DNA of 64,000 bases, taken from NCBI GenBank assembly GCA_018780145.1, contig JADMKA010000103.1, positions 1 through 64,000 on the forward strand. The letters run 5' to 3'. The DNA is from Vitreoscilla sp. GTDB lineage: Bacteria > Pseudomonadota > Gammaproteobacteria > Burkholderiales > Burkholderiaceae_C. The notes under the pieces were generated by a model. That model was not told the DNA's origin. It searched no databases and was given only the letters and a program-made list of their open reading frames with translations. Every line of letters starts with the position of its first letter. Position 1 is the first letter of the stretch. Below, piece after piece: positions 1-64,000 of the stretch. Made by a program: the position numbers and the translations under genes.

Positions 1-731
1 TGGCCGAGTACCTGGACAAGGAAGGCATCAGCGCGATGGCCATCCACGGCAACAAGAGCCAGGGTGCCCGCACCAAGGCGCTGGCCGAGTTCAAGACCGG
101 TGACCTGCAGGTCCTGGTGGCCACCGACATCGCGGCGCGCGGCATCGACATCGACCAGCTTCCGCACGTGGTGAACTTCGAGCTGCCCAACGTGCCGGAA
201 GACTACGTGCACCGCATCGGCCGCACCGGCCGCGCCGGTGCGCAAGGCGAGGCGATCTCGCTGGTCTGCGTCGACGAGGACATCTTCCTGCGCGACATCG
301 AGAAGCTGATCAAGCGCTCGATCCCGCGCGAGGTGGTGCCTGGCTTCGAGCCGCCGGCCGGTGAAAAGGCCGAGCCCATCGTGCTGGGCCGCATGACCAT
401 CGGTGTGGGCGGCACCCGCCGCAACGCCGGCGGCGGCGGTGGCGGTGGTCACCATGGCGGCCGCAACGCCGGGCGTGGTGGCGACCGTGGCGGTGACCGG
501 GGTGGCGACCGTTCGTCGGCGCCCGCCCGCCACGACGGCGGCCGCAGCGACCACCGCTCACCGGGCGGCAAGCCGGGCCAGCCGGGCGCCGCACGCGCAC
601 CGGCGGGTTCGCACGCCGCCCACAAGCCGGCCCACGGCGGCGGCCACGCGTCGCCGCGCCCGGCCAACGGCCCGTCGTCCTCGGGCCCGCGCCCCGCCTC
701 GTCAGGCCCGCGCCTGCTGCGCAAACCCTGA
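1..731 (+). CDS. rhlE: DEAD-box RNA helicase, RhlE type (3' part)
   Basis: The gene enters from the left edge in the frame starting at base 3, so only the last 242 residues are visible. They contain the end of the C-terminal RecA-like helicase domain, with motif V ([10 protein letters not shown]) and motif VI ([10 protein letters not shown]). Such enzymes use ATP to unwind short RNA duplexes in ribosome assembly and mRNA turnover. After about residue 130 the protein becomes a low-complexity tail of more than 100 residues rich in Gly, Arg, His and Pro, with GGDR repeats, typical of the RNA-binding tails of RhlE-like helicases in Betaproteobacteria. DEAD-box identity is firm; the RhlE subgroup rests on the tail and general similarity, since the N-terminal motifs lie outside the window. 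Confidence 0.85.
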
Positions 732-742
732 ACGGGGCACCC

Positions 743-762
743 GGCGGCCGGATACGGCCGCC
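743..762 (+). terminator. Hairpin after rhlE, possible terminator
   Basis: GGCGGCCG, loop GATA, CGGCCGCC: a perfect 8-bp stem starting 11 bases after the helicase stop codon. No U-tract follows, so it may be a transcript-end stabiliser rather than an intrinsic terminator. The surroundings (GGGGCACCCGG before, CCACCCTCCGTG after) recur around base 7927. Confidence 0.45.
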
Positions 763-812
763 ACCCTCCGTGAGGGTGCGCGCCAATCAAGCTTGTCCGA
801 TGCTGCCGGCCC

Positions 813-1793
813 ATGGGACACTGCCCCATGGAACGCAGCATCACCTTCGACCCCCGGACCCTCGCCTGGCTCGAGCTGGGTGAGGCCCAGCGCCTGCTGT
901 TCGACCAGTTTCCCGGGCTGGTCCTCGGCTTCGATCTCGAAGGCCGCATCGGCTGGGTCGGGCCCATGGGCGCCAAGGCCCTGGGCTACGAGCCCGCCGA
1001 TCTCGTCGGCCAGCCACTGATCGGCTCGCTGCTGCGGCGCGAGGAGATCGAGGCCCGCGCGGCGATGCTGAGCACCGCCTTGCGAACCCGTGTGCCCGCC
1101 GACATGGGCGTCTTCAGTGCCTGCCTGCGCCGCGGCCAGGCCGACGAGCACATGTGGGTCGTGCGCACCAAGGACGGCTCGCCCCAGACGCGCAACCTGT
1201 CGCTCGGCACATTGCGCGACGGCCAGGGCCAGGTGACCGGCCTGATCGCCGTCGAACGCCCCGTACCCGCCGCGGTGGACGCCCCGGTCGCCTTGTCTCA
1301 CCACGACAGCCTGACCGGCCTGCCGACCCGCGCGGTGTTGCACGACCGCGCCGAGATGGCGTTGCAACGAGCCGTGCGTGCCAAGACCCACGTCGGATTC
1401 CTGCTGATCGAGCTCGACGGCTTCGACGAGTTGTGCGCCCGGCACGGCGCCAGCGTCGGCGACGACCTGCTGCGTGCCACCGCCGGCCGCCTCCACTTCG
1501 AACTGCGCAAGACCGACACCGCCGTGCGCCTGGGCGGCGGCCAGTTCGTGGCCATGCTGGTGGATCTGCGCCAGGCCGACGAGGCCGAGCGCGTCGCCGC
1601 CAAGATCTGCCATGCACTCGGCGGGCCGGTCAACACCGGCGTCGAGATGCTGCACCCGCGCTGCCACATCGGCGTGGCGGTCTCGCCGGACCATGGTGAC
1701 CAGTTGCTGCCACTGCTGGAGGCTGCCGAACAGGCCATGCGCTCGGTACGACAGCAAGGCAGCAGCCGCGTGGGCGTCGCGCCTGAGCGCTGA
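813..1793 (+). CDS. PAS domain / degenerate GGDEF protein
   Basis: This is a 326-residue protein with no signal peptide or membrane segment. Residues of about 20-140 look like a PAS sensor domain (an FDLEGRIGWVG-type start). From about residue 165 a GGDEF-like domain begins with the usual HHDSLTGLPTR. The signature that should read GG[D/E]EF reads GGGQF, so the metal- and GTP-handling acidic residues are lost and diguanylate cyclase activity is unlikely. It may instead bind nucleotide or act as a signalling adaptor. A start five codons later (base 828, MERSITF) is equally plausible because neither ATG has a clear Shine-Dalgarno sequence. The next gene starts 6 bases after the stop and may be co-transcribed. 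Confidence 0.75.
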   Translation: MGHCPMERSITFDPRTLAWLELGEAQRLLFDQFPGLVLGFDLEGRIGWVGPMGAKALGYEPADLVGQPLIGSLLRREEIEARAAMLSTALRTRVPADMGVFSACLRRGQADEHMWVVRTKDGSPQTRNLSLGTLRDGQGQVTGLIAVERPVPAAVDAPVALSHHDSLTGLPTRAVLHDRAEMALQRAVRAKTHVGFLLIELDGFDELCARHGASVGDDLLRATAGRLHFELRKTDTAVRLGGGQFVAMLVDLRQADEAERVAAKICHALGGPVNTGVEMLHPRCHIGVAVSPDHGDQLLPLLEAAEQAMRSVRQQGSSRVGVAPER

Positions 1794-1799
1794 AACCGC

Positions 1800-2492
1800 G
1801 TGCCGACCACCTTGCCGCCCAGGCGCCTGCTGCTGGCCGGCGCCAGCGGCCTGATCGGGCGCTCAGCGCTGGCCCTGCTGGCAGAGCGGCCCACCCCCGG
1901 TCCGGCCTGGGCCCTGCTGAGAAGGCCAGCCGACAAACGCCTCGCCGAGGCGCTGCTGCGAGCCCAGGCTCAGGCCATGGTGGTGCCCGACCTGTTGGCC
2001 CTGCCGCGCCTGCCGCCGGTCGACGACGTGTTCATCGCGCTGGGAACCACCATCCAGGTGGCCGGTTCCGAGGCCGCTTTCCGACAGGTCGACCTCGACG
2101 CCGTGCGGGCCGTGGCCAGCGCCGCGCGTGCGGCCGGTGCCACCCGGCTGGCGGTGGTCTCGGCACTCGGCGCCAGCACGCACTCCACGGTCTTCTACAA
2201 CCGCGTCAAAGGCGAGATGGAGGAGGCCGTGTCCGCCCTCGGGTTCGACTCGCTGACCATCGCCCGGCCCTCGCTGCTGGCGGGTGACCGCGCGGCCCTG
2301 GGCCAACCGGTTCGCCTGGGCGAACGCTGGGCCCTGCGTCTGACGCGGCCCCTCCAGGCGTTGATCCCCGCGAGCGTGCGGCCCATCGAGGCCCGGCGTG
2401 TCGCGCTGGCGCTGTTGCGGGCGCTGGCGTCCGGCGCGCCCGGCCGCGTGATACTCGACTCGGCCGCCTTGGCACGCCAGGGCGCGGACTGA
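1800..2492 (+). CDS. NAD(P)-binding Rossmann-fold protein (atypical SDR)
   Basis: This 230-residue protein starts with GTG, 6 bases after the preceding stop codon. The N-terminal GASGLIG motif (around residues 14-20) is the dinucleotide-binding glycine loop of extended or atypical short-chain dehydrogenases. The stretch VVSALGAS followed by FYNRVKGEME resembles the catalytic Ser/Tyr-x3-Lys region of the HTATIP2/YbjT-like group, here with Y-N-R-V-K. Members of this group act as NAD(P)H-binding oxidoreductases or redox sensors, mostly without a known substrate, and none can be assigned here. It is followed 17 bases later by the beta-CASP hydrolase gene. Confidence 0.7.
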   Translation: MPTTLPPRRLLLAGASGLIGRSALALLAERPTPGPAWALLRRPADKRLAEALLRAQAQAMVVPDLLALPRLPPVDDVFIALGTTIQVAGSEAAFRQVDLDAVRAVASAARAAGATRLAVVSALGASTHSTVFYNRVKGEMEEAVSALGFDSLTIARPSLLAGDRAALGQPVRLGERWALRLTRPLQALIPASVRPIEARRVALALLRALASGAPGRVILDSAALARQGAD

Positions 2493-2509
2493 TCCACCGG
2501 ACACCGACC

Positions 2510-3865
2510 ATGCAGATCGACTTCTACGGCGCCGCGGACTGCGTCACCGGCTCCAGGCACCTGGTCACCTGGGGCGGCCAGCGCGTGCTGCTGGACAGCG
2601 GCCTGTTCCAGGGCTTCAAGGTCCTGCGCGAGCGCAACTGGGCGCCACCGCCCTTCGAGCCACGCAGCCTGGACGCCGTGGTCCTGAGCCATGCCCACCT
2701 GGACCATTCCGGCTACGTGCCGGTGCTGGTCAAGCTGGGCTTTCGGGGCCCGGTGTACTGCTCGCCAGCCACGCGCGACCTGGCCCAGGTCTTGTGGCTG
2801 GACGCCGCCCACCTGCAGGAAGAGGACGCCCGTCGCGCCAACCGCTATGGCTACTCCCGGCACGAGAAGGCCCTGCCGCTGTTCACCCGGGCCGATGTCA
2901 AGAAGGCCCTGACCCACATCCGCGTGCTGCCGGAAGGCAAGGCAGCGCGCATCGACGGCCTGTCGGCCACGCTGACCCCGGTCGGCCACCTGCTCGGTGC
3001 CTGCGCGGTGACGCTGTCGCACGGCGGCGAGAAGCTGGTCTTCTCGGGCGACCTGGGCCGCTCGCAAGACCTGCTGATGCCCGCCCCGAAGCCCATCGCC
3101 GAGGCCGACGTGCTGCTCGTCGAATCCACCTACGGCGACCGGCTGCACCCGGCCGAGGACGCCGCCGCGCGCCTGGGCCAGGTCATCCGCGAGACCATCC
3201 ACCGCGGCGGCTCGGTGCTGATGCCGGCGTTTGCCGTCGGCCGGGCCCAGGCCCTGCTGCTGGTGCTGCAGCGCCTGAAGGCCCACGGCGAGATCCCGCC
3301 GCACCTGCCGATCTTTCTGGACAGCCCGATGGCCATCGAGGCCACCGAGGTCTACCGCCGGCACCGCAACCTGCTGCGGGTGCCGCAACGCGAGATCGCC
3401 AACCTGTGCGACGGCGTTCGAATGATCACCACCGGGGCGCAGTCGCAGCGCCTGGCGCGCTCCAGCATGCCCTCGGTCATCATCTCGGCCAGCGGCATGG
3501 CCACCGGTGGCCGGGTGCTGCACCACCTGAAGGCCATGGCGCCGGAGCCGCGGCACCACATCGTCTTTGCCGGCTTCCAGGTCGGCGGCAGCCGCGGCGC
3601 GCTGCTGGTGGGCGGCGCGCGCGAGGTGAAGATCCACGGGGAGTACGTGCCGGTCAACGCCAGCGTCAGCCACCTGGAGGGCTTTTCCGGCCACGCCGAT
3701 GCACGCGAGCTGCTGGCCTGGCTGGGCCACTTTCAGCGCCCGCCACGCCAGACTTTCGTGGTCCACGGCGACCCCGAGGCCAGCGACGCACTGCGCCAGG
3801 CCATCTCGCGCGACCTGGGGTGGCCGGTGCGCGTGCCTCCCCAGGGCGGCCGCTTCGTGATTTAG
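2510..3865 (+). CDS. MBL-fold / beta-CASP metallo-hydrolase (RNA-processing type)
   Basis: The protein has 451 residues. Near residue 60 is the zinc-binding HAHLDHSG motif of the metallo-beta-lactamase fold. It continues with a GHLLGA histidine, a FSGDLGR aspartate and the beta-CASP features VESTYGDR, then a C-terminal FSGHADA motif. This order is that of the RNA-specificity metallo-hydrolases related to the CPSF-73 and TTHA0252 ribonucleases. Bacterial members cleave or trim RNA; the natural substrate of this subgroup is mostly unknown. It is cytoplasmic, with no signal peptide. Its stop codon overlaps the stop codon of the convergent reductase gene by 4 bases, leaving no room for a terminator between them. 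Confidence 0.85.
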   Translation: MQIDFYGAADCVTGSRHLVTWGGQRVLLDSGLFQGFKVLRERNWAPPPFEPRSLDAVVLSHAHLDHSGYVPVLVKLGFRGPVYCSPATRDLAQVLWLDAAHLQEEDARRANRYGYSRHEKALPLFTRADVKKALTHIRVLPEGKAARIDGLSATLTPVGHLLGACAVTLSHGGEKLVFSGDLGRSQDLLMPAPKPIAEADVLLVESTYGDRLHPAEDAAARLGQVIRETIHRGGSVLMPAFAVGRAQALLLVLQRLKAHGEIPPHLPIFLDSPMAIEATEVYRRHRNLLRVPQREIANLCDGVRMITTGAQSQRLARSSMPSVIISASGMATGGRVLHHLKAMAPEPRHHIVFAGFQVGGSRGALLVGGAREVKIHGEYVPVNASVSHLEGFSGHADARELLAWLGHFQRPPRQTFVVHGDPEASDALRQAISRDLGWPVRVPPQGGRFVI

Positions 3866-5859
3866 AAGTGGATCCCTCGCATCATCTGGGCCATCGCGAC
3901 GGCCTCGGGTGAGAGCGTCTGCTTGCCCAGCTTCTCGCCCTTGGCGGCCTGGCTGTCCGGGAACATGCGGAAGGTGGTGTTCATGATGATCTGGGTCACG
4001 CGCGGTGCCGCGGTGTGCAGCAGTGCGCCAAAGATGCCCAGGCGCGTGGCCACCCGCACCGGCTTCTCGACGCAGGCCTGCACAATCATGTCGGCCGCCT
4101 CCTCGGGCTGCAGCAGCGGCATGCTGTCGTAGATCTTGGTCGGCGCAGTCATCGGCGTGCGCACCAGCGGCATGTTCACCGTGGTGAAGGTGATGCCCTG
4201 GTCGGCGAACTCGCTGGAGGCGCAGCGCGTCCAGGCGTCCAGCGCGGCCTTGCTGGCCACGTAGGCCGAGAAGCGCGGCGCATTGACCAGCACGCTGATC
4301 GAGCTGAGGTTGACGATGTGGCCCTTGCGCTTGGCGACCATGCCCGGCAGCAGGCCCATGGTGACGCGCAGGCTGCCGAAGTAGTTGAGCTGCATGGTGC
4401 GCTCGAAATCGTGGAAGCGGTCGTAGCTGGACTCGATCGCCCGGCGGATCGAGCGGCCTGCGTTGTTGATCAGGAAATCCACACCGCCGTGTTCCTCGGT
4501 GAGGATCTTGATGAACTCGGCGCAGCTCGCCTCGTTGGCGATGTCCACCGAATAGCTGAAGACCTTGGCGTCCTTGCCCGCGTAGTCCCGGATCTCCTGC
4601 ACCGCGGCCACCAGCTTGTCCTCGCCCCGCCCGCAGATGATGGTGATGGCGCCTGCCTCGGCGAAGCGGCAGGCCGCCGACAGGCCGATGCCCGACGAGC
4701 CGCCGGTCACCAGCACCACCTTGCCGCCCACGGTGCCACGCAGCGACCGGTCGATGAACAGGGCCGGATCGAGGTGGCGCTCCCAGTAGTCCCACAGGCG
4801 CCAGGCATAGTCCGGCAGCGACGGGCACTCGATGCCCGAGCCCTTCAGCGCGGCCAGCGTCTCGCGGCAGTCGTAGCGCGTCGGGTAGTTGACGAAGGTG
4901 AGCATGTCCTCGGGCAGGCCGAGGTCCTTCATGATGGCGTTGCGCACGCGGCGCACCGGCGCCAGCGCCATCATGCCCTTCTTGACGCTCTTCGGGATGA
5001 AGCCCAGCAGCGCGGCGTTGACGAACAGGTTCATCTTCGGTGCGTGCGCGGCCTTGCTGAAGATGTCCAGCACGTCGCCCACCCGGTAGCCCACCGGGTC
5101 GACCAGGTGGAAGCACTTGCCCTTCAGCTCCACCTTCGAGTGGCTGATGTGGTCCAGCGCGTTGACCACGAAGTCCACCGGCACGATGTTCAGCCGCCCG
5201 CCCTCCAGGCCGATCGACGGGAACCAGGGCGGCAGGATCTGCCGCATGCGCTGGATCACCTTGAAGAAGTAGTACGGGCCGTCGATCTTGTCCATCTCGC
5301 CGGTCTTGGAGTCACCCACCACCACAGCCGGGCGGTAGACCGTCCAGGGCACCTTGCTTTCCTTGCGCACGATCTTCTCGGACTCGTGCTTGGTCATGAA
5401 GTACGGGTGGTCCAGGCCTTCGGCCTCGTCGAACATGTCCTCGCGGAACACCCCCTCGTAGAGGCCGGCGGCGGCAATCGAGCTCACGTGGTGCAGGTGA
5501 CCGGCGTCGATGGCCTTGGCGAACTCGACGACGTGGCGCGTGCCCTCCACATTGACGCGGACCTGGCTCTCCTCGTCGGCCGACAGGTCATAGACCGCGG
5601 CCAGGTGGTAGACCGCGTCGATCTGGCCCTTGAGCTGCTTGATGGTCTCGGCCGACACCCCCAGCTTCTTCTCGGTGAGGTCGCCGCTGACGGCGATGGC
5701 GCGGGCCTTGGACACACCCCAGTGCTCGAGCAGGCCGGCGACCTTGTCCTCGCTGCCCGGGCGGACCAGGAAGTACACGGTGGCGCCGCGGCGCGCGAGC
5801 AGCTTCTTGACGAGGCGCTTGCCGATGAAGCCGGTGGCGCCGGTGACGAAATACTGCAT
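3862..5859 (-). CDS. Fatty acyl-CoA reductase, alcohol-forming, two-domain (FAR)
   Basis: This 665-residue protein has two Rossmann domains. The first begins at the start codon (GATGFIG at residues 7-13, HHVSSIAAAGL, YFMTKHESEK). The second is a short-chain dehydrogenase domain with TGGSSGIG, NNAGRSIRR and the Y-V-A-S-K catalytic pair. Domain order, length and long stretches of sequence match the Marinobacter alcohol-forming acyl-CoA reductase (Maqu_2220, about 661 residues) and mycobacterial AcrA1, as I remember those sequences. These enzymes reduce fatty acyl-CoA or acyl-ACP to the fatty alcohol with NADPH, feeding wax-ester synthesis. The start is supported by AGGAG 7 bases upstream. The open frame continues upstream without an RBS, so the longer version is rejected. 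A PHA-granule gene lies divergently next door. Confidence 0.85.
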   Translation of the reverse strand: MQYFVTGATGFIGKRLVKKLLARRGATVYFLVRPGSEDKVAGLLEHWGVSKARAIAVSGDLTEKKLGVSAETIKQLKGQIDAVYHLAAVYDLSADEESQVRVNVEGTRHVVEFAKAIDAGHLHHVSSIAAAGLYEGVFREDMFDEAEGLDHPYFMTKHESEKIVRKESKVPWTVYRPAVVVGDSKTGEMDKIDGPYYFFKVIQRMRQILPPWFPSIGLEGGRLNIVPVDFVVNALDHISHSKVELKGKCFHLVDPVGYRVGDVLDIFSKAAHAPKMNLFVNAALLGFIPKSVKKGMMALAPVRRVRNAIMKDLGLPEDMLTFVNYPTRYDCRETLAALKGSGIECPSLPDYAWRLWDYWERHLDPALFIDRSLRGTVGGKVVLVTGGSSGIGLSAACRFAEAGAITIICGRGEDKLVAAVQEIRDYAGKDAKVFSYSVDIANEASCAEFIKILTEEHGGVDFLINNAGRSIRRAIESSYDRFHDFERTMQLNYFGSLRVTMGLLPGMVAKRKGHIVNLSSISVLVNAPRFSAYVASKAALDAWTRCASSEFADQGITFTTVNMPLVRTPMTAPTKIYDSMPLLQPEEAADMIVQACVEKPVRVATRLGIFGALLHTAAPRVTQIIMNTTFRMFPDSQAAKGEKLGKQTLSPEAVAMAQMMRGIHF

Positions 5860-6072
5860 GGTGGTCTCCTGATAGCAAAAAGAGGGGGGATGCTGCGGGG
5901 ATGGTCGATTTTGGCTGGCGCGCGCCACCGGCTCTGTGAGCGCTAACCCCAGATAGACGCCCCACCCTAGCGAATTAGGATGCCGCCTCCAGAGGGCACT
6001 CCTACACTGGGTTGAGCTTGATGGCGGTTCTGCCGCCGAGACCCGTCCACGCAACACGAAGAGGTACCCACC

Positions 6073-6663
6073 ATGGTGAAGAAGCTGAAGAAGATGGCCG
6101 AACAGAAGTCCGCCTCCCCCGCCAACCTGCTGGACAGCCAGCTGGCCGGCGCGGTGAAAGCCTCCGCCCAGCAGATCTGGCTGGCCGGCATGGGCGCGTT
6201 CTCGAAGGCCCAGGAAGAGGGCACCAAGGTGTTCGAAGCGCTGGTCAAGGAAGGCGTCAGCCTGCAGCGCAAGACCCAGGCCGTGGCCGAAGAGCGCATC
6301 GGTGAAGTCACCGGCAAGATGAGCGCCATGGCCGGCGAGGTCACGAACAAGGCCGGCGCCTCCTGGGACAAGCTGGAATCGATCTTCGAGGCCCGCACGG
6401 CCAAGGCCCTGGGCAAGCTGGGTGTCCCCACGGCCAAGGACGTGGCCGAGCTGACCGCGCGTGTCGATGCGCTGGCCAGCGCCGTGGCCCAGTTGGGCGG
6501 CAAGGTCGCCCCGGCCAAGAAGGCCGCTGCCAAGCCGGCCGCCAAGAAGGCCGCGCCCGCCGCCAAGCCGGTGGCCAAGAAGGCGGCTCCGGCCAAGAAG
6601 GCCGTTGCCAAGAAGGCCGCCCCCCGCAAGGCCGCCAAGCCGGCCGACAGCGCCGCCGCCTGA
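6073..6663 (+). CDS. PHA granule-associated (phasin-like) protein with Lys/Ala tail
   Basis: This protein has 196 residues. Residues 15-130 form a long amphipathic helix, with heptad-like stretches around VAELTARVDALASAVAQL, of the poly(hydroxyalkanoate) granule-associated family (PhaF/PhaI group). From about residue 150 the chain becomes a histone-H1-like tail built from AAKPAAKK and KKAAP repeats, as in PhaF, which tethers granules to DNA. The expected role is to coat intracellular PHA granules and help partition them. GAAGAGG lies 9 bases upstream of the ATG. It diverges from the fatty acyl-CoA reductase gene and is followed after 28 bases by a patatin-like lipase, so this corner of the window has a carbon-storage theme. 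Confidence 0.85.
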   Translation: MVKKLKKMAEQKSASPANLLDSQLAGAVKASAQQIWLAGMGAFSKAQEEGTKVFEALVKEGVSLQRKTQAVAEERIGEVTGKMSAMAGEVTNKAGASWDKLESIFEARTAKALGKLGVPTAKDVAELTARVDALASAVAQLGGKVAPAKKAAAKPAAKKAAPAAKPVAKKAAPAKKAVAKKAAPRKAAKPADSAAA

Positions 6664-6691
6664 TCCGGGCCGCTGACCGCCCGGCCTGCCG

Positions 6692-7924
6692 TTGAGCCCG
6701 CGCCCGACATTGCCTCGCCAGGGCCCGCGCATCGCGCTGGCGCTGGCCGGCGGCGGGCCACTGGGCGCGATCCACGAGATCGGCGCACTGTGTGCGCTGG
6801 AGGAGGCCCTGCCGGGCCTGGACCTCACCGACCTGAACGCCTACATCGGCGTCTCCGCCGGCGCCTTCATTGCCGCCGGCCTGGCCAACGGCATGACGCC
6901 GCGCCAGATGTGCGCGGCCTTCATCGACAGCGACGGCGGTGCCGACGACCTGATCGACCCCGGGCTGTTCACCCACCCGGCCTGGCACGAATACCGCCGC
7001 CGCCTGCGCCGCCTGCCGCGCCTGGCCGGCGAGGCCGCGCTGCAGTGGCTGGCCGGTGACCTGCCCCTTGTGGGGGCGCTCGGCCACCTCGGCGGCGCGC
7101 TGCCCACCGGCCTGTTCGACAACGGCGCCATGCAGGCGCAGCTCGAACGTGTCTTTGCCACGAAGGGGCGGACCAACGACTTTCGCCAGCTCCACCGGCC
7201 TCTGGTGGTGGTGGCCACCGACCTGGACACGGGCGAGGCCGCTCCTTTCGGCACCCCCGGCTGGGACGACACGCCGATTGCTCGCGCGGTGGTCGCCAGC
7301 GCCGCCCTGCCGGGGCTGTACCCACCGGTCGCGATCGGCGGGCGGCACTACGTGGATGGCGCGCTGAAGAAAACGATCCACGCCTCTGTCCTGCTGGACC
7401 AGGGGCAGGACCTGCTGATCTGCCTGAACCCCCTGGTGCCGTTCGACGCCGGGCGAGAGCCCGCGGCGGCGCGCATGTCACGGCCAACGATCCACGAGGG
7501 CCGCATCCCGCATCTGGCCAGCGCCGGGCTGCCAGCGGTGCTGAGCCAGACCTTTCGCTCGCTGATCCACTCGCGGCTGGAACTGGGCATGAAGGGCTAC
7601 GAGCGTACGCACCCGGAGTGCGACATCGTGCTGCTGGAACCCGACCACCACGACCCGACCATGTTCCGTGCTGGCACCTTCAGCTACACACTGCGCCGCC
7701 AACTGGCCGAACACGCCTACCAGCAGACGCGCCGCCTGCTGCGAGCCCGCTGCGCCGAGCTGGCCCCGGTGTTCGCCGAGCACGGCGTGCCGCTGGACCT
7801 GGACGGCCTGTTCCGCGACCGCACGCTGCTGTCCAAGCTGCCACTGCGCCGCTCGGGCAACGATCTGGCCGAGCGCACCCACCACGTCCTGGACCAGCTC
7901 GAAGCCCTGCTCGCCGCAACGTGA
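6692..7924 (+). CDS. Patatin-like phospholipase
   Basis: The 410-residue protein is read from a TTG start. It has the patatin oxyanion-hole glycines (GGGPLG, residues 20-25), the nucleophile elbow G-V-S-A-G with Ser55, and the catalytic Asp222 in V-D-G-A, so the Ser/Asp dyad is intact. Members hydrolyse acyl esters of phospholipids or other lipids. There is no signal peptide, so it is probably cytoplasmic or membrane-peripheral. Its position right after a PHA granule protein gene makes action at the lipid layer of storage granules conceivable, but this is inference from context. It is followed by a convergent gene on the other strand. The TTG start is uncertain because no strong RBS is visible. 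Confidence 0.8.
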   Translation: MSPRPTLPRQGPRIALALAGGGPLGAIHEIGALCALEEALPGLDLTDLNAYIGVSAGAFIAAGLANGMTPRQMCAAFIDSDGGADDLIDPGLFTHPAWHEYRRRLRRLPRLAGEAALQWLAGDLPLVGALGHLGGALPTGLFDNGAMQAQLERVFATKGRTNDFRQLHRPLVVVATDLDTGEAAPFGTPGWDDTPIARAVVASAALPGLYPPVAIGGRHYVDGALKKTIHASVLLDQGQDLLICLNPLVPFDAGREPAAARMSRPTIHEGRIPHLASAGLPAVLSQTFRSLIHSRLELGMKGYERTHPECDIVLLEPDHHDPTMFRAGTFSYTLRRQLAEHAYQQTRRLLRARCAELAPVFAEHGVPLDLDGLFRDRTLLSKLPLRRSGNDLAERTHHVLDQLEALLAAT

Positions 7925-7929
7925 GATGG

Positions 7930-7960
7930 GGCACCCGGTGCCGGGGTACCGGCCCCACCC
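7930..7960. terminator. Hairpin between convergent genes
   Basis: GGTGCCGG, loop GGTA, CCGGCCCC forms an 8-position stem with one mismatch, within GGGGCACCCGG ... CCACCCTCCGTG. The flanks match those of the hairpin at 743-762 while the stem differs. It separates the patatin gene from the convergent carboxypeptidase gene and is a candidate bidirectional terminator. Confidence 0.4.
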
Positions 7961-7999
7961 TCCGTGCGCTGGCCGTGCGTGCGGCTCTCGGCTGAGGCG

Positions 8000-9505
8000 C
8001 TATCGCAGGTAGCGCGCTTCGAGGTGGGCGCGAAAGTGCGCCGGGTTCAGCGTCTCGCCACTGGCGCGCCCGGCCAGCTCGTCGGTCGTCCAGCGGCTGG
8101 CCGGCAGCCAGATGTTCTCGCGCAGCCAGTCGAACACCACGGCCAGATCGCCCGCCTCGATGCGCGCGTCCAGGTCGGGCACCGCGCGGCGCATCGCCGC
8201 GAACCACTGCGCCGCGTACATCGCGCCCAGCGAGTAGCAGGGGAAGTAGCCGAACAGGCCCTCGGGCCAGTGCACATCCTGCATCGGGCCATCCTTGAAG
8301 TTGCCGCGCGTGTCCAGGCCCAGCAGGTCCATCATCGCCGTGTCCCACAGCGCGGGGATGTCCTCGGCCTCGATCTCGCCCTCGACCAGCGCACGCTCGA
8401 TCTCGAAACGCATGATCACGTGCGCCGGGTAGGTGACTTCGTCCGCATCGACGCGGATGTAGCCCGGCTTGACCCGCGTCAGCAGGCGGTGCAGGTTCTC
8501 CGGCATGAACGCCGCCTGGTCGCCGAAAGCCTCCACCAGCATCGGTGACAACAGGCGCGCAAAGCCGGGGTGCCCCCCCAGCTGCATCTCGTAGGACAGG
8601 CTCTGGCTCTCGTGGATGGCCATCGAACGCGCCTCGGCCACCGGCTGGCCCAGCAGCTCGCGAGGCAGGTTCTGCTCGTAGCGGCCATGGCCGGTCTCGT
8701 GCACCGTGCCCATCAGGCTCTGCAGGAAATCGTCCTCGCGAAAGCGTGTGGTCAGGCGCACATCCTCCGGAACGCCACCCGAGAAGGGGTGCGCGCTGAC
8801 ATCCAGCCGCCCGGCCTGGAAGTCGAAGCTCAACAGGTGCATCACCCGCTCGCACAGCTGGCGCTGCGCGGCCAGCGGGAAGGGGCCCTGCGGGACCAGC
8901 AGGGTCCGCATCGCCTGGCGCTCCATGACCTGCTGGATCAGGCCGGGCAGCCACTGGCGCACATCGCCGAACACGCGTTGCACGACGGCACTGGTCATGC
9001 CTGGCTCGAACTGATCCATCAGCGCGTCGTAGGGCGCCAGGCCCGAGTGGTCCGACAGGCGCTGCGCGCACTCGCGGGTGATCTGCAGCACCTCGCGCAG
9101 GTTGGGCAGGAAACCGGCCCAGTCGTTGGCTTGGCGCTGGCTGCGCCAGGCGTGCTCGCAGCGCGAGGTGGCCATCGATCGGCGCTCGACCAACGCCTCA
9201 GGCAGCGCGGTGGCGCTGTTCCACTGGCGGCGCATCTCGCGCAGGTTGGCGCGCTGCGCGTCGTCCAGCGCCTCGCTGCTGGCGCCCTCCAGCTCGCGGC
9301 CGAGCTGCGGGTCGGTGCGCAGGCGGTGCATCAGCGCGGCCATCTCGGCCATGGCAGCGGCACGGGCCTCGTTGCCACGCGGCGGCATGTTGGCCGCCTG
9401 GTCCCACTGGGCCATGCTCTGCAGGTGGCCGAGGCGGTGGATGCGGGTGAAGCTGCGCGTCAGCGCGTGGTACAGCGGCGTAGGGGACAGGGTCGGTGGA
9501 AGCAT
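8000..9505 (-). CDS. M32 metallocarboxypeptidase (carboxypeptidase Taq family)
   Basis: The protein has 501 residues, the usual length for carboxypeptidase Taq. The zinc site H-E-T-G-H is followed about 25 residues later by the supporting acidic segment IHESQSL. The family-specific blocks QWDQAANMPP at the N-terminus and RVDADEVTYPAH are also present. It removes C-terminal amino acids from peptides in the cytoplasm. The start at MLPPTL is chosen because the frame open further upstream encodes a non-homologous, RBS-less leader. No operon partner is evident: the next gene on the same strand lies 144 bases upstream. Confidence 0.88.
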   Translation of the reverse strand: MLPPTLSPTPLYHALTRSFTRIHRLGHLQSMAQWDQAANMPPRGNEARAAAMAEMAALMHRLRTDPQLGRELEGASSEALDDAQRANLREMRRQWNSATALPEALVERRSMATSRCEHAWRSQRQANDWAGFLPNLREVLQITRECAQRLSDHSGLAPYDALMDQFEPGMTSAVVQRVFGDVRQWLPGLIQQVMERQAMRTLLVPQGPFPLAAQRQLCERVMHLLSFDFQAGRLDVSAHPFSGGVPEDVRLTTRFREDDFLQSLMGTVHETGHGRYEQNLPRELLGQPVAEARSMAIHESQSLSYEMQLGGHPGFARLLSPMLVEAFGDQAAFMPENLHRLLTRVKPGYIRVDADEVTYPAHVIMRFEIERALVEGEIEAEDIPALWDTAMMDLLGLDTRGNFKDGPMQDVHWPEGLFGYFPCYSLGAMYAAQWFAAMRRAVPDLDARIEAGDLAVVFDWLRENIWLPASRWTTDELAGRASGETLNPAHFRAHLEARYLR

Positions 9506-9649
9506 GGTGGACCTCTCGGCGCAGCTCGGCTCGTGGCCTGTGCGCGGTACTGCAGATGGGATGGCCACGATTGTCGGCCGATCATGCCGTGGTGTCGCGT
9601 GACTTCCCCCCACGCCGTCCTCCCCCTCTTGGGGGATGGCCGGCCGCGC

Positions 9650-10135
9650 TCAGATCGGCAAGGGCCCGGGGAACCACCAGAGCAACGCTGCCGTCATCGT
9701 CACGTAGCGCAGGAACTTGCCGATCGCCATGTACGCCACGCAGGGCCAGAAGGGCAGCCGCAGCCAACCTGCCACCGCGCACAGCGGGTCGCCCACCGCC
9801 GGCAGCCAGCTCAGCAGGCAGGCCTTGGCGCCGAAGCGCTGCAGCCATTGCAGGGCACGTGCCTCGTGGGGCTTCTGGTGCTTCAGCCGTTCGTAAGCGC
9901 GCTCGGCGCCGTAGCCCATCCACCAGCTGATCGCGCCCCCGATGGTGTTGCCCACGGTCGCCACCAGCACGGCGGGCCAAAACAGCGGCGGATCGAGCTT
10001 GACCAGGGCCAGCACCGCGAACTCCGAACCGATGGGCAGCAGCGTGGCCGACACCAGCGACACGATGAACACCGTCGACAAGCCCACTTGCGGCAACGCG
10101 AACCAGGTCAGTACCGAGAGCAGCCAGGCTTCCAT
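9650..10135 (-). CDS. YqaA/DedA-type small membrane protein
   Basis: The protein has 161 residues with four or five hydrophobic segments. It includes a re-entrant-loop-like stretch SATLLPIGSEF and a conserved G-N-T-I-G-G-A. This is the YqaA branch of the DedA/VTT superfamily, inner-membrane proteins linked to lipid transport or membrane homeostasis in other bacteria. The exact role of the YqaA subgroup is not established. It diverges from dusB with about 118 bases between start codons, so promoters for both lie there. Confidence 0.8.
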   Translation of the reverse strand: MEAWLLSVLTWFALPQVGLSTVFIVSLVSATLLPIGSEFAVLALVKLDPPLFWPAVLVATVGNTIGGAISWWMGYGAERAYERLKHQKPHEARALQWLQRFGAKACLLSWLPAVGDPLCAVAGWLRLPFWPCVAYMAIGKFLRYVTMTAALLWWFPGPLPI

Positions 10136-10253
10136 GCGCAGCGATTGTCACCACAAAGTGTCTGGCCACCCCAGGGCAGGGGTGGCCAGACCGGGCGGCC
10201 GGCGCGGCTATACTTCTGCCTCCTTTTTCAGCACTTCGCTCCCCGTCTCCACC

Positions 10254-11294
10254 ATGCGCATCGGCCCCTTCGAGCTGCCGAACCACCTGTTCGTCGCGCC
10301 CATGGCCGGGGTGACGGACCGGCCGTTCCGCCAGTTGTGCAGGCGTCTCGGCGCAGGCTACGCGGTCAGCGAGATGGTGACCTCGCGCAAGGAGCTGTGG
10401 GGCTCACTGAAGACCTCGCGCCGCGCCGACCACACCGGCGAGCCCGGCCCGATCGCGGTGCAGATCGCCGGCACCGACGCCCTGATGATGGCCGAGGCCG
10501 CCGCCTACAACATCGACCGCGGCGCGCAGATCATCGACGTCAACATGGGCTGTCCGGCCAAGAAGGTATGCAACAAGTGGGCCGGTTCGGCGCTGATGCG
10601 CGACGAAGCTGGCGCGCTGGCGATCATCGAGGCCGTGGTGGCCACCTGCGTCCCACGTGGCGTGCCGGTGACGCTGAAGATGCGTACCGGCTGGTGCGAC
10701 ACCGAGCGCAACGCGCTGGCCCTGGCTCGCGCCGCCGAGAGCGCCGGCGTGGCCATGGTCACCGTGCACGGGCGCACCCGTGAACAGGGCTACACCGGCC
10801 GTGCCGAGCACGACACGGTCGCCGCGGTGAAGGCCATGCTGCGCATCCCGGTGGTCGCCAACGGCGACATCGATTCTCCCGAGCGTGCCGCCGAGGTGCT
10901 GCGCGCCACCGGCGCCGACGCGCTGATGATCGGCCGCGCCGCCCAGGGCCGGCCGTGGATCTTTGCCGAGATCGCCCACTACCTGGCGCACGGCGAGCAC
11001 CTGCTGCCCCCCGCCACCCGCGACGTGCAGCGCTGGCTGACCGAGCACCTGTCGGACCACTACAGCCTGTATGGCGAGGAGAGCGGTGTCCGCAGCGCCC
11101 GCAAGCACATCGGCTGGGCGGTGCGCGCCCTGCCCGGCGGCGAGGCGTTTCGCGCCGTCATGAACACCTTGGACGACGCGGCTGCGCAACTGCGCGCCGT
11201 GACGACCTTCTTCGACCAGCTGGCCGATGGCCACGAGCGCCTGCCTGGCGCGCCCGCGGCCGCCAACCAGGACCACATCGCCCTGCGGGCCTGA
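10254..11294 (+). CDS. dusB: tRNA-dihydrouridine synthase B
   Basis: The protein has 346 residues with an FMN-binding TIM barrel. APMAGVTDRPFR occurs near the N-terminus, the catalytic-cysteine motif NMGCPAKKVCNKWAGS near residue 100, and KMRTGW and IGRAAQGRPW phosphate-binding segments follow. It reduces specific uridines in the tRNA D-loop to dihydrouridine with NADPH. The ATG at 10254 begins the family's normal N-terminus (MRIGPFEL); upstream in-frame sequence is not homologous. It is followed by fis after 44 bases, the classic dusB-fis operon of Proteobacteria. Confidence 0.95.
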   Translation: MRIGPFELPNHLFVAPMAGVTDRPFRQLCRRLGAGYAVSEMVTSRKELWGSLKTSRRADHTGEPGPIAVQIAGTDALMMAEAAAYNIDRGAQIIDVNMGCPAKKVCNKWAGSALMRDEAGALAIIEAVVATCVPRGVPVTLKMRTGWCDTERNALALARAAESAGVAMVTVHGRTREQGYTGRAEHDTVAAVKAMLRIPVVANGDIDSPERAAEVLRATGADALMIGRAAQGRPWIFAEIAHYLAHGEHLLPPATRDVQRWLTEHLSDHYSLYGEESGVRSARKHIGWAVRALPGGEAFRAVMNTLDDAAAQLRAVTTFFDQLADGHERLPGAPAAANQDHIALRA

Positions 11295-11338
11295 GCGCCC
11301 TTTTCCGCGCCCGCGACCGCGGCGGGCCATGTCATCCC

Positions 11339-11575
11339 ATGAGCAAGAAGAACATCGAAGACTGCGTCCGGGAGACGCTGACCCAGTACTTCAAGGACTT
11401 GAACGGCACCGAGCCGCACTCGCTGCACGACATGGTCATCCACACCGTCGAGAAGCCGCTGCTCGACGTGGTGATGCGCCAGGCCGAAGGCAACCAGAGC
11501 AAGGCCGCCGAGTGGCTGGGCATCAACCGCAACACGCTGCGCCGCAAGCTGCTCGAGCACAAACTGATCAAGTAG
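11339..11575 (+). CDS. fis: Fis family DNA-binding protein
   Basis: The protein has 78 residues. The C-terminal helix-turn-helix is nearly canonical ([21 protein letters not shown]), and the [12 protein letters not shown] helix is the dimer region. Fis bends DNA, regulates growth-phase genes and stimulates site-specific recombination. The betaproteobacterial form is shorter than the 98-residue E. coli protein because the N-terminal beta-hairpin arm is reduced. It lies between dusB and purH, in the order usual for Burkholderiales. Confidence 0.93.
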
Positions 11576-11606
11576 CCGAACCCCCTCCTTCCCCTCTGAC
11601 GCCACC

Positions 11607-13187
11607 ATGCCCCAACTCACCGCCCTGCTCTCCGTCTCCGACAAGACCGGCATCGTCGATTTCGCCCGCGCTCTGCATGCGCAAGGCATCAAGCTGCTGT
11701 CGACCGGCGGCACCGCCAAGCTGCTGGCCGAATCCGGCCTGCCGGTGACCGAGGTCTCCGAAATCACCGGCTTCCCGGAAATGCTGGACGGCCGGGTCAA
11801 GACCTTGCACCCGCGCGTGCACGGTGGCCTGCTGGCCCGGCGCGATGTGCCGGCCCACATGGCCGCGCTGAAGGAGCACGGCATCGGCACCATCGACCTG
11901 CTCATCATCAACCTCTACCCCTTCGCCCAGGCCACGGCCAAGGCCGACTGCACCCTGGAAGACGCGATCGAGAACATCGACATCGGCGGCCCGGCGATGC
12001 TGCGTGCCGCGGCGAAGAACTGGCCCGACGTGGGGGTGGTGATCGATCCGGCCGACTACCCGCAGGTGCTGGCGGAGTTGAGCGCCGGCGGCCTGAAGCG
12101 CAGCACCAAGTTCATGCTGGCGAAGAAAGTGTTCGCGCACACCGCGGCCTACGACGGCATGATCACCAACTACCTGACCGCGCTGGAGCCGGGCTCGGAG
12201 GACCAGACCGAAGCCGTGCCGGCCAGGGCCGAGTACCCGCAGGTCTTCAACCTGCAGCTGCACAAGGTGCAGGGCATGCGCTATGGCGAGAACCCGCACC
12301 AGTCGGCCGCCTTCTACCGCGAGGCCCAGCCGGCGGAGGGAACGCTGTCGCAATGGCGGCAGATCCAGGGCAAGGAATTGAGCTTCAACAACATCGCCGA
12401 CGCCGACGCCGCGTGGGAGTGCGTGAAGTCCTTCGACCAGCCGGCCTGCGTGATCGTGAAGCACGCCAACCCCTGCGGTGTGGCCATCGGCGCAACGCCG
12501 CTGGAGGCCTACCAGAAAGCGCTGAAGACCGACACGACCAGCGCCTTCGGCGGCATCATGGCCTTCAACCGGCCGATCGACGCCGACGTGGTGGAGGCCA
12601 TCAACGCCAACAAGCAGTTCGTCGAGGTGGCCATCGCCCCCGCCATCCTGCCCGGCGCCCGCACCGCCTACGCGGCCAAGCAGAACGTGCGCCTGCTGGA
12701 GGTGCCCATCTCCAAGCTCAGCAACGCGCTTGATTTCAAGCGAGTCGGGGGCGGCATGCTGCTGCAATCGGCCGACACCGTCGACATCGTCGGCGAGGTC
12801 AAGGTCGTCACCCGGCTGCAGCCCACCGAGCAGCAGATGAAGGACATGCTGTTCGCCTGGACGGTCGCGCGCTTCGTCAAGAGCAACGCCATCGTCTTCT
12901 GCAAGGACGGCATGACCATGGGCGTGGGTGCCGGCCAGATGAGCCGCCTGGACTCGGCCCGCATCGCCAGCATCAAGGCCGGCCACGCCGGGCTGACGCT
13001 GCAGGGCACGGCCGTGGCCAGCGACGCGTTCTTCCCGTTCCGCGACGGGCTGGATGTGGTGGTCGACGCCGGCGCCAGCTGCGTGATCCACCCGGGCGGC
13101 TCGATGCGCGACGACGAGGTGATCGCAGCGGCGGACGAACGCGGCATCGCGATGGTGCTCACGGGCACCAGGCACTTCAGGCACTGA
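11607..13187 (+). CDS. purH: Bifunctional AICAR transformylase / IMP cyclohydrolase
   Basis: The protein has 526 residues. Residues 1-140 form the MGS-like IMP cyclohydrolase domain ([37 protein letters not shown]). The rest is the AICAR formyltransferase domain ([45 protein letters not shown]). It catalyses the last two steps of de novo IMP synthesis in the cytoplasm. In Burkholderiales purH usually stands close upstream of ruvCAB. Here ruvC appears only at 63844, about 50 kb away. Confidence 0.97.
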
Positions 13188-13222
13188 GTGTCTGCCCGCA
13201 CCCAACGGGGCGGGAAGCGGTT

Positions 13223-15163
13223 TCAGCGGCTGTGCGAGGTCAGGCGTGCCAGCGGTGACGCCAGGCTCACGCCAGGCGCCGCACTGCGCGCCGCCGCCTT
13301 CTCGGCCGTGGTCATCGTGTCCGACTCGGCCGACGGCTTCACCACACCTTCGCCGGTAGAGCCTTCCGGCAGCGCCTCGTCGACGCTGTGGCGGCGCATC
13401 GCCACGCCCACGGCCAGGATGTCGATCACCAGCAGGTGCAGGATGCGGCTGACCATGGGCAGGTGGGTCGTCACGTCCTCGGGGTAGTCGACGATCAGCG
13501 CCGCGTCGGCCTTGCGGGCCAGTGGGGATTGGCTGGCGGTGATGGCGATCACCGCAGCGCCGCGGGCCTTGGCGGTTTCCACCACCTCCAGCAATTCGGG
13601 CAGGCGGCCGCTGCTGCTGATCACCACCACCACGTCGCCGGGTTTCAGCACCGCGGCGGCCAGCAGTTGCAGGCGCGGGTCGGTGTAGGCCATGCTGGGC
13701 AGGCCGAAGCGCAGGAACTTGAACTGCGCGTCCTGCGCCACCACACCGTAGTGGCCCAGTGCGTAGAAGTCGATCCGCACGGCGTTGAGCAGCAACTCGA
13801 TGGCGCGGTTGATCATCTCGCGGTTGAGCTGGCTGCGCACCTGCAGGATGGCCGAGGCGGTGTTGCCCAGCACCTTGCTGCCGAGCTCCAGCATCGAGTC
13901 GTCGGTGGTCACCTGGGTGTGGGTGATCGGCACGGTGCCTGTCAGGCTGGAGGCCAGCCGCAGCTTGAAATCCGACAGGCCTTCGCAACCCAGCGAGCGG
14001 CAGAAGCGAATGACCGTCGGCTGGCTCACCTGGGCCGCACGGGCGATCTCGGCGATCGGGTCGTTGAGCACCGAGCGCGGGTGGGCCAGCACATGGTCGG
14101 CCACGCGCAGCTCGGCCGGCGTCAGCTCGCTGCGCGAGCGGCGGATCTGGCTCAGCACGGTCGACGCCGGCGCGGCGCTGATGGTGCGCAGCTGCGCTTC
14201 CAGGATCGCCGAGGCCCCGGTGAAGGTGGCGTGTTCGGCGGTGATGACGAAGGTGGGGATGTCGGCCGCGTAGTGGCTGAACCGGCCCTTGTCCTCGAAG
14301 CGGCTGCGGAAGGGCGAGCGGTCGAAGTAGCTGCCCAGCCGAGGCACGATGCTGCCGCCGATGTAGATGCCGCCCAGCGCCCCCAGCGTGACCGCCAGGT
14401 TGGCGGCGGCCGTGCCCAGCAGTGCGCAGAACACCTCCAGCGTGTCGGCGCAGACATGATCCGTGCCGTCCAGCGCGCGCTGGGTGATCTCGGGGGCGGA
14501 CAGGTCCTCGGCTGGCACGCCCTCGTACTCGGCCAGCGCGCGGTGCATCAGCTCCAGCCCGGGGCCGGACAGGAGCCGCTCGAAGGAGACATGGTCGTAC
14601 TGCTTCCAGGCGTGCCGCAGGATGGCGATCTCACGCTCGTCGCGCGGGGCGAAGTTGGTGTGGCCGCCCTCCGAGCCCAGCGAGATCCAGCCGTCGCCGG
14701 CAGGGATCAGGCCAGAGACGCCCAGCCCGCTGCCTGAGCCCAGCAGGCCGATCACGTTCTGCTTGCGCGCATTGCCGCCCCCCACCTGGCGCACATCCCG
14801 CGGCCCCAGCCGCGGCAGCGCCATTGCCAGCGCGGTGAAGTCGTTCAGCACCACCAGGGTTTCCAGGCCCAGCTTCTGGCGCATCTGCTCGATGGAGAAC
14901 TGCCAGTGGTAGTTGGTCATCCGCACCTGATCGCCTTCGACCGGGTTGGCGATGGCCACGGCGGCATGCAGGATCTGCGGTGTGCCGGCCGGCAGCGTGG
15001 CCAGGTAGGCGCTGACGGTGGCGTGGAAGTCCGCATGGTCGGCGCAGCGCAGCGAGGCGACCTGCGTGAACTCGCCGGGCGTGGCCTCCAGCGCGAAGCG
15101 CGCGTAGGTGCCACCGATGTCGGCGATGAGCCGGGGGCTGTCGAAGTGGACCATGGGTTGCAA
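13223..15163 (-). CDS. Glucokinase-HexR fusion (bifunctional kinase / RpiR-family regulator)
   Basis: The protein has 646 residues. Residues 1 to about 330 are a ROK-unrelated, E. coli-type glucokinase (IADIGGTYARF, LNDFTALA, GSGSGLGVSGL, GSEGGHTNF). From about 345 an RpiR-type helix-turn-helix follows (LTPAELRVADHVL, AAQVSQPTVIRFCRSLG), then a SIS sugar-phosphate domain (GDVVVVISSSGR). Fusions of this layout are known in Burkholderia. The kinase half makes glucose 6-phosphate. The regulator half is HexR-like, and HexR senses the Entner-Doudoroff intermediate KDPG in other proteobacteria. It follows pulA on the same strand after 62 bases, so it is likely co-transcribed from the promoter with the 17934 operator. 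It is the only sugar-type regulator in the window. A start three codons later (MVHFDS) is possible. Confidence 0.92.
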   Translation of the reverse strand: MQPMVHFDSPRLIADIGGTYARFALEATPGEFTQVASLRCADHADFHATVSAYLATLPAGTPQILHAAVAIANPVEGDQVRMTNYHWQFSIEQMRQKLGLETLVVLNDFTALAMALPRLGPRDVRQVGGGNARKQNVIGLLGSGSGLGVSGLIPAGDGWISLGSEGGHTNFAPRDEREIAILRHAWKQYDHVSFERLLSGPGLELMHRALAEYEGVPAEDLSAPEITQRALDGTDHVCADTLEVFCALLGTAAANLAVTLGALGGIYIGGSIVPRLGSYFDRSPFRSRFEDKGRFSHYAADIPTFVITAEHATFTGASAILEAQLRTISAAPASTVLSQIRRSRSELTPAELRVADHVLAHPRSVLNDPIAEIARAAQVSQPTVIRFCRSLGCEGLSDFKLRLASSLTGTVPITHTQVTTDDSMLELGSKVLGNTASAILQVRSQLNREMINRAIELLLNAVRIDFYALGHYGVVAQDAQFKFLRFGLPSMAYTDPRLQLLAAAVLKPGDVVVVISSSGRLPELLEVVETAKARGAAVIAITASQSPLARKADAALIVDYPEDVTTHLPMVSRILHLLVIDILAVGVAMRRHSVDEALPEGSTGEGVVKPSAESDTMTTAEKAAARSAAPGVSLASPLARLTSHSR

Positions 15164-15225
15164 CGGGCGCCGGGGGAAGGTGATGGGCGATTATCGAGTG
15201 CTTCGCCGGCGCCCGGCAGGATCGG

Positions 15226-17925
<2,700 letters not shown>

Positions 17926-17933
17926 GTCGAGAT

Positions 17934-17948
17934 AGTAGCAAAACTACA
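17934..17948. promoter_or_regulatory. Operator O1 (pulA side)
   Basis: AGTAGCAAAACTACA; on the pulA strand it reads TGTAGTTTTGCTACT. Twelve of 15 positions match the best site (36152-36166). It ends 8 bases before the pulA start codon and overlaps a -10-like TACTAT on that strand, so a bound protein should block pulA and glk/hexR transcription. The regulator is inferred to be HexR. Confidence 0.7.
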
Positions 17949-18021
17949 TCCATTCGAATCCATGGATTCCACCTGATGGCGTTTTCCACTATGCTGCTGT
18001 GGCGCACATCCGGTTCAGATG

Positions 18022-18036
18022 CGTATCTTTACTACA
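18022..18036. promoter_or_regulatory. Operator O2 (amylase side, one degenerate half)
   Basis: CGTATCTTTACTACA: the right half-site ACTACA is perfect and the left half keeps only GTA, 11 of 15 positions matching the best site. It runs up to the A of the proposed amylase ATG at 18036. It lies 88 bases from O1, so both divergent genes could be controlled together. Confidence 0.5.
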
Positions 18037-19646
18037 TGCTTTCCATGCCATTTCGCCACATCGCCACCTGCCTGATCGCCTTCGCCGGGCCCCTGCAGGC
18101 CCAGCCGCTGGACACCCGCCCGGTACCCACACAGATCGCGCCCAGCAGCCTGCCCGCCCATTGGGACCGCGGCGCCTTCATGGAGATCTTCGTTCGCGCC
18201 TACCAGGACAGCAACGGCGACGGCATCGGCGATCTGCGCGGCCTGACCTCGCGGCTGGATTACCTGAAGGACCTGGGCATCACCGGACTGTGGCTGATGC
18301 CAATCCAACGCAGCGGCGACGGCGACCACGGTTATGCCACCACCGACTACCGCGACATCGAGCCGGCCTACGGCACGCTGGCGGACTTCGACGAGTTGAT
18401 CAAACAGGCCCATGCGCGCGGCATCGGCGTGGTGATGGACTACGTGATCAACCACGCCGCCGCCCAGCACCCGGCCTTCGTCGACGCCCGCCAGAACCCG
18501 AACAGCCCGTACCGCGACTGGTTCGTCTGGAGCGAACAGGCACCGACCGGCTGGAACATCTGGGACAAGAACCCCTGGTACCACACGGCCTCGCAGCCCT
18601 GGCTGTTTCAGGGCGAGCCCAAGGACCTTCCCAAGCCCCCACCGGGCGCCACGGGCTACTACTTCGGCACCTTCGGCCCGCACATGCCGGATTTCAACCT
18701 GCGCCACCCGCCGGCGCTGGCCTACCACCTCGACAGCCTGCGCTTCTGGCTCAACCGCGGGCTCGACGGCTACCGGCTCGACGCAGTGCCGCACATGATC
18801 GAGAACAGCGCCACGGCCTGGAACGACCAGCCCGAAAGCCGCCAGCTCACCAAGCAGTTGCAGGACCTGATCAAGACCTACCCGCAACGTTATGTGGTGT
18901 GCGAGGCCACCGCCGAACCACGCGCTTACGGTGACCCCGCCCTCTGTGGCGGCGCCTTTGCCTTCGGGCACGTGCAACACTACGTCGGCGCCGCGCTCGG
19001 CCGGCCGGAGTCGGTGAAGGCGCTGGCCGAGTACTTCAGGACCGCGCCGCCCAGCATGGCCACCTTCGTGTCGAACCACGACATCTTTGCCGGCCAGCGC
19101 CTGTGGGATCAGGTGAAGGGCGACGCGGCGGCCTACCGCCTGGCGGCCGCCGGCTACCTGCTGCAACCCGGCACGCCCTTCGTCTACTACGGAGAGGAAA
19201 TCGGCCAGGCCGGGGTCGACCTGCCGGCGGACCTGCCGCTGCGCTCGCCGATGAGCTGGACGGCCGACACCGCCCGCGCCGGCTTCACCACCGGCACGCC
19301 GTTCCGCCCGGTCGCCCCCAACGTGGCCACCCACAACGCCGCCGCGCAACAGGCCGACCCGGCCTCGATCCACGCCTTCTATCAAGCGATGCTGGGCCTT
19401 CGCAACCGCCGGCCCAGCATCGCCCGCGGCAGCTTCGAGAACGCCTTCGCCGACGGCCTGGTGCTGGGCTTCGAGCGCCGGCTCGGGAGCGAACGCAGCC
19501 TGGTGATGATCAACTACGGCCCGCAAGCCACCACCGTCCGCGTACCGGGGCAGACCGCCACCGGCCCGGCGCGGGTGCTCTACCCCGCCGGCGCCACGGC
19601 CTTCAACCTACCGGCCCAGTCGGTCCAAGTGCTCGCGCTGCCATGA
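18036..19646 (+). CDS. Secreted GH13 alpha-amylase / alpha-glucosidase
   Basis: The protein has 536 residues from the ATG at 18036. A signal peptide covers about residues 1-22 (LIAFAGPLQAQ). The barrel starts almost at once (FVRAYQDSNGDGIGDLRG). Catalytic residues are D249 (YRLDA), E290 (VCEAT) and D349 (NHD). It should cleave alpha-1,4 glucosidic bonds of maltodextrins in the periplasm or outside. Start choice is uncertain: an in-frame ATG at 17976 would place operator O2 inside the gene and gives a poor signal peptide, while ATG 18045 (MPFRHI) is a good alternative because O2 overlaps the 18036 codon. A structured repeat and a second GH13 gene follow on the same strand. Confidence 0.85.
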   Translation: MLSMPFRHIATCLIAFAGPLQAQPLDTRPVPTQIAPSSLPAHWDRGAFMEIFVRAYQDSNGDGIGDLRGLTSRLDYLKDLGITGLWLMPIQRSGDGDHGYATTDYRDIEPAYGTLADFDELIKQAHARGIGVVMDYVINHAAAQHPAFVDARQNPNSPYRDWFVWSEQAPTGWNIWDKNPWYHTASQPWLFQGEPKDLPKPPPGATGYYFGTFGPHMPDFNLRHPPALAYHLDSLRFWLNRGLDGYRLDAVPHMIENSATAWNDQPESRQLTKQLQDLIKTYPQRYVVCEATAEPRAYGDPALCGGAFAFGHVQHYVGAALGRPESVKALAEYFRTAPPSMATFVSNHDIFAGQRLWDQVKGDAAAYRLAAAGYLLQPGTPFVYYGEEIGQAGVDLPADLPLRSPMSWTADTARAGFTTGTPFRPVAPNVATHNAAAQQADPASIHAFYQAMLGLRNRRPSIARGSFENAFADGLVLGFERRLGSERSLVMINYGPQATTVRVPGQTATGPARVLYPAGATAFNLPAQSVQVLALP

Positions 19647-19708
19647 CGCCAGGGTCCATGGCGTTGATTGCGCTGCGAGTGTCTGCATTCGGCCATTTGT
19701 GGGCATTC

Positions 19709-20019
19709 GTGCAACGAAGAGGTTGGCGCGAGCCGAGGCTGCCGGGTGACCGACTCCACGAATGTCCCCCGGCGCTGGCCTTCGGCCCTCGCCTCCTCCT
19801 AATATTTCGCTGCGCCGGTCACCCGACACCCTCGGCACTCCACCGGTTTTTCCCCGCGTTGAAGAACTCCGGCCGTGCCGGATCAGGACGGTGGGGTGCT
19901 CTGCGCAGCGAAATATTAGGAGGAGCCGGCAGCCGCAGGCTGACGGCGGGGGACATTCGCGGAGCAGAGTACCCCGCCGGCCTGATCCCGCTCCAACTGT
20001 TGCGAAGGCAACTGACCGC
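19709..20019 (+). repeat. Interspersed structured repeat, copy A (two inverted units)
   Basis: This copy occupies most of the 450-base gap between the two GH13 genes. It aligns without gaps and with roughly 93 percent identity by eye to 38779-39089. Unit 1 spans 19744-19824 and unit 2 19893-19975, in opposite orientation. They share GCGAAATATTAGGAGGA and GGGGGACATTCG blocks. In unit 2 the outer stem GGGGTGCTCTGC (19893) pairs with GCAGAGTACCCC (19964), GCGAA (19908) pairs with TTCGC (19956), and the inner hairpin is 925-947. Unit 1 has different stem bases but the same pairing. It is oriented like copies B and C relative to transcription. The 62 bases before it and 77 after it show nothing recognisable. 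Short open frames inside it are by-products. Confidence 0.85.
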
Positions 20020-20096
20020 AAAGGACCGAGACTGTCATTCGGAGACTGTGCGTGCCATAGCCCGACGGACGCTCGCGGAACGGTGGAGCCACTGAG

Positions 20097-21956
20097 ATGA
20101 CCCGAACGATGCTTTTGTCGCTGGGCCTGTTGCTCGGCATGGCACCCGCCCTCGCCCAGCAGGTCGAGCGCATCGAGCCGCCGTTCTGGTGGGTGGGTAT
20201 GAAGCACCGGCCGCTACAGCTGATGGTGCACGGCGAACGCATCGGCGAGCTGCGCGCACGGGTGAGGGGCCCGGGGGTGACGCTGCGGCGCAGCGTGGCG
20301 GCGCCGAACCCGAACTACCTGTTCCTGGACCTCGACATCGCCGCCCGCGCGAAGCCCGGCACGATCACGATCGACTTCCTGCGCGGCCACCAGACCGTGC
20401 TGAGTCACCGCTACGAGCTGCGCGCCCGTGCGCCGGGCTCGGCCCGGCGCCAGGGCTTCGGCCCTGCCGACGCGGTGGTCCTGATCGTGCCCGACCGCTT
20501 CGCCAACGGCGATGCCAGCAACGACAACCTGCCAGGCTACGGCGACCCGGCCGACCGCAACCAGCCTGGGGGCCGCCACGGCGGCGACCTGGCCGGCATG
20601 GCGGCGCACCTGGACTACATCGCCGGGATGGGCTTCACGCAGATCTGGCCGACACCGCTGATCGAGAACCGGCAACCGGCCTACTCGTACCACGGCTACG
20701 CCGCCACCGACCTCTACCGCATCGACCCGCGGTTCGGCAGCAACGAGGACTACCGCCGTTTCGTCGAACTAGCCCGTGCCCGCGGCATTGGTGTGATCCA
20801 GGATCTCGTGCCCAACCACATCGGCTCGGGCCATTGGTGGATGGCCGACCTGCCGGCCCCGGACTGGCTGAACCAGCATCCGGTCTACACCGAGACCAAC
20901 CACCGGCTCACCACCAGCATCGACCCGCATGCCGCGAAGGAAGACGCCCGCCGGGCCACCGATGGCTGGTTCGTGCCGACGATGCCGGACCTGAACCAAC
21001 GCAACCCGCAACTCGCCACCTACCTGACCCAGAACGCGATCTGGTGGATCGAGTACGCCGGCCTGTCCGGCCTGCGGGTGGATACCTACCCGTACTCGGA
21101 CAAGGCCTTCCTGGCCCGCTGGTCCGCGGCCATCCTGGCCGAGTACCCCAGGCTCAACCTGGTCGGCGAGACCATGACCCAGCAGCCGGCCCTGGTGGCC
21201 TACTGGCAGCGCGGCCAGCGCAACCGCGATGGCCATGTCTCGCACATGCCCAGCATGATGGATTTTCCCTTGTACGGCGCGATGCACCAGGCCCTGCGCG
21301 AGCCCGAGGGCCGGGGCTTCAGCGAGGGCTTCGGCCGCCTGTACGAGGCGCTGGCCGTGGACATGCTTTACGCCGCACCGAACGACCTGATGCTTTTCGA
21401 AGGCAACCACGACACCGCACGCATCTTCTCGCTGCTCGGCGAGGACCCGGCACTGAACCGCATGGCGCTGACCCTGGTGGCCACGCTGCCGCGTGTGCCA
21501 CAGGTCTTCTACGGCAGCGAGATCCAGATGACCAGCCCCACCGAGCGCGACGACGGCAGGGTGCGCGCCGACTTCCCCGGCGGTTGGCCCGGCGATGCGG
21601 TGAACGCCTTCACCGGACAGGGCCTCACCGAAGCCCAGCGCGACGCGCAGCAGCACCTGCGCCGGCTGCTCAACTTCCGCAAGACCAACGCCGCCCTGCA
21701 ACGCGGCAGGCTGACCCAGTTCGCACCCGACCGCGGCACCTTCACCTACTTCCGGCACGACGCGGCCAGCGGTGCGCAGGTGATGGTGGTGCTCAACAAG
21801 AGTTCGGCCGAGGTCCGTCTGGATACCCGCCGCTTTGCCGAACGCTTGCCGGCCAGCGCCCGAGGCATCAACATCGTCACGGGCGCCGGTGTCGACCTGT
21901 CGCGCGAATTCCTGGCCCCGCCCCGCTCCAGCACGGTGATCGACATCGGGCGCTGA
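20097..21956 (+). CDS. Secreted cyclomaltodextrinase / neopullulanase (GH13, SusA-like)
   Basis: The protein has 619 residues with a signal peptide ending near residue 20 (APALAQ). Residues 25-110 form a cyclomaltodextrinase N-terminal beta domain (PPFWWVGM start). The barrel follows, with D329 (GLRVD), E358 (VGETM) and D439 (GNHD) all present, then a Cyc-maltodextrinase C-terminal domain. The architecture matches Flavobacterium cyclomaltodextrinase and Bacteroides SusA, which hydrolyse cyclodextrins, pullulan and starch oligosaccharides in the periplasm. It lies 450 bases downstream of the amylase on the same strand, separated by repeat copy A. The pair is probably one transcription unit controlled at O2. 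Confidence 0.9.
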   Translation: MTRTMLLSLGLLLGMAPALAQQVERIEPPFWWVGMKHRPLQLMVHGERIGELRARVRGPGVTLRRSVAAPNPNYLFLDLDIAARAKPGTITIDFLRGHQTVLSHRYELRARAPGSARRQGFGPADAVVLIVPDRFANGDASNDNLPGYGDPADRNQPGGRHGGDLAGMAAHLDYIAGMGFTQIWPTPLIENRQPAYSYHGYAATDLYRIDPRFGSNEDYRRFVELARARGIGVIQDLVPNHIGSGHWWMADLPAPDWLNQHPVYTETNHRLTTSIDPHAAKEDARRATDGWFVPTMPDLNQRNPQLATYLTQNAIWWIEYAGLSGLRVDTYPYSDKAFLARWSAAILAEYPRLNLVGETMTQQPALVAYWQRGQRNRDGHVSHMPSMMDFPLYGAMHQALREPEGRGFSEGFGRLYEALAVDMLYAAPNDLMLFEGNHDTARIFSLLGEDPALNRMALTLVATLPRVPQVFYGSEIQMTSPTERDDGRVRADFPGGWPGDAVNAFTGQGLTEAQRDAQQHLRRLLNFRKTNAALQRGRLTQFAPDRGTFTYFRHDAASGAQVMVVLNKSSAEVRLDTRRFAERLPASARGINIVTGAGVDLSREFLAPPRSSTVIDIGR

Positions 21957-21978
21957 GCGGGGGCCTCAGCCTGCCCGA

Positions 21979-22203
21979 TCAGTGACGGGCGCGGCGTCGC
22001 ACCTCGGGCACCGAGAACTCGCGGCCGATCGAGGTGCGGGCGTAGAGGTAGTTGATGCGAGCACGGGCGCTCAGGGTGTCGAGGTTGACCCGGCCGGTGG
22101 CGTCGCAGGCAAAAGCCAGCGCGCGGCCCGTGTCGAACAGCGACTGGAACCGCAGCTCGTAGTGGCGGCGGTCCGCGGCGCTCATCATTGAAAAGCTGTC
22201 CAT
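21979..22203 (-). CDS. Small conserved protein of unknown function
   Basis: The protein has 74 residues, read from MDSFSMMSAADRRHY. I recognise the pattern YELRFQSLFD...GRALAF.CD..GRV as a small protein recurrent in Burkholderiales, but no function is known to me. It is soluble, with no signal peptide or metal motif. It converges with the cyclomaltodextrinase gene (22 bases between stops) and stands upstream of nothing obvious. An in-frame upstream ATG would add 12 residues but has no support. It is not a sugar gene and may be a remnant of the neighbourhood that existed before the glucan block was assembled. Confidence 0.65.
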   Translation of the reverse strand: MDSFSMMSAADRRHYELRFQSLFDTGRALAFACDATGRVNLDTLSARARINYLYARTSIGREFSVPEVRRRARH

Positions 22204-22337
22204 GATCGTGTCTCCCAAATGCCGGAGGGCGCGGTGCACCCCTGGGCCCCATCAGACGCCGATCACCCGGTCCTGCGCATCCCCAGGTCGCGGGGAGTCC
22301 CCCCCCCAGCCTGCGGAATTTGGCACGGCCGGACCCA

Positions 22338-23099
22338 CTATCGCGTGGCCTTGATGGCCTCCAGCATCAGGTCCAGCGCCCGGGGCAGGTCGGCCAGGCT
22401 GTCCAGCACATAGCGCGCCCGGGTACCTGGATCGTCGAGCCCCACCCGCACAGTCAGCCAGTGGGGCAGTGCCGTGTCGAAGACCGGCTCGTCGTTGACA
22501 TCGTCGCCGAAGAAAACCGCCGTCGATGCCCCGCACTCGGCCACCAGCGCCGCGAGGGCCTGCCCCTTGTCCGGTGCGCCGGCGGCCACGATGTTGGTGA
22601 CCATCTTGCCGCCGAACACCTCCAGGTGCTTCGGCAGGCCGGCCAGCGCCAGCGTGATCGCTGCCAATGCGGCCTCCCGGTCGGGTGCCAGCCGATAGTG
22701 CAGCGCGATCGACGCCCCCTTGTCCTCGACCCATACGCCGCTGTCGCGCAGCCGCCCGGCGTTCGCCTGCAGGCACTGGCGGGCCGGCTCGATCGCCGCA
22801 TGGACCCACGCCGCCCGGGCCGCGCCCTCGATCTCGGCACCATGGTTGCCCACCACGCGCCAGGGCTCGAACGGCAGGCGGCGGCGGGCATCGTCGACGG
22901 CCCGCCCGGTGATGACAGCGAGCGGCAGGCTCGCCGCCAGCCGCTGCAGACGCCTGGCCACCGGGGCCGGCACCCGCGCGTCGTCGGGCCTCGCCACGAT
23001 GGGTGCCAGCGTGCCGTCGAAGTCGAACGCCAGCAACGGCCGGTTTCGCACCGCGGCCACCAGGGCCTGCTCGCCATCGGGGCTGAAGAGCCTGTCCAC
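22338..23099 (-). CDS. otsB: Trehalose-6-phosphate phosphatase
   Basis: The protein has 253 residues of the HAD superfamily. Motif I is FDFDGTLAPI (nucleophile Asp near residue 26), motif II ITGR, and motif IV GDDVNDE. GNHGAEIEG and FGGKMVTNI are trehalose-phosphatase blocks. It removes phosphate from trehalose 6-phosphate to give trehalose. It starts with GTG one base after the otsA stop codon, so the two are translationally coupled. Substrates for the pathway (UDP-glucose and glucose 6-phosphate) connect to the glucokinases and phosphorylase of this block. Confidence 0.93.
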   Translation of the reverse strand: MDRLFSPDGEQALVAAVRNRPLLAFDFDGTLAPIVARPDDARVPAPVARRLQRLAASLPLAVITGRAVDDARRRLPFEPWRVVGNHGAEIEGAARAAWVHAAIEPARQCLQANAGRLRDSGVWVEDKGASIALHYRLAPDREAALAAITLALAGLPKHLEVFGGKMVTNIVAAGAPDKGQALAALVAECGASTAVFFGDDVNDEPVFDTALPHWLTVRVGLDDPGTRARYVLDSLADLPRALDLMLEAIKATR

Positions 23100-23100
23100 G

Positions 23101-25329
23101 TCAATCGCCGGTGTGCCGCTGGACCCGGGCGTCGATGCGGTCCCGCAAGCGCAGGCGCCCGGCGTCGGCCAGCATGCGGCCGGCCCAGCGGAACACGTTG
23201 TTCTCGCGCACGTTCATGCGCAGGCTGGCCATGCGTTCGCGCTGTTCGGCCGGCGGCATGGTGGCGGCCCGATGGAGCGCGTCGGCCGTCTCCTCGACGT
23301 GGTACGGGTTCACGATGAGGGCGTCCTTCAGCTCGCGCGCGGCGCCGGCGAACCGGCTGAGGATCAGGACCCCGCGCTCGTCGTCGCGGGCCGCGACGAA
23401 CTCCTTGCAGACCAGGTTCATCCCGTCGTGCAGGCTGGTCACCACGCAGATGTCGGCAGCGCGGAACAGCTCGTTGACGGCGTCGTGCTCGTGGTGTTCG
23501 GCCAGCAGGCGCACGGGCAGGTAGTTGCCCTGGCCGAACCGGCGGTTGATGCGCTCGCTGACCCGATGGATGCGCTCCTGGAAGTCGCGGTACTCGTCCA
23601 GCGCGCTGCGCGTGGGTGCCGCCACCTGGACGAAGACGAAGCGCCCGATCCACTCCGGGCGCTTCTCGAGCAGGCGCTCGACGGCATGCAGGCGCTCCAG
23701 GATGCCCTTGGTGTAGTCGAAGCGATCGACGCCCACGGCCAGGCAGGTCAGCGGGCTGAGGCCCAGGCGCACGAACACCCGGCGTCGGCAGTCCTCCGCC
23801 GACGGGCCGGGCAGCGGCGCTTCTGGCCAGGCGATCGAGATGGGGTAGCTTTCGATCAGCGTCTCCTTGTGCTGGTAGGAGATCGTCGAATGCTCGTGCT
23901 CGATGCGCGCTTCGAGATAGCGATCGACAGTCTCGATGAAGTTCTTGCAGTGAAAGCGCGTGTGGAAGCCGAGGATCGTGCTGCCCAGCATGCCCTGCAG
24001 GATCTCGCGCTGCCAGGGGCAGATGCCGAACGACTCGGGGTTCGGCCAGGGGATGTGCCAGAAGGTCAGGATGGTGGCGCGCGGCAGGCGCTCGCGGATC
24101 ATCGCGGGCAGCAGGGCAAAGTGGTAGTCCTGCACCAGCACCACCGGGTCGTCGCTGCGCGCCTCCTGCGCCACGGCGTCGGCGAAGCGTTCGTTCACGG
24201 CACGGTAGGTTTCCCAGTCGGACTCGCGGAACACCGGGCGCACGTGCGCCACGTGGCAAAGCGGCCACAAACCCTCGTTGGCGAAACCGAGGTAGTAGCC
24301 CTGCTCCTCCTCGGCGCTGAGCCAGATGCGGCGCAAGGTGTAGTCGGGCGCCTGCGGCGGCACCGCCACGCGGTCGTGGCTGTCCACCACCTCCCGGTCG
24401 GCGCTGCCGCTGCCATGCGCGATCCAGGTGCCGGAGCAGGTCCGCATGACCGGCTCCACCGCGGTCACCAGCCCGCTGGCCGGGCGCTTGACCAGGATGC
24501 GGCCGTCGTCTCCACGCTCATGGATGTAGGGCTCGCGGTTGGAGACGACGATCACCTGGTCACCGCGCAGCTGGGTCTGCAGCAGGGAACGCAGCCGCTC
24601 GGGGTTCCACTGCGCGACCAGATCCAGGCCGCGCCGGTACTCGTCCTCCAGATCGCGCAGGCGGGCCCGCACTTCACTGGCGAAGGGCTGCAGCTCGGGC
24701 GGCGGCAGCAGCGGCCGCAGCAGGCCCTCGCCGCGGATGATGGCCTGCATGCCCTTGACCCAGCCCCGCCAGCTGAGCTGCGCCACGACGACGGTGATGA
24801 GGGCGATCGACAGGCCCAGGCCGACCATGAAGATGATCAGGTAACGCCGCGTGTCCTGGCTGCGCCTGTCGATGAAGCTCAGGTCGTGCAGCAGGACCAG
24901 GCTGTTGGCCTGCCCACCCTCGGTGCTCAAGGCATGGACACCGACATGCACGGCGCCGGCATCCAGCGGCAGCCTGGGGTCGGGCAGCCGGGCGAGCTGG
25001 CGGGCCTGCGCGCAGTCGAGCCGGCGCGGGAACGCGGTGGTCTGCCGCAGCATGGTGTCATCGGGCGCGCACAACGCGATGGCCAGCAGGCGCTCGTCCT
25101 GGACAGCATGCTCGATCAGCTGCTGCAGGCGCCAGGACTTGCCGTCGTTCTCGGCATCGGCGATGGCGTCGGACAGGGTGCTGGCCACCAGCGCATCCCG
25201 GGTGTTCACGTCGCGCGCGAACCAGCGCAGGGTCAACTGGTCCATCAGCGGCAGCGCGATCAGCGCGGCCGCCACCAGGGTCAGCAGCAGCGGGATCAGG
25301 AATCGCAGTTGGAGCCGCAGGGTCTTCAT
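23101..25329 (-). CDS. otsA: Trehalose-6-phosphate synthase with N-terminal membrane sensor-like extension
   Basis: The protein has 742 residues, about 270 longer than E. coli OtsA (474). The extra N-terminus has a membrane helix at 10-29, a 130-residue presumably periplasmic segment, a second helix at 163-186 and a HAMP-like juxtamembrane stretch, the layout of a sensor protein. The GT20 domain starts near 257 (VIVVSNREP) with HDYHF-type VQDYHF, FWHIPWPNPE, VDRFDYTKGI and LHDGMNLVCKEF. The glycine loop reads PASGL instead of the usual GGL, so the donor pocket may differ slightly. It makes trehalose 6-phosphate from UDP-glucose and glucose 6-phosphate, here anchored to the inner membrane. It heads the otsA-otsB operon and is divergent from the GH15 gene. 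Confidence 0.9.
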   Translation of the reverse strand: MKTLRLQLRFLIPLLLTLVAAALIALPLMDQLTLRWFARDVNTRDALVASTLSDAIADAENDGKSWRLQQLIEHAVQDERLLAIALCAPDDTMLRQTTAFPRRLDCAQARQLARLPDPRLPLDAGAVHVGVHALSTEGGQANSLVLLHDLSFIDRRSQDTRRYLIIFMVGLGLSIALITVVVAQLSWRGWVKGMQAIIRGEGLLRPLLPPPELQPFASEVRARLRDLEDEYRRGLDLVAQWNPERLRSLLQTQLRGDQVIVVSNREPYIHERGDDGRILVKRPASGLVTAVEPVMRTCSGTWIAHGSGSADREVVDSHDRVAVPPQAPDYTLRRIWLSAEEEQGYYLGFANEGLWPLCHVAHVRPVFRESDWETYRAVNERFADAVAQEARSDDPVVLVQDYHFALLPAMIRERLPRATILTFWHIPWPNPESFGICPWQREILQGMLGSTILGFHTRFHCKNFIETVDRYLEARIEHEHSTISYQHKETLIESYPISIAWPEAPLPGPSAEDCRRRVFVRLGLSPLTCLAVGVDRFDYTKGILERLHAVERLLEKRPEWIGRFVFVQVAAPTRSALDEYRDFQERIHRVSERINRRFGQGNYLPVRLLAEHHEHDAVNELFRAADICVVTSLHDGMNLVCKEFVAARDDERGVLILSRFAGAARELKDALIVNPYHVEETADALHRAATMPPAEQRERMASLRMNVRENNVFRWAGRMLADAGRLRLRDRIDARVQRHTGD

Positions 25330-25376
25330 CGTCGCAGCATTCGCGTCCGGAGCGCCGCGGCCCTATATTGGCGCGC

Positions 25377-27182
25377 ATGGACGACCCCCACGCCCGAACG
25401 AGCTCCCTCGATCTGGCCTTGATCGGCAACTGCGCTGTCAGCGCCTTGGTCGACCGCGGCGGCGACGTGGTCTGGGCCTGCATGCCCCGGTTCGACAGCG
25501 ACCCGGTCTTTCACGCCCTGCTCGGCACCCCGCCTGGCGACCCCGCTGCCGGGCGCCTGGTCGTCGAGCTGGAACAGGCGGTGCGCACCGAGCAAAGCTA
25601 CGACCCGGGCACGGCCATCCTGCGCACGCGCATCCACGACGCCGCCGGCCAGGGCATCGAGCTGACCGATTTCGCGCCACGCTTCTTTCGCCATGGCCGC
25701 ATGTTCCGCCCGACGCAGCTGGTGCGGCGTGTCAGACCGTTACAAGGCCACCCGCGGGTCAGGGTCATGGTGCAGCCCCGTGGCCACTGGGGCACCTGCG
25801 TTCCCGAGCTCACCCGCGGCAGCAATCATCTGCGTTATGTCCTGCCGGGCATGACGCTGCGCCTGAACACCAGCGCGCCGCCCGACTACGTGGCCTGCGG
25901 CACATGGTTCTCGCTGCACGGGCCGTTCAGCCTGCTGCTCGGGCCCGACGAGACACTGGGCGGCGGCATCGACGAGACGGCACGTGACTTCGAGGAACAG
26001 ACGGCGCTGCACTGGCGCCACTGGACACGCCGCCTGGCGTTGCCGCTGGAGTGGCAAGACGCGGTGATCCGCGCCGCCATCACCCTCAAGCTGTGCCAGT
26101 ACGAGGAGACCGGTGCGATCGTGGCGGCGATGACCACCAGCATCCCCGAGGCCCCCGGCAGCGGCCGCAACTGGGACTACCGCTACTGCTGGCTGCGCGA
26201 CGCCTTCTTCGTCGTGCGGGCGCTGAACAGCCTGGCCGAAGTCGGCACCATGGAGGACTACCTTCGCTGGTTGCACGATGTGGTGCGGGGCTCGAACGGC
26301 CATGTGCAGCCGCTGTATGGCATCGGCCTGGAACGCACCGTGACCGAACGCATTGAAACATCCCTGCCAGGCTACCGCGGCATGGGCCCGGTGCGGGTGG
26401 GCAACCAGGCCTTCGAGCATTTCCAGCACGATGTCTACGGCAACATCGTGCTCGGCGCGGCCCAGGCCTTCCACGACCACCGCCTGTTCCGCCGCGCCGA
26501 CGCGGGGGACTTCAAACGCCTGGAGGCCATGGGCGAACAGGCCTGGCGCCTGCACGACCAACCCGACGCCGGCATGTGGGAGCTGCGCACCCGGGCCCGT
26601 GTCCACACCTCGTCGGCCCTGATGTGCTGGGCCGCCTGCGATCGCCTGGCCCGCATTGCCGCGGTGCTGAGTCAACCCGATCGACAAGCACTCTGGCACG
26701 GCCGCGCCACGCACATCCGCGAACGCATCCTGGGCGCCGCCTGGAGCGATGAACGGCAGGCTTTCGTCGAGAGTTTCGGTGGCCGCGATCTGGACGCCAG
26801 CGTGCTGCTGATGGCCGAGGTCGGTTTCCTGCCGGCCAGCGACCCGCGCTTCGTGCGCACCGTCGAGGCGCTGGAACGCACGCTCTGCGACGGGCCGTTC
26901 ATGCGCCGCTATGAGGCCGAGGACGATTTCGGCCGGCCCGAGACGGCCTTCAACGTCTGTGCCTTCTGGCGTGTCGATGCGTTGGCGCGCATCGGCCGGC
27001 GCGACGAGGCGCGCGAGGCCTTCGAGGCCCTGTTGGCGCACCGCAACCATGTCGGCCTGCTGTCGGAGGACCTGTCCCCGACCACCGGCGAGTTGTGGGG
27101 CAACTTCCCGCAGACCTATTCGATGGTGGGCATCGTCAACGGCGCGATGCAGTTGTCCGCGCCGTGGTCCGACGCCGTCTAG
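25377..27182 (+). CDS. GH15 glucoamylase-like enzyme
   Basis: The protein has 601 residues. It has the bacterial GH15 pattern: an N-terminal beta-sandwich opening with IGNCAVSALVD, the barrel motif RNWDYRYCWLRDAFF, and a C-terminal catalytic segment LSEDLSPTTGELWGNFPQTYSM carrying the general-base Glu. There is no signal peptide, so it is cytoplasmic. GH15 enzymes release glucose from maltodextrins (glucoamylase, EC 3.2.1.3) or cleave trehalose; its position divergent to otsA/otsB keeps trehalase activity open. The ATG at 25377 is 7 bases after a -10-like TATATT (25364-25369), which would give a leaderless transcript. A TTG at 25368 would add three residues. Confidence 0.85.
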   Translation: MDDPHARTSSLDLALIGNCAVSALVDRGGDVVWACMPRFDSDPVFHALLGTPPGDPAAGRLVVELEQAVRTEQSYDPGTAILRTRIHDAAGQGIELTDFAPRFFRHGRMFRPTQLVRRVRPLQGHPRVRVMVQPRGHWGTCVPELTRGSNHLRYVLPGMTLRLNTSAPPDYVACGTWFSLHGPFSLLLGPDETLGGGIDETARDFEEQTALHWRHWTRRLALPLEWQDAVIRAAITLKLCQYEETGAIVAAMTTSIPEAPGSGRNWDYRYCWLRDAFFVVRALNSLAEVGTMEDYLRWLHDVVRGSNGHVQPLYGIGLERTVTERIETSLPGYRGMGPVRVGNQAFEHFQHDVYGNIVLGAAQAFHDHRLFRRADAGDFKRLEAMGEQAWRLHDQPDAGMWELRTRARVHTSSALMCWAACDRLARIAAVLSQPDRQALWHGRATHIRERILGAAWSDERQAFVESFGGRDLDASVLLMAEVGFLPASDPRFVRTVEALERTLCDGPFMRRYEAEDDFGRPETAFNVCAFWRVDALARIGRRDEAREAFEALLAHRNHVGLLSEDLSPTTGELWGNFPQTYSMVGIVNGAMQLSAPWSDAV

Positions 27183-27261
27183 GGCCTGTGAACCCTCCAG
27201 CGCGCGATCAGGCCCTACCGGCCGTCACCGGTGTGGTCGATGCCGAATTCCCGCAAACGGT

Positions 27262-28779
27262 TCAGCACGGCAGCGGCAGCAGCTCGAAGGGCCCGCGGCC
27301 GCTGGCGGCGGTGATGACGCCCAGCACGCGGGCCGGCTCCGTCCCGACCATGTCCCAGCTGAAGCGCCAGCCCCAGTTGCCGCCCAGGATGCCGGGGATG
27401 TTCATGCGGTGGCTGCTGGGCAGGCCCAGCACGTCCTGCAGCGGAAACACCGCGATGTGGGCGACCGAGTTGCAGCAGGCGCGGATCATCGCCCAGTGCA
27501 CGTCGTGCTCGCCGCAGGCCAGGTAGCTGCCGGCGTAGGCGCGTTCGCGCGGGCTGGCGTGGTCCCACCAGCCGCGCACGGTGTCGTTGTCGTGCGTGCC
27601 GGTGTAGGCCACGCAGTTGGGCGCCCACATGTGCGGCAGGAACTCGTGGCTGCCGTCACCGCCAAAGCCGAACTGCAGGATCTTCATGCCGGGAAAGCCG
27701 CAACCATCGCGCAGCGCATGCACGTCGGGTGTGATGAAGCCCAGGTCCTCGGCGACGATGGGCAATTGGCCCAACGCCTTCTCGATGGCGTCGAACAGCG
27801 GCTTGCCGGGGCCGGCGAGCCAACGGCCCTGCTTGGCATCCGGGCTGGACGCCGGGATCTCGTAGTAGCCGGCGAAGCCGCGGAAGTGGTCGATGCGGAA
27901 CACGTTGGCGCTGGCCAGCGCGCGTTTCACCCGCGCCGTCCACCAGGCATAACCTTCGTCGGCCATGCGGTCCCAGCGGTACAGCGGGTTGCCCCAGCGC
28001 TGGCCCAGCGGCCCCAGGTCGTCCGGCGGCACGCCGGCCACGACGGTGGTCTGGAAGTTCTCGTCCAGCAGGTACAGGTCGGGGCGCGACCAGCAGTCGG
28101 CGCTGTCGTGGGCGACGAAGATCGGCAGGTCGCCCATCAGCGACACGCCCTGCGCGTTGGCGTAGGCCTTGAGCGCTGCGCACTGGGTGTCGAAGCACCA
28201 CTGCACGAACTTCCAGAAACCGACCTCGCCCGCGTGCTCTCTGCGCGCGGCCGCCAAGGCCGCCGGCTCGCGGCGTGCCAGCGGGGCGGGCCACTCCCAC
28301 CAGGGCTGGCCGTTCAGCGGCGAGCGGATGGCCATGAACAGGGCGTAGTCATCCAGCCAACCGGCCTGCTCCGTGCACCACGCCGCATGCGCCGCGCGGT
28401 CGGCCGGGGTGGCTCGTTCGGCGAAGCCGGCGGCGGCGGCGCGCAGCTGGGCCTCGCGCCAGGGCAGCACGCGACCGTAGTCCACGTGGTGGGCGTCGAA
28501 GCCGCCTTCGGGCAGCACCGGGCGGGTGAGCCAGCCGCGCTCGACCAGCGGCTCCAGGGCCACCATCCATGGGCTGCCGGCGAAGGCGCTGACCCCCTGG
28601 TACGGCGAATCGCCCGGGCCGATCGGCGTGCTCGGCAACCACTGCCACAGGCCCTGGCCGGCCGAAGCCAGCCAGTCGACGAATCGGAAGGCCTCGGGTC
28701 CGAAGTCGCCCATGCCATGCGGGCCGGGCAGTGAGGTGATGTGCAGCAGCACGCCCGCCGTGCGTTGGTTCAGATCCAT
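27262..28779 (-). CDS. malQ: 4-alpha-glucanotransferase (amylomaltase)
   Basis: The protein has 505 residues, the short Thermus/plant D-enzyme-like form. GH77 features include HITSLPG, SPYQGVSAFAGSP, GDLPIFVAHDSAD, FRIDHFRGF (nucleophile Asp), VAEDLGFITPD (acid/base Glu) and THDNDTVRGWW. It disproportionates maltodextrins in the cytoplasm, releasing glucose and longer chains for GlgP. It is the last gene of glgP-glgB-glgX-malQ, 25 bases after glgX. It converges with the GH15 gene, leaving 79 bases without a convincing terminator. Confidence 0.95.
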   Translation of the reverse strand: MDLNQRTAGVLLHITSLPGPHGMGDFGPEAFRFVDWLASAGQGLWQWLPSTPIGPGDSPYQGVSAFAGSPWMVALEPLVERGWLTRPVLPEGGFDAHHVDYGRVLPWREAQLRAAAAGFAERATPADRAAHAAWCTEQAGWLDDYALFMAIRSPLNGQPWWEWPAPLARREPAALAAARREHAGEVGFWKFVQWCFDTQCAALKAYANAQGVSLMGDLPIFVAHDSADCWSRPDLYLLDENFQTTVVAGVPPDDLGPLGQRWGNPLYRWDRMADEGYAWWTARVKRALASANVFRIDHFRGFAGYYEIPASSPDAKQGRWLAGPGKPLFDAIEKALGQLPIVAEDLGFITPDVHALRDGCGFPGMKILQFGFGGDGSHEFLPHMWAPNCVAYTGTHDNDTVRGWWDHASPRERAYAGSYLACGEHDVHWAMIRACCNSVAHIAVFPLQDVLGLPSSHRMNIPGILGGNWGWRFSWDMVGTEPARVLGVITAASGRGPFELLPLPC

Positions 28780-28804
28780 GTGGCTTCTCTCTCTTGTCGA
28801 AGGG

Positions 28805-30886
<2,082 letters not shown>

Positions 30887-30953
30887 GAGGTTTCAGGGCG
30901 CTCTCATCTTGGTTGCACAAGCGCGCCCGGCGAGACGCTGAACGACTGCATGG

Positions 30954-31300
30954 GTTGGAGCGCGATCAGGCCGCCGGGGTACTCTGCTCCGCGAATGTCC
31001 CCCGCCGCCAGCCTGCGGCTGCCGGCTCCTCCTAATATTTCGCTGCGCAGAGCACCCCACCGTCCTGATCGGGCACGGCCGGAGTTCTGCAACGCGGGGG
31101 AAGACTGGTGGACTGCCGAGGATGTCGGGTGACCGGCGCAGCGAAATATTAGGAGGAGGCGATGGCCGAAGGCCAGCGCCGGGGGACGGCGCCCGGACTC
31201 AAACAGTCCTGAGGACTGTTTGTGCCTGGCGACGCCCCGGGCCTCCGTGCCCGGGGATGAGCGGAGCCGGTCACCCGGCAGCCTCGACACGCGCCAACTC
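30954..31300 (-). repeat. Interspersed structured repeat, copy C (expanded unit 1)
   Basis: This is the reverse complement of the family at 19709 and 38779, lying in the 492-base glgB-glgX gap and therefore in the same orientation relative to transcription. Unit 2 spans 30976-31058, with GGGGTACTCTGC pairing with GCAGAGCACCCC. Unit 1 spans 31127-31275, with GGGTGACCGGC pairing with GCCGGTCACCC. Where the other copies have ATTC between GGGGGAC and GCGGAG, this one has 73 bases (31188-31260) that fold into two perfect hairpins (31201-31221 and 31235-31256). The remaining parts of the gap hold the hairpin at 31311 and otherwise nothing recognisable. Confidence 0.85.
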
Positions 31301-31310
31301 GTTAACAGAT

Positions 31311-31330
31311 CGACCCTTCGCAAAGGGTCG
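31311..31330 (-). terminator. Perfect hairpin downstream of glgB
   Basis: CGACCCTT, loop CGCA, AAGGGTCG: an 8-bp perfect stem about 50 bases past the glgB stop codon in the direction of transcription, just before repeat copy C. No U-run follows, so it looks more like an mRNA 3'-end stabiliser or attenuator than a full terminator. Confidence 0.4.
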
Positions 31331-31378
31331 AAGGCCGCCACTCCCATGCTTCGCAAGACGGGCGAGTCCGGTTTCATG

Positions 31379-33559
31379 TCAGGCCGGCACCAGAAAGACG
31401 GTGGCCAGCGGCGGGATGGTCAGGGTGATCGACTGGCCGCGGCCTTGCGACGGCACCGGCTCGGTCACCAGGGCGTGCGCGCCATTGCCGAGGTTGCTGC
31501 CGCCGTAGTGCTCCGAATCAGTGTTCAGCACCTCGCGCCAGGCGCCAAAACCCTCGGGCACGCCGATGCGGTAGCCGGGCCGCGGCACCGGCGTGAAGTT
31601 GGAGACCAGCAGCACGGCCTGGCCGGCCTCGTCGCGGCGGGCCCAGGCGAAGACGGACTGGTCCGCGTCGTCGCCGACGATCCACTCGAAGCCTTGCGGC
31701 ATGCAGTCCAGCCGGTGCAGCGCAGGGCGCTCGCGGTACAGATGGTTGAGGTCGCGCACCAGGCGCTGCACACCGGCGTGGCGCGGGTCGTCGAGCGTTG
31801 CCCAGGGCAGCTCGACATCGTGGTTCCATTCGCCGCGCTGGGCGAACTCCTGGCCCATGAAGAGGAGCTTCTTGCCGGGATGGCCCCACATGAAGCCGTA
31901 GTACGCGCGCAGGTTGGCGAAACGTTGCCAGTCGTCGCCAGGCATTTTCTCCAGCAGCGAGCCCTTGCCGTGCACCACCTCGTCGTGCGAGAGGGGCAGC
32001 ACGTAGTTCTCGCTGAAGGCGTAGATGAGGCCGAAGCTCATCTTGTTGTGGTGCCAGCGCCGGTGCACCGGATCCTGGTGCATGTACTGCAGGGTGTCGT
32101 TCATCCAGCCCATGTTCCACTTGTAGTGGAAGCCCAGGCCGCCTGAGTCGGTGGGGGCGGAGACGCCCGGGAAGGCGGTGGATTCCTCGGCCAGCGTGAT
32201 GGCGCCGGGCGTGTCCGCGCCCACGCTGATGTTGACCCGCTGCAGCAACGAGATCGCCTCCAGGTTCTCGCGCCCGCCGTGCTGGTTGGGCACCCACTCG
32301 CCGCTGGGGCGCGAGTAGTCGCGGTACAGCATGCTGGCCACCGCATCGACGCGCAGGCCGTCGACCGCGTGGCGCTCCAGCCAGTACAGCGCGCTGCCGG
32401 CAAGAAAATCGCGCACCTCGTGGCGGCCGAAGTTCGGGATCAGCGTGTTCCAGTCGCGGTGGAAGCCCTCGCGTGGGTCGGCATACTCGTACAGCGCGGT
32501 GCCGTCGAACTGCGCCAGTCCGTGCGCGTCCGACGGGAAGTGCGCGGGCACCCAGTCCAGCAGCAGGCCGACGCCATGCGCGTGGCAGGCGTCGACGAAA
32601 CGCTCGAAGGCCTCGGGCGGGCCGAAGCGGGCGCTGGCCGAGTACAGGCCCAGCGTCTGGTAGCCCCAGGAGCCATCGAACGGGTGCTCGGTGATGGGCA
32701 TCAGCTCGAGGTGGGTGAAGCCCATCTCCGCGGCGTAGGCGGGCAGGCGCGCGGCCAGCTCGTTCCAGGTCGGGAAGCCACCGTGGCTCTTGCGCCAGGA
32801 ACCGGCATGCACCTCGTAGATGCTGATCGGTGCATCGCGCCGGTTGGCGGCCGCCCGTCCCACGGGCAGGTGGCGCACCGGCGGCAGGTCGGCCACGCGG
32901 CTGGCGGTGTCGGGCCGCAACTGCGAGGCCCGGGCATACGGGTCGGCCTTCAGCGGCAGCAGTTCGCCCTGCGGACCGACCAGCTCGAACTTGTAGTGGT
33001 CACCCACCGCCGCGTGGGGCACGAAGGTCTCCCACACGCCAGCGTCGTGGCGCAGGCGCATCGGGTGGCGGCGGCCGTCCCATTGGTTGAAATCGCCCAC
33101 CACGCTGACCCGGCGGGCGTTCGGCGCCCAGACCGCAAAGCGCACGCCCGGCACCTCGCCGTGCCAGATCGGCAGCGCGCCGAGCACGGTGTAGGGGCGG
33201 GTGTGGCGGCCGTCGCGCAGGGCCAAGAGATCTGCGTCGGGGATCTGCGGGCCGTAGGCGAAGGCGTCGGCCCACTCGCCCAGCGGGTCACCGTCGGCAT
33301 CCAGCGGCCGCAGGCGGTAGTCGAAGCGGTTCTTGCGGCGGGCAACCGGGCCCTCGAAGTAGCCGGCGGGGTCGCGGCACTCCAGCCTGGCCACCTGGCG
33401 GCCGGTCTTCGCGTCCGCCACCACCATGCCGGCCACGCCAGGCCACAACACCCGCAACCAGAGCTTGCCGTCCTCGACAGTGTGCAGCCCCAGCACCGAG
33501 AACGGGTCGGCGTGGCGCGCAGCGAGCAGCGCATGGATCTCTTGGTCGCCCAGCATCAT
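31379..33559 (-). CDS. glgB: 1,4-alpha-glucan branching enzyme
   Basis: The protein has 726 residues, the same class as E. coli GlgB (728). An N-terminal GlgB-N domain (HADPFSVLGLH) and CBM48 (GVRFAVWAPNARRVSVVGDFNQWDG) precede the barrel with DWVPAHFP, GLRVDAVASML (nucleophile), AEESTAFPGV (acid/base) and LSHDEVVHGKGS (stabiliser). It creates alpha-1,6 branches in glycogen by transferring chain segments. It follows glgP after 24 bases. No glgA or glgC is present in the window, so the linear chains it acts on must come from a synthase encoded elsewhere or from imported maltodextrins. Confidence 0.96.
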   Translation of the reverse strand: MMLGDQEIHALLAARHADPFSVLGLHTVEDGKLWLRVLWPGVAGMVVADAKTGRQVARLECRDPAGYFEGPVARRKNRFDYRLRPLDADGDPLGEWADAFAYGPQIPDADLLALRDGRHTRPYTVLGALPIWHGEVPGVRFAVWAPNARRVSVVGDFNQWDGRRHPMRLRHDAGVWETFVPHAAVGDHYKFELVGPQGELLPLKADPYARASQLRPDTASRVADLPPVRHLPVGRAAANRRDAPISIYEVHAGSWRKSHGGFPTWNELAARLPAYAAEMGFTHLELMPITEHPFDGSWGYQTLGLYSASARFGPPEAFERFVDACHAHGVGLLLDWVPAHFPSDAHGLAQFDGTALYEYADPREGFHRDWNTLIPNFGRHEVRDFLAGSALYWLERHAVDGLRVDAVASMLYRDYSRPSGEWVPNQHGGRENLEAISLLQRVNISVGADTPGAITLAEESTAFPGVSAPTDSGGLGFHYKWNMGWMNDTLQYMHQDPVHRRWHHNKMSFGLIYAFSENYVLPLSHDEVVHGKGSLLEKMPGDDWQRFANLRAYYGFMWGHPGKKLLFMGQEFAQRGEWNHDVELPWATLDDPRHAGVQRLVRDLNHLYRERPALHRLDCMPQGFEWIVGDDADQSVFAWARRDEAGQAVLLVSNFTPVPRPGYRIGVPEGFGAWREVLNTDSEHYGGSNLGNGAHALVTEPVPSQGRGQSITLTIPPLATVFLVPA

Positions 33560-33583
33560 GGCCTCTCGTGCACCGAACGACGG

Positions 33584-36076
<2,493 letters not shown>

Positions 36077-36151
36077 GAGGTTCCGTGTTGGGGCCGCCAG
36101 GGACCTGAGGGGGCGGCGAAGCGGAAAGTATCCAGGATTTGCCATCACGAT

Positions 36152-36166
36152 TGTAGTTTGACTACA
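36152..36166. promoter_or_regulatory. Operator O3 (perfect palindrome arms)
   Basis: TGTAGT-TTG-ACTACA is the best site in the window, with both 6-base arms perfectly complementary. It overlaps the minus-strand -10-like TACAAT (36150-36155) of glgP, which suits repression. Confidence 0.8.
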
Positions 36167-36240
36167 TATGGAAAACCCCAGAGTTCACATAAGCTGTTGA
36201 TTTTATTGATTGCGATGTCGATTCATTGGTCGATGATCGA

Positions 36241-36276
36241 TTGTGCATCCGCAGTCATGGATGTATATTCTCTACA
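36241..36276 (+). promoter_or_regulatory. malK promoter with operator O4 over the -10
   Basis: -35 TTGTGC (36241-36246), 17-base spacer, -10 TATATT (36264-36269, 5 of 6 consensus). Operator O4, TGTATATTCTCTACA at 36262-36276, has perfect TGTA/TACA ends and covers the -10. Binding there would block RNA polymerase, consistent with repression relieved by a sugar-derived signal. Confidence 0.65.
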
Positions 36277-36405
36277 TTCCCGCTCGCCGTCAACCCGCCG
36301 AGAGGGCGTTCGGGGTCCTGACGCAACAGTCGGGCCCGCCGGGCTCGAAAAGAACCTTGTTTGGAGACAAGCCGCCCGGCATTGCCGGCGGCCCGGAGGT
36401 GCGTT

Positions 36406-37521
<1,116 letters not shown>

Positions 37522-37525
37522 CGCA

Positions 37526-38716
37526 ATGCACCGTCCCCGACAACCCGGCGCCCGCCGGTTGGCCGCATTGCTGCTGGCCACACTCACCACCATCGCCCAG
37601 GCCGCGCCACCGCGGCTGCTGGTCTGGATCAATGGCGACAAGGGCTACAACGGCCTGCAGAAGGTGGGTGACGCCTTCACGCAACTCAGCGGCGTGCCGG
37701 TGGTGGTGCAGCACCCCGAAGGCGCGCCCGACAAGTTCCAGGCCGCTGCCGGCGCCGGCAAGGGGCCGGACATCTTCTGCTGGCCGCACGACCGCGCCGG
37801 CGAGTGGGCCAAATCCGGCCTGATCGTGCCGATCAAGCCCTCGCGCCGGGTGCGCGAGGAGATCGAAGCCTCGGCCTGGTCGGCCTTCACCTACCAGGGC
37901 AAGGTCTGGGGCTACCCGCTGGCCATCGAGGCCAACGGCCTGATCTACAACAAGGCGCTGGTGAAGACCCCGCCGGCCACCTTCGACGAGGTGATCGCCC
38001 TCGACAAGCAGCTCCAGGCGCAGGGCAAGCACGCCCTCCTGTGGGACTACAACAAGTCGTTCTTCACCTTCCCGATGCTGGCCGGTGCCGGCGGCTTCGT
38101 CTTCGGCCGCACGCTCCAGGGCGACTACGACCCGAAACAGGTGGGCGTCAACACCGCCGGCGCCGTGAAGGCCGCCGAGATGCTGGCGCGCCTGATCAAC
38201 GAGGGGCACATGCCACGCGGCGCCCGCTATGCCGAGATGGAGAGCGGCTTCTCGCGCGGCCAGGTGGCGATGATGATCTCCGGCCCCTGGGCCTGGGACA
38301 ACGCGAAGAAGAGCGGCATCGACTTCGGCGTGGCGCCCATCCCCAGTATCGGCAGCCAGCCCTCGAAGCCCTTCGTCGGCGTGCTCGGCTGCATGATCGC
38401 CGCCCCCAGCCCGGCCAAGGACATTGCCCGCGAGTTCCTCGAGAACCACCTGCTGAAGGTGGAGCAATTGAAGGTGGTCTCGGCCGACGTGGCGCTGGGC
38501 ACGCCCGCCAACAAGGCCTACTTCGCCGAGCTGTCGGCCGACCCGGCCATCCGCGCCACGATGGAGAACGCCCGCCTCGGCGAGCCCATCCCCAACATCC
38601 CCGAAACCGGCCGCTTCTTCCCGGCGATGGACGCCGCACTCGAAGCCATCACCAACGGCCGCCAATCCCCCAAGGACGCACTCGACGGCGCCGCCGCCCG
38701 GATGCTGGTGAAATGA
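37526..38716 (+). CDS. malE: Maltodextrin-binding protein (set 1)
   Basis: The protein has 396 residues, the same length as E. coli MalE. A Sec signal peptide ends near residue 26 (IAQA before AP). The mature part opens with LLVWINGDKGYNGLQKVG and contains GPDIFCWPHDRAGEWA, GYPLAIEANGLIYNK and ISGPWAWDNAKKS, all close to E. coli MalE. It binds maltose and maltodextrins in the periplasm and delivers them to MalFG. It is second in the malK-malE-malF-malG operon. The 454-base gap to malF carries repeat copy B, a layout expected to keep MalE more abundant than MalF. Confidence 0.95.
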   Translation: MHRPRQPGARRLAALLLATLTTIAQAAPPRLLVWINGDKGYNGLQKVGDAFTQLSGVPVVVQHPEGAPDKFQAAAGAGKGPDIFCWPHDRAGEWAKSGLIVPIKPSRRVREEIEASAWSAFTYQGKVWGYPLAIEANGLIYNKALVKTPPATFDEVIALDKQLQAQGKHALLWDYNKSFFTFPMLAGAGGFVFGRTLQGDYDPKQVGVNTAGAVKAAEMLARLINEGHMPRGARYAEMESGFSRGQVAMMISGPWAWDNAKKSGIDFGVAPIPSIGSQPSKPFVGVLGCMIAAPSPAKDIAREFLENHLLKVEQLKVVSADVALGTPANKAYFAELSADPAIRATMENARLGEPIPNIPETGRFFPAMDAALEAITNGRQSPKDALDGAAARMLVK

Positions 38717-38778
38717 ATCCAAACGCTCAGGCATTCCCGGGGATGGAAATGGCTGCTGGCGGCCCGATGCGGTCGATC

Positions 38779-39089
38779 GTGCAGCGAAGAGGTTGGCACG
38801 AGCCGAGGCTGCCGGGTGACCGGCTCCGCGAATGTCCCCCGGCGCTGGCCTTCGGCCATCGCCTCCTCCTAATATTTCGCTGCGCCGGTCACCCGACATC
38901 CTCGGCAGTCCACCAGTCTTCCCCCGCGTTGCAGAACTCCGGCCGTGCCCGATCAGGACGGTGGGGTGCTCTGCGCAGCGAAATATTAGGAGGAGCCGGC
39001 AGCCGCAGGCTGGCGGCGGGGGACATTCGCGGAGCAGAGTACCCCGGCGGCCTGATCCCGCTCCAACTGCTGCGCAGGCGACTGGTCGC
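38779..39089 (+). repeat. Interspersed structured repeat, copy B (malE-malF gap)
   Basis: It aligns base for base with copy A (offset 19070). Unit 1 is 38814-38894: GGGTGACCGGC pairs perfectly with GCCGGTCACCC, GCGAA (38828) with TTCGC (38876), and an inner hairpin lies at 38841-38863 with loop TTC. Unit 2 is 38963-39045 in opposite orientation, with different stem bases but the same pairing. The whole element is also one long imperfect inverted repeat. It begins 62 bases after the malE stop codon and ends 81 bases before malF. The rest of the 454-base gap shows no gene or promoter I can support. Confidence 0.85.
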
Positions 39090-39170
39090 TATGGGCCGGG
39101 AGCCGGCAACCAGCGCTTTCGCGAGTTTCATGTGTTGCGGGTCACACGACGCACGGTGGAAGCAACTGAC

Positions 39171-40706
39171 ATGAGAAAGCCCTGTCTCCCTTGGCTGGGG
39201 CATGTGGCTGCGGCGCTGGCCAGCCTGGCCCTGCTGTGGCTGGTGTTCCGCCTGTACCTGGCCGGGCAACCGCTGGTGGCGGCAGCCATGCTGGTGGTCG
39301 GTGGCATCGCCATCTACCTGTACAGCTCGGCCACCACGCTGGCCTGGCGCTACCTGTTTCCCGGCGTGGCCGGGATGCTGATCTTCGTGGCCTTCCCGCT
39401 GCTCTACACGATGCAGATCGGCTTCACGAACTACTCGTCGGCCAACCTGCTGAGCTTCGAGCGCGCCCGCGCCTACCTGCTGGACCAGTACGAGGTGGAC
39501 GAAGACCAGGCGATGCCGTTCACGCTGCATGCCGAGGGCACACGCTTTCGCCTGGTGCTCGCGCCGGCCACGGCTGCCAGCGGGGCGGCGGAGCATCTGA
39601 TCTCGCCTCCATTGGCGCTGGACGCCGGTGCACCCGGCGAGCCGATCGTGATGCAACGGCTCGCCGGTGACCCGCCAGGGCCCGCCCTGGGCTTGCGCGA
39701 GGTGATCGCCCAACGCGATGCCCTGATGGCCCTGCGCCTGCAACGGCCCGATGGCCAGCAACTGGTCTACGTGGGCGTGCGCGAGTTCGGCCAGCGCATG
39801 CCGCTGTGGGAGCCCCAACCCGACGGCGGCCTGCGGCAGATGAGCAGTGGCACCGTCTACCAGCCCAACCGCGAAACCGGCTTCTTCGAATCGGCGAGCG
39901 GTGAGCGCATCCAGCCCGGCTTCAAGGTCGGCATCGGCTTCAAGAACTACAGCCGCATGCTGCTCGACGAGGATTTCCGCGGCCCCTTCGTCTCGATCTT
40001 CATCTGGACCGTGGTCTTCTCCGGATTGACCGTGCTGTTCTCCACCGCCATCGGCATGACGCTGGCCGTGGTGCTGAACTGGGAGGCGCTGCGCTACCGC
40101 ACGCTCTACCGCACGCTGCTGTTCCTGCCCTACGCGGTGCCGGGCTTCATCTCCATCCTGGTGTTCAAGGGCCTGTTCAACCAGAACTTCGGCGAGATCA
40201 ACGCGATCCTCGACGCACTGTTCGGCGTGCGCCCGGCCTGGTTCGCCGATGCCTTCCTGGCCAAGGTGATGATCCTGATCGTCAACACCTGGCTGGGCTA
40301 CCCGTACATCATGGTGCTGTGCACCGGCCTGCTGAAGGCGATCCCGGCGGACCTGTACGAGGCCTCGGCGATCGCCGGCGCCAAGCCGCTGACCAACTTC
40401 TTCAAGATCACCGCGCCGCTGATCGCCCGCCCGCTGACACCGCTGCTGATCTCGGCGTTCGCCTTCAACTTCAACAACTTCGTGTTGATCTCGCTGCTCA
40501 CCGACGGCCGGCCCGACTACCTCAACACCAAGCTGCCGGCGGGCACCAACGACATCCTGCTGAGCTACACCTACCGCATCGCCTTCACTGACGCCGGGGC
40601 CAACTTCGGCCTCGCCGCAGCGATCTCGACGCTGATCTTCCTGATCGTGGCGCTGATGTCGCTCGCCAACCTGAAGCTGATCCGCATGAACGAAGGAGCC
40701 AAGTAG
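39171..40706 (+). CDS. malF: Maltodextrin ABC transporter permease (set 1)
   Basis: The protein has 511 residues (E. coli MalF has 514). N-terminal helices precede a large periplasmic loop (about residues 90-270), the MalF P2 domain that docks MalE. Six more membrane segments follow, with the EAA loop EASAIAGAKPLTNFFKITAPL that contacts MalK. The ATG at 39171 is chosen because the frame upstream runs into the repeat. It has GGTGGA 10-15 bases upstream as a weak ribosome site. malG follows after 3 bases. Confidence 0.95.
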   Translation: MRKPCLPWLGHVAAALASLALLWLVFRLYLAGQPLVAAAMLVVGGIAIYLYSSATTLAWRYLFPGVAGMLIFVAFPLLYTMQIGFTNYSSANLLSFERARAYLLDQYEVDEDQAMPFTLHAEGTRFRLVLAPATAASGAAEHLISPPLALDAGAPGEPIVMQRLAGDPPGPALGLREVIAQRDALMALRLQRPDGQQLVYVGVREFGQRMPLWEPQPDGGLRQMSSGTVYQPNRETGFFESASGERIQPGFKVGIGFKNYSRMLLDEDFRGPFVSIFIWTVVFSGLTVLFSTAIGMTLAVVLNWEALRYRTLYRTLLFLPYAVPGFISILVFKGLFNQNFGEINAILDALFGVRPAWFADAFLAKVMILIVNTWLGYPYIMVLCTGLLKAIPADLYEASAIAGAKPLTNFFKITAPLIARPLTPLLISAFAFNFNNFVLISLLTDGRPDYLNTKLPAGTNDILLSYTYRIAFTDAGANFGLAAAISTLIFLIVALMSLANLKLIRMNEGAK

Positions 40707-40709
40707 GCC

Positions 40710-41600
40710 ATGGCCATCGTCACCGGCAAGAACCAACGCTGGCGCATCCTCGCCACCCATGTGGCGTTGTGGGCGCTGATCATCGTCACGCTGTTTCCCT
40801 TGTTCGCGGTGGTCTCGATCTCGCTACGGCCGGGCAACTTCTCCACCGGCTCGCTGATCCCGGATCGCATCAGCTTCGAGCACTGGTCGCTGGCGCTGGG
40901 CATCCCCTACACGCAGGCCGACGGCACCATCGTGCAGCCCCCCTTCCCGGTGCTGCGCTGGCTGTGGAACTCGGTCAAGGTGGCCACCATCTCGGCGCTG
41001 CTGATCGTGGCCATCTCCACCACCGCCGCCTACGGTTTCGCACGACTGAAGTTCAGGCACAAGAGCAGCATCCTGAACGGCATGATGCTGCTGCAGATGT
41101 TCCCGGTGGCCGCTGCGGTGGTGGCCGTGTTCGCCATCTTCGAGGGCATCGGGCACTCGCTGCCCTGGCTGGGCATCGAGACGCATGCCGGCCTGATCGT
41201 GGCCTACCTGGGCGGCGTGGCGATGCACATCTGGACGATCAAGGGCTACTTCGAGACCATCCCGACCGACATCGAGGAGAACGCCAAGGTCGACGGTGCC
41301 ACCCACTGGCAGGCCTTCCGCCTGGTGCTGCTGCCGATGGCCGTGCCGATCCTGATGGTGGTGTTCGTGCTGGCCTTCATCGGCACCTTCATCGAGTACC
41401 CGGTGGCCTCGGTGATGCTGCGCGAGGAGCCCAACCTCACGCTGGCCGTGGGCTCCAAGTTCTACCTCTACGACCAGAAGTACCTGTGGGGCGATTTCGC
41501 GGCCGCCGCGGTGCTGGCCGGCCTGCCGATCACGCTGGTCTTCCTGGCGGCACAGCGCTGGATCGTCTCCGGCCTGACCTCCGGCGGCGTGAAGGGCTGA
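40710..41600 (+). CDS. malG: Maltodextrin ABC transporter permease (set 1)
   Basis: The protein has 296 residues, exactly the E. coli MalG length. It has six membrane segments, the EAA loop [20 protein letters not shown] near residue 195, and the C-terminal tail [10 protein letters not shown]. In E. coli the MalG C-terminus reaches into the MalK dimer. It forms the channel with MalF. A cytoplasmic amylase gene starts 4 bases after its stop, so imported maltodextrins can be cut immediately. Confidence 0.95.
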
Positions 41601-41604
41601 GGCG

Positions 41605-43143
41605 ATGAACACCGGGCCTTATGCCAACCGATTCGACCTGGCCCTCGCCGGCCGCTATGAAGCCCGCGAGGCCGACTGGCGCATGAGCGCCGTCGTCTAC
41701 CAGGTGCTGGTGGACCGCTTCGCGCCCAGCGCCGATCTGGCGGCCAAGCAGCACCTCTATCCCGCCCCCAAGACCCTGCGCGCCTGGAGCGACTTGCCCA
41801 CCAAGGGCCGCTACCTGGACAGCCACAAGCTCTGGAGCCACGAGATCGATTTCTGGGGCGGCGACCTCGCCAGTACCGCGGCGCGGCTGGACCACGTGCA
41901 GGCGCTCGGCGCCGACGTGCTCTACCTGAACCCGATCTGCCTGGCGTACACGAACCACAAGTACGACGCGCTCGACTACCTTCAGATCTCGCCCGAGTAC
42001 GGCACCCGCGAGGACGTGAAAGCCCTGGCGTCGGACGTCCACGCACGCGGCATGAAGCTGGTGCTCGACGGCGTGTTCAACCACATGGGGCGCAACGCGC
42101 CGATCTTCCAGTCGGCCGAGGCCGACCCGGCCAGCCCGTATCGGAACTGGTTTGTCTTCGGGCCGCAGTTCGCCGGCGGCGCGCGCGCCTGGTGGCGGGC
42201 CGAGAACCTGCCCGAGCTGAACCTGGAGAACCCCGCGGTGCGCGAGCACCTGTTCAACGGGCACGACTCGGTGGTGCGCAGCTACCTGCGCGACGGCGTG
42301 GACGGCTGGCGGCTGGACGTGGCCTTCGACATCGGCTTCGTCTACCTGGAGGAGCTGACCCGCGCCGCGCACGCCGAAAAGCCCGGCTCGCTGGTGGTCG
42401 GCGAGATCGCCAACTACCCGAAGGAGTGGTTCCCGTCGGTGGACGCGGTGATGCACTTCGCGCTGCGCCACCTGATCCTGCGCCTGGTCAACGGCGAGAT
42501 GGACACCCCCACGTTCGCGCGCATGCTGGAGCGCATGGTCACCGAGTGCGGCATCGAGAACATGCTGCGCAGCTGGATCTACCTGGACAACCACGACACC
42601 CCGAGACTGGCCACCAGCGTGCCCGACGAACGCGCGCGCCGCCTGGCCCAGGTGCTGCAGTTCACCCTGCCCGGCTCGCCCAACCTCTACTACGGCAGCG
42701 AGCTGGACATGCCCGGCGGCGACGACCCCGAGATGCGCGCCCCGATGCGCTGGGACCTGGTCAGCGACCACAACGCCGCACTCGCCTGGACGAAGAAGCT
42801 CATCGCCATGCGCCGGCACCACCGTGCCTTGCGGGTGGGCGACTTCCGGCCCATCTCCAGCCATCGCCTGCTGGCCTTCGAGCGCCACACCGACCTGGTC
42901 GCCGAGACCGTGCTGGTGATTGCCAACCCGGGCGACGAGGCGGTGACCGAGACACTGATGGTGGCCAACTCCAAGCTGATGGACAGCTCGTTGATGGTGG
43001 ATCTGCTGGGGCAGCAGCCGTCAGTACCGATCCGCCTGTGGGCCACGCTGATGCAGGTGACCGTGCCGGCACGCAGCGCCTATGTTCTGCAACCCGAGGT
43101 CGCGCCCCCTGGCGGCTACACGAACTACAAGCGCGTGCAATGA
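41605..43143 (+). CDS. Cytoplasmic GH13 maltodextrin hydrolase (set 1)
   Basis: The protein has 512 residues with no signal peptide. GH13 catalytic residues are D238 (WRLD), E267 (VGEIANY) and D331 (DNHD); region I is DGVFNH. It likely hydrolyses imported maltodextrins to maltose and glucose. It is a paralogue of the product of 48637-50214: the two share VDRFAPSADLAAK-type starts, NHKYDALD, NAPIF and an odd shared C-terminus GGY..YKRV. That copy has a signal peptide, this one does not. The stop overlaps the next start (ATGA). The exact specificity (neopullulanase, MalZ-like glucosidase or amylase) cannot be read from sequence. Confidence 0.88.
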   Translation: MNTGPYANRFDLALAGRYEAREADWRMSAVVYQVLVDRFAPSADLAAKQHLYPAPKTLRAWSDLPTKGRYLDSHKLWSHEIDFWGGDLASTAARLDHVQALGADVLYLNPICLAYTNHKYDALDYLQISPEYGTREDVKALASDVHARGMKLVLDGVFNHMGRNAPIFQSAEADPASPYRNWFVFGPQFAGGARAWWRAENLPELNLENPAVREHLFNGHDSVVRSYLRDGVDGWRLDVAFDIGFVYLEELTRAAHAEKPGSLVVGEIANYPKEWFPSVDAVMHFALRHLILRLVNGEMDTPTFARMLERMVTECGIENMLRSWIYLDNHDTPRLATSVPDERARRLAQVLQFTLPGSPNLYYGSELDMPGGDDPEMRAPMRWDLVSDHNAALAWTKKLIAMRRHHRALRVGDFRPISSHRLLAFERHTDLVAETVLVIANPGDEAVTETLMVANSKLMDSSLMVDLLGQQPSVPIRLWATLMQVTVPARSAYVLQPEVAPPGGYTNYKRVQ

Positions 43144-45530
43144 CCAGCCTGGTACGCCGGGCGGCGCTGGCCGCGTTCTTGCTCACCGGCTCCGCCTGCA
43201 CCCACACGGGCTCTGCCCCGACCGCCATGCCCGCCATCGACCTGGCCGCCTGCCGCACCGCACAGCCCCCTTGGGGCGACACGGTGCTATACCTGCGTGG
43301 GCCGATGAACAACTGGGGCGCGATGGAGGACTACGCCTTCCAGTTCAGCTGCGACGCCTACTACCTGAACGTCCGCCTGAACGGCCCCCAGGAGTTCAAG
43401 ATCGCCGACGCGGCCTGGACGCCTGCCTTCACTTCCGCGCCACAGGCCCACGCCTTCTCGGGCGAGCACACCGTCCGTGCCGTGGTCGTGGCCGGCAACC
43501 TGCTGGTCAGCGTCGGGCCCAAGAGCTTCGCCGACCCGAATGCGGTGCCGGTCACCGACCCCGTGGCGCTGAGCCTGGCGCACGACTCGCGCGATCCGGC
43601 CCACAAGTCGCCGTTCGGTGCCGTCACCGCCGGCAGCATGGTGGACTTCGCCGTGTCGGCGCTGCCGGGCGCCAGCCGCATGACGCTGGTGATCGAGCAG
43701 CGCCGGATGGTGGGCAACCAGGAGCGGCTCGCCTACATCGAGCAGGCGCGCCTGCCGATGCGCCGCGAGACGCTGGGCGGGCGCGACCGCTGGACCGCCC
43801 GCCACCGCTTCACCGAGAAGGCCGTGCACGGCTACTGGTTCGAGGCCGAGGTGGCGGGGCACACCTACATCGTCCAGAACAACGCCGACCCGATCTTCTG
43901 GACGCGCGAGAAGGGCAGCGGTGGCCTCGGCAGCGTGGCCTGGAAGCCGCAGCGCAGCAGCGCGATCCGGCGCTACCGCCTCACCGTCTACGACCCGGCC
44001 TTCCAGGTGCCGGAGGACGCACCCGACTTCGTCTACTACTACATCTTCCCCGACCGCTACCGCAACGGCGATCGCCGCAACGACCCGCGACCGGGCGTCG
44101 ACAAGTACCAGAACCACAGCGTCGAGCTGCACGCCAACTGGAACGACAGGCCCTGGAAGCCCGGCACCGGCGACGGCTCTGACGCGGTCTTCAATAGTGA
44201 TTTCTTCGGCGGTGATCTCGCCGGCATCATCGAGAAGCTCGACGACATCCGGGATCTCGGCGCCAACGCGATCTACATGACGCCGATCTTCCTGGCCGCC
44301 AGCAACCACAAGTACGACACCGCGGACTACCACCGCGTCGACCCCGCCTTCGGCAGCAACGAGGATTTCACCCGGCTGACGCAAGAGGCCGCCAGGCGCG
44401 GCATCCGCGTGATCCCCGACGCCTCGTTCAACCATGTGGGCAGCGATTCGGTCTACTTCAACCGCTTTGGCAACCACGGCAACCAGGGGGCCTTCCAGGG
44501 CGGCCGGATCAACCCGGATTCGCCGTATGCGAGCTGGTTCACCCTGAACCCGCGCGAGGCCGACCCCGACAAGCAGTACCGTGGCTGGGCGGGTGTGCTG
44601 GACCTGCCCGAGCTGGACAAGGCCTCGCCGGCCTGGCGCCGCTTTGCCTACGACGCGCCAGATTCGGTGACCAAGGTCTGGCTGGACCGTGGTGCGGCAG
44701 GCTGGCGCATGGACGTCGCCCCCTGGGTGCCGGACGACTTCTGGCGCGAGTGGCGGCGGGCGGTCAAGTCCCATCGCCCCGATGCCATCACGATTGCCGA
44801 GACCTGGTTCGATTCGTCCAAGTACTTCGTCGGCGACACGTTCGACTCGACGATGAACTACATCTTCCGCAACGCCGTGCTCGAGTACGCGGCTGGTGGC
44901 CCGGCGGACGCGCTCTACGGCAACCTCGAATGGCTCCGAGAGGCCTACCCGCCGCCCGCGTTCTTCGCGCTGATGAACCTGCTGTCCAGCCACGACCAGG
45001 CGCGCTCGCTGCACGTCCTCGGCTGGACAGACGGCGCCGATGCGGCGGCGATCGAGACCGCCAAGCGCCGGCTGAAGCTCGCCGTCTTCTTCCAGATGGT
45101 GTTCCCCGGTTCGCCCGCGATCTACTACGGTGACGAGGTCGGCGTGACTGGCGGCGACGACCCCTACAACCGTGCCACCTACCCCTGGCCCGACCAGGGC
45201 GGCAAGCCCGACCTGGCGCTGCGCGCCGAGTTCAAGCGGCTGATCGCGCTGCGCCGCGAGCACGCCGTCCTTCGCCGCGGCAGCCTCGGCGCACCGCTGT
45301 ACACAGATGCCCACGTGGTCGTGCTGCCGCGCCGGCTCGGAGCGCAATGGGCGATCACCGCCACCAACAACGCCGAGACCGCGCGCGAGGTGGTCGTCCC
45401 GCTGCCCGCCGGGGCACCCTCCGGGCCCTGGGCCGACGCGCTGAACGGTGGCCAGGTGGTCTCGAAAGACGGCCAGCTGACGCTGCGGCTGCCCGCACTG
45501 GGCGGGCAGGTCCTGACCTCGTTGCAGTGA
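43140..45530 (+). CDS. GH13 alpha-amylase lipoprotein with N-terminal starch-binding-type domains
   Basis: The protein has 796 residues. The signal peptide ends in T-G-S-A-C with Cys20 as probable lipidation site; the +2 residue is Thr, so outer-membrane sorting is expected. Residues 45-125 (YLRGPMNNWGAMEDYAF) resemble a CBM48/E-set starch-binding module, and a second beta domain precedes the barrel. Catalytic residues are D525 (WRMD), E554 (AETW) and D619 (SHD). It should degrade starch or long dextrins at the cell envelope before uptake. Its ATG overlaps the stop codon of the preceding amylase, so it is in the malK-malEFG operon. The lipobox is acceptable rather than ideal. Confidence 0.85.
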   Translation: MTSLVRRAALAAFLLTGSACTHTGSAPTAMPAIDLAACRTAQPPWGDTVLYLRGPMNNWGAMEDYAFQFSCDAYYLNVRLNGPQEFKIADAAWTPAFTSAPQAHAFSGEHTVRAVVVAGNLLVSVGPKSFADPNAVPVTDPVALSLAHDSRDPAHKSPFGAVTAGSMVDFAVSALPGASRMTLVIEQRRMVGNQERLAYIEQARLPMRRETLGGRDRWTARHRFTEKAVHGYWFEAEVAGHTYIVQNNADPIFWTREKGSGGLGSVAWKPQRSSAIRRYRLTVYDPAFQVPEDAPDFVYYYIFPDRYRNGDRRNDPRPGVDKYQNHSVELHANWNDRPWKPGTGDGSDAVFNSDFFGGDLAGIIEKLDDIRDLGANAIYMTPIFLAASNHKYDTADYHRVDPAFGSNEDFTRLTQEAARRGIRVIPDASFNHVGSDSVYFNRFGNHGNQGAFQGGRINPDSPYASWFTLNPREADPDKQYRGWAGVLDLPELDKASPAWRRFAYDAPDSVTKVWLDRGAAGWRMDVAPWVPDDFWREWRRAVKSHRPDAITIAETWFDSSKYFVGDTFDSTMNYIFRNAVLEYAAGGPADALYGNLEWLREAYPPPAFFALMNLLSSHDQARSLHVLGWTDGADAAAIETAKRRLKLAVFFQMVFPGSPAIYYGDEVGVTGGDDPYNRATYPWPDQGGKPDLALRAEFKRLIALRREHAVLRRGSLGAPLYTDAHVVVLPRRLGAQWAITATNNAETAREVVVPLPAGAPSGPWADALNGGQVVSKDGQLTLRLPALGGQVLTSLQ

Positions 45531-46879
45531 CACATCCCCCGCCCCCCCGCCCTCGCCTGTTCAGCATCACCTGGCCGCTCTTCGTCGAGCTGCTGCTGGG
45601 CATCGGCGTGGGCCTGGTCGGCACCGCGCTGGCGGCCCGCGTGTCCGACGCCGCGGGCGGCGCCTTTGCGCTGACCAACCATGTGGCCGCCACGCTGTTC
45701 GTCGTCTTTCGCATCATCGGGGCCGGCATCGGGGTGGTGGTCACCCAGAGCCTGGGCGCCGGCCAGACCGCCTCGGCGCAGCGCCTGGCGCGCGCCGCGC
45801 TGGGCGCCAGCACCTGGATCGGCGGCGGCACCGCGCTGGTCGCCTGGCTGGGTGCCGCGCCGCTGATGCGCCTGATGAACGCCCCGGCCGACGTGGTGCC
45901 GCTGGCCGTGCCCTTTCTGATGATGCTGGCCCCGGCGATGCTGGGCGACGCCTGGAACGCGTCGATGGCCAGCGTGATGCGGGCCCACCTGCGCACCCGT
46001 GACACGCTGGCGGTGATCATCGCGATGCATGCGTGCCACCTGCTGCTGGCGGTGCCGCTGATGGTGGGTGCCGGCCCGGTCCCGGCCCTGGGCCTGCCCG
46101 GCTACGCCCTGGCCTTGCTGGGCAGCCGCGTGCTGGGCCTGGGGCTGCACCTGTGGCTGTGGCGCCTGCGCCTGGGCCTGGTGCCCCGGGCGCAGGACTG
46201 GTGGCATGCCCCGCGGCGCGAGCTGGCGGCGATGCTGCGCATCGGCCTGCCGGGCGCGGCCGAGAACATCGGCTACCGGCTGGGCTTCATGGTCAGCGTG
46301 GCGGTGGCGGCCGGCATGGGCGCGCAGGCGCTGGCCACCCAGGCCTACACCTCGCAGCTGATGTACGGCGTGCTGCTGTTCGGGCTGGCCACCGGGCTGG
46401 CGGTGGAGATCCTGGTCGGCCACCTGGTCGGCGCGGGCGAGCTGAAGGCCGCGCATCGGCTGGTCAAGCGGGCCCTGTCCCGCGGCCTGCTGGTCAGCCT
46501 GCTGGTGGCCGCGGCGGTGGCGCTGGCCTCGCCGTGGCTGCTGCGCGCCTTCACACAGGACCCGCAGATCATCGCCGCCGGCAGCACCCTGCTGTGGATG
46601 ACCGTGCTGCTGGAGCCCGGCCGCACCTTCAACCTGGTGCTGGTGAACGCCTTGCGTGCCGCGGGCGATGCACGCTACCCGGTGATGGCCGGCGCCGCGT
46701 CCATGTTGGTCGTGCTGGCCGGCGGCAGCTGGCTGTTCGGATCGGTGCTCGGCTGGGGCCTGCCCGGCATCTGGCTGGCCTACATCGCCGACGAGTGGAT
46801 ACGCGGCCTGCTGATGTGGCGCCGCTGGGCCACGCTGGGCTGGCTACCGCACGCCCGCCAGGCCCGCAGCGGACATTGA
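45527..46879 (+). CDS. MATE family transporter
   Basis: The protein has 450 residues and twelve hydrophobic segments in two related halves, typical of multidrug and toxic-compound extrusion (MATE) antiporters. It starts GTG within the GTGA that ends the preceding amylase gene, so translational coupling is likely. MATE proteins export organic cations, flavonoids or drugs using Na+ or H+ gradients. A role in sugar use is not established. Being last in a maltodextrin operon it may export a by-product or be a passenger. The substrate cannot be predicted. Confidence 0.85.
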   Translation: MTHPPPPRPRLFSITWPLFVELLLGIGVGLVGTALAARVSDAAGGAFALTNHVAATLFVVFRIIGAGIGVVVTQSLGAGQTASAQRLARAALGASTWIGGGTALVAWLGAAPLMRLMNAPADVVPLAVPFLMMLAPAMLGDAWNASMASVMRAHLRTRDTLAVIIAMHACHLLLAVPLMVGAGPVPALGLPGYALALLGSRVLGLGLHLWLWRLRLGLVPRAQDWWHAPRRELAAMLRIGLPGAAENIGYRLGFMVSVAVAAGMGAQALATQAYTSQLMYGVLLFGLATGLAVEILVGHLVGAGELKAAHRLVKRALSRGLLVSLLVAAAVALASPWLLRAFTQDPQIIAAGSTLLWMTVLLEPGRTFNLVLVNALRAAGDARYPVMAGAASMLVVLAGGSWLFGSVLGWGLPGIWLAYIADEWIRGLLMWRRWATLGWLPHARQARSGH

Positions 46880-46887
46880 GTGAGGTC

Positions 46888-47169
46888 TCAGTCGGCTTGG
46901 GGCGGCCCGAAGCGCGCCAGGTTGCGGGCCTTGGCCTTGGCGGCCTCCACCTCGCGATGGCGCGGTTCCGCGCTGGTCACCAGCGACTGGATCAGAGCGC
47001 GTGCCGACGCGGCCACCTCCTCGACCGCCCGCTCGAAGGCCGCCTGGTTGGCCTGGGACGGCACGTTGAACCCGCTCAGCTTGCGCACGAACTGCAGCGA
47101 GGCGTCGCGGATCTCCAGCTCGGTGGCCGGTGGGTCGAAGTTGAACAGGGTTCGGATGTTGCGACACAT
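46888..47169 (-). CDS. DUF2277 family protein
   Basis: The protein has 93 residues. The opening MCRNIRTLFNFDPPAT and the segment FVRKLSGFN identify the DUF2277 family, small cytoplasmic proteins of unknown function found in many Proteobacteria and Actinobacteria. It converges with the MATE gene (8 bases between stop codons). It lies just downstream of the GH32 gene on the same strand (10 bases) and could be the tail of that transcript. Nothing ties it to sugar metabolism. Confidence 0.85.
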   Translation of the reverse strand: MCRNIRTLFNFDPPATELEIRDASLQFVRKLSGFNVPSQANQAAFERAVEEVAASARALIQSLVTSAEPRHREVEAAKAKARNLARFGPPQAD

Positions 47170-47179
47170 GGGACCAAGC

Positions 47180-48634
47180 TTAGCCCACGGAAGCCGCCCG
47201 CAGTGACCAGACAAGCAGGCTGGCGGCTTGCGTGCCCCCGCGCACCGCGACCCGCACGCCGCGGCTGCTGTCCGACGGGAAGACCAATTCCGTCAGGGTG
47301 GCGGCGCCGTCGCCGGTGAAGACCTCCACCGAGCAATGGTCGACCAGCACGCGCAGTTGAAGCGCCCCCATGGCATCGGGCAACGGGGCTTCGCGCCGGC
47401 CACCCCAGTGGCGCGCGTCCACCTCCACACCGGACCGCGAACGATCGATGAAGAGCCTGCCCTGCGCCCGGTCCACGCCGACCACGGTGACCTCGCCCTC
47501 ACCGCAGCGGACCTGCAGCGCCACGTCGGTGGCACCGCCCGCGGCCATGTCGAATTGCAGTTCCAGGCTGCGGCCGTCCAGGCCGGCCAGGTCGAGCGCC
47601 GTCTCGCCCTCGGAGAAGCGGACGTCGCGCCAGGCGCGCTGGGCACCACGCAGGGCGTCCAGGCCTCGCCAGGGCCGCTGGCCGAGGCGGGGGCCCACCG
47701 GGGTGTCGCGCAGGAACAGCTCGCGCGGCACGCTCATGGCACCGCGCCACGGTGCCGTGGGCGTGTGCTTGGCATAGCCGTGGTTGTTCATCCAGGCGAT
47801 CCACACCGGTGCGTCGTGGGTGGCCGGCAACTGGCCCCAGGACAGGGCGGCGTAGAAATCGCTGCCATGGTCGGCCCACATCGCCTCGCGGCCCTGCGGC
47901 ACCTCGGCGACGAAGCGCGTGCCGTCGAAGTGGCCGATGAAGACCTGCGCCCCGGTGCCGCCCGGGTGGCCGGCGAAGGTATCGACCTTCAATAGCCAGC
48001 GGCCGGTGCCGGCCAACTCGATCAGGTCCGGGCACTCCCAGATGCCGCCATCCTCGCCGGCCGGGCCGAAGTCGCTCAGGTGCACCCACTGTGTCAGGTT
48101 GCTCGAGGCGTAGAACGAGACCTGGTGGTCATCAGGCCGCACCACCGCCATCACCCAGCGCGCGGTGGGCACATGCCAGAAGACCTTGGGGTCGCGGAAG
48201 TCCTTCAGGCCGATGTCCAGCACCGGGTTGCCGGCGTACTTCTCCCAGGTGCGGCCGCGGTCCAGGCTGTAGGCCAGTTCCTGCGCCTGCCCGCCTTCGG
48301 GCACCCGCCGGCAACCGGTGTAGATCGCCACCATCGGCACGGCACCGCCACGGCCGAAGCCGCTGGTGTGGTGGGTGTCGACGACGATGCTGCCGGAAAA
48401 GATCGAGACCCGTTCGTCCTCGGGGATGGCCACCGGCAGTTCCTGCCAGTGCACGAGATCCGCGCTGACCGCGTGGCCCCAGCTCATGTGGCCCCACTGC
48501 TCGCCGAACGGGTTGTACTGGTAGAACAGGTGGTACTCGCCGTCGAACCAGACCAGGCCGTTGGGGTCGTTGATCCAGTTTCTCGCGGGCGTGTAGTGGT
48601 AGGCGGGCCGGAAGGCGTCGGTGGCGGCGGTCAT
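47180..48634 (-). CDS. GH32 beta-fructosidase (levanase/invertase type), cytoplasmic
   Basis: The protein has 484 residues with no signal peptide. GH32 motifs are present: W20-INDPNG with nucleophile D23, FRDPK with D148, and the acid/base motif W-E-C-P with E200; a C-terminal beta-sandwich follows. These enzymes release fructose from sucrose, inulin or levan. A cytoplasmic location suits sucrose, sucrose 6-phosphate or imported fructo-oligosaccharides. It ends the second maltodextrin set, starting 2 bases after the amylase stop codon. It is the only non-alpha-glucan hydrolase in the block, hinting that this transporter set may also carry sucrose-like sugars. Confidence 0.88.
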   Translation of the reverse strand: MTAATDAFRPAYHYTPARNWINDPNGLVWFDGEYHLFYQYNPFGEQWGHMSWGHAVSADLVHWQELPVAIPEDERVSIFSGSIVVDTHHTSGFGRGGAVPMVAIYTGCRRVPEGGQAQELAYSLDRGRTWEKYAGNPVLDIGLKDFRDPKVFWHVPTARWVMAVVRPDDHQVSFYASSNLTQWVHLSDFGPAGEDGGIWECPDLIELAGTGRWLLKVDTFAGHPGGTGAQVFIGHFDGTRFVAEVPQGREAMWADHGSDFYAALSWGQLPATHDAPVWIAWMNNHGYAKHTPTAPWRGAMSVPRELFLRDTPVGPRLGQRPWRGLDALRGAQRAWRDVRFSEGETALDLAGLDGRSLELQFDMAAGGATDVALQVRCGEGEVTVVGVDRAQGRLFIDRSRSGVEVDARHWGGRREAPLPDAMGALQLRVLVDHCSVEVFTGDGAATLTELVFPSDSSRGVRVAVRGGTQAASLLVWSLRAASVG

Positions 48635-48636
48635 GG

Positions 48637-50214
48637 TCAGGGCACCCGCTTGTATCGGTTGTAGCCGCCGAGCTCGCGCGGGGTGGGTTTGAGCATCAGC
48701 ACGGTCTCGGGGGGCACGGTCACGGTCATGAGGCCGGCGCCAAAGGTGGCCACCGGCGCCGCGCCCGGGGCGGCCAGCAGGTCGCGCATCGGCGTGTCGT
48801 CCATCAGGTGCGCGTTGGCCACCATCACCCGCTCGGTGACCGCTTGCGGGCCCGGGTTGGCGAACACCAGCACGGTGTCGAGCGCCCGGTCGGTGTGGCG
48901 CTCGAAGGCCAGCAGCCGGTCGGATTCGATCCGGCGGTAGTCCCCCACGCGCAGCGCGCGGTGCTGCTTGCGCAGATCGACCAGCTGGCGCATCCAGGCG
49001 AGCTCGGGGTTGTCGTCGCGCAGCAGATCCCAGCGCATCGGGCTGCGGTTCTCGGGATCGCCCGCACCGGCCATGCCCAGCTCGGCACCGTAGTAGATGT
49101 TGGGAGAGCCGGGCAGGCTGAACTGCAGGGCCTGCACCAGCCGGCGCTGCGAGGTGCGCGGGAACTGGTGGCTGATGCGCGGTATGTCGTGGTTGTCGAT
49201 CACCACCCAGGACTTCAGCATCGGCTCGATGCCGGCGTCGCGCACCAGGCGTTCGGTCATGCGCGCGGCGGTGGCAGGCGCGATCTCGCCGGTGGCCGCC
49301 CCGCGCACGATGTCGCGCAGGCTGAAGTTCATCACCGCATCGAGCGACTGCAGCCAGGCGACCGGGTAGTTGACGATTTCGCCGACCACCAGCGAGCCCG
49401 GCTTCTCGCGGTGGGCCGCATCGGTCAGGTCGCGCAGGTAGCGGTGGCCCAGTTCGTAGGCGGTGTCCAGGCGCCAGCCGTCGGCACCGTCGCGCAGGTA
49501 GCTGCGCAGCACCGAGTCCGGCGCCTCGTAGAGGTAGCGGCGCACCGGCGGGTGCTCCAGGTTCAGCTCGGGCAGGTTCTGGAAGCCGGTCCAGACGCGC
49601 GCGCCGCCGGTGTACTGCGGCCCAATGGCGAACCAGTCGCGCCAGCGGCTGTGCGGGTCGGCCAGGGCCTGCTGGAAGATCGGCGCGTTGCGGCCCATGT
49701 GGTTGAACACGCCGTCCAGCACCAGCTTCATGCCTCTGGCATGCACGTCGGCGGCCAGGCGCTTGAAGTCGGCCCGGTTGCCGTACTCGGGCGAGATCTG
49801 CTGGAAGTCGAGCGCGTCGTACTTGTGGTTGGTGTAGGCCAAGTGGATCGGGTTCAGGTACAGCACGTCGGCGCCCAGGCCCTTCACGTGGTCCAGCCGG
49901 GTGGCCAGGCTGGCCAGGTCACCGCCCCAGAAATCCAGCTCCTGGCTGTTCAGCTTGGCATCGGCCAGGTAGGTGCCGGGCCGGGCCGGCTCGCTCCAGT
50001 CGCGCAGCACCTTGGGTGGCGGGTACAGGCCGCGCTTGGCCGCCAGGTCGGCAGACGGCACGAAGCGGTCGACGATCACCTGGTAGACGATGGCGCCGTT
50101 GCGCCAGTCGCGTTCGCGTTGCTCGTACACGGTCGGCGCTGCGGTGCCGGCGGCCACAAGCACGGGTGCGGCCAGCAGGCCGACCGCGACGATTCGTTGG
50201 AGCGTGTGTGTCAT
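48637..50214 (-). CDS. Secreted GH13 maltodextrin hydrolase (set 2)
   Basis: The protein has 525 residues. A Sec signal peptide covers residues 1-25 (VLVAAGTAA). Catalytic residues are D250 (WRLD), E279 (VGEIVNY) and D343 (DNHD). It is the exported paralogue of the cytoplasmic enzyme at 41605-43143, sharing the framework FWGGDLAS, NHKYDALD, GVFNHMGRNAPIFQ and the C-terminal GGY..YKRV. It likely trims dextrins in the periplasm for MalE2. It lies 57 bases downstream of malG2 on the same strand and 2 bases before the GH32 gene, so it is part of the second transport operon. Confidence 0.88.
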   Translation of the reverse strand: MTHTLQRIVAVGLLAAPVLVAAGTAAPTVYEQRERDWRNGAIVYQVIVDRFVPSADLAAKRGLYPPPKVLRDWSEPARPGTYLADAKLNSQELDFWGGDLASLATRLDHVKGLGADVLYLNPIHLAYTNHKYDALDFQQISPEYGNRADFKRLAADVHARGMKLVLDGVFNHMGRNAPIFQQALADPHSRWRDWFAIGPQYTGGARVWTGFQNLPELNLEHPPVRRYLYEAPDSVLRSYLRDGADGWRLDTAYELGHRYLRDLTDAAHREKPGSLVVGEIVNYPVAWLQSLDAVMNFSLRDIVRGAATGEIAPATAARMTERLVRDAGIEPMLKSWVVIDNHDIPRISHQFPRTSQRRLVQALQFSLPGSPNIYYGAELGMAGAGDPENRSPMRWDLLRDDNPELAWMRQLVDLRKQHRALRVGDYRRIESDRLLAFERHTDRALDTVLVFANPGPQAVTERVMVANAHLMDDTPMRDLLAAPGAAPVATFGAGLMTVTVPPETVLMLKPTPRELGGYNRYKRVP

Positions 50215-50271
50215 GGGGTGGTGGTTGGCATGCCGAGGGCTCCAACAGTTGGTCTGACGATGTGCACAGCC

Positions 50272-51162
50272 TCAGCCCTTCACGCCGCCGGCGGCCAGGC
50301 CGGCGATCATCCAGCGCTGGGCGAGCAGGAACACGGTGGTGATGGGCAGGCCCGAAAGCAGCGCCGCGGCGGCGAAGTCGCCCCAGCGGAAGTTGTGCTC
50401 CTGCACGAACAGCTTGCTGCCGACGGCCAGCGTGAGCTGGTCCTGCTGCGACAGCAGCACGCCGGCCACCGGGTACTCGATCACCGCGCCGATGAAGGCC
50501 AGCATGAACACCACCACCAGGATCGGCACCGCCATCGGCAGCAGCACGCGCCAGAAGGCCTGCCAGGGCGTGGCGCCGTCCACCCGGGCGGCCTCCTCGA
50601 TCTCGCCGGGCAGGGTGTCGTAGTAGCCCTTCAAGGTCCACACGTGCATGGCGATGCCGCCCGAGTAGGCCAGCACCAGCGCCCAGTGGGTGTTCAGGCC
50701 GATGGCGGGGAACGCGGTGCCGATGCGGTCGAAGATGGCGTAGATGGCCACCAGGGCCAGGACCGCCGGGAACATCTGCATCAGCATCAGGCCGGTGAGC
50801 AGTTGCTGCCGGCCGCGGAAGCGGATGCGGGCCAGCGCGTACGAGGCGGTGGTGGAGAGCAGCAAGGTGACGGTGGCCGACAGCAGCGCCACCTTGACCG
50901 AGTTCCACAGCCACCGCATCACCGGCAGGTCAGGCAGGATGGGCTGGCCGTCCGGGCCCGGGTAGGGCAGGCCCAGCACGAAGCGCCAATGCTCCAGGCT
51001 GATGGCCGGCGGGATCAGCGAGCCACTGGCGAAGTTGCCAGGCCGCAGCGACACCGAGATGACCACCAGGAAGGGGAACACCACGGCCGCGCAGAGCAGC
51101 AGCAGGAACAGGTGCGCCAGCACCAGGCGCAGGCGCTGCGATTTCGGCTGGACGATGGCCAT
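50272..51162 (-). CDS. malG: Maltodextrin ABC transporter permease (set 2)
   Basis: The protein has 296 residues, a paralogue of the product of 40710-41600 with the same length and the same C-terminal GGVKG. The EAA loop is EAARVDGATPWQAFWRVLLP. It has six membrane segments. It follows malF2 after 12 bases. With MalF2 it should form a second maltodextrin channel; no second ATPase gene accompanies it, so coupling to the MalK encoded at 36406 is inferred. Confidence 0.93.
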   Translation of the reverse strand: MAIVQPKSQRLRLVLAHLFLLLLCAAVVFPFLVVISVSLRPGNFASGSLIPPAISLEHWRFVLGLPYPGPDGQPILPDLPVMRWLWNSVKVALLSATVTLLLSTTASYALARIRFRGRQQLLTGLMLMQMFPAVLALVAIYAIFDRIGTAFPAIGLNTHWALVLAYSGGIAMHVWTLKGYYDTLPGEIEEAARVDGATPWQAFWRVLLPMAVPILVVVFMLAFIGAVIEYPVAGVLLSQQDQLTLAVGSKLFVQEHNFRWGDFAAAALLSGLPITTVFLLAQRWMIAGLAAGGVKG

Positions 51163-51174
51163 GGCGATGCTCCT

Positions 51175-52722
51175 TCAGCGCTTGGCGTCGTCGGCCGACA
51201 GCCGGGTGAAACGCAGCTGCAGCACGGTGACCGCCGCCACGATCAGGAAGATCACGGTGGAGATGGCCGAGGCCAGGCCGAACTGCTGGCCCGCATCCTG
51301 GAAGGCGATGCGCCAGGTGTAGCTGACCAGGATGTCGGTGGTGCCGGCGGGCAGCGCGGTGTCGAGCTGGTCGGGCCGGCCGCCGGTGAGCAGGCTGATC
51401 AGCACGAAGTTGTTGAAGTTGAAGGCGAAGGCCGAGATCAACAGTGGCGTGAGCGGCTTCATGATCAGCGGCAGCGTGATGGCGCGGAAGTTGGTGAGCG
51501 GCCCGGCACCGGCGACGGCCGAGGCCTCGTACAGGTCGGACGGGATCGACTTGATCAGCCCCGAGCACAACACCATCATGTAGGGGAAGCCCAGCCAGAC
51601 GTTGACGATCAGCAGCATCACCTTGGCGAGCAGCGGGTCGCTGAACCAGCCCGGCCGGATGCCGAACAAGCCATCGAGGATGAAGTTGATCTCGCCCAGG
51701 TTCTGGTTGAACAGGCCCTTGAACACCAGGATGGAGATGAAGCCCGGCACCGCGTAGGGCAGGAACAGCACCAACCGGTAGGCGCCCTTGAACTGCAACG
51801 CCTCCCAGTTCAGCAGCACCGACAGCAGCAGGCCCAGGCCGGCGGTGAAGACGACGGTCAGGCCCGAGAACACCACCGTCCAGGCGAACACGCCGAGGAA
51901 GGGCTCGCGGAACTTGCCCTCGCTGAAGATGGTGGCGTAGTGGCGCCAGCCCACGTTCACCCGGTAGCCGGGCAACAAGGTGGTGCCCTCGGCGGAGGTG
52001 TAGAAGCCCGTGTCGTCGTTCGGCCGATAGCGGGTCTTGGTGAGCCGGTCGACCAGAGCGCCGTCGGCTTCGGCCAGGTACAAGGGCAGCATCTGCGCGA
52101 ACTCGCGCAGGCTGATGAGTGTCAGCCGGGCGCCGTCCGGCGTGGTGAGCGCGAGGCCGCGCAACCCTTCGAGCCGCGGCACCACGGCGCGCAGGGGCAA
52201 CGCGGCGCCGAGGGGTGCGCCGTCGGCTGGCTGCAGCGCCACCTCGGTGTGCGTGGCACCCGGTGCGGGGCTGTGCAGCGTCAGCGGCGCGCTCACCCAG
52301 GCGCCGCCGTCCGATTCGAGCCGCAGACGGAAGCGCTCGCCCTCGGCATGCAGCGTGAAGGCCCTGGCGGAGTCGGGCGCCGGCACCGCTTCATCGAGCA
52401 GGTAGGCCCGGGTGGCCTCGAAGTCGAGCAGGTTCTGCGAGCTGTAGTTCGTGAAGCCGATGCCCACGGTGTAGAGCATCGGGAAGATCACGAACAGCGC
52501 CGCCGCAGCCACGCCCGGGAACAGATAGCGCAGGGCGTTGGTGCGGGCCGAGGTGTAGGTCCACAGCGCCAGCGCGGTGATCAGCAGCAGGGTCAGCGCC
52601 AGCAGCGCCTGGCCGGCTGCATGCACCAGGAACACCGCGTAGAGGCAGATGCCGGTGGCCGCGGTGCCGGCCAGCCGGGCCGGCCAGGCGCTCGGGGCGC
52701 GACGGGGGGTTGCCGGGTTCAT
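51175..52722 (-). CDS. malF: Maltodextrin ABC transporter permease (set 2)
   Basis: The protein has 515 residues, a paralogue of the product of 39171-40706. N-terminal membrane helices are followed by a large periplasmic P2-like loop with diverged sequence (about residues 85-265), then the channel helices with EAA loop EASAVAGAGPLTNFRAITLP. The divergence is concentrated in the loop that meets the binding protein, which fits a different partner (MalE2). Its ATG overlaps the malE2 stop codon by 4 bases; unlike set 1, no repeat element separates malE2 from malF2. Confidence 0.93.
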   Translation of the reverse strand: MNPATPRRAPSAWPARLAGTAATGICLYAVFLVHAAGQALLALTLLLITALALWTYTSARTNALRYLFPGVAAAALFVIFPMLYTVGIGFTNYSSQNLLDFEATRAYLLDEAVPAPDSARAFTLHAEGERFRLRLESDGGAWVSAPLTLHSPAPGATHTEVALQPADGAPLGAALPLRAVVPRLEGLRGLALTTPDGARLTLISLREFAQMLPLYLAEADGALVDRLTKTRYRPNDDTGFYTSAEGTTLLPGYRVNVGWRHYATIFSEGKFREPFLGVFAWTVVFSGLTVVFTAGLGLLLSVLLNWEALQFKGAYRLVLFLPYAVPGFISILVFKGLFNQNLGEINFILDGLFGIRPGWFSDPLLAKVMLLIVNVWLGFPYMMVLCSGLIKSIPSDLYEASAVAGAGPLTNFRAITLPLIMKPLTPLLISAFAFNFNNFVLISLLTGGRPDQLDTALPAGTTDILVSYTWRIAFQDAGQQFGLASAISTVIFLIVAAVTVLQLRFTRLSADDAKR

Positions 52723-53939
52723 GCCATGGTGCCCGGCACGATGCGGCGGGCCGCGGACTCGAGGGCCTGCTTCGGTGTCTGCCGCCCTTCGGTGAGGTTG
52801 GTCAGCGAGGACTTCATCGCCCCCCAGAAGCGGCTCATCTCGGGGATGCTCGGGGTGGGCACACCGTCCCGTGCCGAGGCCATGATGCCCGCCACCTTGT
52901 CGCCCACCTGGGCTTGAGCGGCGAGTTCGGCGTAGTAGGCACGGCTGGCCGGCGCGCCGATGGGCTCGGCCTGGTCGATGGCGCGCAGGCCGGGCAGCGA
53001 GAGCAGGTGGTTCTCGATGAACTCGGCCGCGAGTTCGGGCTGCCGGCAGCTGCGGCTGATCATCAGGCCCTTGATGCCAACATAGGGCGCGGCCGGCCGG
53101 CCGGCCACGGCGGGGATCTTGGCGACGCCGAAATCCACCCCAACCCGCTTCAGGTTGACCCAGGCCCAGGGCCCGTTGATCATCATCGCCACCTGGCCGC
53201 TCGCCACCGCAGCCTCCATCTCGGCATAGCCGCTGCCAGCGGGCATCAGGCCCTGGCGGACCAGGCGGTCGAGCAACTCGGCCCCGATCAGCGCGCCGGC
53301 GTTGTGGACGCCGGTGTCGCGCGGGTCGTAGCTGCCATCGCTGCGCTGGCGAAACGCATAGCCGCCGTGGGCGGCCAGCAGTGGCCAGGTGAAGTAGTTG
53401 TTGGTGTAGTCCCAGAGAATGGCGCGCCGGCCCTGCTTGCGCAGCCGGGCGTCGAGCGCGAACACCTCATCGAAGGTCTTCGGCGGGGCGCCGACCAGGG
53501 CCTTGTTGTAGAGCAGCGTCACCGCCTCGATCGCATACGGGTAGCCCCAGAGCCGGCCGCGCACGCCGAAACCCTTCCAGGCCAGCGGGTCGACGTCGTC
53601 CAGCAGGCGCTTGTTCGGGGTCACCGCGCGGATCAGGCCGCTGGCGGCCCACTCGCCGATCCGGTCATGGGCGTAGACGTAGATGTCCGGCCCCTTGCCA
53701 GCGGCCGCGGCCTGCTGGAACTTGGAGGGGCCCTCGATCGGGTCGGGCGTCTCGATCACCACCGGCACGCCGGTCTCGGTGGTGAAGCTCTCGGCCGCGC
53801 GGCGCATGCCCTTGGCGCCCTCGACGGTGAACCAGACCACCAGGGGCTCCGGGCCAGCAGCCGCGAGCCGGCCCGTGGCGGCCAGGGCCGCCGAGAGGCC
53901 GAGCCCTTGCTGGGTGAATCGCCGTCGCGTCAGGGTCAT
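52719..53939 (-). CDS. malE: Maltodextrin-binding protein (set 2), Tat-type signal peptide
   Basis: The protein has 406 residues. The N-terminus reads [20 protein letters not shown], with a twin-arginine motif and a moderately hydrophobic region, so export through Tat is likely, unlike the Sec-type MalE of set 1. The mature part keeps MalE features ([49 protein letters not shown]). The ligand is probably a maltodextrin or related oligosaccharide. The start is 7 bases from operator 53947-53961 and there is no Shine-Dalgarno sequence. It heads malE2-malF2-malG2-amylase-GH32, all on the same strand. Confidence 0.9.
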
Positions 53940-53946
53940 GATGCAA

Positions 53947-53961
53947 TGTAGTTTAAGTACA
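53947..53961. promoter_or_regulatory. Operator O5 (malE2)
   Basis: TGTAGTTTAAGTACA: 13 of 15 positions match the best site. It ends 7 bases upstream of the malE2 ATG and overlaps a -10-like TACATT on the malE2 strand. With O6, 72 bases away, it marks an internal promoter between the peptidase gene and malE2. Confidence 0.7.
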
Positions 53962-54033
53962 CATTGACATCGATTGCAAGAACTTTTTCTAGCCGGGCTG
54001 GTCGCGTGGCCCGGCCATATCATGCCGATGCCG

Positions 54034-54048
54034 AGTAGTTTGACTACT
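54034..54048. promoter_or_regulatory. Operator O6 (inside the peptidase stop codon)
   Basis: AGTAGT-TTG-ACTACT: the inner arms GTAGT/ACTAC are perfect and the palindrome extends to GAGTAGTTTGACTACTC. It overlaps the TAG stop codon (54044-54046) of the S9 peptidase gene and lies 95 bases upstream of the malE2 ATG. It may act as an auxiliary site to O5. Confidence 0.65.
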
Positions 54049-56059
54049 CCGGCAGCGGGTTCAGCGAGAGATGCCGGTCCAGGAAGCGTGCGGTCCGGTT
54101 CCAGAAGTCGTTCAGGTTCTTGGGGTCGCGCCAGCCATGCCCTTCGTCTTCGTAGACCACCCACTCCAGTGCCGTGCTGGCCGGCTGAACGGCCTTGCGA
54201 AAAGTCTCGCCGTGAACCAGCGGCACGCGGCGATCCCGGCCCCCGTACGCCAACAACAGCGGCTGGCGGATCCGTGCGGCATGGGTGATCGGCGATTGCG
54301 CCTTCAGGGTCGCGGCGTCCTCGACGCGGTCACCGAGCAACTGGGGCATTCCGTGCCGCTTGAAACTGGGGGAAATGTCGTCCCAGTCGACGGTGTAGAG
54401 CATGTCGAGGTCGGTCACCCCCACCCAGGCCACGCCGCAGCGGAACAGATCGGCATCACGCGCCAGACCCATCAGCGTGGCATAGCCCCCATAGCTGGCC
54501 CCGGCGAGGGCAATGCGGCGAGCGTCGGCCAGGCCCTGCGCGATGGCCCAGCGGGTCACGTCCACGAGATCGGTCTGCATGGCCTGGCCCCACTGGCGCC
54601 AGCCGGCCTTGAAGTGCTTCAGCCCGTAGCCCAGCGTGCCGCGGAACTGCGGCTGAACGACAGCGAACCCTCGGGCGGCGAGGAACTGAACCGCCTCGTC
54701 CCATTGCCAGCTGGGGCCGGGAGAGAACGGCCCTCCATGCACCAGCACCACGGTCGGCAGGCTCCTGGCTTCGACGCCACGCGGCCGGGTCACCCAGACC
54801 GGTATCTCCAACCCGTCCCGTGCCTTGACACGCACCAGCTCGGAAGCGGCTTGCGTCCTGGCGTCGATGTCCGGGCGCTGTGCGCCCAGCCGCGTGAACT
54901 TGCGCGTTCGCCGGTCGTGCAGGAAGTACAGCGTCGGCTGGATGTCCGCGAAGGCCTCCACCAGCACCCATGGCGAGTCCCCCTGCCAAGGCACCGAAAG
55001 CCGGTTCACGGTGCGCGGCAACACCTTGTCCACCTGCTGTTGAAGGGCGGCCATGTCGGCGTCGACCCACTGCGTCACCTCCGCGTCGATGGTGAACCGG
55101 TAGCCCAGCACCCGATCCTGCCGGTCCACGATCTCGGCGTCGACGTCGAAATCCGGCGACTGCACCAGAGGCTGGCCTGACCAGGCGCCGGTGGCGGGGT
55201 CGAGCAGCCACAGTGCCAGCTTGTCGCTGCCGCGGCGGGCGCTGACATAGAGCCGGCCATCGGCCCCGACCCGGTTGACCTGGAAGTCCCCACCCTCGGT
55301 GTACGCGTTGAACTCGGTCAAGGTTCGCCATTGCCCACTGACCGGGTCGTTCCAGCGCAGGGCGCCCTTCTCGCCGTCACGGGTCTGGGCCACACGCAGC
55401 ACGCCCTTGGCATCCGCCCACCAGCCCACCGAGTGGAGTGGGCCGTCGACTTCCTCGATCCTGCCATTGCGGGTGTTCAGGCGCAGCAGCTTGATGTAGT
55501 CCCAGTCCTTGCTGTCGTAGGCCTCTGGCCGCGCCACGAGCACCTCGTCGCCCTCGCGCTGAGTCGTGCCATTGAGCAGGTAGGTGTTCCAGGGTTCGAG
55601 GCGGCGCGTGTCGTTGCCATTGCGGGCCCACACCGCTTGCCGCTCGACCAGTTGCTTGAAGGCCTTGCCGTCGACATCCACCGCGAACAGGCCGGGCCCG
55701 GCGTCCTGCTGGCCCGCAGGAACGTTGAGGTCGGCCAGCGTGAAGGCCACACGCTGGTTGTTGACCCACACCATGCGGCCCAGGTCGGCAGCGTCCGAGC
55801 TGTAGACCACCGTGGGCACCATCGACTGCAGGTCCAGGACCGACAACAGCACCCGGCCATGCGGGCCGACCGTGCCCATCGCCAGGCGCTGGCCGTCGGG
55901 CGACAGAGCGGCGCTGACCATCTGGGGCGCCTTGAAGTACTGCGCCGCATCCGGCCGCTCGCCTGCAGGCCATCCGATCGCCGGCCAGGCCGCCAGGCCC
56001 GCCGCGGCGAGCAGCGTCCGGCGCCCGATGGGCGGCCCTTTCTGCGCCGACCTGGTCAA
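54044..56059 (-). CDS. S9 family serine peptidase (prolyl oligopeptidase-like), exported
   Basis: The protein has 671 residues from a TTG start inside the TTGA that ends the halogenase gene (translational coupling). The N-terminal GRRTLLAAAGLAAWPAIGWPA looks like a signal peptide, possibly Tat-type. A beta-propeller region (residues about 40-400) precedes the alpha/beta-hydrolase domain with S522 (GASYGGY), D609 (GGRDRR) and H641 (DEGHGW), a complete triad. Such enzymes cleave short peptides in the periplasm. In-frame Met codons further down would lose the signal peptide, and the long open frame upstream belongs to the halogenase region and is not coding in this frame. Its role beside a TonB receptor is unknown. 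Confidence 0.85.
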   Translation of the reverse strand: MTRSAQKGPPIGRRTLLAAAGLAAWPAIGWPAGERPDAAQYFKAPQMVSAALSPDGQRLAMGTVGPHGRVLLSVLDLQSMVPTVVYSSDAADLGRMVWVNNQRVAFTLADLNVPAGQQDAGPGLFAVDVDGKAFKQLVERQAVWARNGNDTRRLEPWNTYLLNGTTQREGDEVLVARPEAYDSKDWDYIKLLRLNTRNGRIEEVDGPLHSVGWWADAKGVLRVAQTRDGEKGALRWNDPVSGQWRTLTEFNAYTEGGDFQVNRVGADGRLYVSARRGSDKLALWLLDPATGAWSGQPLVQSPDFDVDAEIVDRQDRVLGYRFTIDAEVTQWVDADMAALQQQVDKVLPRTVNRLSVPWQGDSPWVLVEAFADIQPTLYFLHDRRTRKFTRLGAQRPDIDARTQAASELVRVKARDGLEIPVWVTRPRGVEARSLPTVVLVHGGPFSPGPSWQWDEAVQFLAARGFAVVQPQFRGTLGYGLKHFKAGWRQWGQAMQTDLVDVTRWAIAQGLADARRIALAGASYGGYATLMGLARDADLFRCGVAWVGVTDLDMLYTVDWDDISPSFKRHGMPQLLGDRVEDAATLKAQSPITHAARIRQPLLLAYGGRDRRVPLVHGETFRKAVQPASTALEWVVYEDEGHGWRDPKNLNDFWNRTARFLDRHLSLNPLPE

Positions 56060-57576
56060 GGCCGGGCAACCGCAGGTGCGGCGCAATGCTGGGCAATGAA
56101 GGCCGCGTGGTCGGGCATCACGTCCACGCACTTGGTGATCACCGCGCGCACGCTCTCCAGGTACTTGACGACCTCGGCCTCGGGCTGCAGATCGACCAGC
56201 GGGTGGTACCGGCGGGGCACCAGGTTCTGCCCCTCGAAGACCTGCAGCCAGCTCTCCTCGGTGAACAGTTCGTTGTCGATGCGCACCATGCGGCCGTGCG
56301 CGGCGAAAAGCTCGATCTTGTGCGCCAGCGAGTCGGGCACCGGCATGTGGGCGCAGGCCTGCCAGAACGCCGAATCGGTTCGCTGGTTGAGCTTGTAGTG
56401 CAGGATCACGAAGTCGCGGATGCGCTCGTACTCGAAGCGCGACTGGCGGTTGTACTCGGCGACGTCGACCGGGTCGAAGGCCTGGTCCGGGAAGTAGTCG
56501 ATCAGCCGCTGCAGCGACGACTGGATCAGGTGGATGCTGGTCGACTCCAGCGGTTCGAGGAAGCCGCTGGCCAGGCCGATCGCCACCACGTTCTTGTTCC
56601 ACGCCTGCTTGCGCATGCCGGTGACAAAGCGGATCTGGCGCGGGTCGGCCTGCGGCTTGCCGTCCAGGTTGGCCAGCAGGGTGCCGGCCGCCTCGTCGTC
56701 GCTGACGAACTGGCTGCAGTAGACATGGCCATTGCCGATGCGGTGTTGCAGCGGGATGCGCCACTGCCAGCCGGCACGGTGGGCGGTGGAGCGGGTGTAG
56801 GGGGTCAGGGCCGGCGCCGAGTCGCAGGGCACGGCCAGTGCGCGGTCGCAGGGCAGCCAGTGCGTCCAGTCCTCGTAGCCGGTCTTCAGCGCCTGCTCGA
56901 TCAGCAGGCCGCGGAAGCCCGAGCAATCGATGAAGAACTCGCCCTCGACGCGCTCGCCGCTCTCCAGCACCACGGCATCGACATGGCCGTCGGGCTCGCG
57001 TTGGCTGACCCGCACGATCTTGCCCTCGGTGCGCTGGACGCCCTTGGCCTCGCAGAACTGGCGCAGGAAGCGCGCGTACAGCGACGCGTCGAAATGGTAG
57101 GCGTAGGCGATGTCGTTCAGCGGCGAGTTCGGGACATCGGTCTGCGGCGGCAGGAACCGGTTGGCCTTGCTGGCCATGCGGGTGATGCAGTAGTTCTCCA
57201 GGCCGGGGGCCTTGCCGAGCGCATGCATCTTCTGCCAGTACTGGTCGAAGCGCACCGTCCACAGATCCTGCCCGATCTTGCCGAAGCCGTGCATGTAGCG
57301 GTCGCCCAGCCGGCCCCAGTTGACGAACTCGATGCCCAGCTTGAAGGTGCCTTGCGTGGCCTTCAGGAACGCCGTCTCGTCCAGCCCGTTCACCTTGTTG
57401 AAGATGCGGATCATCGGGATCGTCGCTTCGCCGACGCCGACGATGCCGATCTCGTCGGATTCGACGAGGCGGATGCGGTAGCGCCCGCGCAGCGCGGTGG
57501 ACAAGGCCGCCGCCGCCATCCAGCCGGAGGTGCCGCCGCCGACGATGACGATGGTCTTCAGAAGCTCGGTGTGCAT
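56056..57576 (-). CDS. Flavin-dependent tryptophan-type halogenase
   Basis: The protein has 506 residues. The FAD loop is GGGTSG (13-18). The halogenase-specific W-x-W-x-I-P motif is at 270-275. Lys79 in TFKL occupies the same number and context as the catalytic Lys79 of PrnA/RebH, and the EPLESTS motif (341-347) carries the second catalytic acid of those enzymes. With reduced flavin from a separate reductase such enzymes chlorinate or brominate indoles or other aromatics. Genes of this family are often next to TonB-dependent receptors in Xanthomonas and Caulobacter, where the natural substrate is unclear. It sits 75 bases after the receptor gene and overlaps the peptidase gene by 4 bases. 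Confidence 0.9.
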   Translation of the reverse strand: MHTELLKTIVIVGGGTSGWMAAAALSTALRGRYRIRLVESDEIGIVGVGEATIPMIRIFNKVNGLDETAFLKATQGTFKLGIEFVNWGRLGDRYMHGFGKIGQDLWTVRFDQYWQKMHALGKAPGLENYCITRMASKANRFLPPQTDVPNSPLNDIAYAYHFDASLYARFLRQFCEAKGVQRTEGKIVRVSQREPDGHVDAVVLESGERVEGEFFIDCSGFRGLLIEQALKTGYEDWTHWLPCDRALAVPCDSAPALTPYTRSTAHRAGWQWRIPLQHRIGNGHVYCSQFVSDDEAAGTLLANLDGKPQADPRQIRFVTGMRKQAWNKNVVAIGLASGFLEPLESTSIHLIQSSLQRLIDYFPDQAFDPVDVAEYNRQSRFEYERIRDFVILHYKLNQRTDSAFWQACAHMPVPDSLAHKIELFAAHGRMVRIDNELFTEESWLQVFEGQNLVPRRYHPLVDLQPEAEVVKYLESVRAVITKCVDVMPDHAAFIAQHCAAPAVARP

Positions 57577-57651
57577 CGCCTGCGCCCTTCTACGATTCGG
57601 AATGGAAAAGGGGAGCCCGAAGGCCCCCCGTGAGCATAGGGCCTGACGCCC

Positions 57652-60477
57652 TCAGAACTTGTAGTTCAGGCCGGCCAGGTAGGACGAGCCGAACTTCTTG
57701 GTCTCTGTCACCGCGCCAGTGGCGGCGTTGTACTTCGTGAACGGCTCGTTGGTCAGGTTGCTGCCCTGGGCCAGCAGCGACAGCCCCTTCAGCCAGCCCG
57801 ACTGGAACTCGTACGAGACCTGCAGGTCCAGCTGCGACTCGGCCTTGATGAAGGCGAGCTGCGTGTTGTCCTGGAAGTCCTGGATCGAGCCCAGGTAGGC
57901 CGAGCGCTGGCGGTGCGCCACGGCGATCTGGAAGCCGTGCTTCTCGTAGTACAGGCGGGCGTTGATGACCTCCTTCGACAGGCCCGGCAACGGGATGTCG
58001 AGGGTGCCGAGGTTCTGGCCACTGACACCCGTGATCGGCAGCTTCACCGAGCTGTTGGTGTTCGAGTAATTCACCATCACGCCGAAGCCGTCCAGCATGT
58101 CGCTGGCCATCGAGAACGGCACGTTGATTGCCAGTTCCACACCGCTGATCGAACCACCCTTGCCGTTGTTGGCCTGGGTGATGGTGTCCAGCGGGCCGAC
58201 TGGCGCAGGCGCGTTCGGCGTCAGGTAATCGGTGTAGTCGAAAGGCCGCTCGACCTTCAGGATGTAGGTGTCCAGGTTCTTGTAGAAGCCAGCGATGCTG
58301 ACGTAGCCCTTCTTGCCGAAGTACTTTTCGTACGACAGGTCGATCACGTCGGCGCGGAAGGGCTCGAGTTCGGGGTTGCCACCCGAGCCGGTGTAGTAGC
58401 CCTTGGTGCTGTCGTAGCTCGGGTCCACCGTGGCCTTCATGTCCTCCATGTTGGGGCGGGCCAGGACGCGGCCGACGCCCAGGCGCAGCAGGTTGTCGCC
58501 ACCGAGATCGGCGGTCAGGTTCAGGCTGGGCAGCACATCGGTGTAGTTGTGGCTCCTGCCGACCGTGTTGTAGTCGCACGAGTGGGCGCCACCATTGCAG
58601 GTGGTGCGGTCGACGACAAAACCAGCGGCCGACTGCTGGGTGCCGATGACCTGCACACCCACGTTGCCGCGCACCGGGAAGCCCGCGATCTCGGTGTCGA
58701 CGTCGCCCTTCAGGTAGCCGGTGGTGACCTTTTCCTTCACACCCCAGGACTTGGCCAAGATGTCGGCATCGGTCCAGGGGTTCAGGTCATAGACCGATCC
58801 CAGTGAACCGGCCGGGTTCCAGTTGAGCGTCGGGATGCCGGTGAGGCCGCCCACGCCGGTGGTCGGGTTCGGCATGTCGGCGAAGACCAGGCGATCGATC
58901 ACGTTGCCGTTCGCATCCAGGGCGCCCGGAATGATCAGCGCACCTTCGCGGGTCACGCGGTCCTTGGTGCGCTCGGTGAAGTTGACGCCAACGTCAACCG
59001 CGGTGATGGGCCCGAAGCTCAGGTCCGTGCGGCCCGACAGCCGCAACGCCGAGATCTTGTCCTTGGTGACCGGATTGGCGTAGTAGCCGTCCTGCACGCC
59101 GTTGGCGCCGGCCCAGCCCTGCACGTCGGTCAGCTTGATCAGGTTCGGGTCGGCGTAGTTCAGGCCGCTGGTGTACTTGACGTCCGCCAGGTTGGACCCA
59201 TTGAAGCCGGTGAACGAGATGGTGTCGTCCAGGCGGGTGGCGTTGCCCGGGATGCCGGCGGTGGTCTCGAAGCGCTCGGAATCCTTCTTCACCTCGGAGT
59301 ACGACAGGTCCGAGCGCAGCGTCCAGCCGCCAGCCAGCAGCTTGGAACCCCAGCCGATGGAGTTCAGCGTGTCGGTGTAATCCTCGTTGTGGTTGCGGAT
59401 CACGCCCTTCCAGTTGGTGAAGGTGCCCGAGGTGGCCACGCCGTCGACGATGGTGGCGTCGATCAGCGTGCCGCCGGTGTCGTTGGCGCCGGCCGACAAG
59501 CCGCCCAGCGGCCCCTCCAGGCCGCGCTTCTTGACCGAGAAATCGCCCTTCGAATAGAACAGGTCGAGGACGGTCTCGAAGTTCTTGTTGGGCTTCCACT
59601 GCAGCACGGCCATTGCGCCGTCGCGGCTCGAGTCGGTGGTTTCGATGTCGGTGGTGAAGCCGCCCGGGGTCTTCACGGTGCCGCCGTTGTAGGGCACATC
59701 GGCGACCCAGCCGCCCCAGGTGTTGAAGTTCGGCCGGCCGCCGCCCTTGGAGTTGGTGTGCGTGAGGCCCAGCGCCACGCCCACGGTACGGTCGGCGAAC
59801 TGGTCGATGTACGACAGCGACGCGCGGTCACCGCTGCCGGTGCTGAAGCCCGGCTTGTTCTCGGCCTTGGAGTTGAACTCCTGGCGGTAGTTGACGACGA
59901 TGTTGCGCTGGCCGAAGTTGAGTGGGCGCACCGACTGCAGATCGGTGGTCGACGACAGGCCCTGGCCGACCAAGCCGGCGTCGGCGGTCTTGTAGACCAG
60001 GATGCTGCCCAGCAATTCGGCCGGGTACTGGTCGAACTCGACGCTGCGGCTGCTGCCGGTGGAGGCCTGCTCACGGCCGTTCAGCAGGCCGCCGTTGAAA
60101 TCGGGCGACATGCCGCGCACGCTGATCTGCTGCGCGCGGCCGGACACCGGGCTGCGCTGCATGGCCACGCCGGGCAGGCGCGAGATCGACTCGGCCACGC
60201 TGGCATCGGGCAGCTTGCCGATGTCTTCCGCCGAAATCGCCTCGACGATCTGGTCGGAGTTCTTCTTGGCGGAAATCGCGTCCTCGATGCCCTTGCGGAT
60301 ACCGGACACCACCACCGTTTGCACCTGCTCGGCCGGCTTGGCCGCTTCCTGCGCGAGGGCCGCGCCGGTCGAGAAGATCAGCGCCGAGCAGGCCGCGGCC
60401 ACCGGGTTGATCGGGAACACCGCGCGCGGCCTGAACCCGTGGGGATTCACACCGTGCCTCTTGTTGGTCATTTTCAT
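57652..60477 (-). CDS. TonB-dependent outer-membrane receptor (Xanthomonas/Caulobacter type)
   Basis: The protein has 941 residues. The signal peptide is long, with cleavage near residue 42 (GAALAQ). A TonB-box-like QTVVVSG follows, then the plug (ISAEDIGKLPDASVAESISRLPGV, RGMSPDFNGG) and a 22-strand-type barrel ending in Phe (GLNYKF), as outer-membrane proteins do. The plug pattern is that of the carbohydrate-linked receptors of Xanthomonas and Caulobacter, including the maltodextrin receptor MalA. It likely imports maltodextrins too large for porins. The start is supported by GAGGAG 7 bases upstream. It heads the receptor-halogenase-peptidase group, and the operator at 60746-60760 is 269 bases upstream. 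Confidence 0.92.
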   Translation of the reverse strand: MKMTNKRHGVNPHGFRPRAVFPINPVAAACSALIFSTGAALAQEAAKPAEQVQTVVVSGIRKGIEDAISAKKNSDQIVEAISAEDIGKLPDASVAESISRLPGVAMQRSPVSGRAQQISVRGMSPDFNGGLLNGREQASTGSSRSVEFDQYPAELLGSILVYKTADAGLVGQGLSSTTDLQSVRPLNFGQRNIVVNYRQEFNSKAENKPGFSTGSGDRASLSYIDQFADRTVGVALGLTHTNSKGGGRPNFNTWGGWVADVPYNGGTVKTPGGFTTDIETTDSSRDGAMAVLQWKPNKNFETVLDLFYSKGDFSVKKRGLEGPLGGLSAGANDTGGTLIDATIVDGVATSGTFTNWKGVIRNHNEDYTDTLNSIGWGSKLLAGGWTLRSDLSYSEVKKDSERFETTAGIPGNATRLDDTISFTGFNGSNLADVKYTSGLNYADPNLIKLTDVQGWAGANGVQDGYYANPVTKDKISALRLSGRTDLSFGPITAVDVGVNFTERTKDRVTREGALIIPGALDANGNVIDRLVFADMPNPTTGVGGLTGIPTLNWNPAGSLGSVYDLNPWTDADILAKSWGVKEKVTTGYLKGDVDTEIAGFPVRGNVGVQVIGTQQSAAGFVVDRTTCNGGAHSCDYNTVGRSHNYTDVLPSLNLTADLGGDNLLRLGVGRVLARPNMEDMKATVDPSYDSTKGYYTGSGGNPELEPFRADVIDLSYEKYFGKKGYVSIAGFYKNLDTYILKVERPFDYTDYLTPNAPAPVGPLDTITQANNGKGGSISGVELAINVPFSMASDMLDGFGVMVNYSNTNSSVKLPITGVSGQNLGTLDIPLPGLSKEVINARLYYEKHGFQIAVAHRQRSAYLGSIQDFQDNTQLAFIKAESQLDLQVSYEFQSGWLKGLSLLAQGSNLTNEPFTKYNAATGAVTETKKFGSSYLAGLNYKF

Positions 60478-60915
60478 GGAGGGACTCCTCAGGCTCTTGG
60501 AACACACATGCACCACAGCCCAACTTGGCGCGCTCTCGCAGAGGGAGGGAGCGAGAGGCCAAGTTTGCAGCTTGTAAAGAATTCTGTACTAAAACTAGAT
60601 TACAAACCACCTCAGGCAATCCCTAAGTGACAGCGCCGGCCGCCCGGCGAGCGGCCAGTCTTACCGATGAAAATGCAGGAAGCACGGAGGTTCCCTGGCG
60701 CGACGATCAAGCTTCGGCGGCGAGGTACATCCCGATTACAAGACATGTAGTGTGACTACATTTCGCGCTTTTCGCCACACCGAAGTCAGTGTTTACCCTG
60801 GCCGCAGCAGCGCCGGCTTGCCAAACCCGGCGTCGGGTGTCTTAGTGCAGGGTTGGGCTGAAAGCAGCCCGGGGTCGGTTGGGCGCGGCCCGTGCGCTGG
60901 GCCCGCAAGGCGGGC
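60478..60915 (-). promoter_or_regulatory. Receptor leader region between glk and the TonB receptor gene
   Basis: These 438 bases lack a gene. They contain operator O7 (60746-60760), an AT-rich stretch at about 60570-60610 that is a likely promoter or leader segment (no convincing -35/-10 pair seen), and the GAGGAG ribosome site just before the receptor ATG. The remainder shows nothing recognisable. Confidence 0.5.
60746..60760. promoter_or_regulatory. Operator O7 (TonB receptor)
   Basis: TGTAGT-GTG-ACTACA: both six-base arms are perfect and 14 of 15 positions match O3. It lies 269 bases before the receptor start codon and 156 bases after the glk stop codon. Confidence 0.75.
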
Positions 60916-61917
60916 TCAGCAGCCGGTGGCTTGCTCGATGGCCGCGGCGGCGCCGGTCAGCGCGGCCAGGGTGTCGGTGATCAGCGCGGTGGGGATCGAC
61001 TCCACATAACCGCGAAAGCGCCCCTTCGCCTCGAAGCGCTCGCGGAACGCCGAGCGGAAGAAGCGCTCCTCCATGCGGGGCACGATGCCGCCACCGATGT
61101 ACACCCCGCCGCGGGCGCCGAGCATTAGGGCCACGTTGCCCGAGAAGCTGCCAAGCAGCGAGCAGAAGGCGTCGAGGCTGCGGCTGCAGTCGGCATCCGC
61201 CCCGGACAGGCCCTGCTCCATGATCTGCTCGGCCGCCAGCGGCTCAGCCACCGGGCGGCCCAGAACTTCGGCCACCGCACGGTGCAGCACCGGCAGGCCG
61301 ATGCCCGACAGCAGCCGCTCGGCCGAGACATGCGGGAACTCGCGCCGCACACAGCGCAGCAACTCCGACTCGAAATCATCGCCCGGCGCCAGGGTGCTGT
61401 GCCCCCCCTCGCCCGGCAGCGCGTGCCAGCCGGAGCGCGTCTGCACCATGCCCGCCACGCCCAGGCCGGTACCCGGGCCGATGACCGCCAGCGCACCTTC
61501 GGCGACCGGCAATGCCCCGTGGGCACGCAACTGGTTGGGCCGCAGGTGCGGCAGCGACAAGGCCAGCGCTTCGAAGTCGTTCAGCACCGACAGCCCATCC
61601 AGGCCCAGATCGGACTGCAGGGCCTGGCGGGAAAAGCTCCAGTGGCTGTTGGTCAGGTCGACCTGGTCGCCAACCACCGCGGTGGCCACGGCGATGGCCG
61701 CATGCCGCGGCGCACGGTAGGCCGGCCCCAGCTGGGTGGCGAGTTGCTCCAGGTAGGTGCGCGCCGCCTGGGCCGGGCCGGCATGGTCGGGCACGGCCAG
61801 CTTGCGCACATGCTCTGCCGCCGTATCCGGCCCGGACAACCAGCCGAAGCGGGCATTGGTGCCGCCGACATCAGCCACCAGGCGCGGATAGGTCGCGGCG
61901 ATCTCGGTGGCCGTCAT
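60916..61917 (-). CDS. glk: Glucokinase (stand-alone)
   Basis: The protein has 333 residues, similar to E. coli Glk (321). It has the ATP/phosphate loop VADVGGTNARFG, LNDFEALA with the catalytic Asp, GPGTGLGVAG and the metal/sugar motif GEGGHSTL. It phosphorylates cytoplasmic glucose freed by MalQ, amylases and GH15. The start MTATEI gives the family N-terminus; the 33 codons open upstream are Pro/Arg-rich and not homologous. It is the second glucokinase of the window, related to but clearly diverged from the kinase half of the HexR fusion. Operator O8 is 156 bases upstream. Confidence 0.93.
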   Translation of the reverse strand: MTATEIAATYPRLVADVGGTNARFGWLSGPDTAAEHVRKLAVPDHAGPAQAARTYLEQLATQLGPAYRAPRHAAIAVATAVVGDQVDLTNSHWSFSRQALQSDLGLDGLSVLNDFEALALSLPHLRPNQLRAHGALPVAEGALAVIGPGTGLGVAGMVQTRSGWHALPGEGGHSTLAPGDDFESELLRCVRREFPHVSAERLLSGIGLPVLHRAVAEVLGRPVAEPLAAEQIMEQGLSGADADCSRSLDAFCSLLGSFSGNVALMLGARGGVYIGGGIVPRMEERFFRSAFRERFEAKGRFRGYVESIPTALITDTLAALTGAAAAIEQATGC

Positions 61918-62252
61918 GCGGGTCGAACCTTGTTCACACGGGCCGGCAAGAGGCCTGATGGGCGGGGGGTCGGGGCGCTCGGGCCTCCGCACGGGCGGTA
62001 TCGCAATTGTTCTCATCCAGCCTGGGTTGGGCAGCTCGCCAACCTGGGCCGAGCGTCGAATCAGAGGCGTAAGGTAGCAAAACTACATTGTCATCGCAAG
62101 AGAGTTCACCCGGAATGCGCCGAGCTTCATACACGATCCCGGTCTCAAGGCGTAATCAAAGTACACGAGTGTATGGCGGCAATCGCCGGGCAGGTGCCAT
62201 GCCCGGCATGCGGCGCGCCGGTCGGCACGCCGGTTGAAGCTACCATGCCAGC
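61918..62252. promoter_or_regulatory. Divergent control region glk / plsC
   Basis: These 335 bases lack a gene. They hold operator O8 (62073-62087), a weak operator-like sequence CGTAATCAAAGTACA (62151-62165, 9 of 15 positions), and a perfect hairpin GCCGGGCA ... TGCCCGGC (62185-62192 / 62200-62207) in the plsC leader. The right boundary of the glucan block probably falls here. Confidence 0.5.
62073..62087. promoter_or_regulatory. Operator O8 (glk)
   Basis: GGTAGCAAAACTACA; on the glk strand TGTAGTTTTGCTACC, which differs from O1 on the pulA strand only in the last base. It lies 156 bases before the glk start codon. Confidence 0.7.
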
Positions 62253-62873
62253 ATGAGCCGTGCCGACCTGATGGGGGCGCTGCTGGCCTTCGTGGCCCGG
62301 CTGATCACCGGCGCCCAGGGGCACTGGAAAGGCTGCCCGCCCGAGGCCCTGCAACGCATCTACTTCGCCAACCACCAGAGTCACCTCGACTGGGTGTTGA
62401 TCTGGGCCGCCTTGCCCAGCGAGTTGCGCGCTCGCACCCGGCCGATCGCCGCCCGGGACTACTGGACGGCCTCACCCTTCAAGCACTGGCTCACCCGCGA
62501 GGTGTTCAACGCGGTCTACGTGAACCGCCAACGCACCGACGACCAGGACCCACTGGAACCGCTGACCCAGGCCCTGCAGGCCGGCGATTCGCTGGTGATC
62601 TTTCCCGAGGGCACCCGCAACCAGACCGGCGAGCCGCAGGCCTTCAAGAGCGGGCTGTTCCACCTGGCCGAGGCCTTCCCCCAGGTGCAGTTGGTGCCGG
62701 CCTGGATCGACAACGTGCAGCGGGTCATGCCCAAGGGCGAGGTGGTGCCGGTACCCATCCTGTGTACCGTCACCTTCGGTGCCCCGCTGTCGCTGCGTGC
62801 CGGCGAAGACAAGCGCGATTTCCTCGACCGGGCGCGCGACGCAGTGGTCGCCCTGCGCCCCGCAGCGGCATGA
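62253..62873 (+). CDS. plsC: 1-acyl-sn-glycerol-3-phosphate acyltransferase-type enzyme
   Basis: The protein has 206 residues. Acyltransferase motif I is N-H-Q-S-H-L-D-W (the H-x4-D catalytic pair) and motif III FPEGTRN; both are intact. It transfers an acyl chain to lysophosphatidate or a similar lysolipid on the inner membrane, making phosphatidate. The next gene, a CDP-diacylglycerol synthase homologue, overlaps its stop codon by 4 bases, so the two consecutive steps of phospholipid synthesis are coupled. It begins the ordinary chromosome again after the glucan block. Confidence 0.88.
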   Translation: MSRADLMGALLAFVARLITGAQGHWKGCPPEALQRIYFANHQSHLDWVLIWAALPSELRARTRPIAARDYWTASPFKHWLTREVFNAVYVNRQRTDDQDPLEPLTQALQAGDSLVIFPEGTRNQTGEPQAFKSGLFHLAEAFPQVQLVPAWIDNVQRVMPKGEVVPVPILCTVTFGAPLSLRAGEDKRDFLDRARDAVVALRPAAA

Positions 62874-63847
62874 CCATGTTGCAGGCCCTGCGCCAGCTGA
62901 GCACCGAACAGCAGATCGGCCTGCTGTTCGTGCTGGTCTTCGGCGGGCTGCTGCTGGTGAGCGTGGCGGCCCTGCTGGTCAGCCTGCAGAACCATCCACC
63001 CGAGTGGATCGAACGGTATCGCCTGTTCAAGCGCGACCTGCGTGCCGTCTGGGTCGGCGCGGTGACCTTCTGGCTGGCCTGGGTGTCGGGGCCGGTGGGC
63101 GCCACGCTGCTGTTCGGTGCCTTCTCGTTTCTGGCTCTGCGCGAGTTCATCACGCTCACCCACACCCGCCGCAGCGACCACCGCAGCCTGATCCTCGCCT
63201 TCTTCGTGGTGCTGCCGCTGCAGTACCTGCTGGTGGGCAACCGCCACTTCGACCTGTTCACCGTCTTCATCCCGGTCTACGTGTTCCTGGCGATCCCGGT
63301 GATCAGCGCGCTGGCCGGTGACCCCGAGCGTTTCCTGGAGCGCAACGCCAAGATCCAGTGGGGCATCACGGTGTGCGTCTATGGCCTGTCGCACGCCCCG
63401 GCCCTGCTGCTGCTGAACTTCCCCAGCGCGCCGGGCCGTGGCGCCTTCCTGGTGTTCTTCCTGGTCATCGTGACCGCCGTCGCGCAGATCGTGCAGGAGG
63501 CGTTCAGCCGCTGGTTGCGCCACCGGCCGGTGGCGCGGGCGATCAGCCGCTCGTTCTCCGTTCGCGCCTGGGCCCTGGGCGCGCTGTCCGGGGCCGCCGC
63601 AGGCGGCCTGTTGTTCTGGATCACGCCCTTCAAGCCGGCCCAGGCGTTGGCGATGGGGCTGCTGGCGGGTGGGGCGGGGACGCTCGGCGAGTTCGTCATG
63701 AAGGCGTTGAAAAAGGACGCCGGCGTGGCCTACTGGGGCAACCGTGCTGCCGTGACCGGTGCCGTCGGCCTGCTGGACCGCGTGGCGCCGCTGGCGTTCG
63801 CGGCCCCGGTGTTCTTCCACTCGGTTCGCTGGTACTTCAAGCTATGA
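62870..63847 (+). CDS. cdsA: Phosphatidate cytidylyltransferase family protein
   Basis: The protein has 325 residues, starting at the ATG that overlaps the plsC stop codon (ATGA). It has about eight hydrophobic segments. The C-terminal [19 protein letters not shown] contains the CDP-diacylglycerol synthase signature (K-K-D). It converts phosphatidate and CTP to CDP-diacylglycerol in the inner membrane. This shorter-tailed form is probably a second CdsA paralogue; which one is essential cannot be told. It overlaps ruvC by 4 bases. Confidence 0.85.
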
Positions 63848-64000
63848 CGCGCGTCCTCGGCATCGACCCCGGCCTGCAATGCACCGGCTTCGGCGTGGTC
63901 GAGCGCGAGGGCACCAAGCTGGTCTACGTCGCCAGCGGCACCATCCGCACCACCGGCGCGGCCGTGGCCCAGGGCGACCTGCCCGGCCGGCTGAAGATCA
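63844..64000 (+). CDS. ruvC: Holliday junction resolvase RuvC (5' part)
   Basis: The window ends after 52 codons. The start [19 protein letters not shown] is the RuvC N-terminus with the first catalytic Asp at residue 7. RuvC cuts Holliday junctions during recombination together with RuvAB. Its ATG overlaps the preceding stop codon. The usual Burkholderiales partner upstream is purH, which here ends at 13187. Confidence 0.95.

Follow-up and report, generated by a model that had tools for sequence, protein, structure and literature searches.

What does a flavin-dependent halogenase do among genes for starch uptake, and does it follow the sugar, the receptor beside it or the hydrolase behind it? 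The question is raised by a gene block in a 64,000-nt stretch of DNA from Vitreoscilla sp. (GCA_018780145.1, contig JADMKA010000103.1, positions 1-64,000), referred to below as the window. On balance we favour the reading that this is an alpha-glucan uptake block whose outer-membrane receptor has its own accessory flavin-dependent halogenase, and we hold it reasonably probable as a whole, including a supply of the enzyme by read-through, a role for the receptor or uptake module and, as substrate, an aromatic moiety carried by some larger partner.

Layout of the block and its operators

All genes of the block lie on the minus strand. The receptor gene (57652-60477) encodes a TonB-dependent receptor of TIGR01782 (563.9 bits against a cut-off of 310) with a Pfam Plug domain. 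It is followed after a 75-base gap by the halogenase gene (56056-57576; PF04820, Xcc4156/BrvH group, profile score 672.6 bits), which overlaps by 4 bases the gene of an S9-family serine hydrolase (54044-56059; PF00326, 147 bits), whose TTG start at 56059 is uncertain. This arrangement agrees with the preliminary description of the locus, and profile scores bear out the malE2-malF2-malG2 set that it placed directly after the S9 gene: malE2 (52719-53951, the start being taken as 53951 with an alternative ATG at 53939) encodes a maltose/maltodextrin binding protein (NF007011, 428.9 bits, cut-off 291), and malF2 (51175-52722; NF008232, 626.5 bits, cut-off 392) and malG2 (50272-51162; NF008231, 440.3 bits, cut-off 261) encode permeases. 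Beyond what was described there, the run extends past malG2 with the gene of a GH13 enzyme (48637-50214; PF00128, 172.3 bits), whose nearest model, cyclomaltodextrinase NF041090, is matched at 397.7 bits, below its cut-off of 540, and ends with that of a GH32 enzyme (47180-48634; PF00251, 290 bits). A TonB receptor, sugar enzymes and an inner-membrane transporter thus stand together under shared operators, as is characteristic of a carbohydrate utilisation (CUT) locus; XCC2469 and Caulobacter malA are described in PMC1790865 with the same components and sugar-linked regulation, and the word 'halogenase' is absent from the main text of that paper.

The palindrome previously pointed out upstream of the receptor proved to be an exact TGTAGT-N3-ACTACA (60746-60760) in a pattern search of the window and genome. 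The pattern search also detected a second site ahead of the receptor (60585-60599, two mismatches) and two sites in the S9-malE2 gap that the preliminary description did not mention, one at the malE2 start (53947-53961, one mismatch) and one reaching into the 3' end of the S9 gene (54034-54048, two mismatches). Another exact operator (36152-36166) lies between glgP on the minus strand and malK-malE1-malF1-malG1 on the plus strand, gene names that are our reading of the translations, and an operator-like site with two mismatches (62073-62087) precedes a separate glucokinase gene, as similar sites do at the glucokinase genes of relatives. Allowing up to three mismatches, the window holds 24 matches against 3.4 expected, a number reached by 0 of 100 shuffles. 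Throughout the 5.57-Mb genome, sites with no or one mismatch occur only at 36152, 60746 and 53947, all inside the window, and 71 operator-like sites have two mismatches or fewer.

Conservation among relatives tells the same story. Sites with at most one mismatch number 94 in 161.7 kb outside called genes versus 13 in 1305 kb inside, 50 of the 58 testable receptors have an operator (0.17% in letter shuffles), and many relatives carry a TCTAGTTTTAGTACA-type site in the interval from operator 1 to the receptor. Operators at malE are present in the window and in L084 (of the cultivable relative Paucibacter sp. KBW04, which has the same block), L103/L170, L169 and L174, where L103 and L170 were counted as one case because they appear, by identical order and operators, to be one genome; L100 has no malE operator, and at the other halogenase loci L156, L158 and L160 no site with two mismatches or fewer was found ahead of the receptors. 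Joint regulation with the starch-uptake genes, as had been suggested, is therefore well supported by comparison through the conserved operators ahead of receptor and malE2, and the receptor/halogenase block apparently comes under the same switch as the starch genes.

As for the protein reading these operators, RccR is a member of the RpiR family. The word and spacing found in the window are those of the 15-bp RccR operator of Pseudomonas, and TGTAGT-N3-ACTACA stands before the target genes as it does in an RccR-type regulon. The RccR sites at aceE, 15 bp long and paired, are printed in PMC5489143 as TGTAGTTTTACTACT and TGTAGTAAAACTACA, and the HexR consensus given there is a different word; HexR is listed under the RpiR family in PMC5343134. 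The identity of the operator word with that of RccR points to a glucokinase-RpiR fusion (13223-15163, minus strand; PF02685, HTH_6 and SIS) as the likely regulator; the genome search turned up just one other HTH_6 gene, which is also on this contig. An RccR-type regulon would further have an RpiR protein that binds the sites and lets go of them in response to KDPG. Compared with RccR/HexR regulons, the window is alike in operator word, spacing and pairing, whereas its targets are starch uptake genes and its candidate regulator is fused to a glucokinase. A LacI/MalR-type regulator was rejected in favour of an RpiR-type one because the operator word first guessed had no match and the five LacI genes found are all on other contigs, none on this one. 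A promoter scan of 53700-61000 found no sigma-70-like promoter.

The halogenase and its supply

Comparison supports that the enzyme encoded here has the full set of halogenase motifs and the halogenase fold. Lys79, W270-x-W272-x-I274-P275 and E341-P-L-E344-S345-T346, noted earlier, are all present, and K79, W270, W272, I274, P275, E341, E344 and S345 are invariant across 36 aligned homologues. The features expected of a PF04820 halogenase, namely the FAD motif GxGxxG (GGGTSGW), WQWRIP, K79 and E344-S345, are likewise invariant or nearly so in the 36. The nearest solved structures are 6y1w (Xcc4156 of Xanthomonas campestris, E 7e-166) and 6frl (BrvH of Brevundimonas, E 1.6e-143), and the AF2 model (pLDDT 91.7) has the PrnA/RebH/BrvH fold, with a TM of 0.95 to 6y1w and 0.90 to PrnA 2apg. 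By structural alignment the window enzyme is 51% identical to Xcc4156 and 46% to BrvH, and it shares with both the fold, the catalytic motifs and short substrate-site loops: in the alignment, loop 2 has no extra residues relative to Xcc4156 and loop 1 has about one more than BrvH. The long loop closing over tryptophan, the hallmark of free-tryptophan halogenases, was not found in this alignment (loop ranges from PMC7336383). Where the window differs from these two cases is that its halogenase gene is accompanied by maltodextrin genes, those of an ABC importer among them, and lies behind RccR-type operators. No signal peptide was seen when the sequence was read by eye, and the protein would be a genuine FAD-dependent enzyme, located in the cytoplasm and of the open-site type represented by Xcc4156 and BrvH. 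No PF01613 flavin reductase was found in the block, and the single match in the genome sits on another contig.

The gap between receptor and halogenase contains a terminator-like hairpin on the minus strand (57610-57629; TTCG loop followed by TTTT; -17.7 kcal/mol). Hairpins of this kind occur in 57 of 65 receptor-halogenase gaps of relatives (5.7% in shuffles) when longer stems and one mismatch are allowed, and in 34 of 66 (6.5% in shuffles) in a stricter earlier scan with stems of at most 12 pairs, the counts varying with the hairpin definition. They are not peculiar to this gap, being present in 13 of the 34 gaps that follow the halogenase on the same strand and at 21 of 46 receptors from regions that lack a halogenase, and the window region has 8 terminator-like sites versus 3.5 expected. 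Since such a hairpin parts the two genes, the halogenase is probably produced by read-through: most receptor transcripts would stop behind the receptor, and those that continue would supply the halogenase and the S9 hydrolase at a lower level. In 8 of the 35 TIGR01782 receptors having a halogenase within 7 kb, the nearest one is on the opposite strand, and read-through is thus inapplicable there. The idea of a single simple operon is weakened by this hairpin and by the operators ahead of malE2.

Pairing of receptor and halogenase across genomes

A survey of gene neighbourhoods, proposed beforehand as a check, found the receptor-halogenase pairing repeatedly, in many bacteria and also at loci for other sugars. 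A main-cluster receptor is immediately upstream on the same strand of 66 of 87 halogenase genes; halogenase genes were called in 79 of 80 relative loci (none in L102), among which those of Massilia and Duganella, and some others, are too closely related to count as independent. In a set of 60 genomes, a close receptor and a close halogenase occurred in the same nine, the window's own genome included, and in a phylum sample of 199 genomes TIGR01782 was found in 21 of 23 halogenase genomes versus 10 of 176 others, two scans being treated here as one draw as judged by their shared handles. The pairing is also seen at GH3-, GH30- and sucrose-type loci, which suggests that the task of the halogenase would concern the receptor or uptake module generally and not starch; as judged from gene neighbourhoods, the halogenase tracks the receptor, not the sugar.

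A halogenase lies within 7 kb of 35 of the 83 sampled TIGR01782 receptors, so these receptors can function without one. At the sucrose locus of the same genome the halogenase is only a remnant and the receptor gene is still open, and on the receptor tree linkage changed at least 13 times. Genes for SapC, Cupin_8 and DUF6445 occupy the same place beside these receptors; each was sought with one query and their counts are therefore lower bounds. Several genomes have receptor-SapC-Cupin_8-halogenase clusters, in which a TIGR01782 receptor is followed by a halogenase as in the window, whereas the window has the S9 gene after the halogenase and no SapC or Cupin_8 between receptor and malE2. Receptor-halogenase pairing as such is already known; among the titles and abstract beginnings found in the open-access literature, none described a receptor-halogenase-carbohydrate operon. 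In all 72 loci with both genes the halogenase was closer than the receptor to the window copy (medians 72% vs 49%). Distances of the two proteins were correlated (r 0.83, 65 pairs, 0 of 2000 permutations), as is expected for any co-inherited neighbours.

The S9 hydrolase has a Ser-Asp-His triad (S520, D606, H638), which is intact in 10 of 13 relatives; the nucleophile motif is degenerate in L057, L058 and L077, with Asp changed in two of these and His in one. Its cluster is present at 13 of 80 relative loci (tblastn matches S9 at 15 of 80), in each of the 13 directly behind a halogenase, and of the 34 halogenase regions sampled across the phylum one contains S9; by these counts it is an optional member of the pairing. 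By this analysis the halogenase goes with the receptor, and neither with a given sugar nor with the S9 enzyme. One halogenase of this group now has its place in a sugar regulon for which operators, a candidate regulator, a terminator within the unit and a convenient inducer can be named, and given the recurrent pairing and the apparent starch switch, its job can be sought under defined growth conditions.

Candidate tasks of the halogenase

In our preferred reading, the likeliest class of substrate would be aromatic groups that belong to something larger, such as a peptide or one of the proteins that make up the uptake machinery. Possible, with a clearly lower probability, is that a small aromatic (indole, phenol or a plant aromatic), imported by the receptor or made by the cell, is halogenated, giving a product that works outside the cell or is rendered harmless. 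BrvH does brominate free indole at C3 (PMC5945002) and Xcc4156 brominates model substrates (PMC7336383), and the window enzyme is close to both. However, the activity of BrvH on indole is described as low, tryptophan was left unhalogenated and the authors doubted indole as the natural substrate (PMC5945002), the natural substrates of BrvH and the Xanthomonas enzymes being stated as unknown in PMC7336383; moreover, the pairing involves receptors of several sugar loci, and no aromatic catabolism family was found among the nine block proteins scanned.

We consider unlikely the wider proposal that TIGR01782 sugar receptors throughout Pseudomonadota are accompanied by one or another of a small range of modifying enzymes (flavin halogenase, Cupin_8, SapC, DUF6445), the halogenase being a dedicated modifier of aromatic residues, either in the receptor itself or in a partner within the uptake complex, that would act in the cytoplasm before export, in substoichiometric amounts owing to the terminator behind the receptor gene. 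Tyr725, the best aromatic candidate in the receptor, is present in 82 of 86 halogenase-linked versus 1 of 20 unlinked receptors among 106, and in 38 of 56 versus 8 of 68 in a wider set of 124, which left out L198 and L199 (linkage unclear), receptors cut by the region start and matches below 380 bits. On a FastTree tree, 12 independent pairs differed on average in the same way in 2.0 cases and the opposite way in 0.9 and were equal in 9.1 (median p 1). With shared ancestry taken into account, Tyr725 thus does not follow the halogenase; it was rejected as evidence for a receptor target and lends the protein-target step of our preferred reading no residue-level support. The pair test covered the 25 residue states of largest raw difference rather than all aromatics. 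Among the residue states listed, Glu878 went in the same direction in 1-7 of 12 pairs and never in the opposite one, and Asp481 was lost together with linkage in 2-3 pairs, both being non-aromatic picks from many columns.

It is fairly improbable that the halogenase has no role in uptake and stays beside the receptor as a passenger, through co-inheritance or because regulation there is handy. The remnant in the sucrose locus, the many TIGR01782 receptors without a halogenase and the repeated changes of linkage are consistent with a passenger, but the halogenase is strongly conserved, more so than the receptor, and the pairing is repeated across the phylum and at loci of different sugars. More doubtful again is that the reaction of this PF04820 flavoenzyme is hydroxylation or oxidation, not halogenation, of an aromatic residue in a protein destined for export, as is the case for QhpG acting on tryptophan. 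A weak similarity to the QhpG model (26.3 bits against a cut-off of 240) and the Cupin_8, SapC and DUF6445 genes in the same spot beside receptors would fit such a role; against it, Lys79 and the Glu-Ser pair on which halogenases rely are invariant in the 36 homologues, and the closest solved relatives are reported to brominate in vitro. Finally, the pathway suggested in the preliminary description, in which a periplasmic peptide is trimmed by the S9 peptidase and modified by the halogenase, is very improbable despite the constant position of the S9 cluster behind the halogenase, since the S9 gene is optional and its active site is degenerate in three relatives. The start of the S9 hydrolase is Tat-like when read by eye, and the two enzymes would occupy different compartments.

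Gene run and operators

The TonB-dependent receptor of TIGR01782 (60477-57652), the PF04820 halogenase P0001 (57576-56056) and the S9-family serine hydrolase (56059-54044) open a run on the minus strand that continues with malE2, malF2 and malG2 and closes, at 47180, with genes for GH13 and GH32 enzymes. Taking the malE2 start at 53951, receptor and halogenase are 75 bases apart, halogenase and S9 gene overlap by 4, and 92 bases lead on to malE2, which overlaps malF2 by 4; the remaining gaps are 12, 57 and 2 bases. Coordinates and family searches agree with the preliminary description of the first three genes, as does the sequence with the halogenase motifs claimed there, and the gene arrangement is real, beyond chance. 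The GH32 gene (47180-48634) ends the maltodextrin run, as in L084 and L103 of relatives, hinting that the second MalEFG importer could also carry sucrose-like sugars. Two MalEFG sets, at 36391-43143 and 50272-53951, are about 9 kb apart and face opposite ways, both preceded by a shared type of operator, and the former has malK (names read off the translations). The window also carries a dispersed repeat, some 300 bases long, at 19680-19979 and 38750-39049 (92% alike), with a related 84-base stretch at 30977-31060.

It had also been proposed that the halogenase block is regulated together with starch uptake, and the comparison of operators supports and could sharpen this. A search for the word TGTAGT-N3-ACTACA with up to 3 mismatches found 24 sites in the window, compared to 3.4 by chance, and the three best sites of the genome (36152, 60746 and 53947) all lie within it. 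In the 80 relatives' loci, sites with 0 or 1 mismatch numbered 94 in 161.7 kb outside called genes against 13 in 1305 kb inside. Among the 58 receptors that are followed directly by a halogenase and have >300 bases of sequence ahead of them, 50 carried such a site no more than 700 bases away (0.17% in letter shuffles); in the other eight the best site had 2 or 3 mismatches (L054, L059, L076, L096, and L098) or 4 or 5 (L123, L124, and L127). In many loci a further site with the pattern TCTAGTTTTAGTACA stands downstream of the first and ahead of the receptor (window copy at 60585). Window malE2 has operators of its own and sites also precede malE in L084, L103/L170, L169, and L174, with none before malE in L100; elsewhere in the 80 loci they precede malK, glucokinase, MFS, GH13, and GH31 genes. 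No sites with up to 2 mismatches were found before the receptors of L156 and L158, the GH3 and ABC-importer locus and the sucrose-type locus of the window's genome, or of L160, a halogenase locus of genome G022. Comparison among relatives thus gives good support to joint regulation with alpha-glucan genes.

Candidate regulator and hairpin

RccR, an RpiR-family protein, offers a comparison for these operators. In PMC5489143 the RccR sites at aceE are given as a pair of 15-bp words, TGTAGTTTTACTACT and TGTAGTAAAACTACA, which lie 68 bp from each other and are released by KDPG; their halves and spacing equal those of the window sites. HexR is listed as RpiR family in PMC5343134. A genome search found two HTH_6 genes, both on the window's contig: a glucokinase-RpiR fusion (13223-15163) and, beyond the window, an RpiR gene at G000:C157:89842-90057 (L179). 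No LacI gene was found on this contig. A match to the fusion lies divergently one gene from the receptor in nine loci (L060, L064, L065, L070, L082, L084, L091, L107, and L115), and in 9/9 of these the matching glucokinase genes adjoin sites resembling the operator (1 or 2 mismatches). We infer that the fusion reads the operator sites, with KDPG as its ligand.

The 75-base gap between receptor and halogenase contains a terminator-like hairpin, GGGGGGCC-TTCG-GGCTCCCC-TTTT (-17.7 kcal/mol). The scan that found it gave 8 terminator-like sites in 7.3 kb compared to 3.5 expected; the window alone therefore proves little, and the comparison of relatives carries the point. Their receptor-halogenase gaps showed a hairpin with a T run in 57/65 cases (5.7% of shuffles), or in 34/66 by a narrower scan (6.5% of shuffles), and a control of same-strand gaps behind the halogenase in 13/34. 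In a phylum sample, a hairpin followed 16 of 26 receptors with a halogenase, SapC or Cupin_8 next and also 21 of 46 in halogenase-free regions, indicating that it is a feature of the receptor gene generally. The halogenase, lying downstream, would probably be made by read-through.

The halogenase and its receptor

P0001 matched PF04820 with 672.6 bits, and Lys79, Trp270, Trp272, Glu341, Glu344, and Ser345 were invariant in 36 homologues. The closest solved structures are Xcc4156 (6y1w), a Pseudoalteromonas enzyme (9luq) and BrvH (6frl); the AlphaFold2 model (pLDDT 91.7) gave TM 0.95 against 6y1w and about 0.9 against tryptophan halogenases. In the alignment the two substrate loops are short, like those of Xcc4156 and BrvH, and the abstract on Xcc4156 (PMC7336383) suggests that the open site might admit larger substrates, possibly even peptides. 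Because the chain reaches the FAD-binding strand almost immediately (residues 8-12) and inspection of its start revealed no signal peptide, the halogenase is presumably cytoplasmic.

In 72/72 loci where both proteins match over most of their length, the halogenase was closer to the window copy than the receptor (medians 72% vs 49%), and the distances of the two correlated (r 0.83, 65 pairs). Whatever the enzyme recognises would seem to vary less than the variable regions of the receptor do. In L158 (G000:C162:1-10894), the receptor gene is open, but the halogenase directly after it is reduced to pieces at 4874-5229 that match residues 386-505 and lie in two frames; L166 and L173 have an open halogenase frame at this place. 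As only a remnant stays while the receptor gene is open, the halogenase was dispensable in this sucrose-type locus.

A single fixed aromatic target in the receptor would be expected to appear and vanish together with the halogenase. Receptor Tyr725 was considered as such a target and at first seemed striking, being present in 82/86 halogenase-linked compared to 1/20 unlinked receptors. When 12 independent pairs were compared on the tree there was mostly no difference; the association is mainly ancestry and was rejected as evidence. The pair test covered the 25 residue states with the largest raw difference, and thus some of the receptor's aromatics, and halogenase targets may vary between receptors. 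Among the results listed, Glu878 was linked with the halogenase in 1 to 7 of the 12 pairs and never the opposite, a residue chosen from many columns and possibly by chance.

The S9 hydrolase and the setting in other genomes

The preliminary description considered a peptide substrate trimmed by the S9 peptidase. The triad S520, D606, and H638 is present in the window protein. Its cluster was found in 13/80 loci (15/80 by tblastn), in 13/13 directly behind a halogenase, and in the phylum sample it lay in 1/34 halogenase regions and 1/45 others. L057, L058, and L077 (genes at about 11446-13548) have a degenerate nucleophile motif, and two of them also differ at the Asp and one at the His, as if these genes were retained for a non-catalytic role. 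Being rare in relatives and phylum sample and degenerate in three, the S9 hydrolase is an optional, lineage-bound member, which makes the trimmed-peptide proposal weak.

Halogenases next to TonB receptors are a known kind, of which the arrangement here, in a maltodextrin block with the hairpin and RccR-type operators, is a variant; no description of this setting was found in the open-access literature searched. Among 87 halogenase genes called in 79/80 relatives' loci, 66 immediately followed a main-cluster receptor on their own strand, one lay at a contig edge and 20 had another upstream neighbour, including GH3 or GH13 genes, halogenases in tandem, other receptors and a receptor fragment where a contig begins. 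Elsewhere the pair accompanies GH30 genes, GH3 genes and genes resembling sucrose phosphorylase, the last being a reading of a GH13 protein. A close receptor was present in 9/60 genomes, the window's own included, and these nine were also the ones with halogenases of >45% identity along their length; three more had only distant or fragment matches.

Across 199 genomes of the phylum, TIGR01782 was found in 31, PF04820 (E up to 1e-60) in 23 and both in 21 (Fisher 8e-19, kinship ignored). A halogenase lay within 7 kb of 35/83 sampled receptors, on the same strand in 27/35, and of the 83 receptors at least 16 had a Cupin_8, 15 a SapC, and 7 a DUF6445 gene nearby. The order receptor - (halogenase) - SapC - Cupin_8 - halogenase - (DUF6445) recurred within the phylum sample, in L220, L222, L232, L236, L262, L268, L274, L275, L277, L291, and L294. 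In L126 (3940-11497), from a gammaproteobacterial MAG, a long open frame is followed by five consecutive genes of the halogenase cluster.
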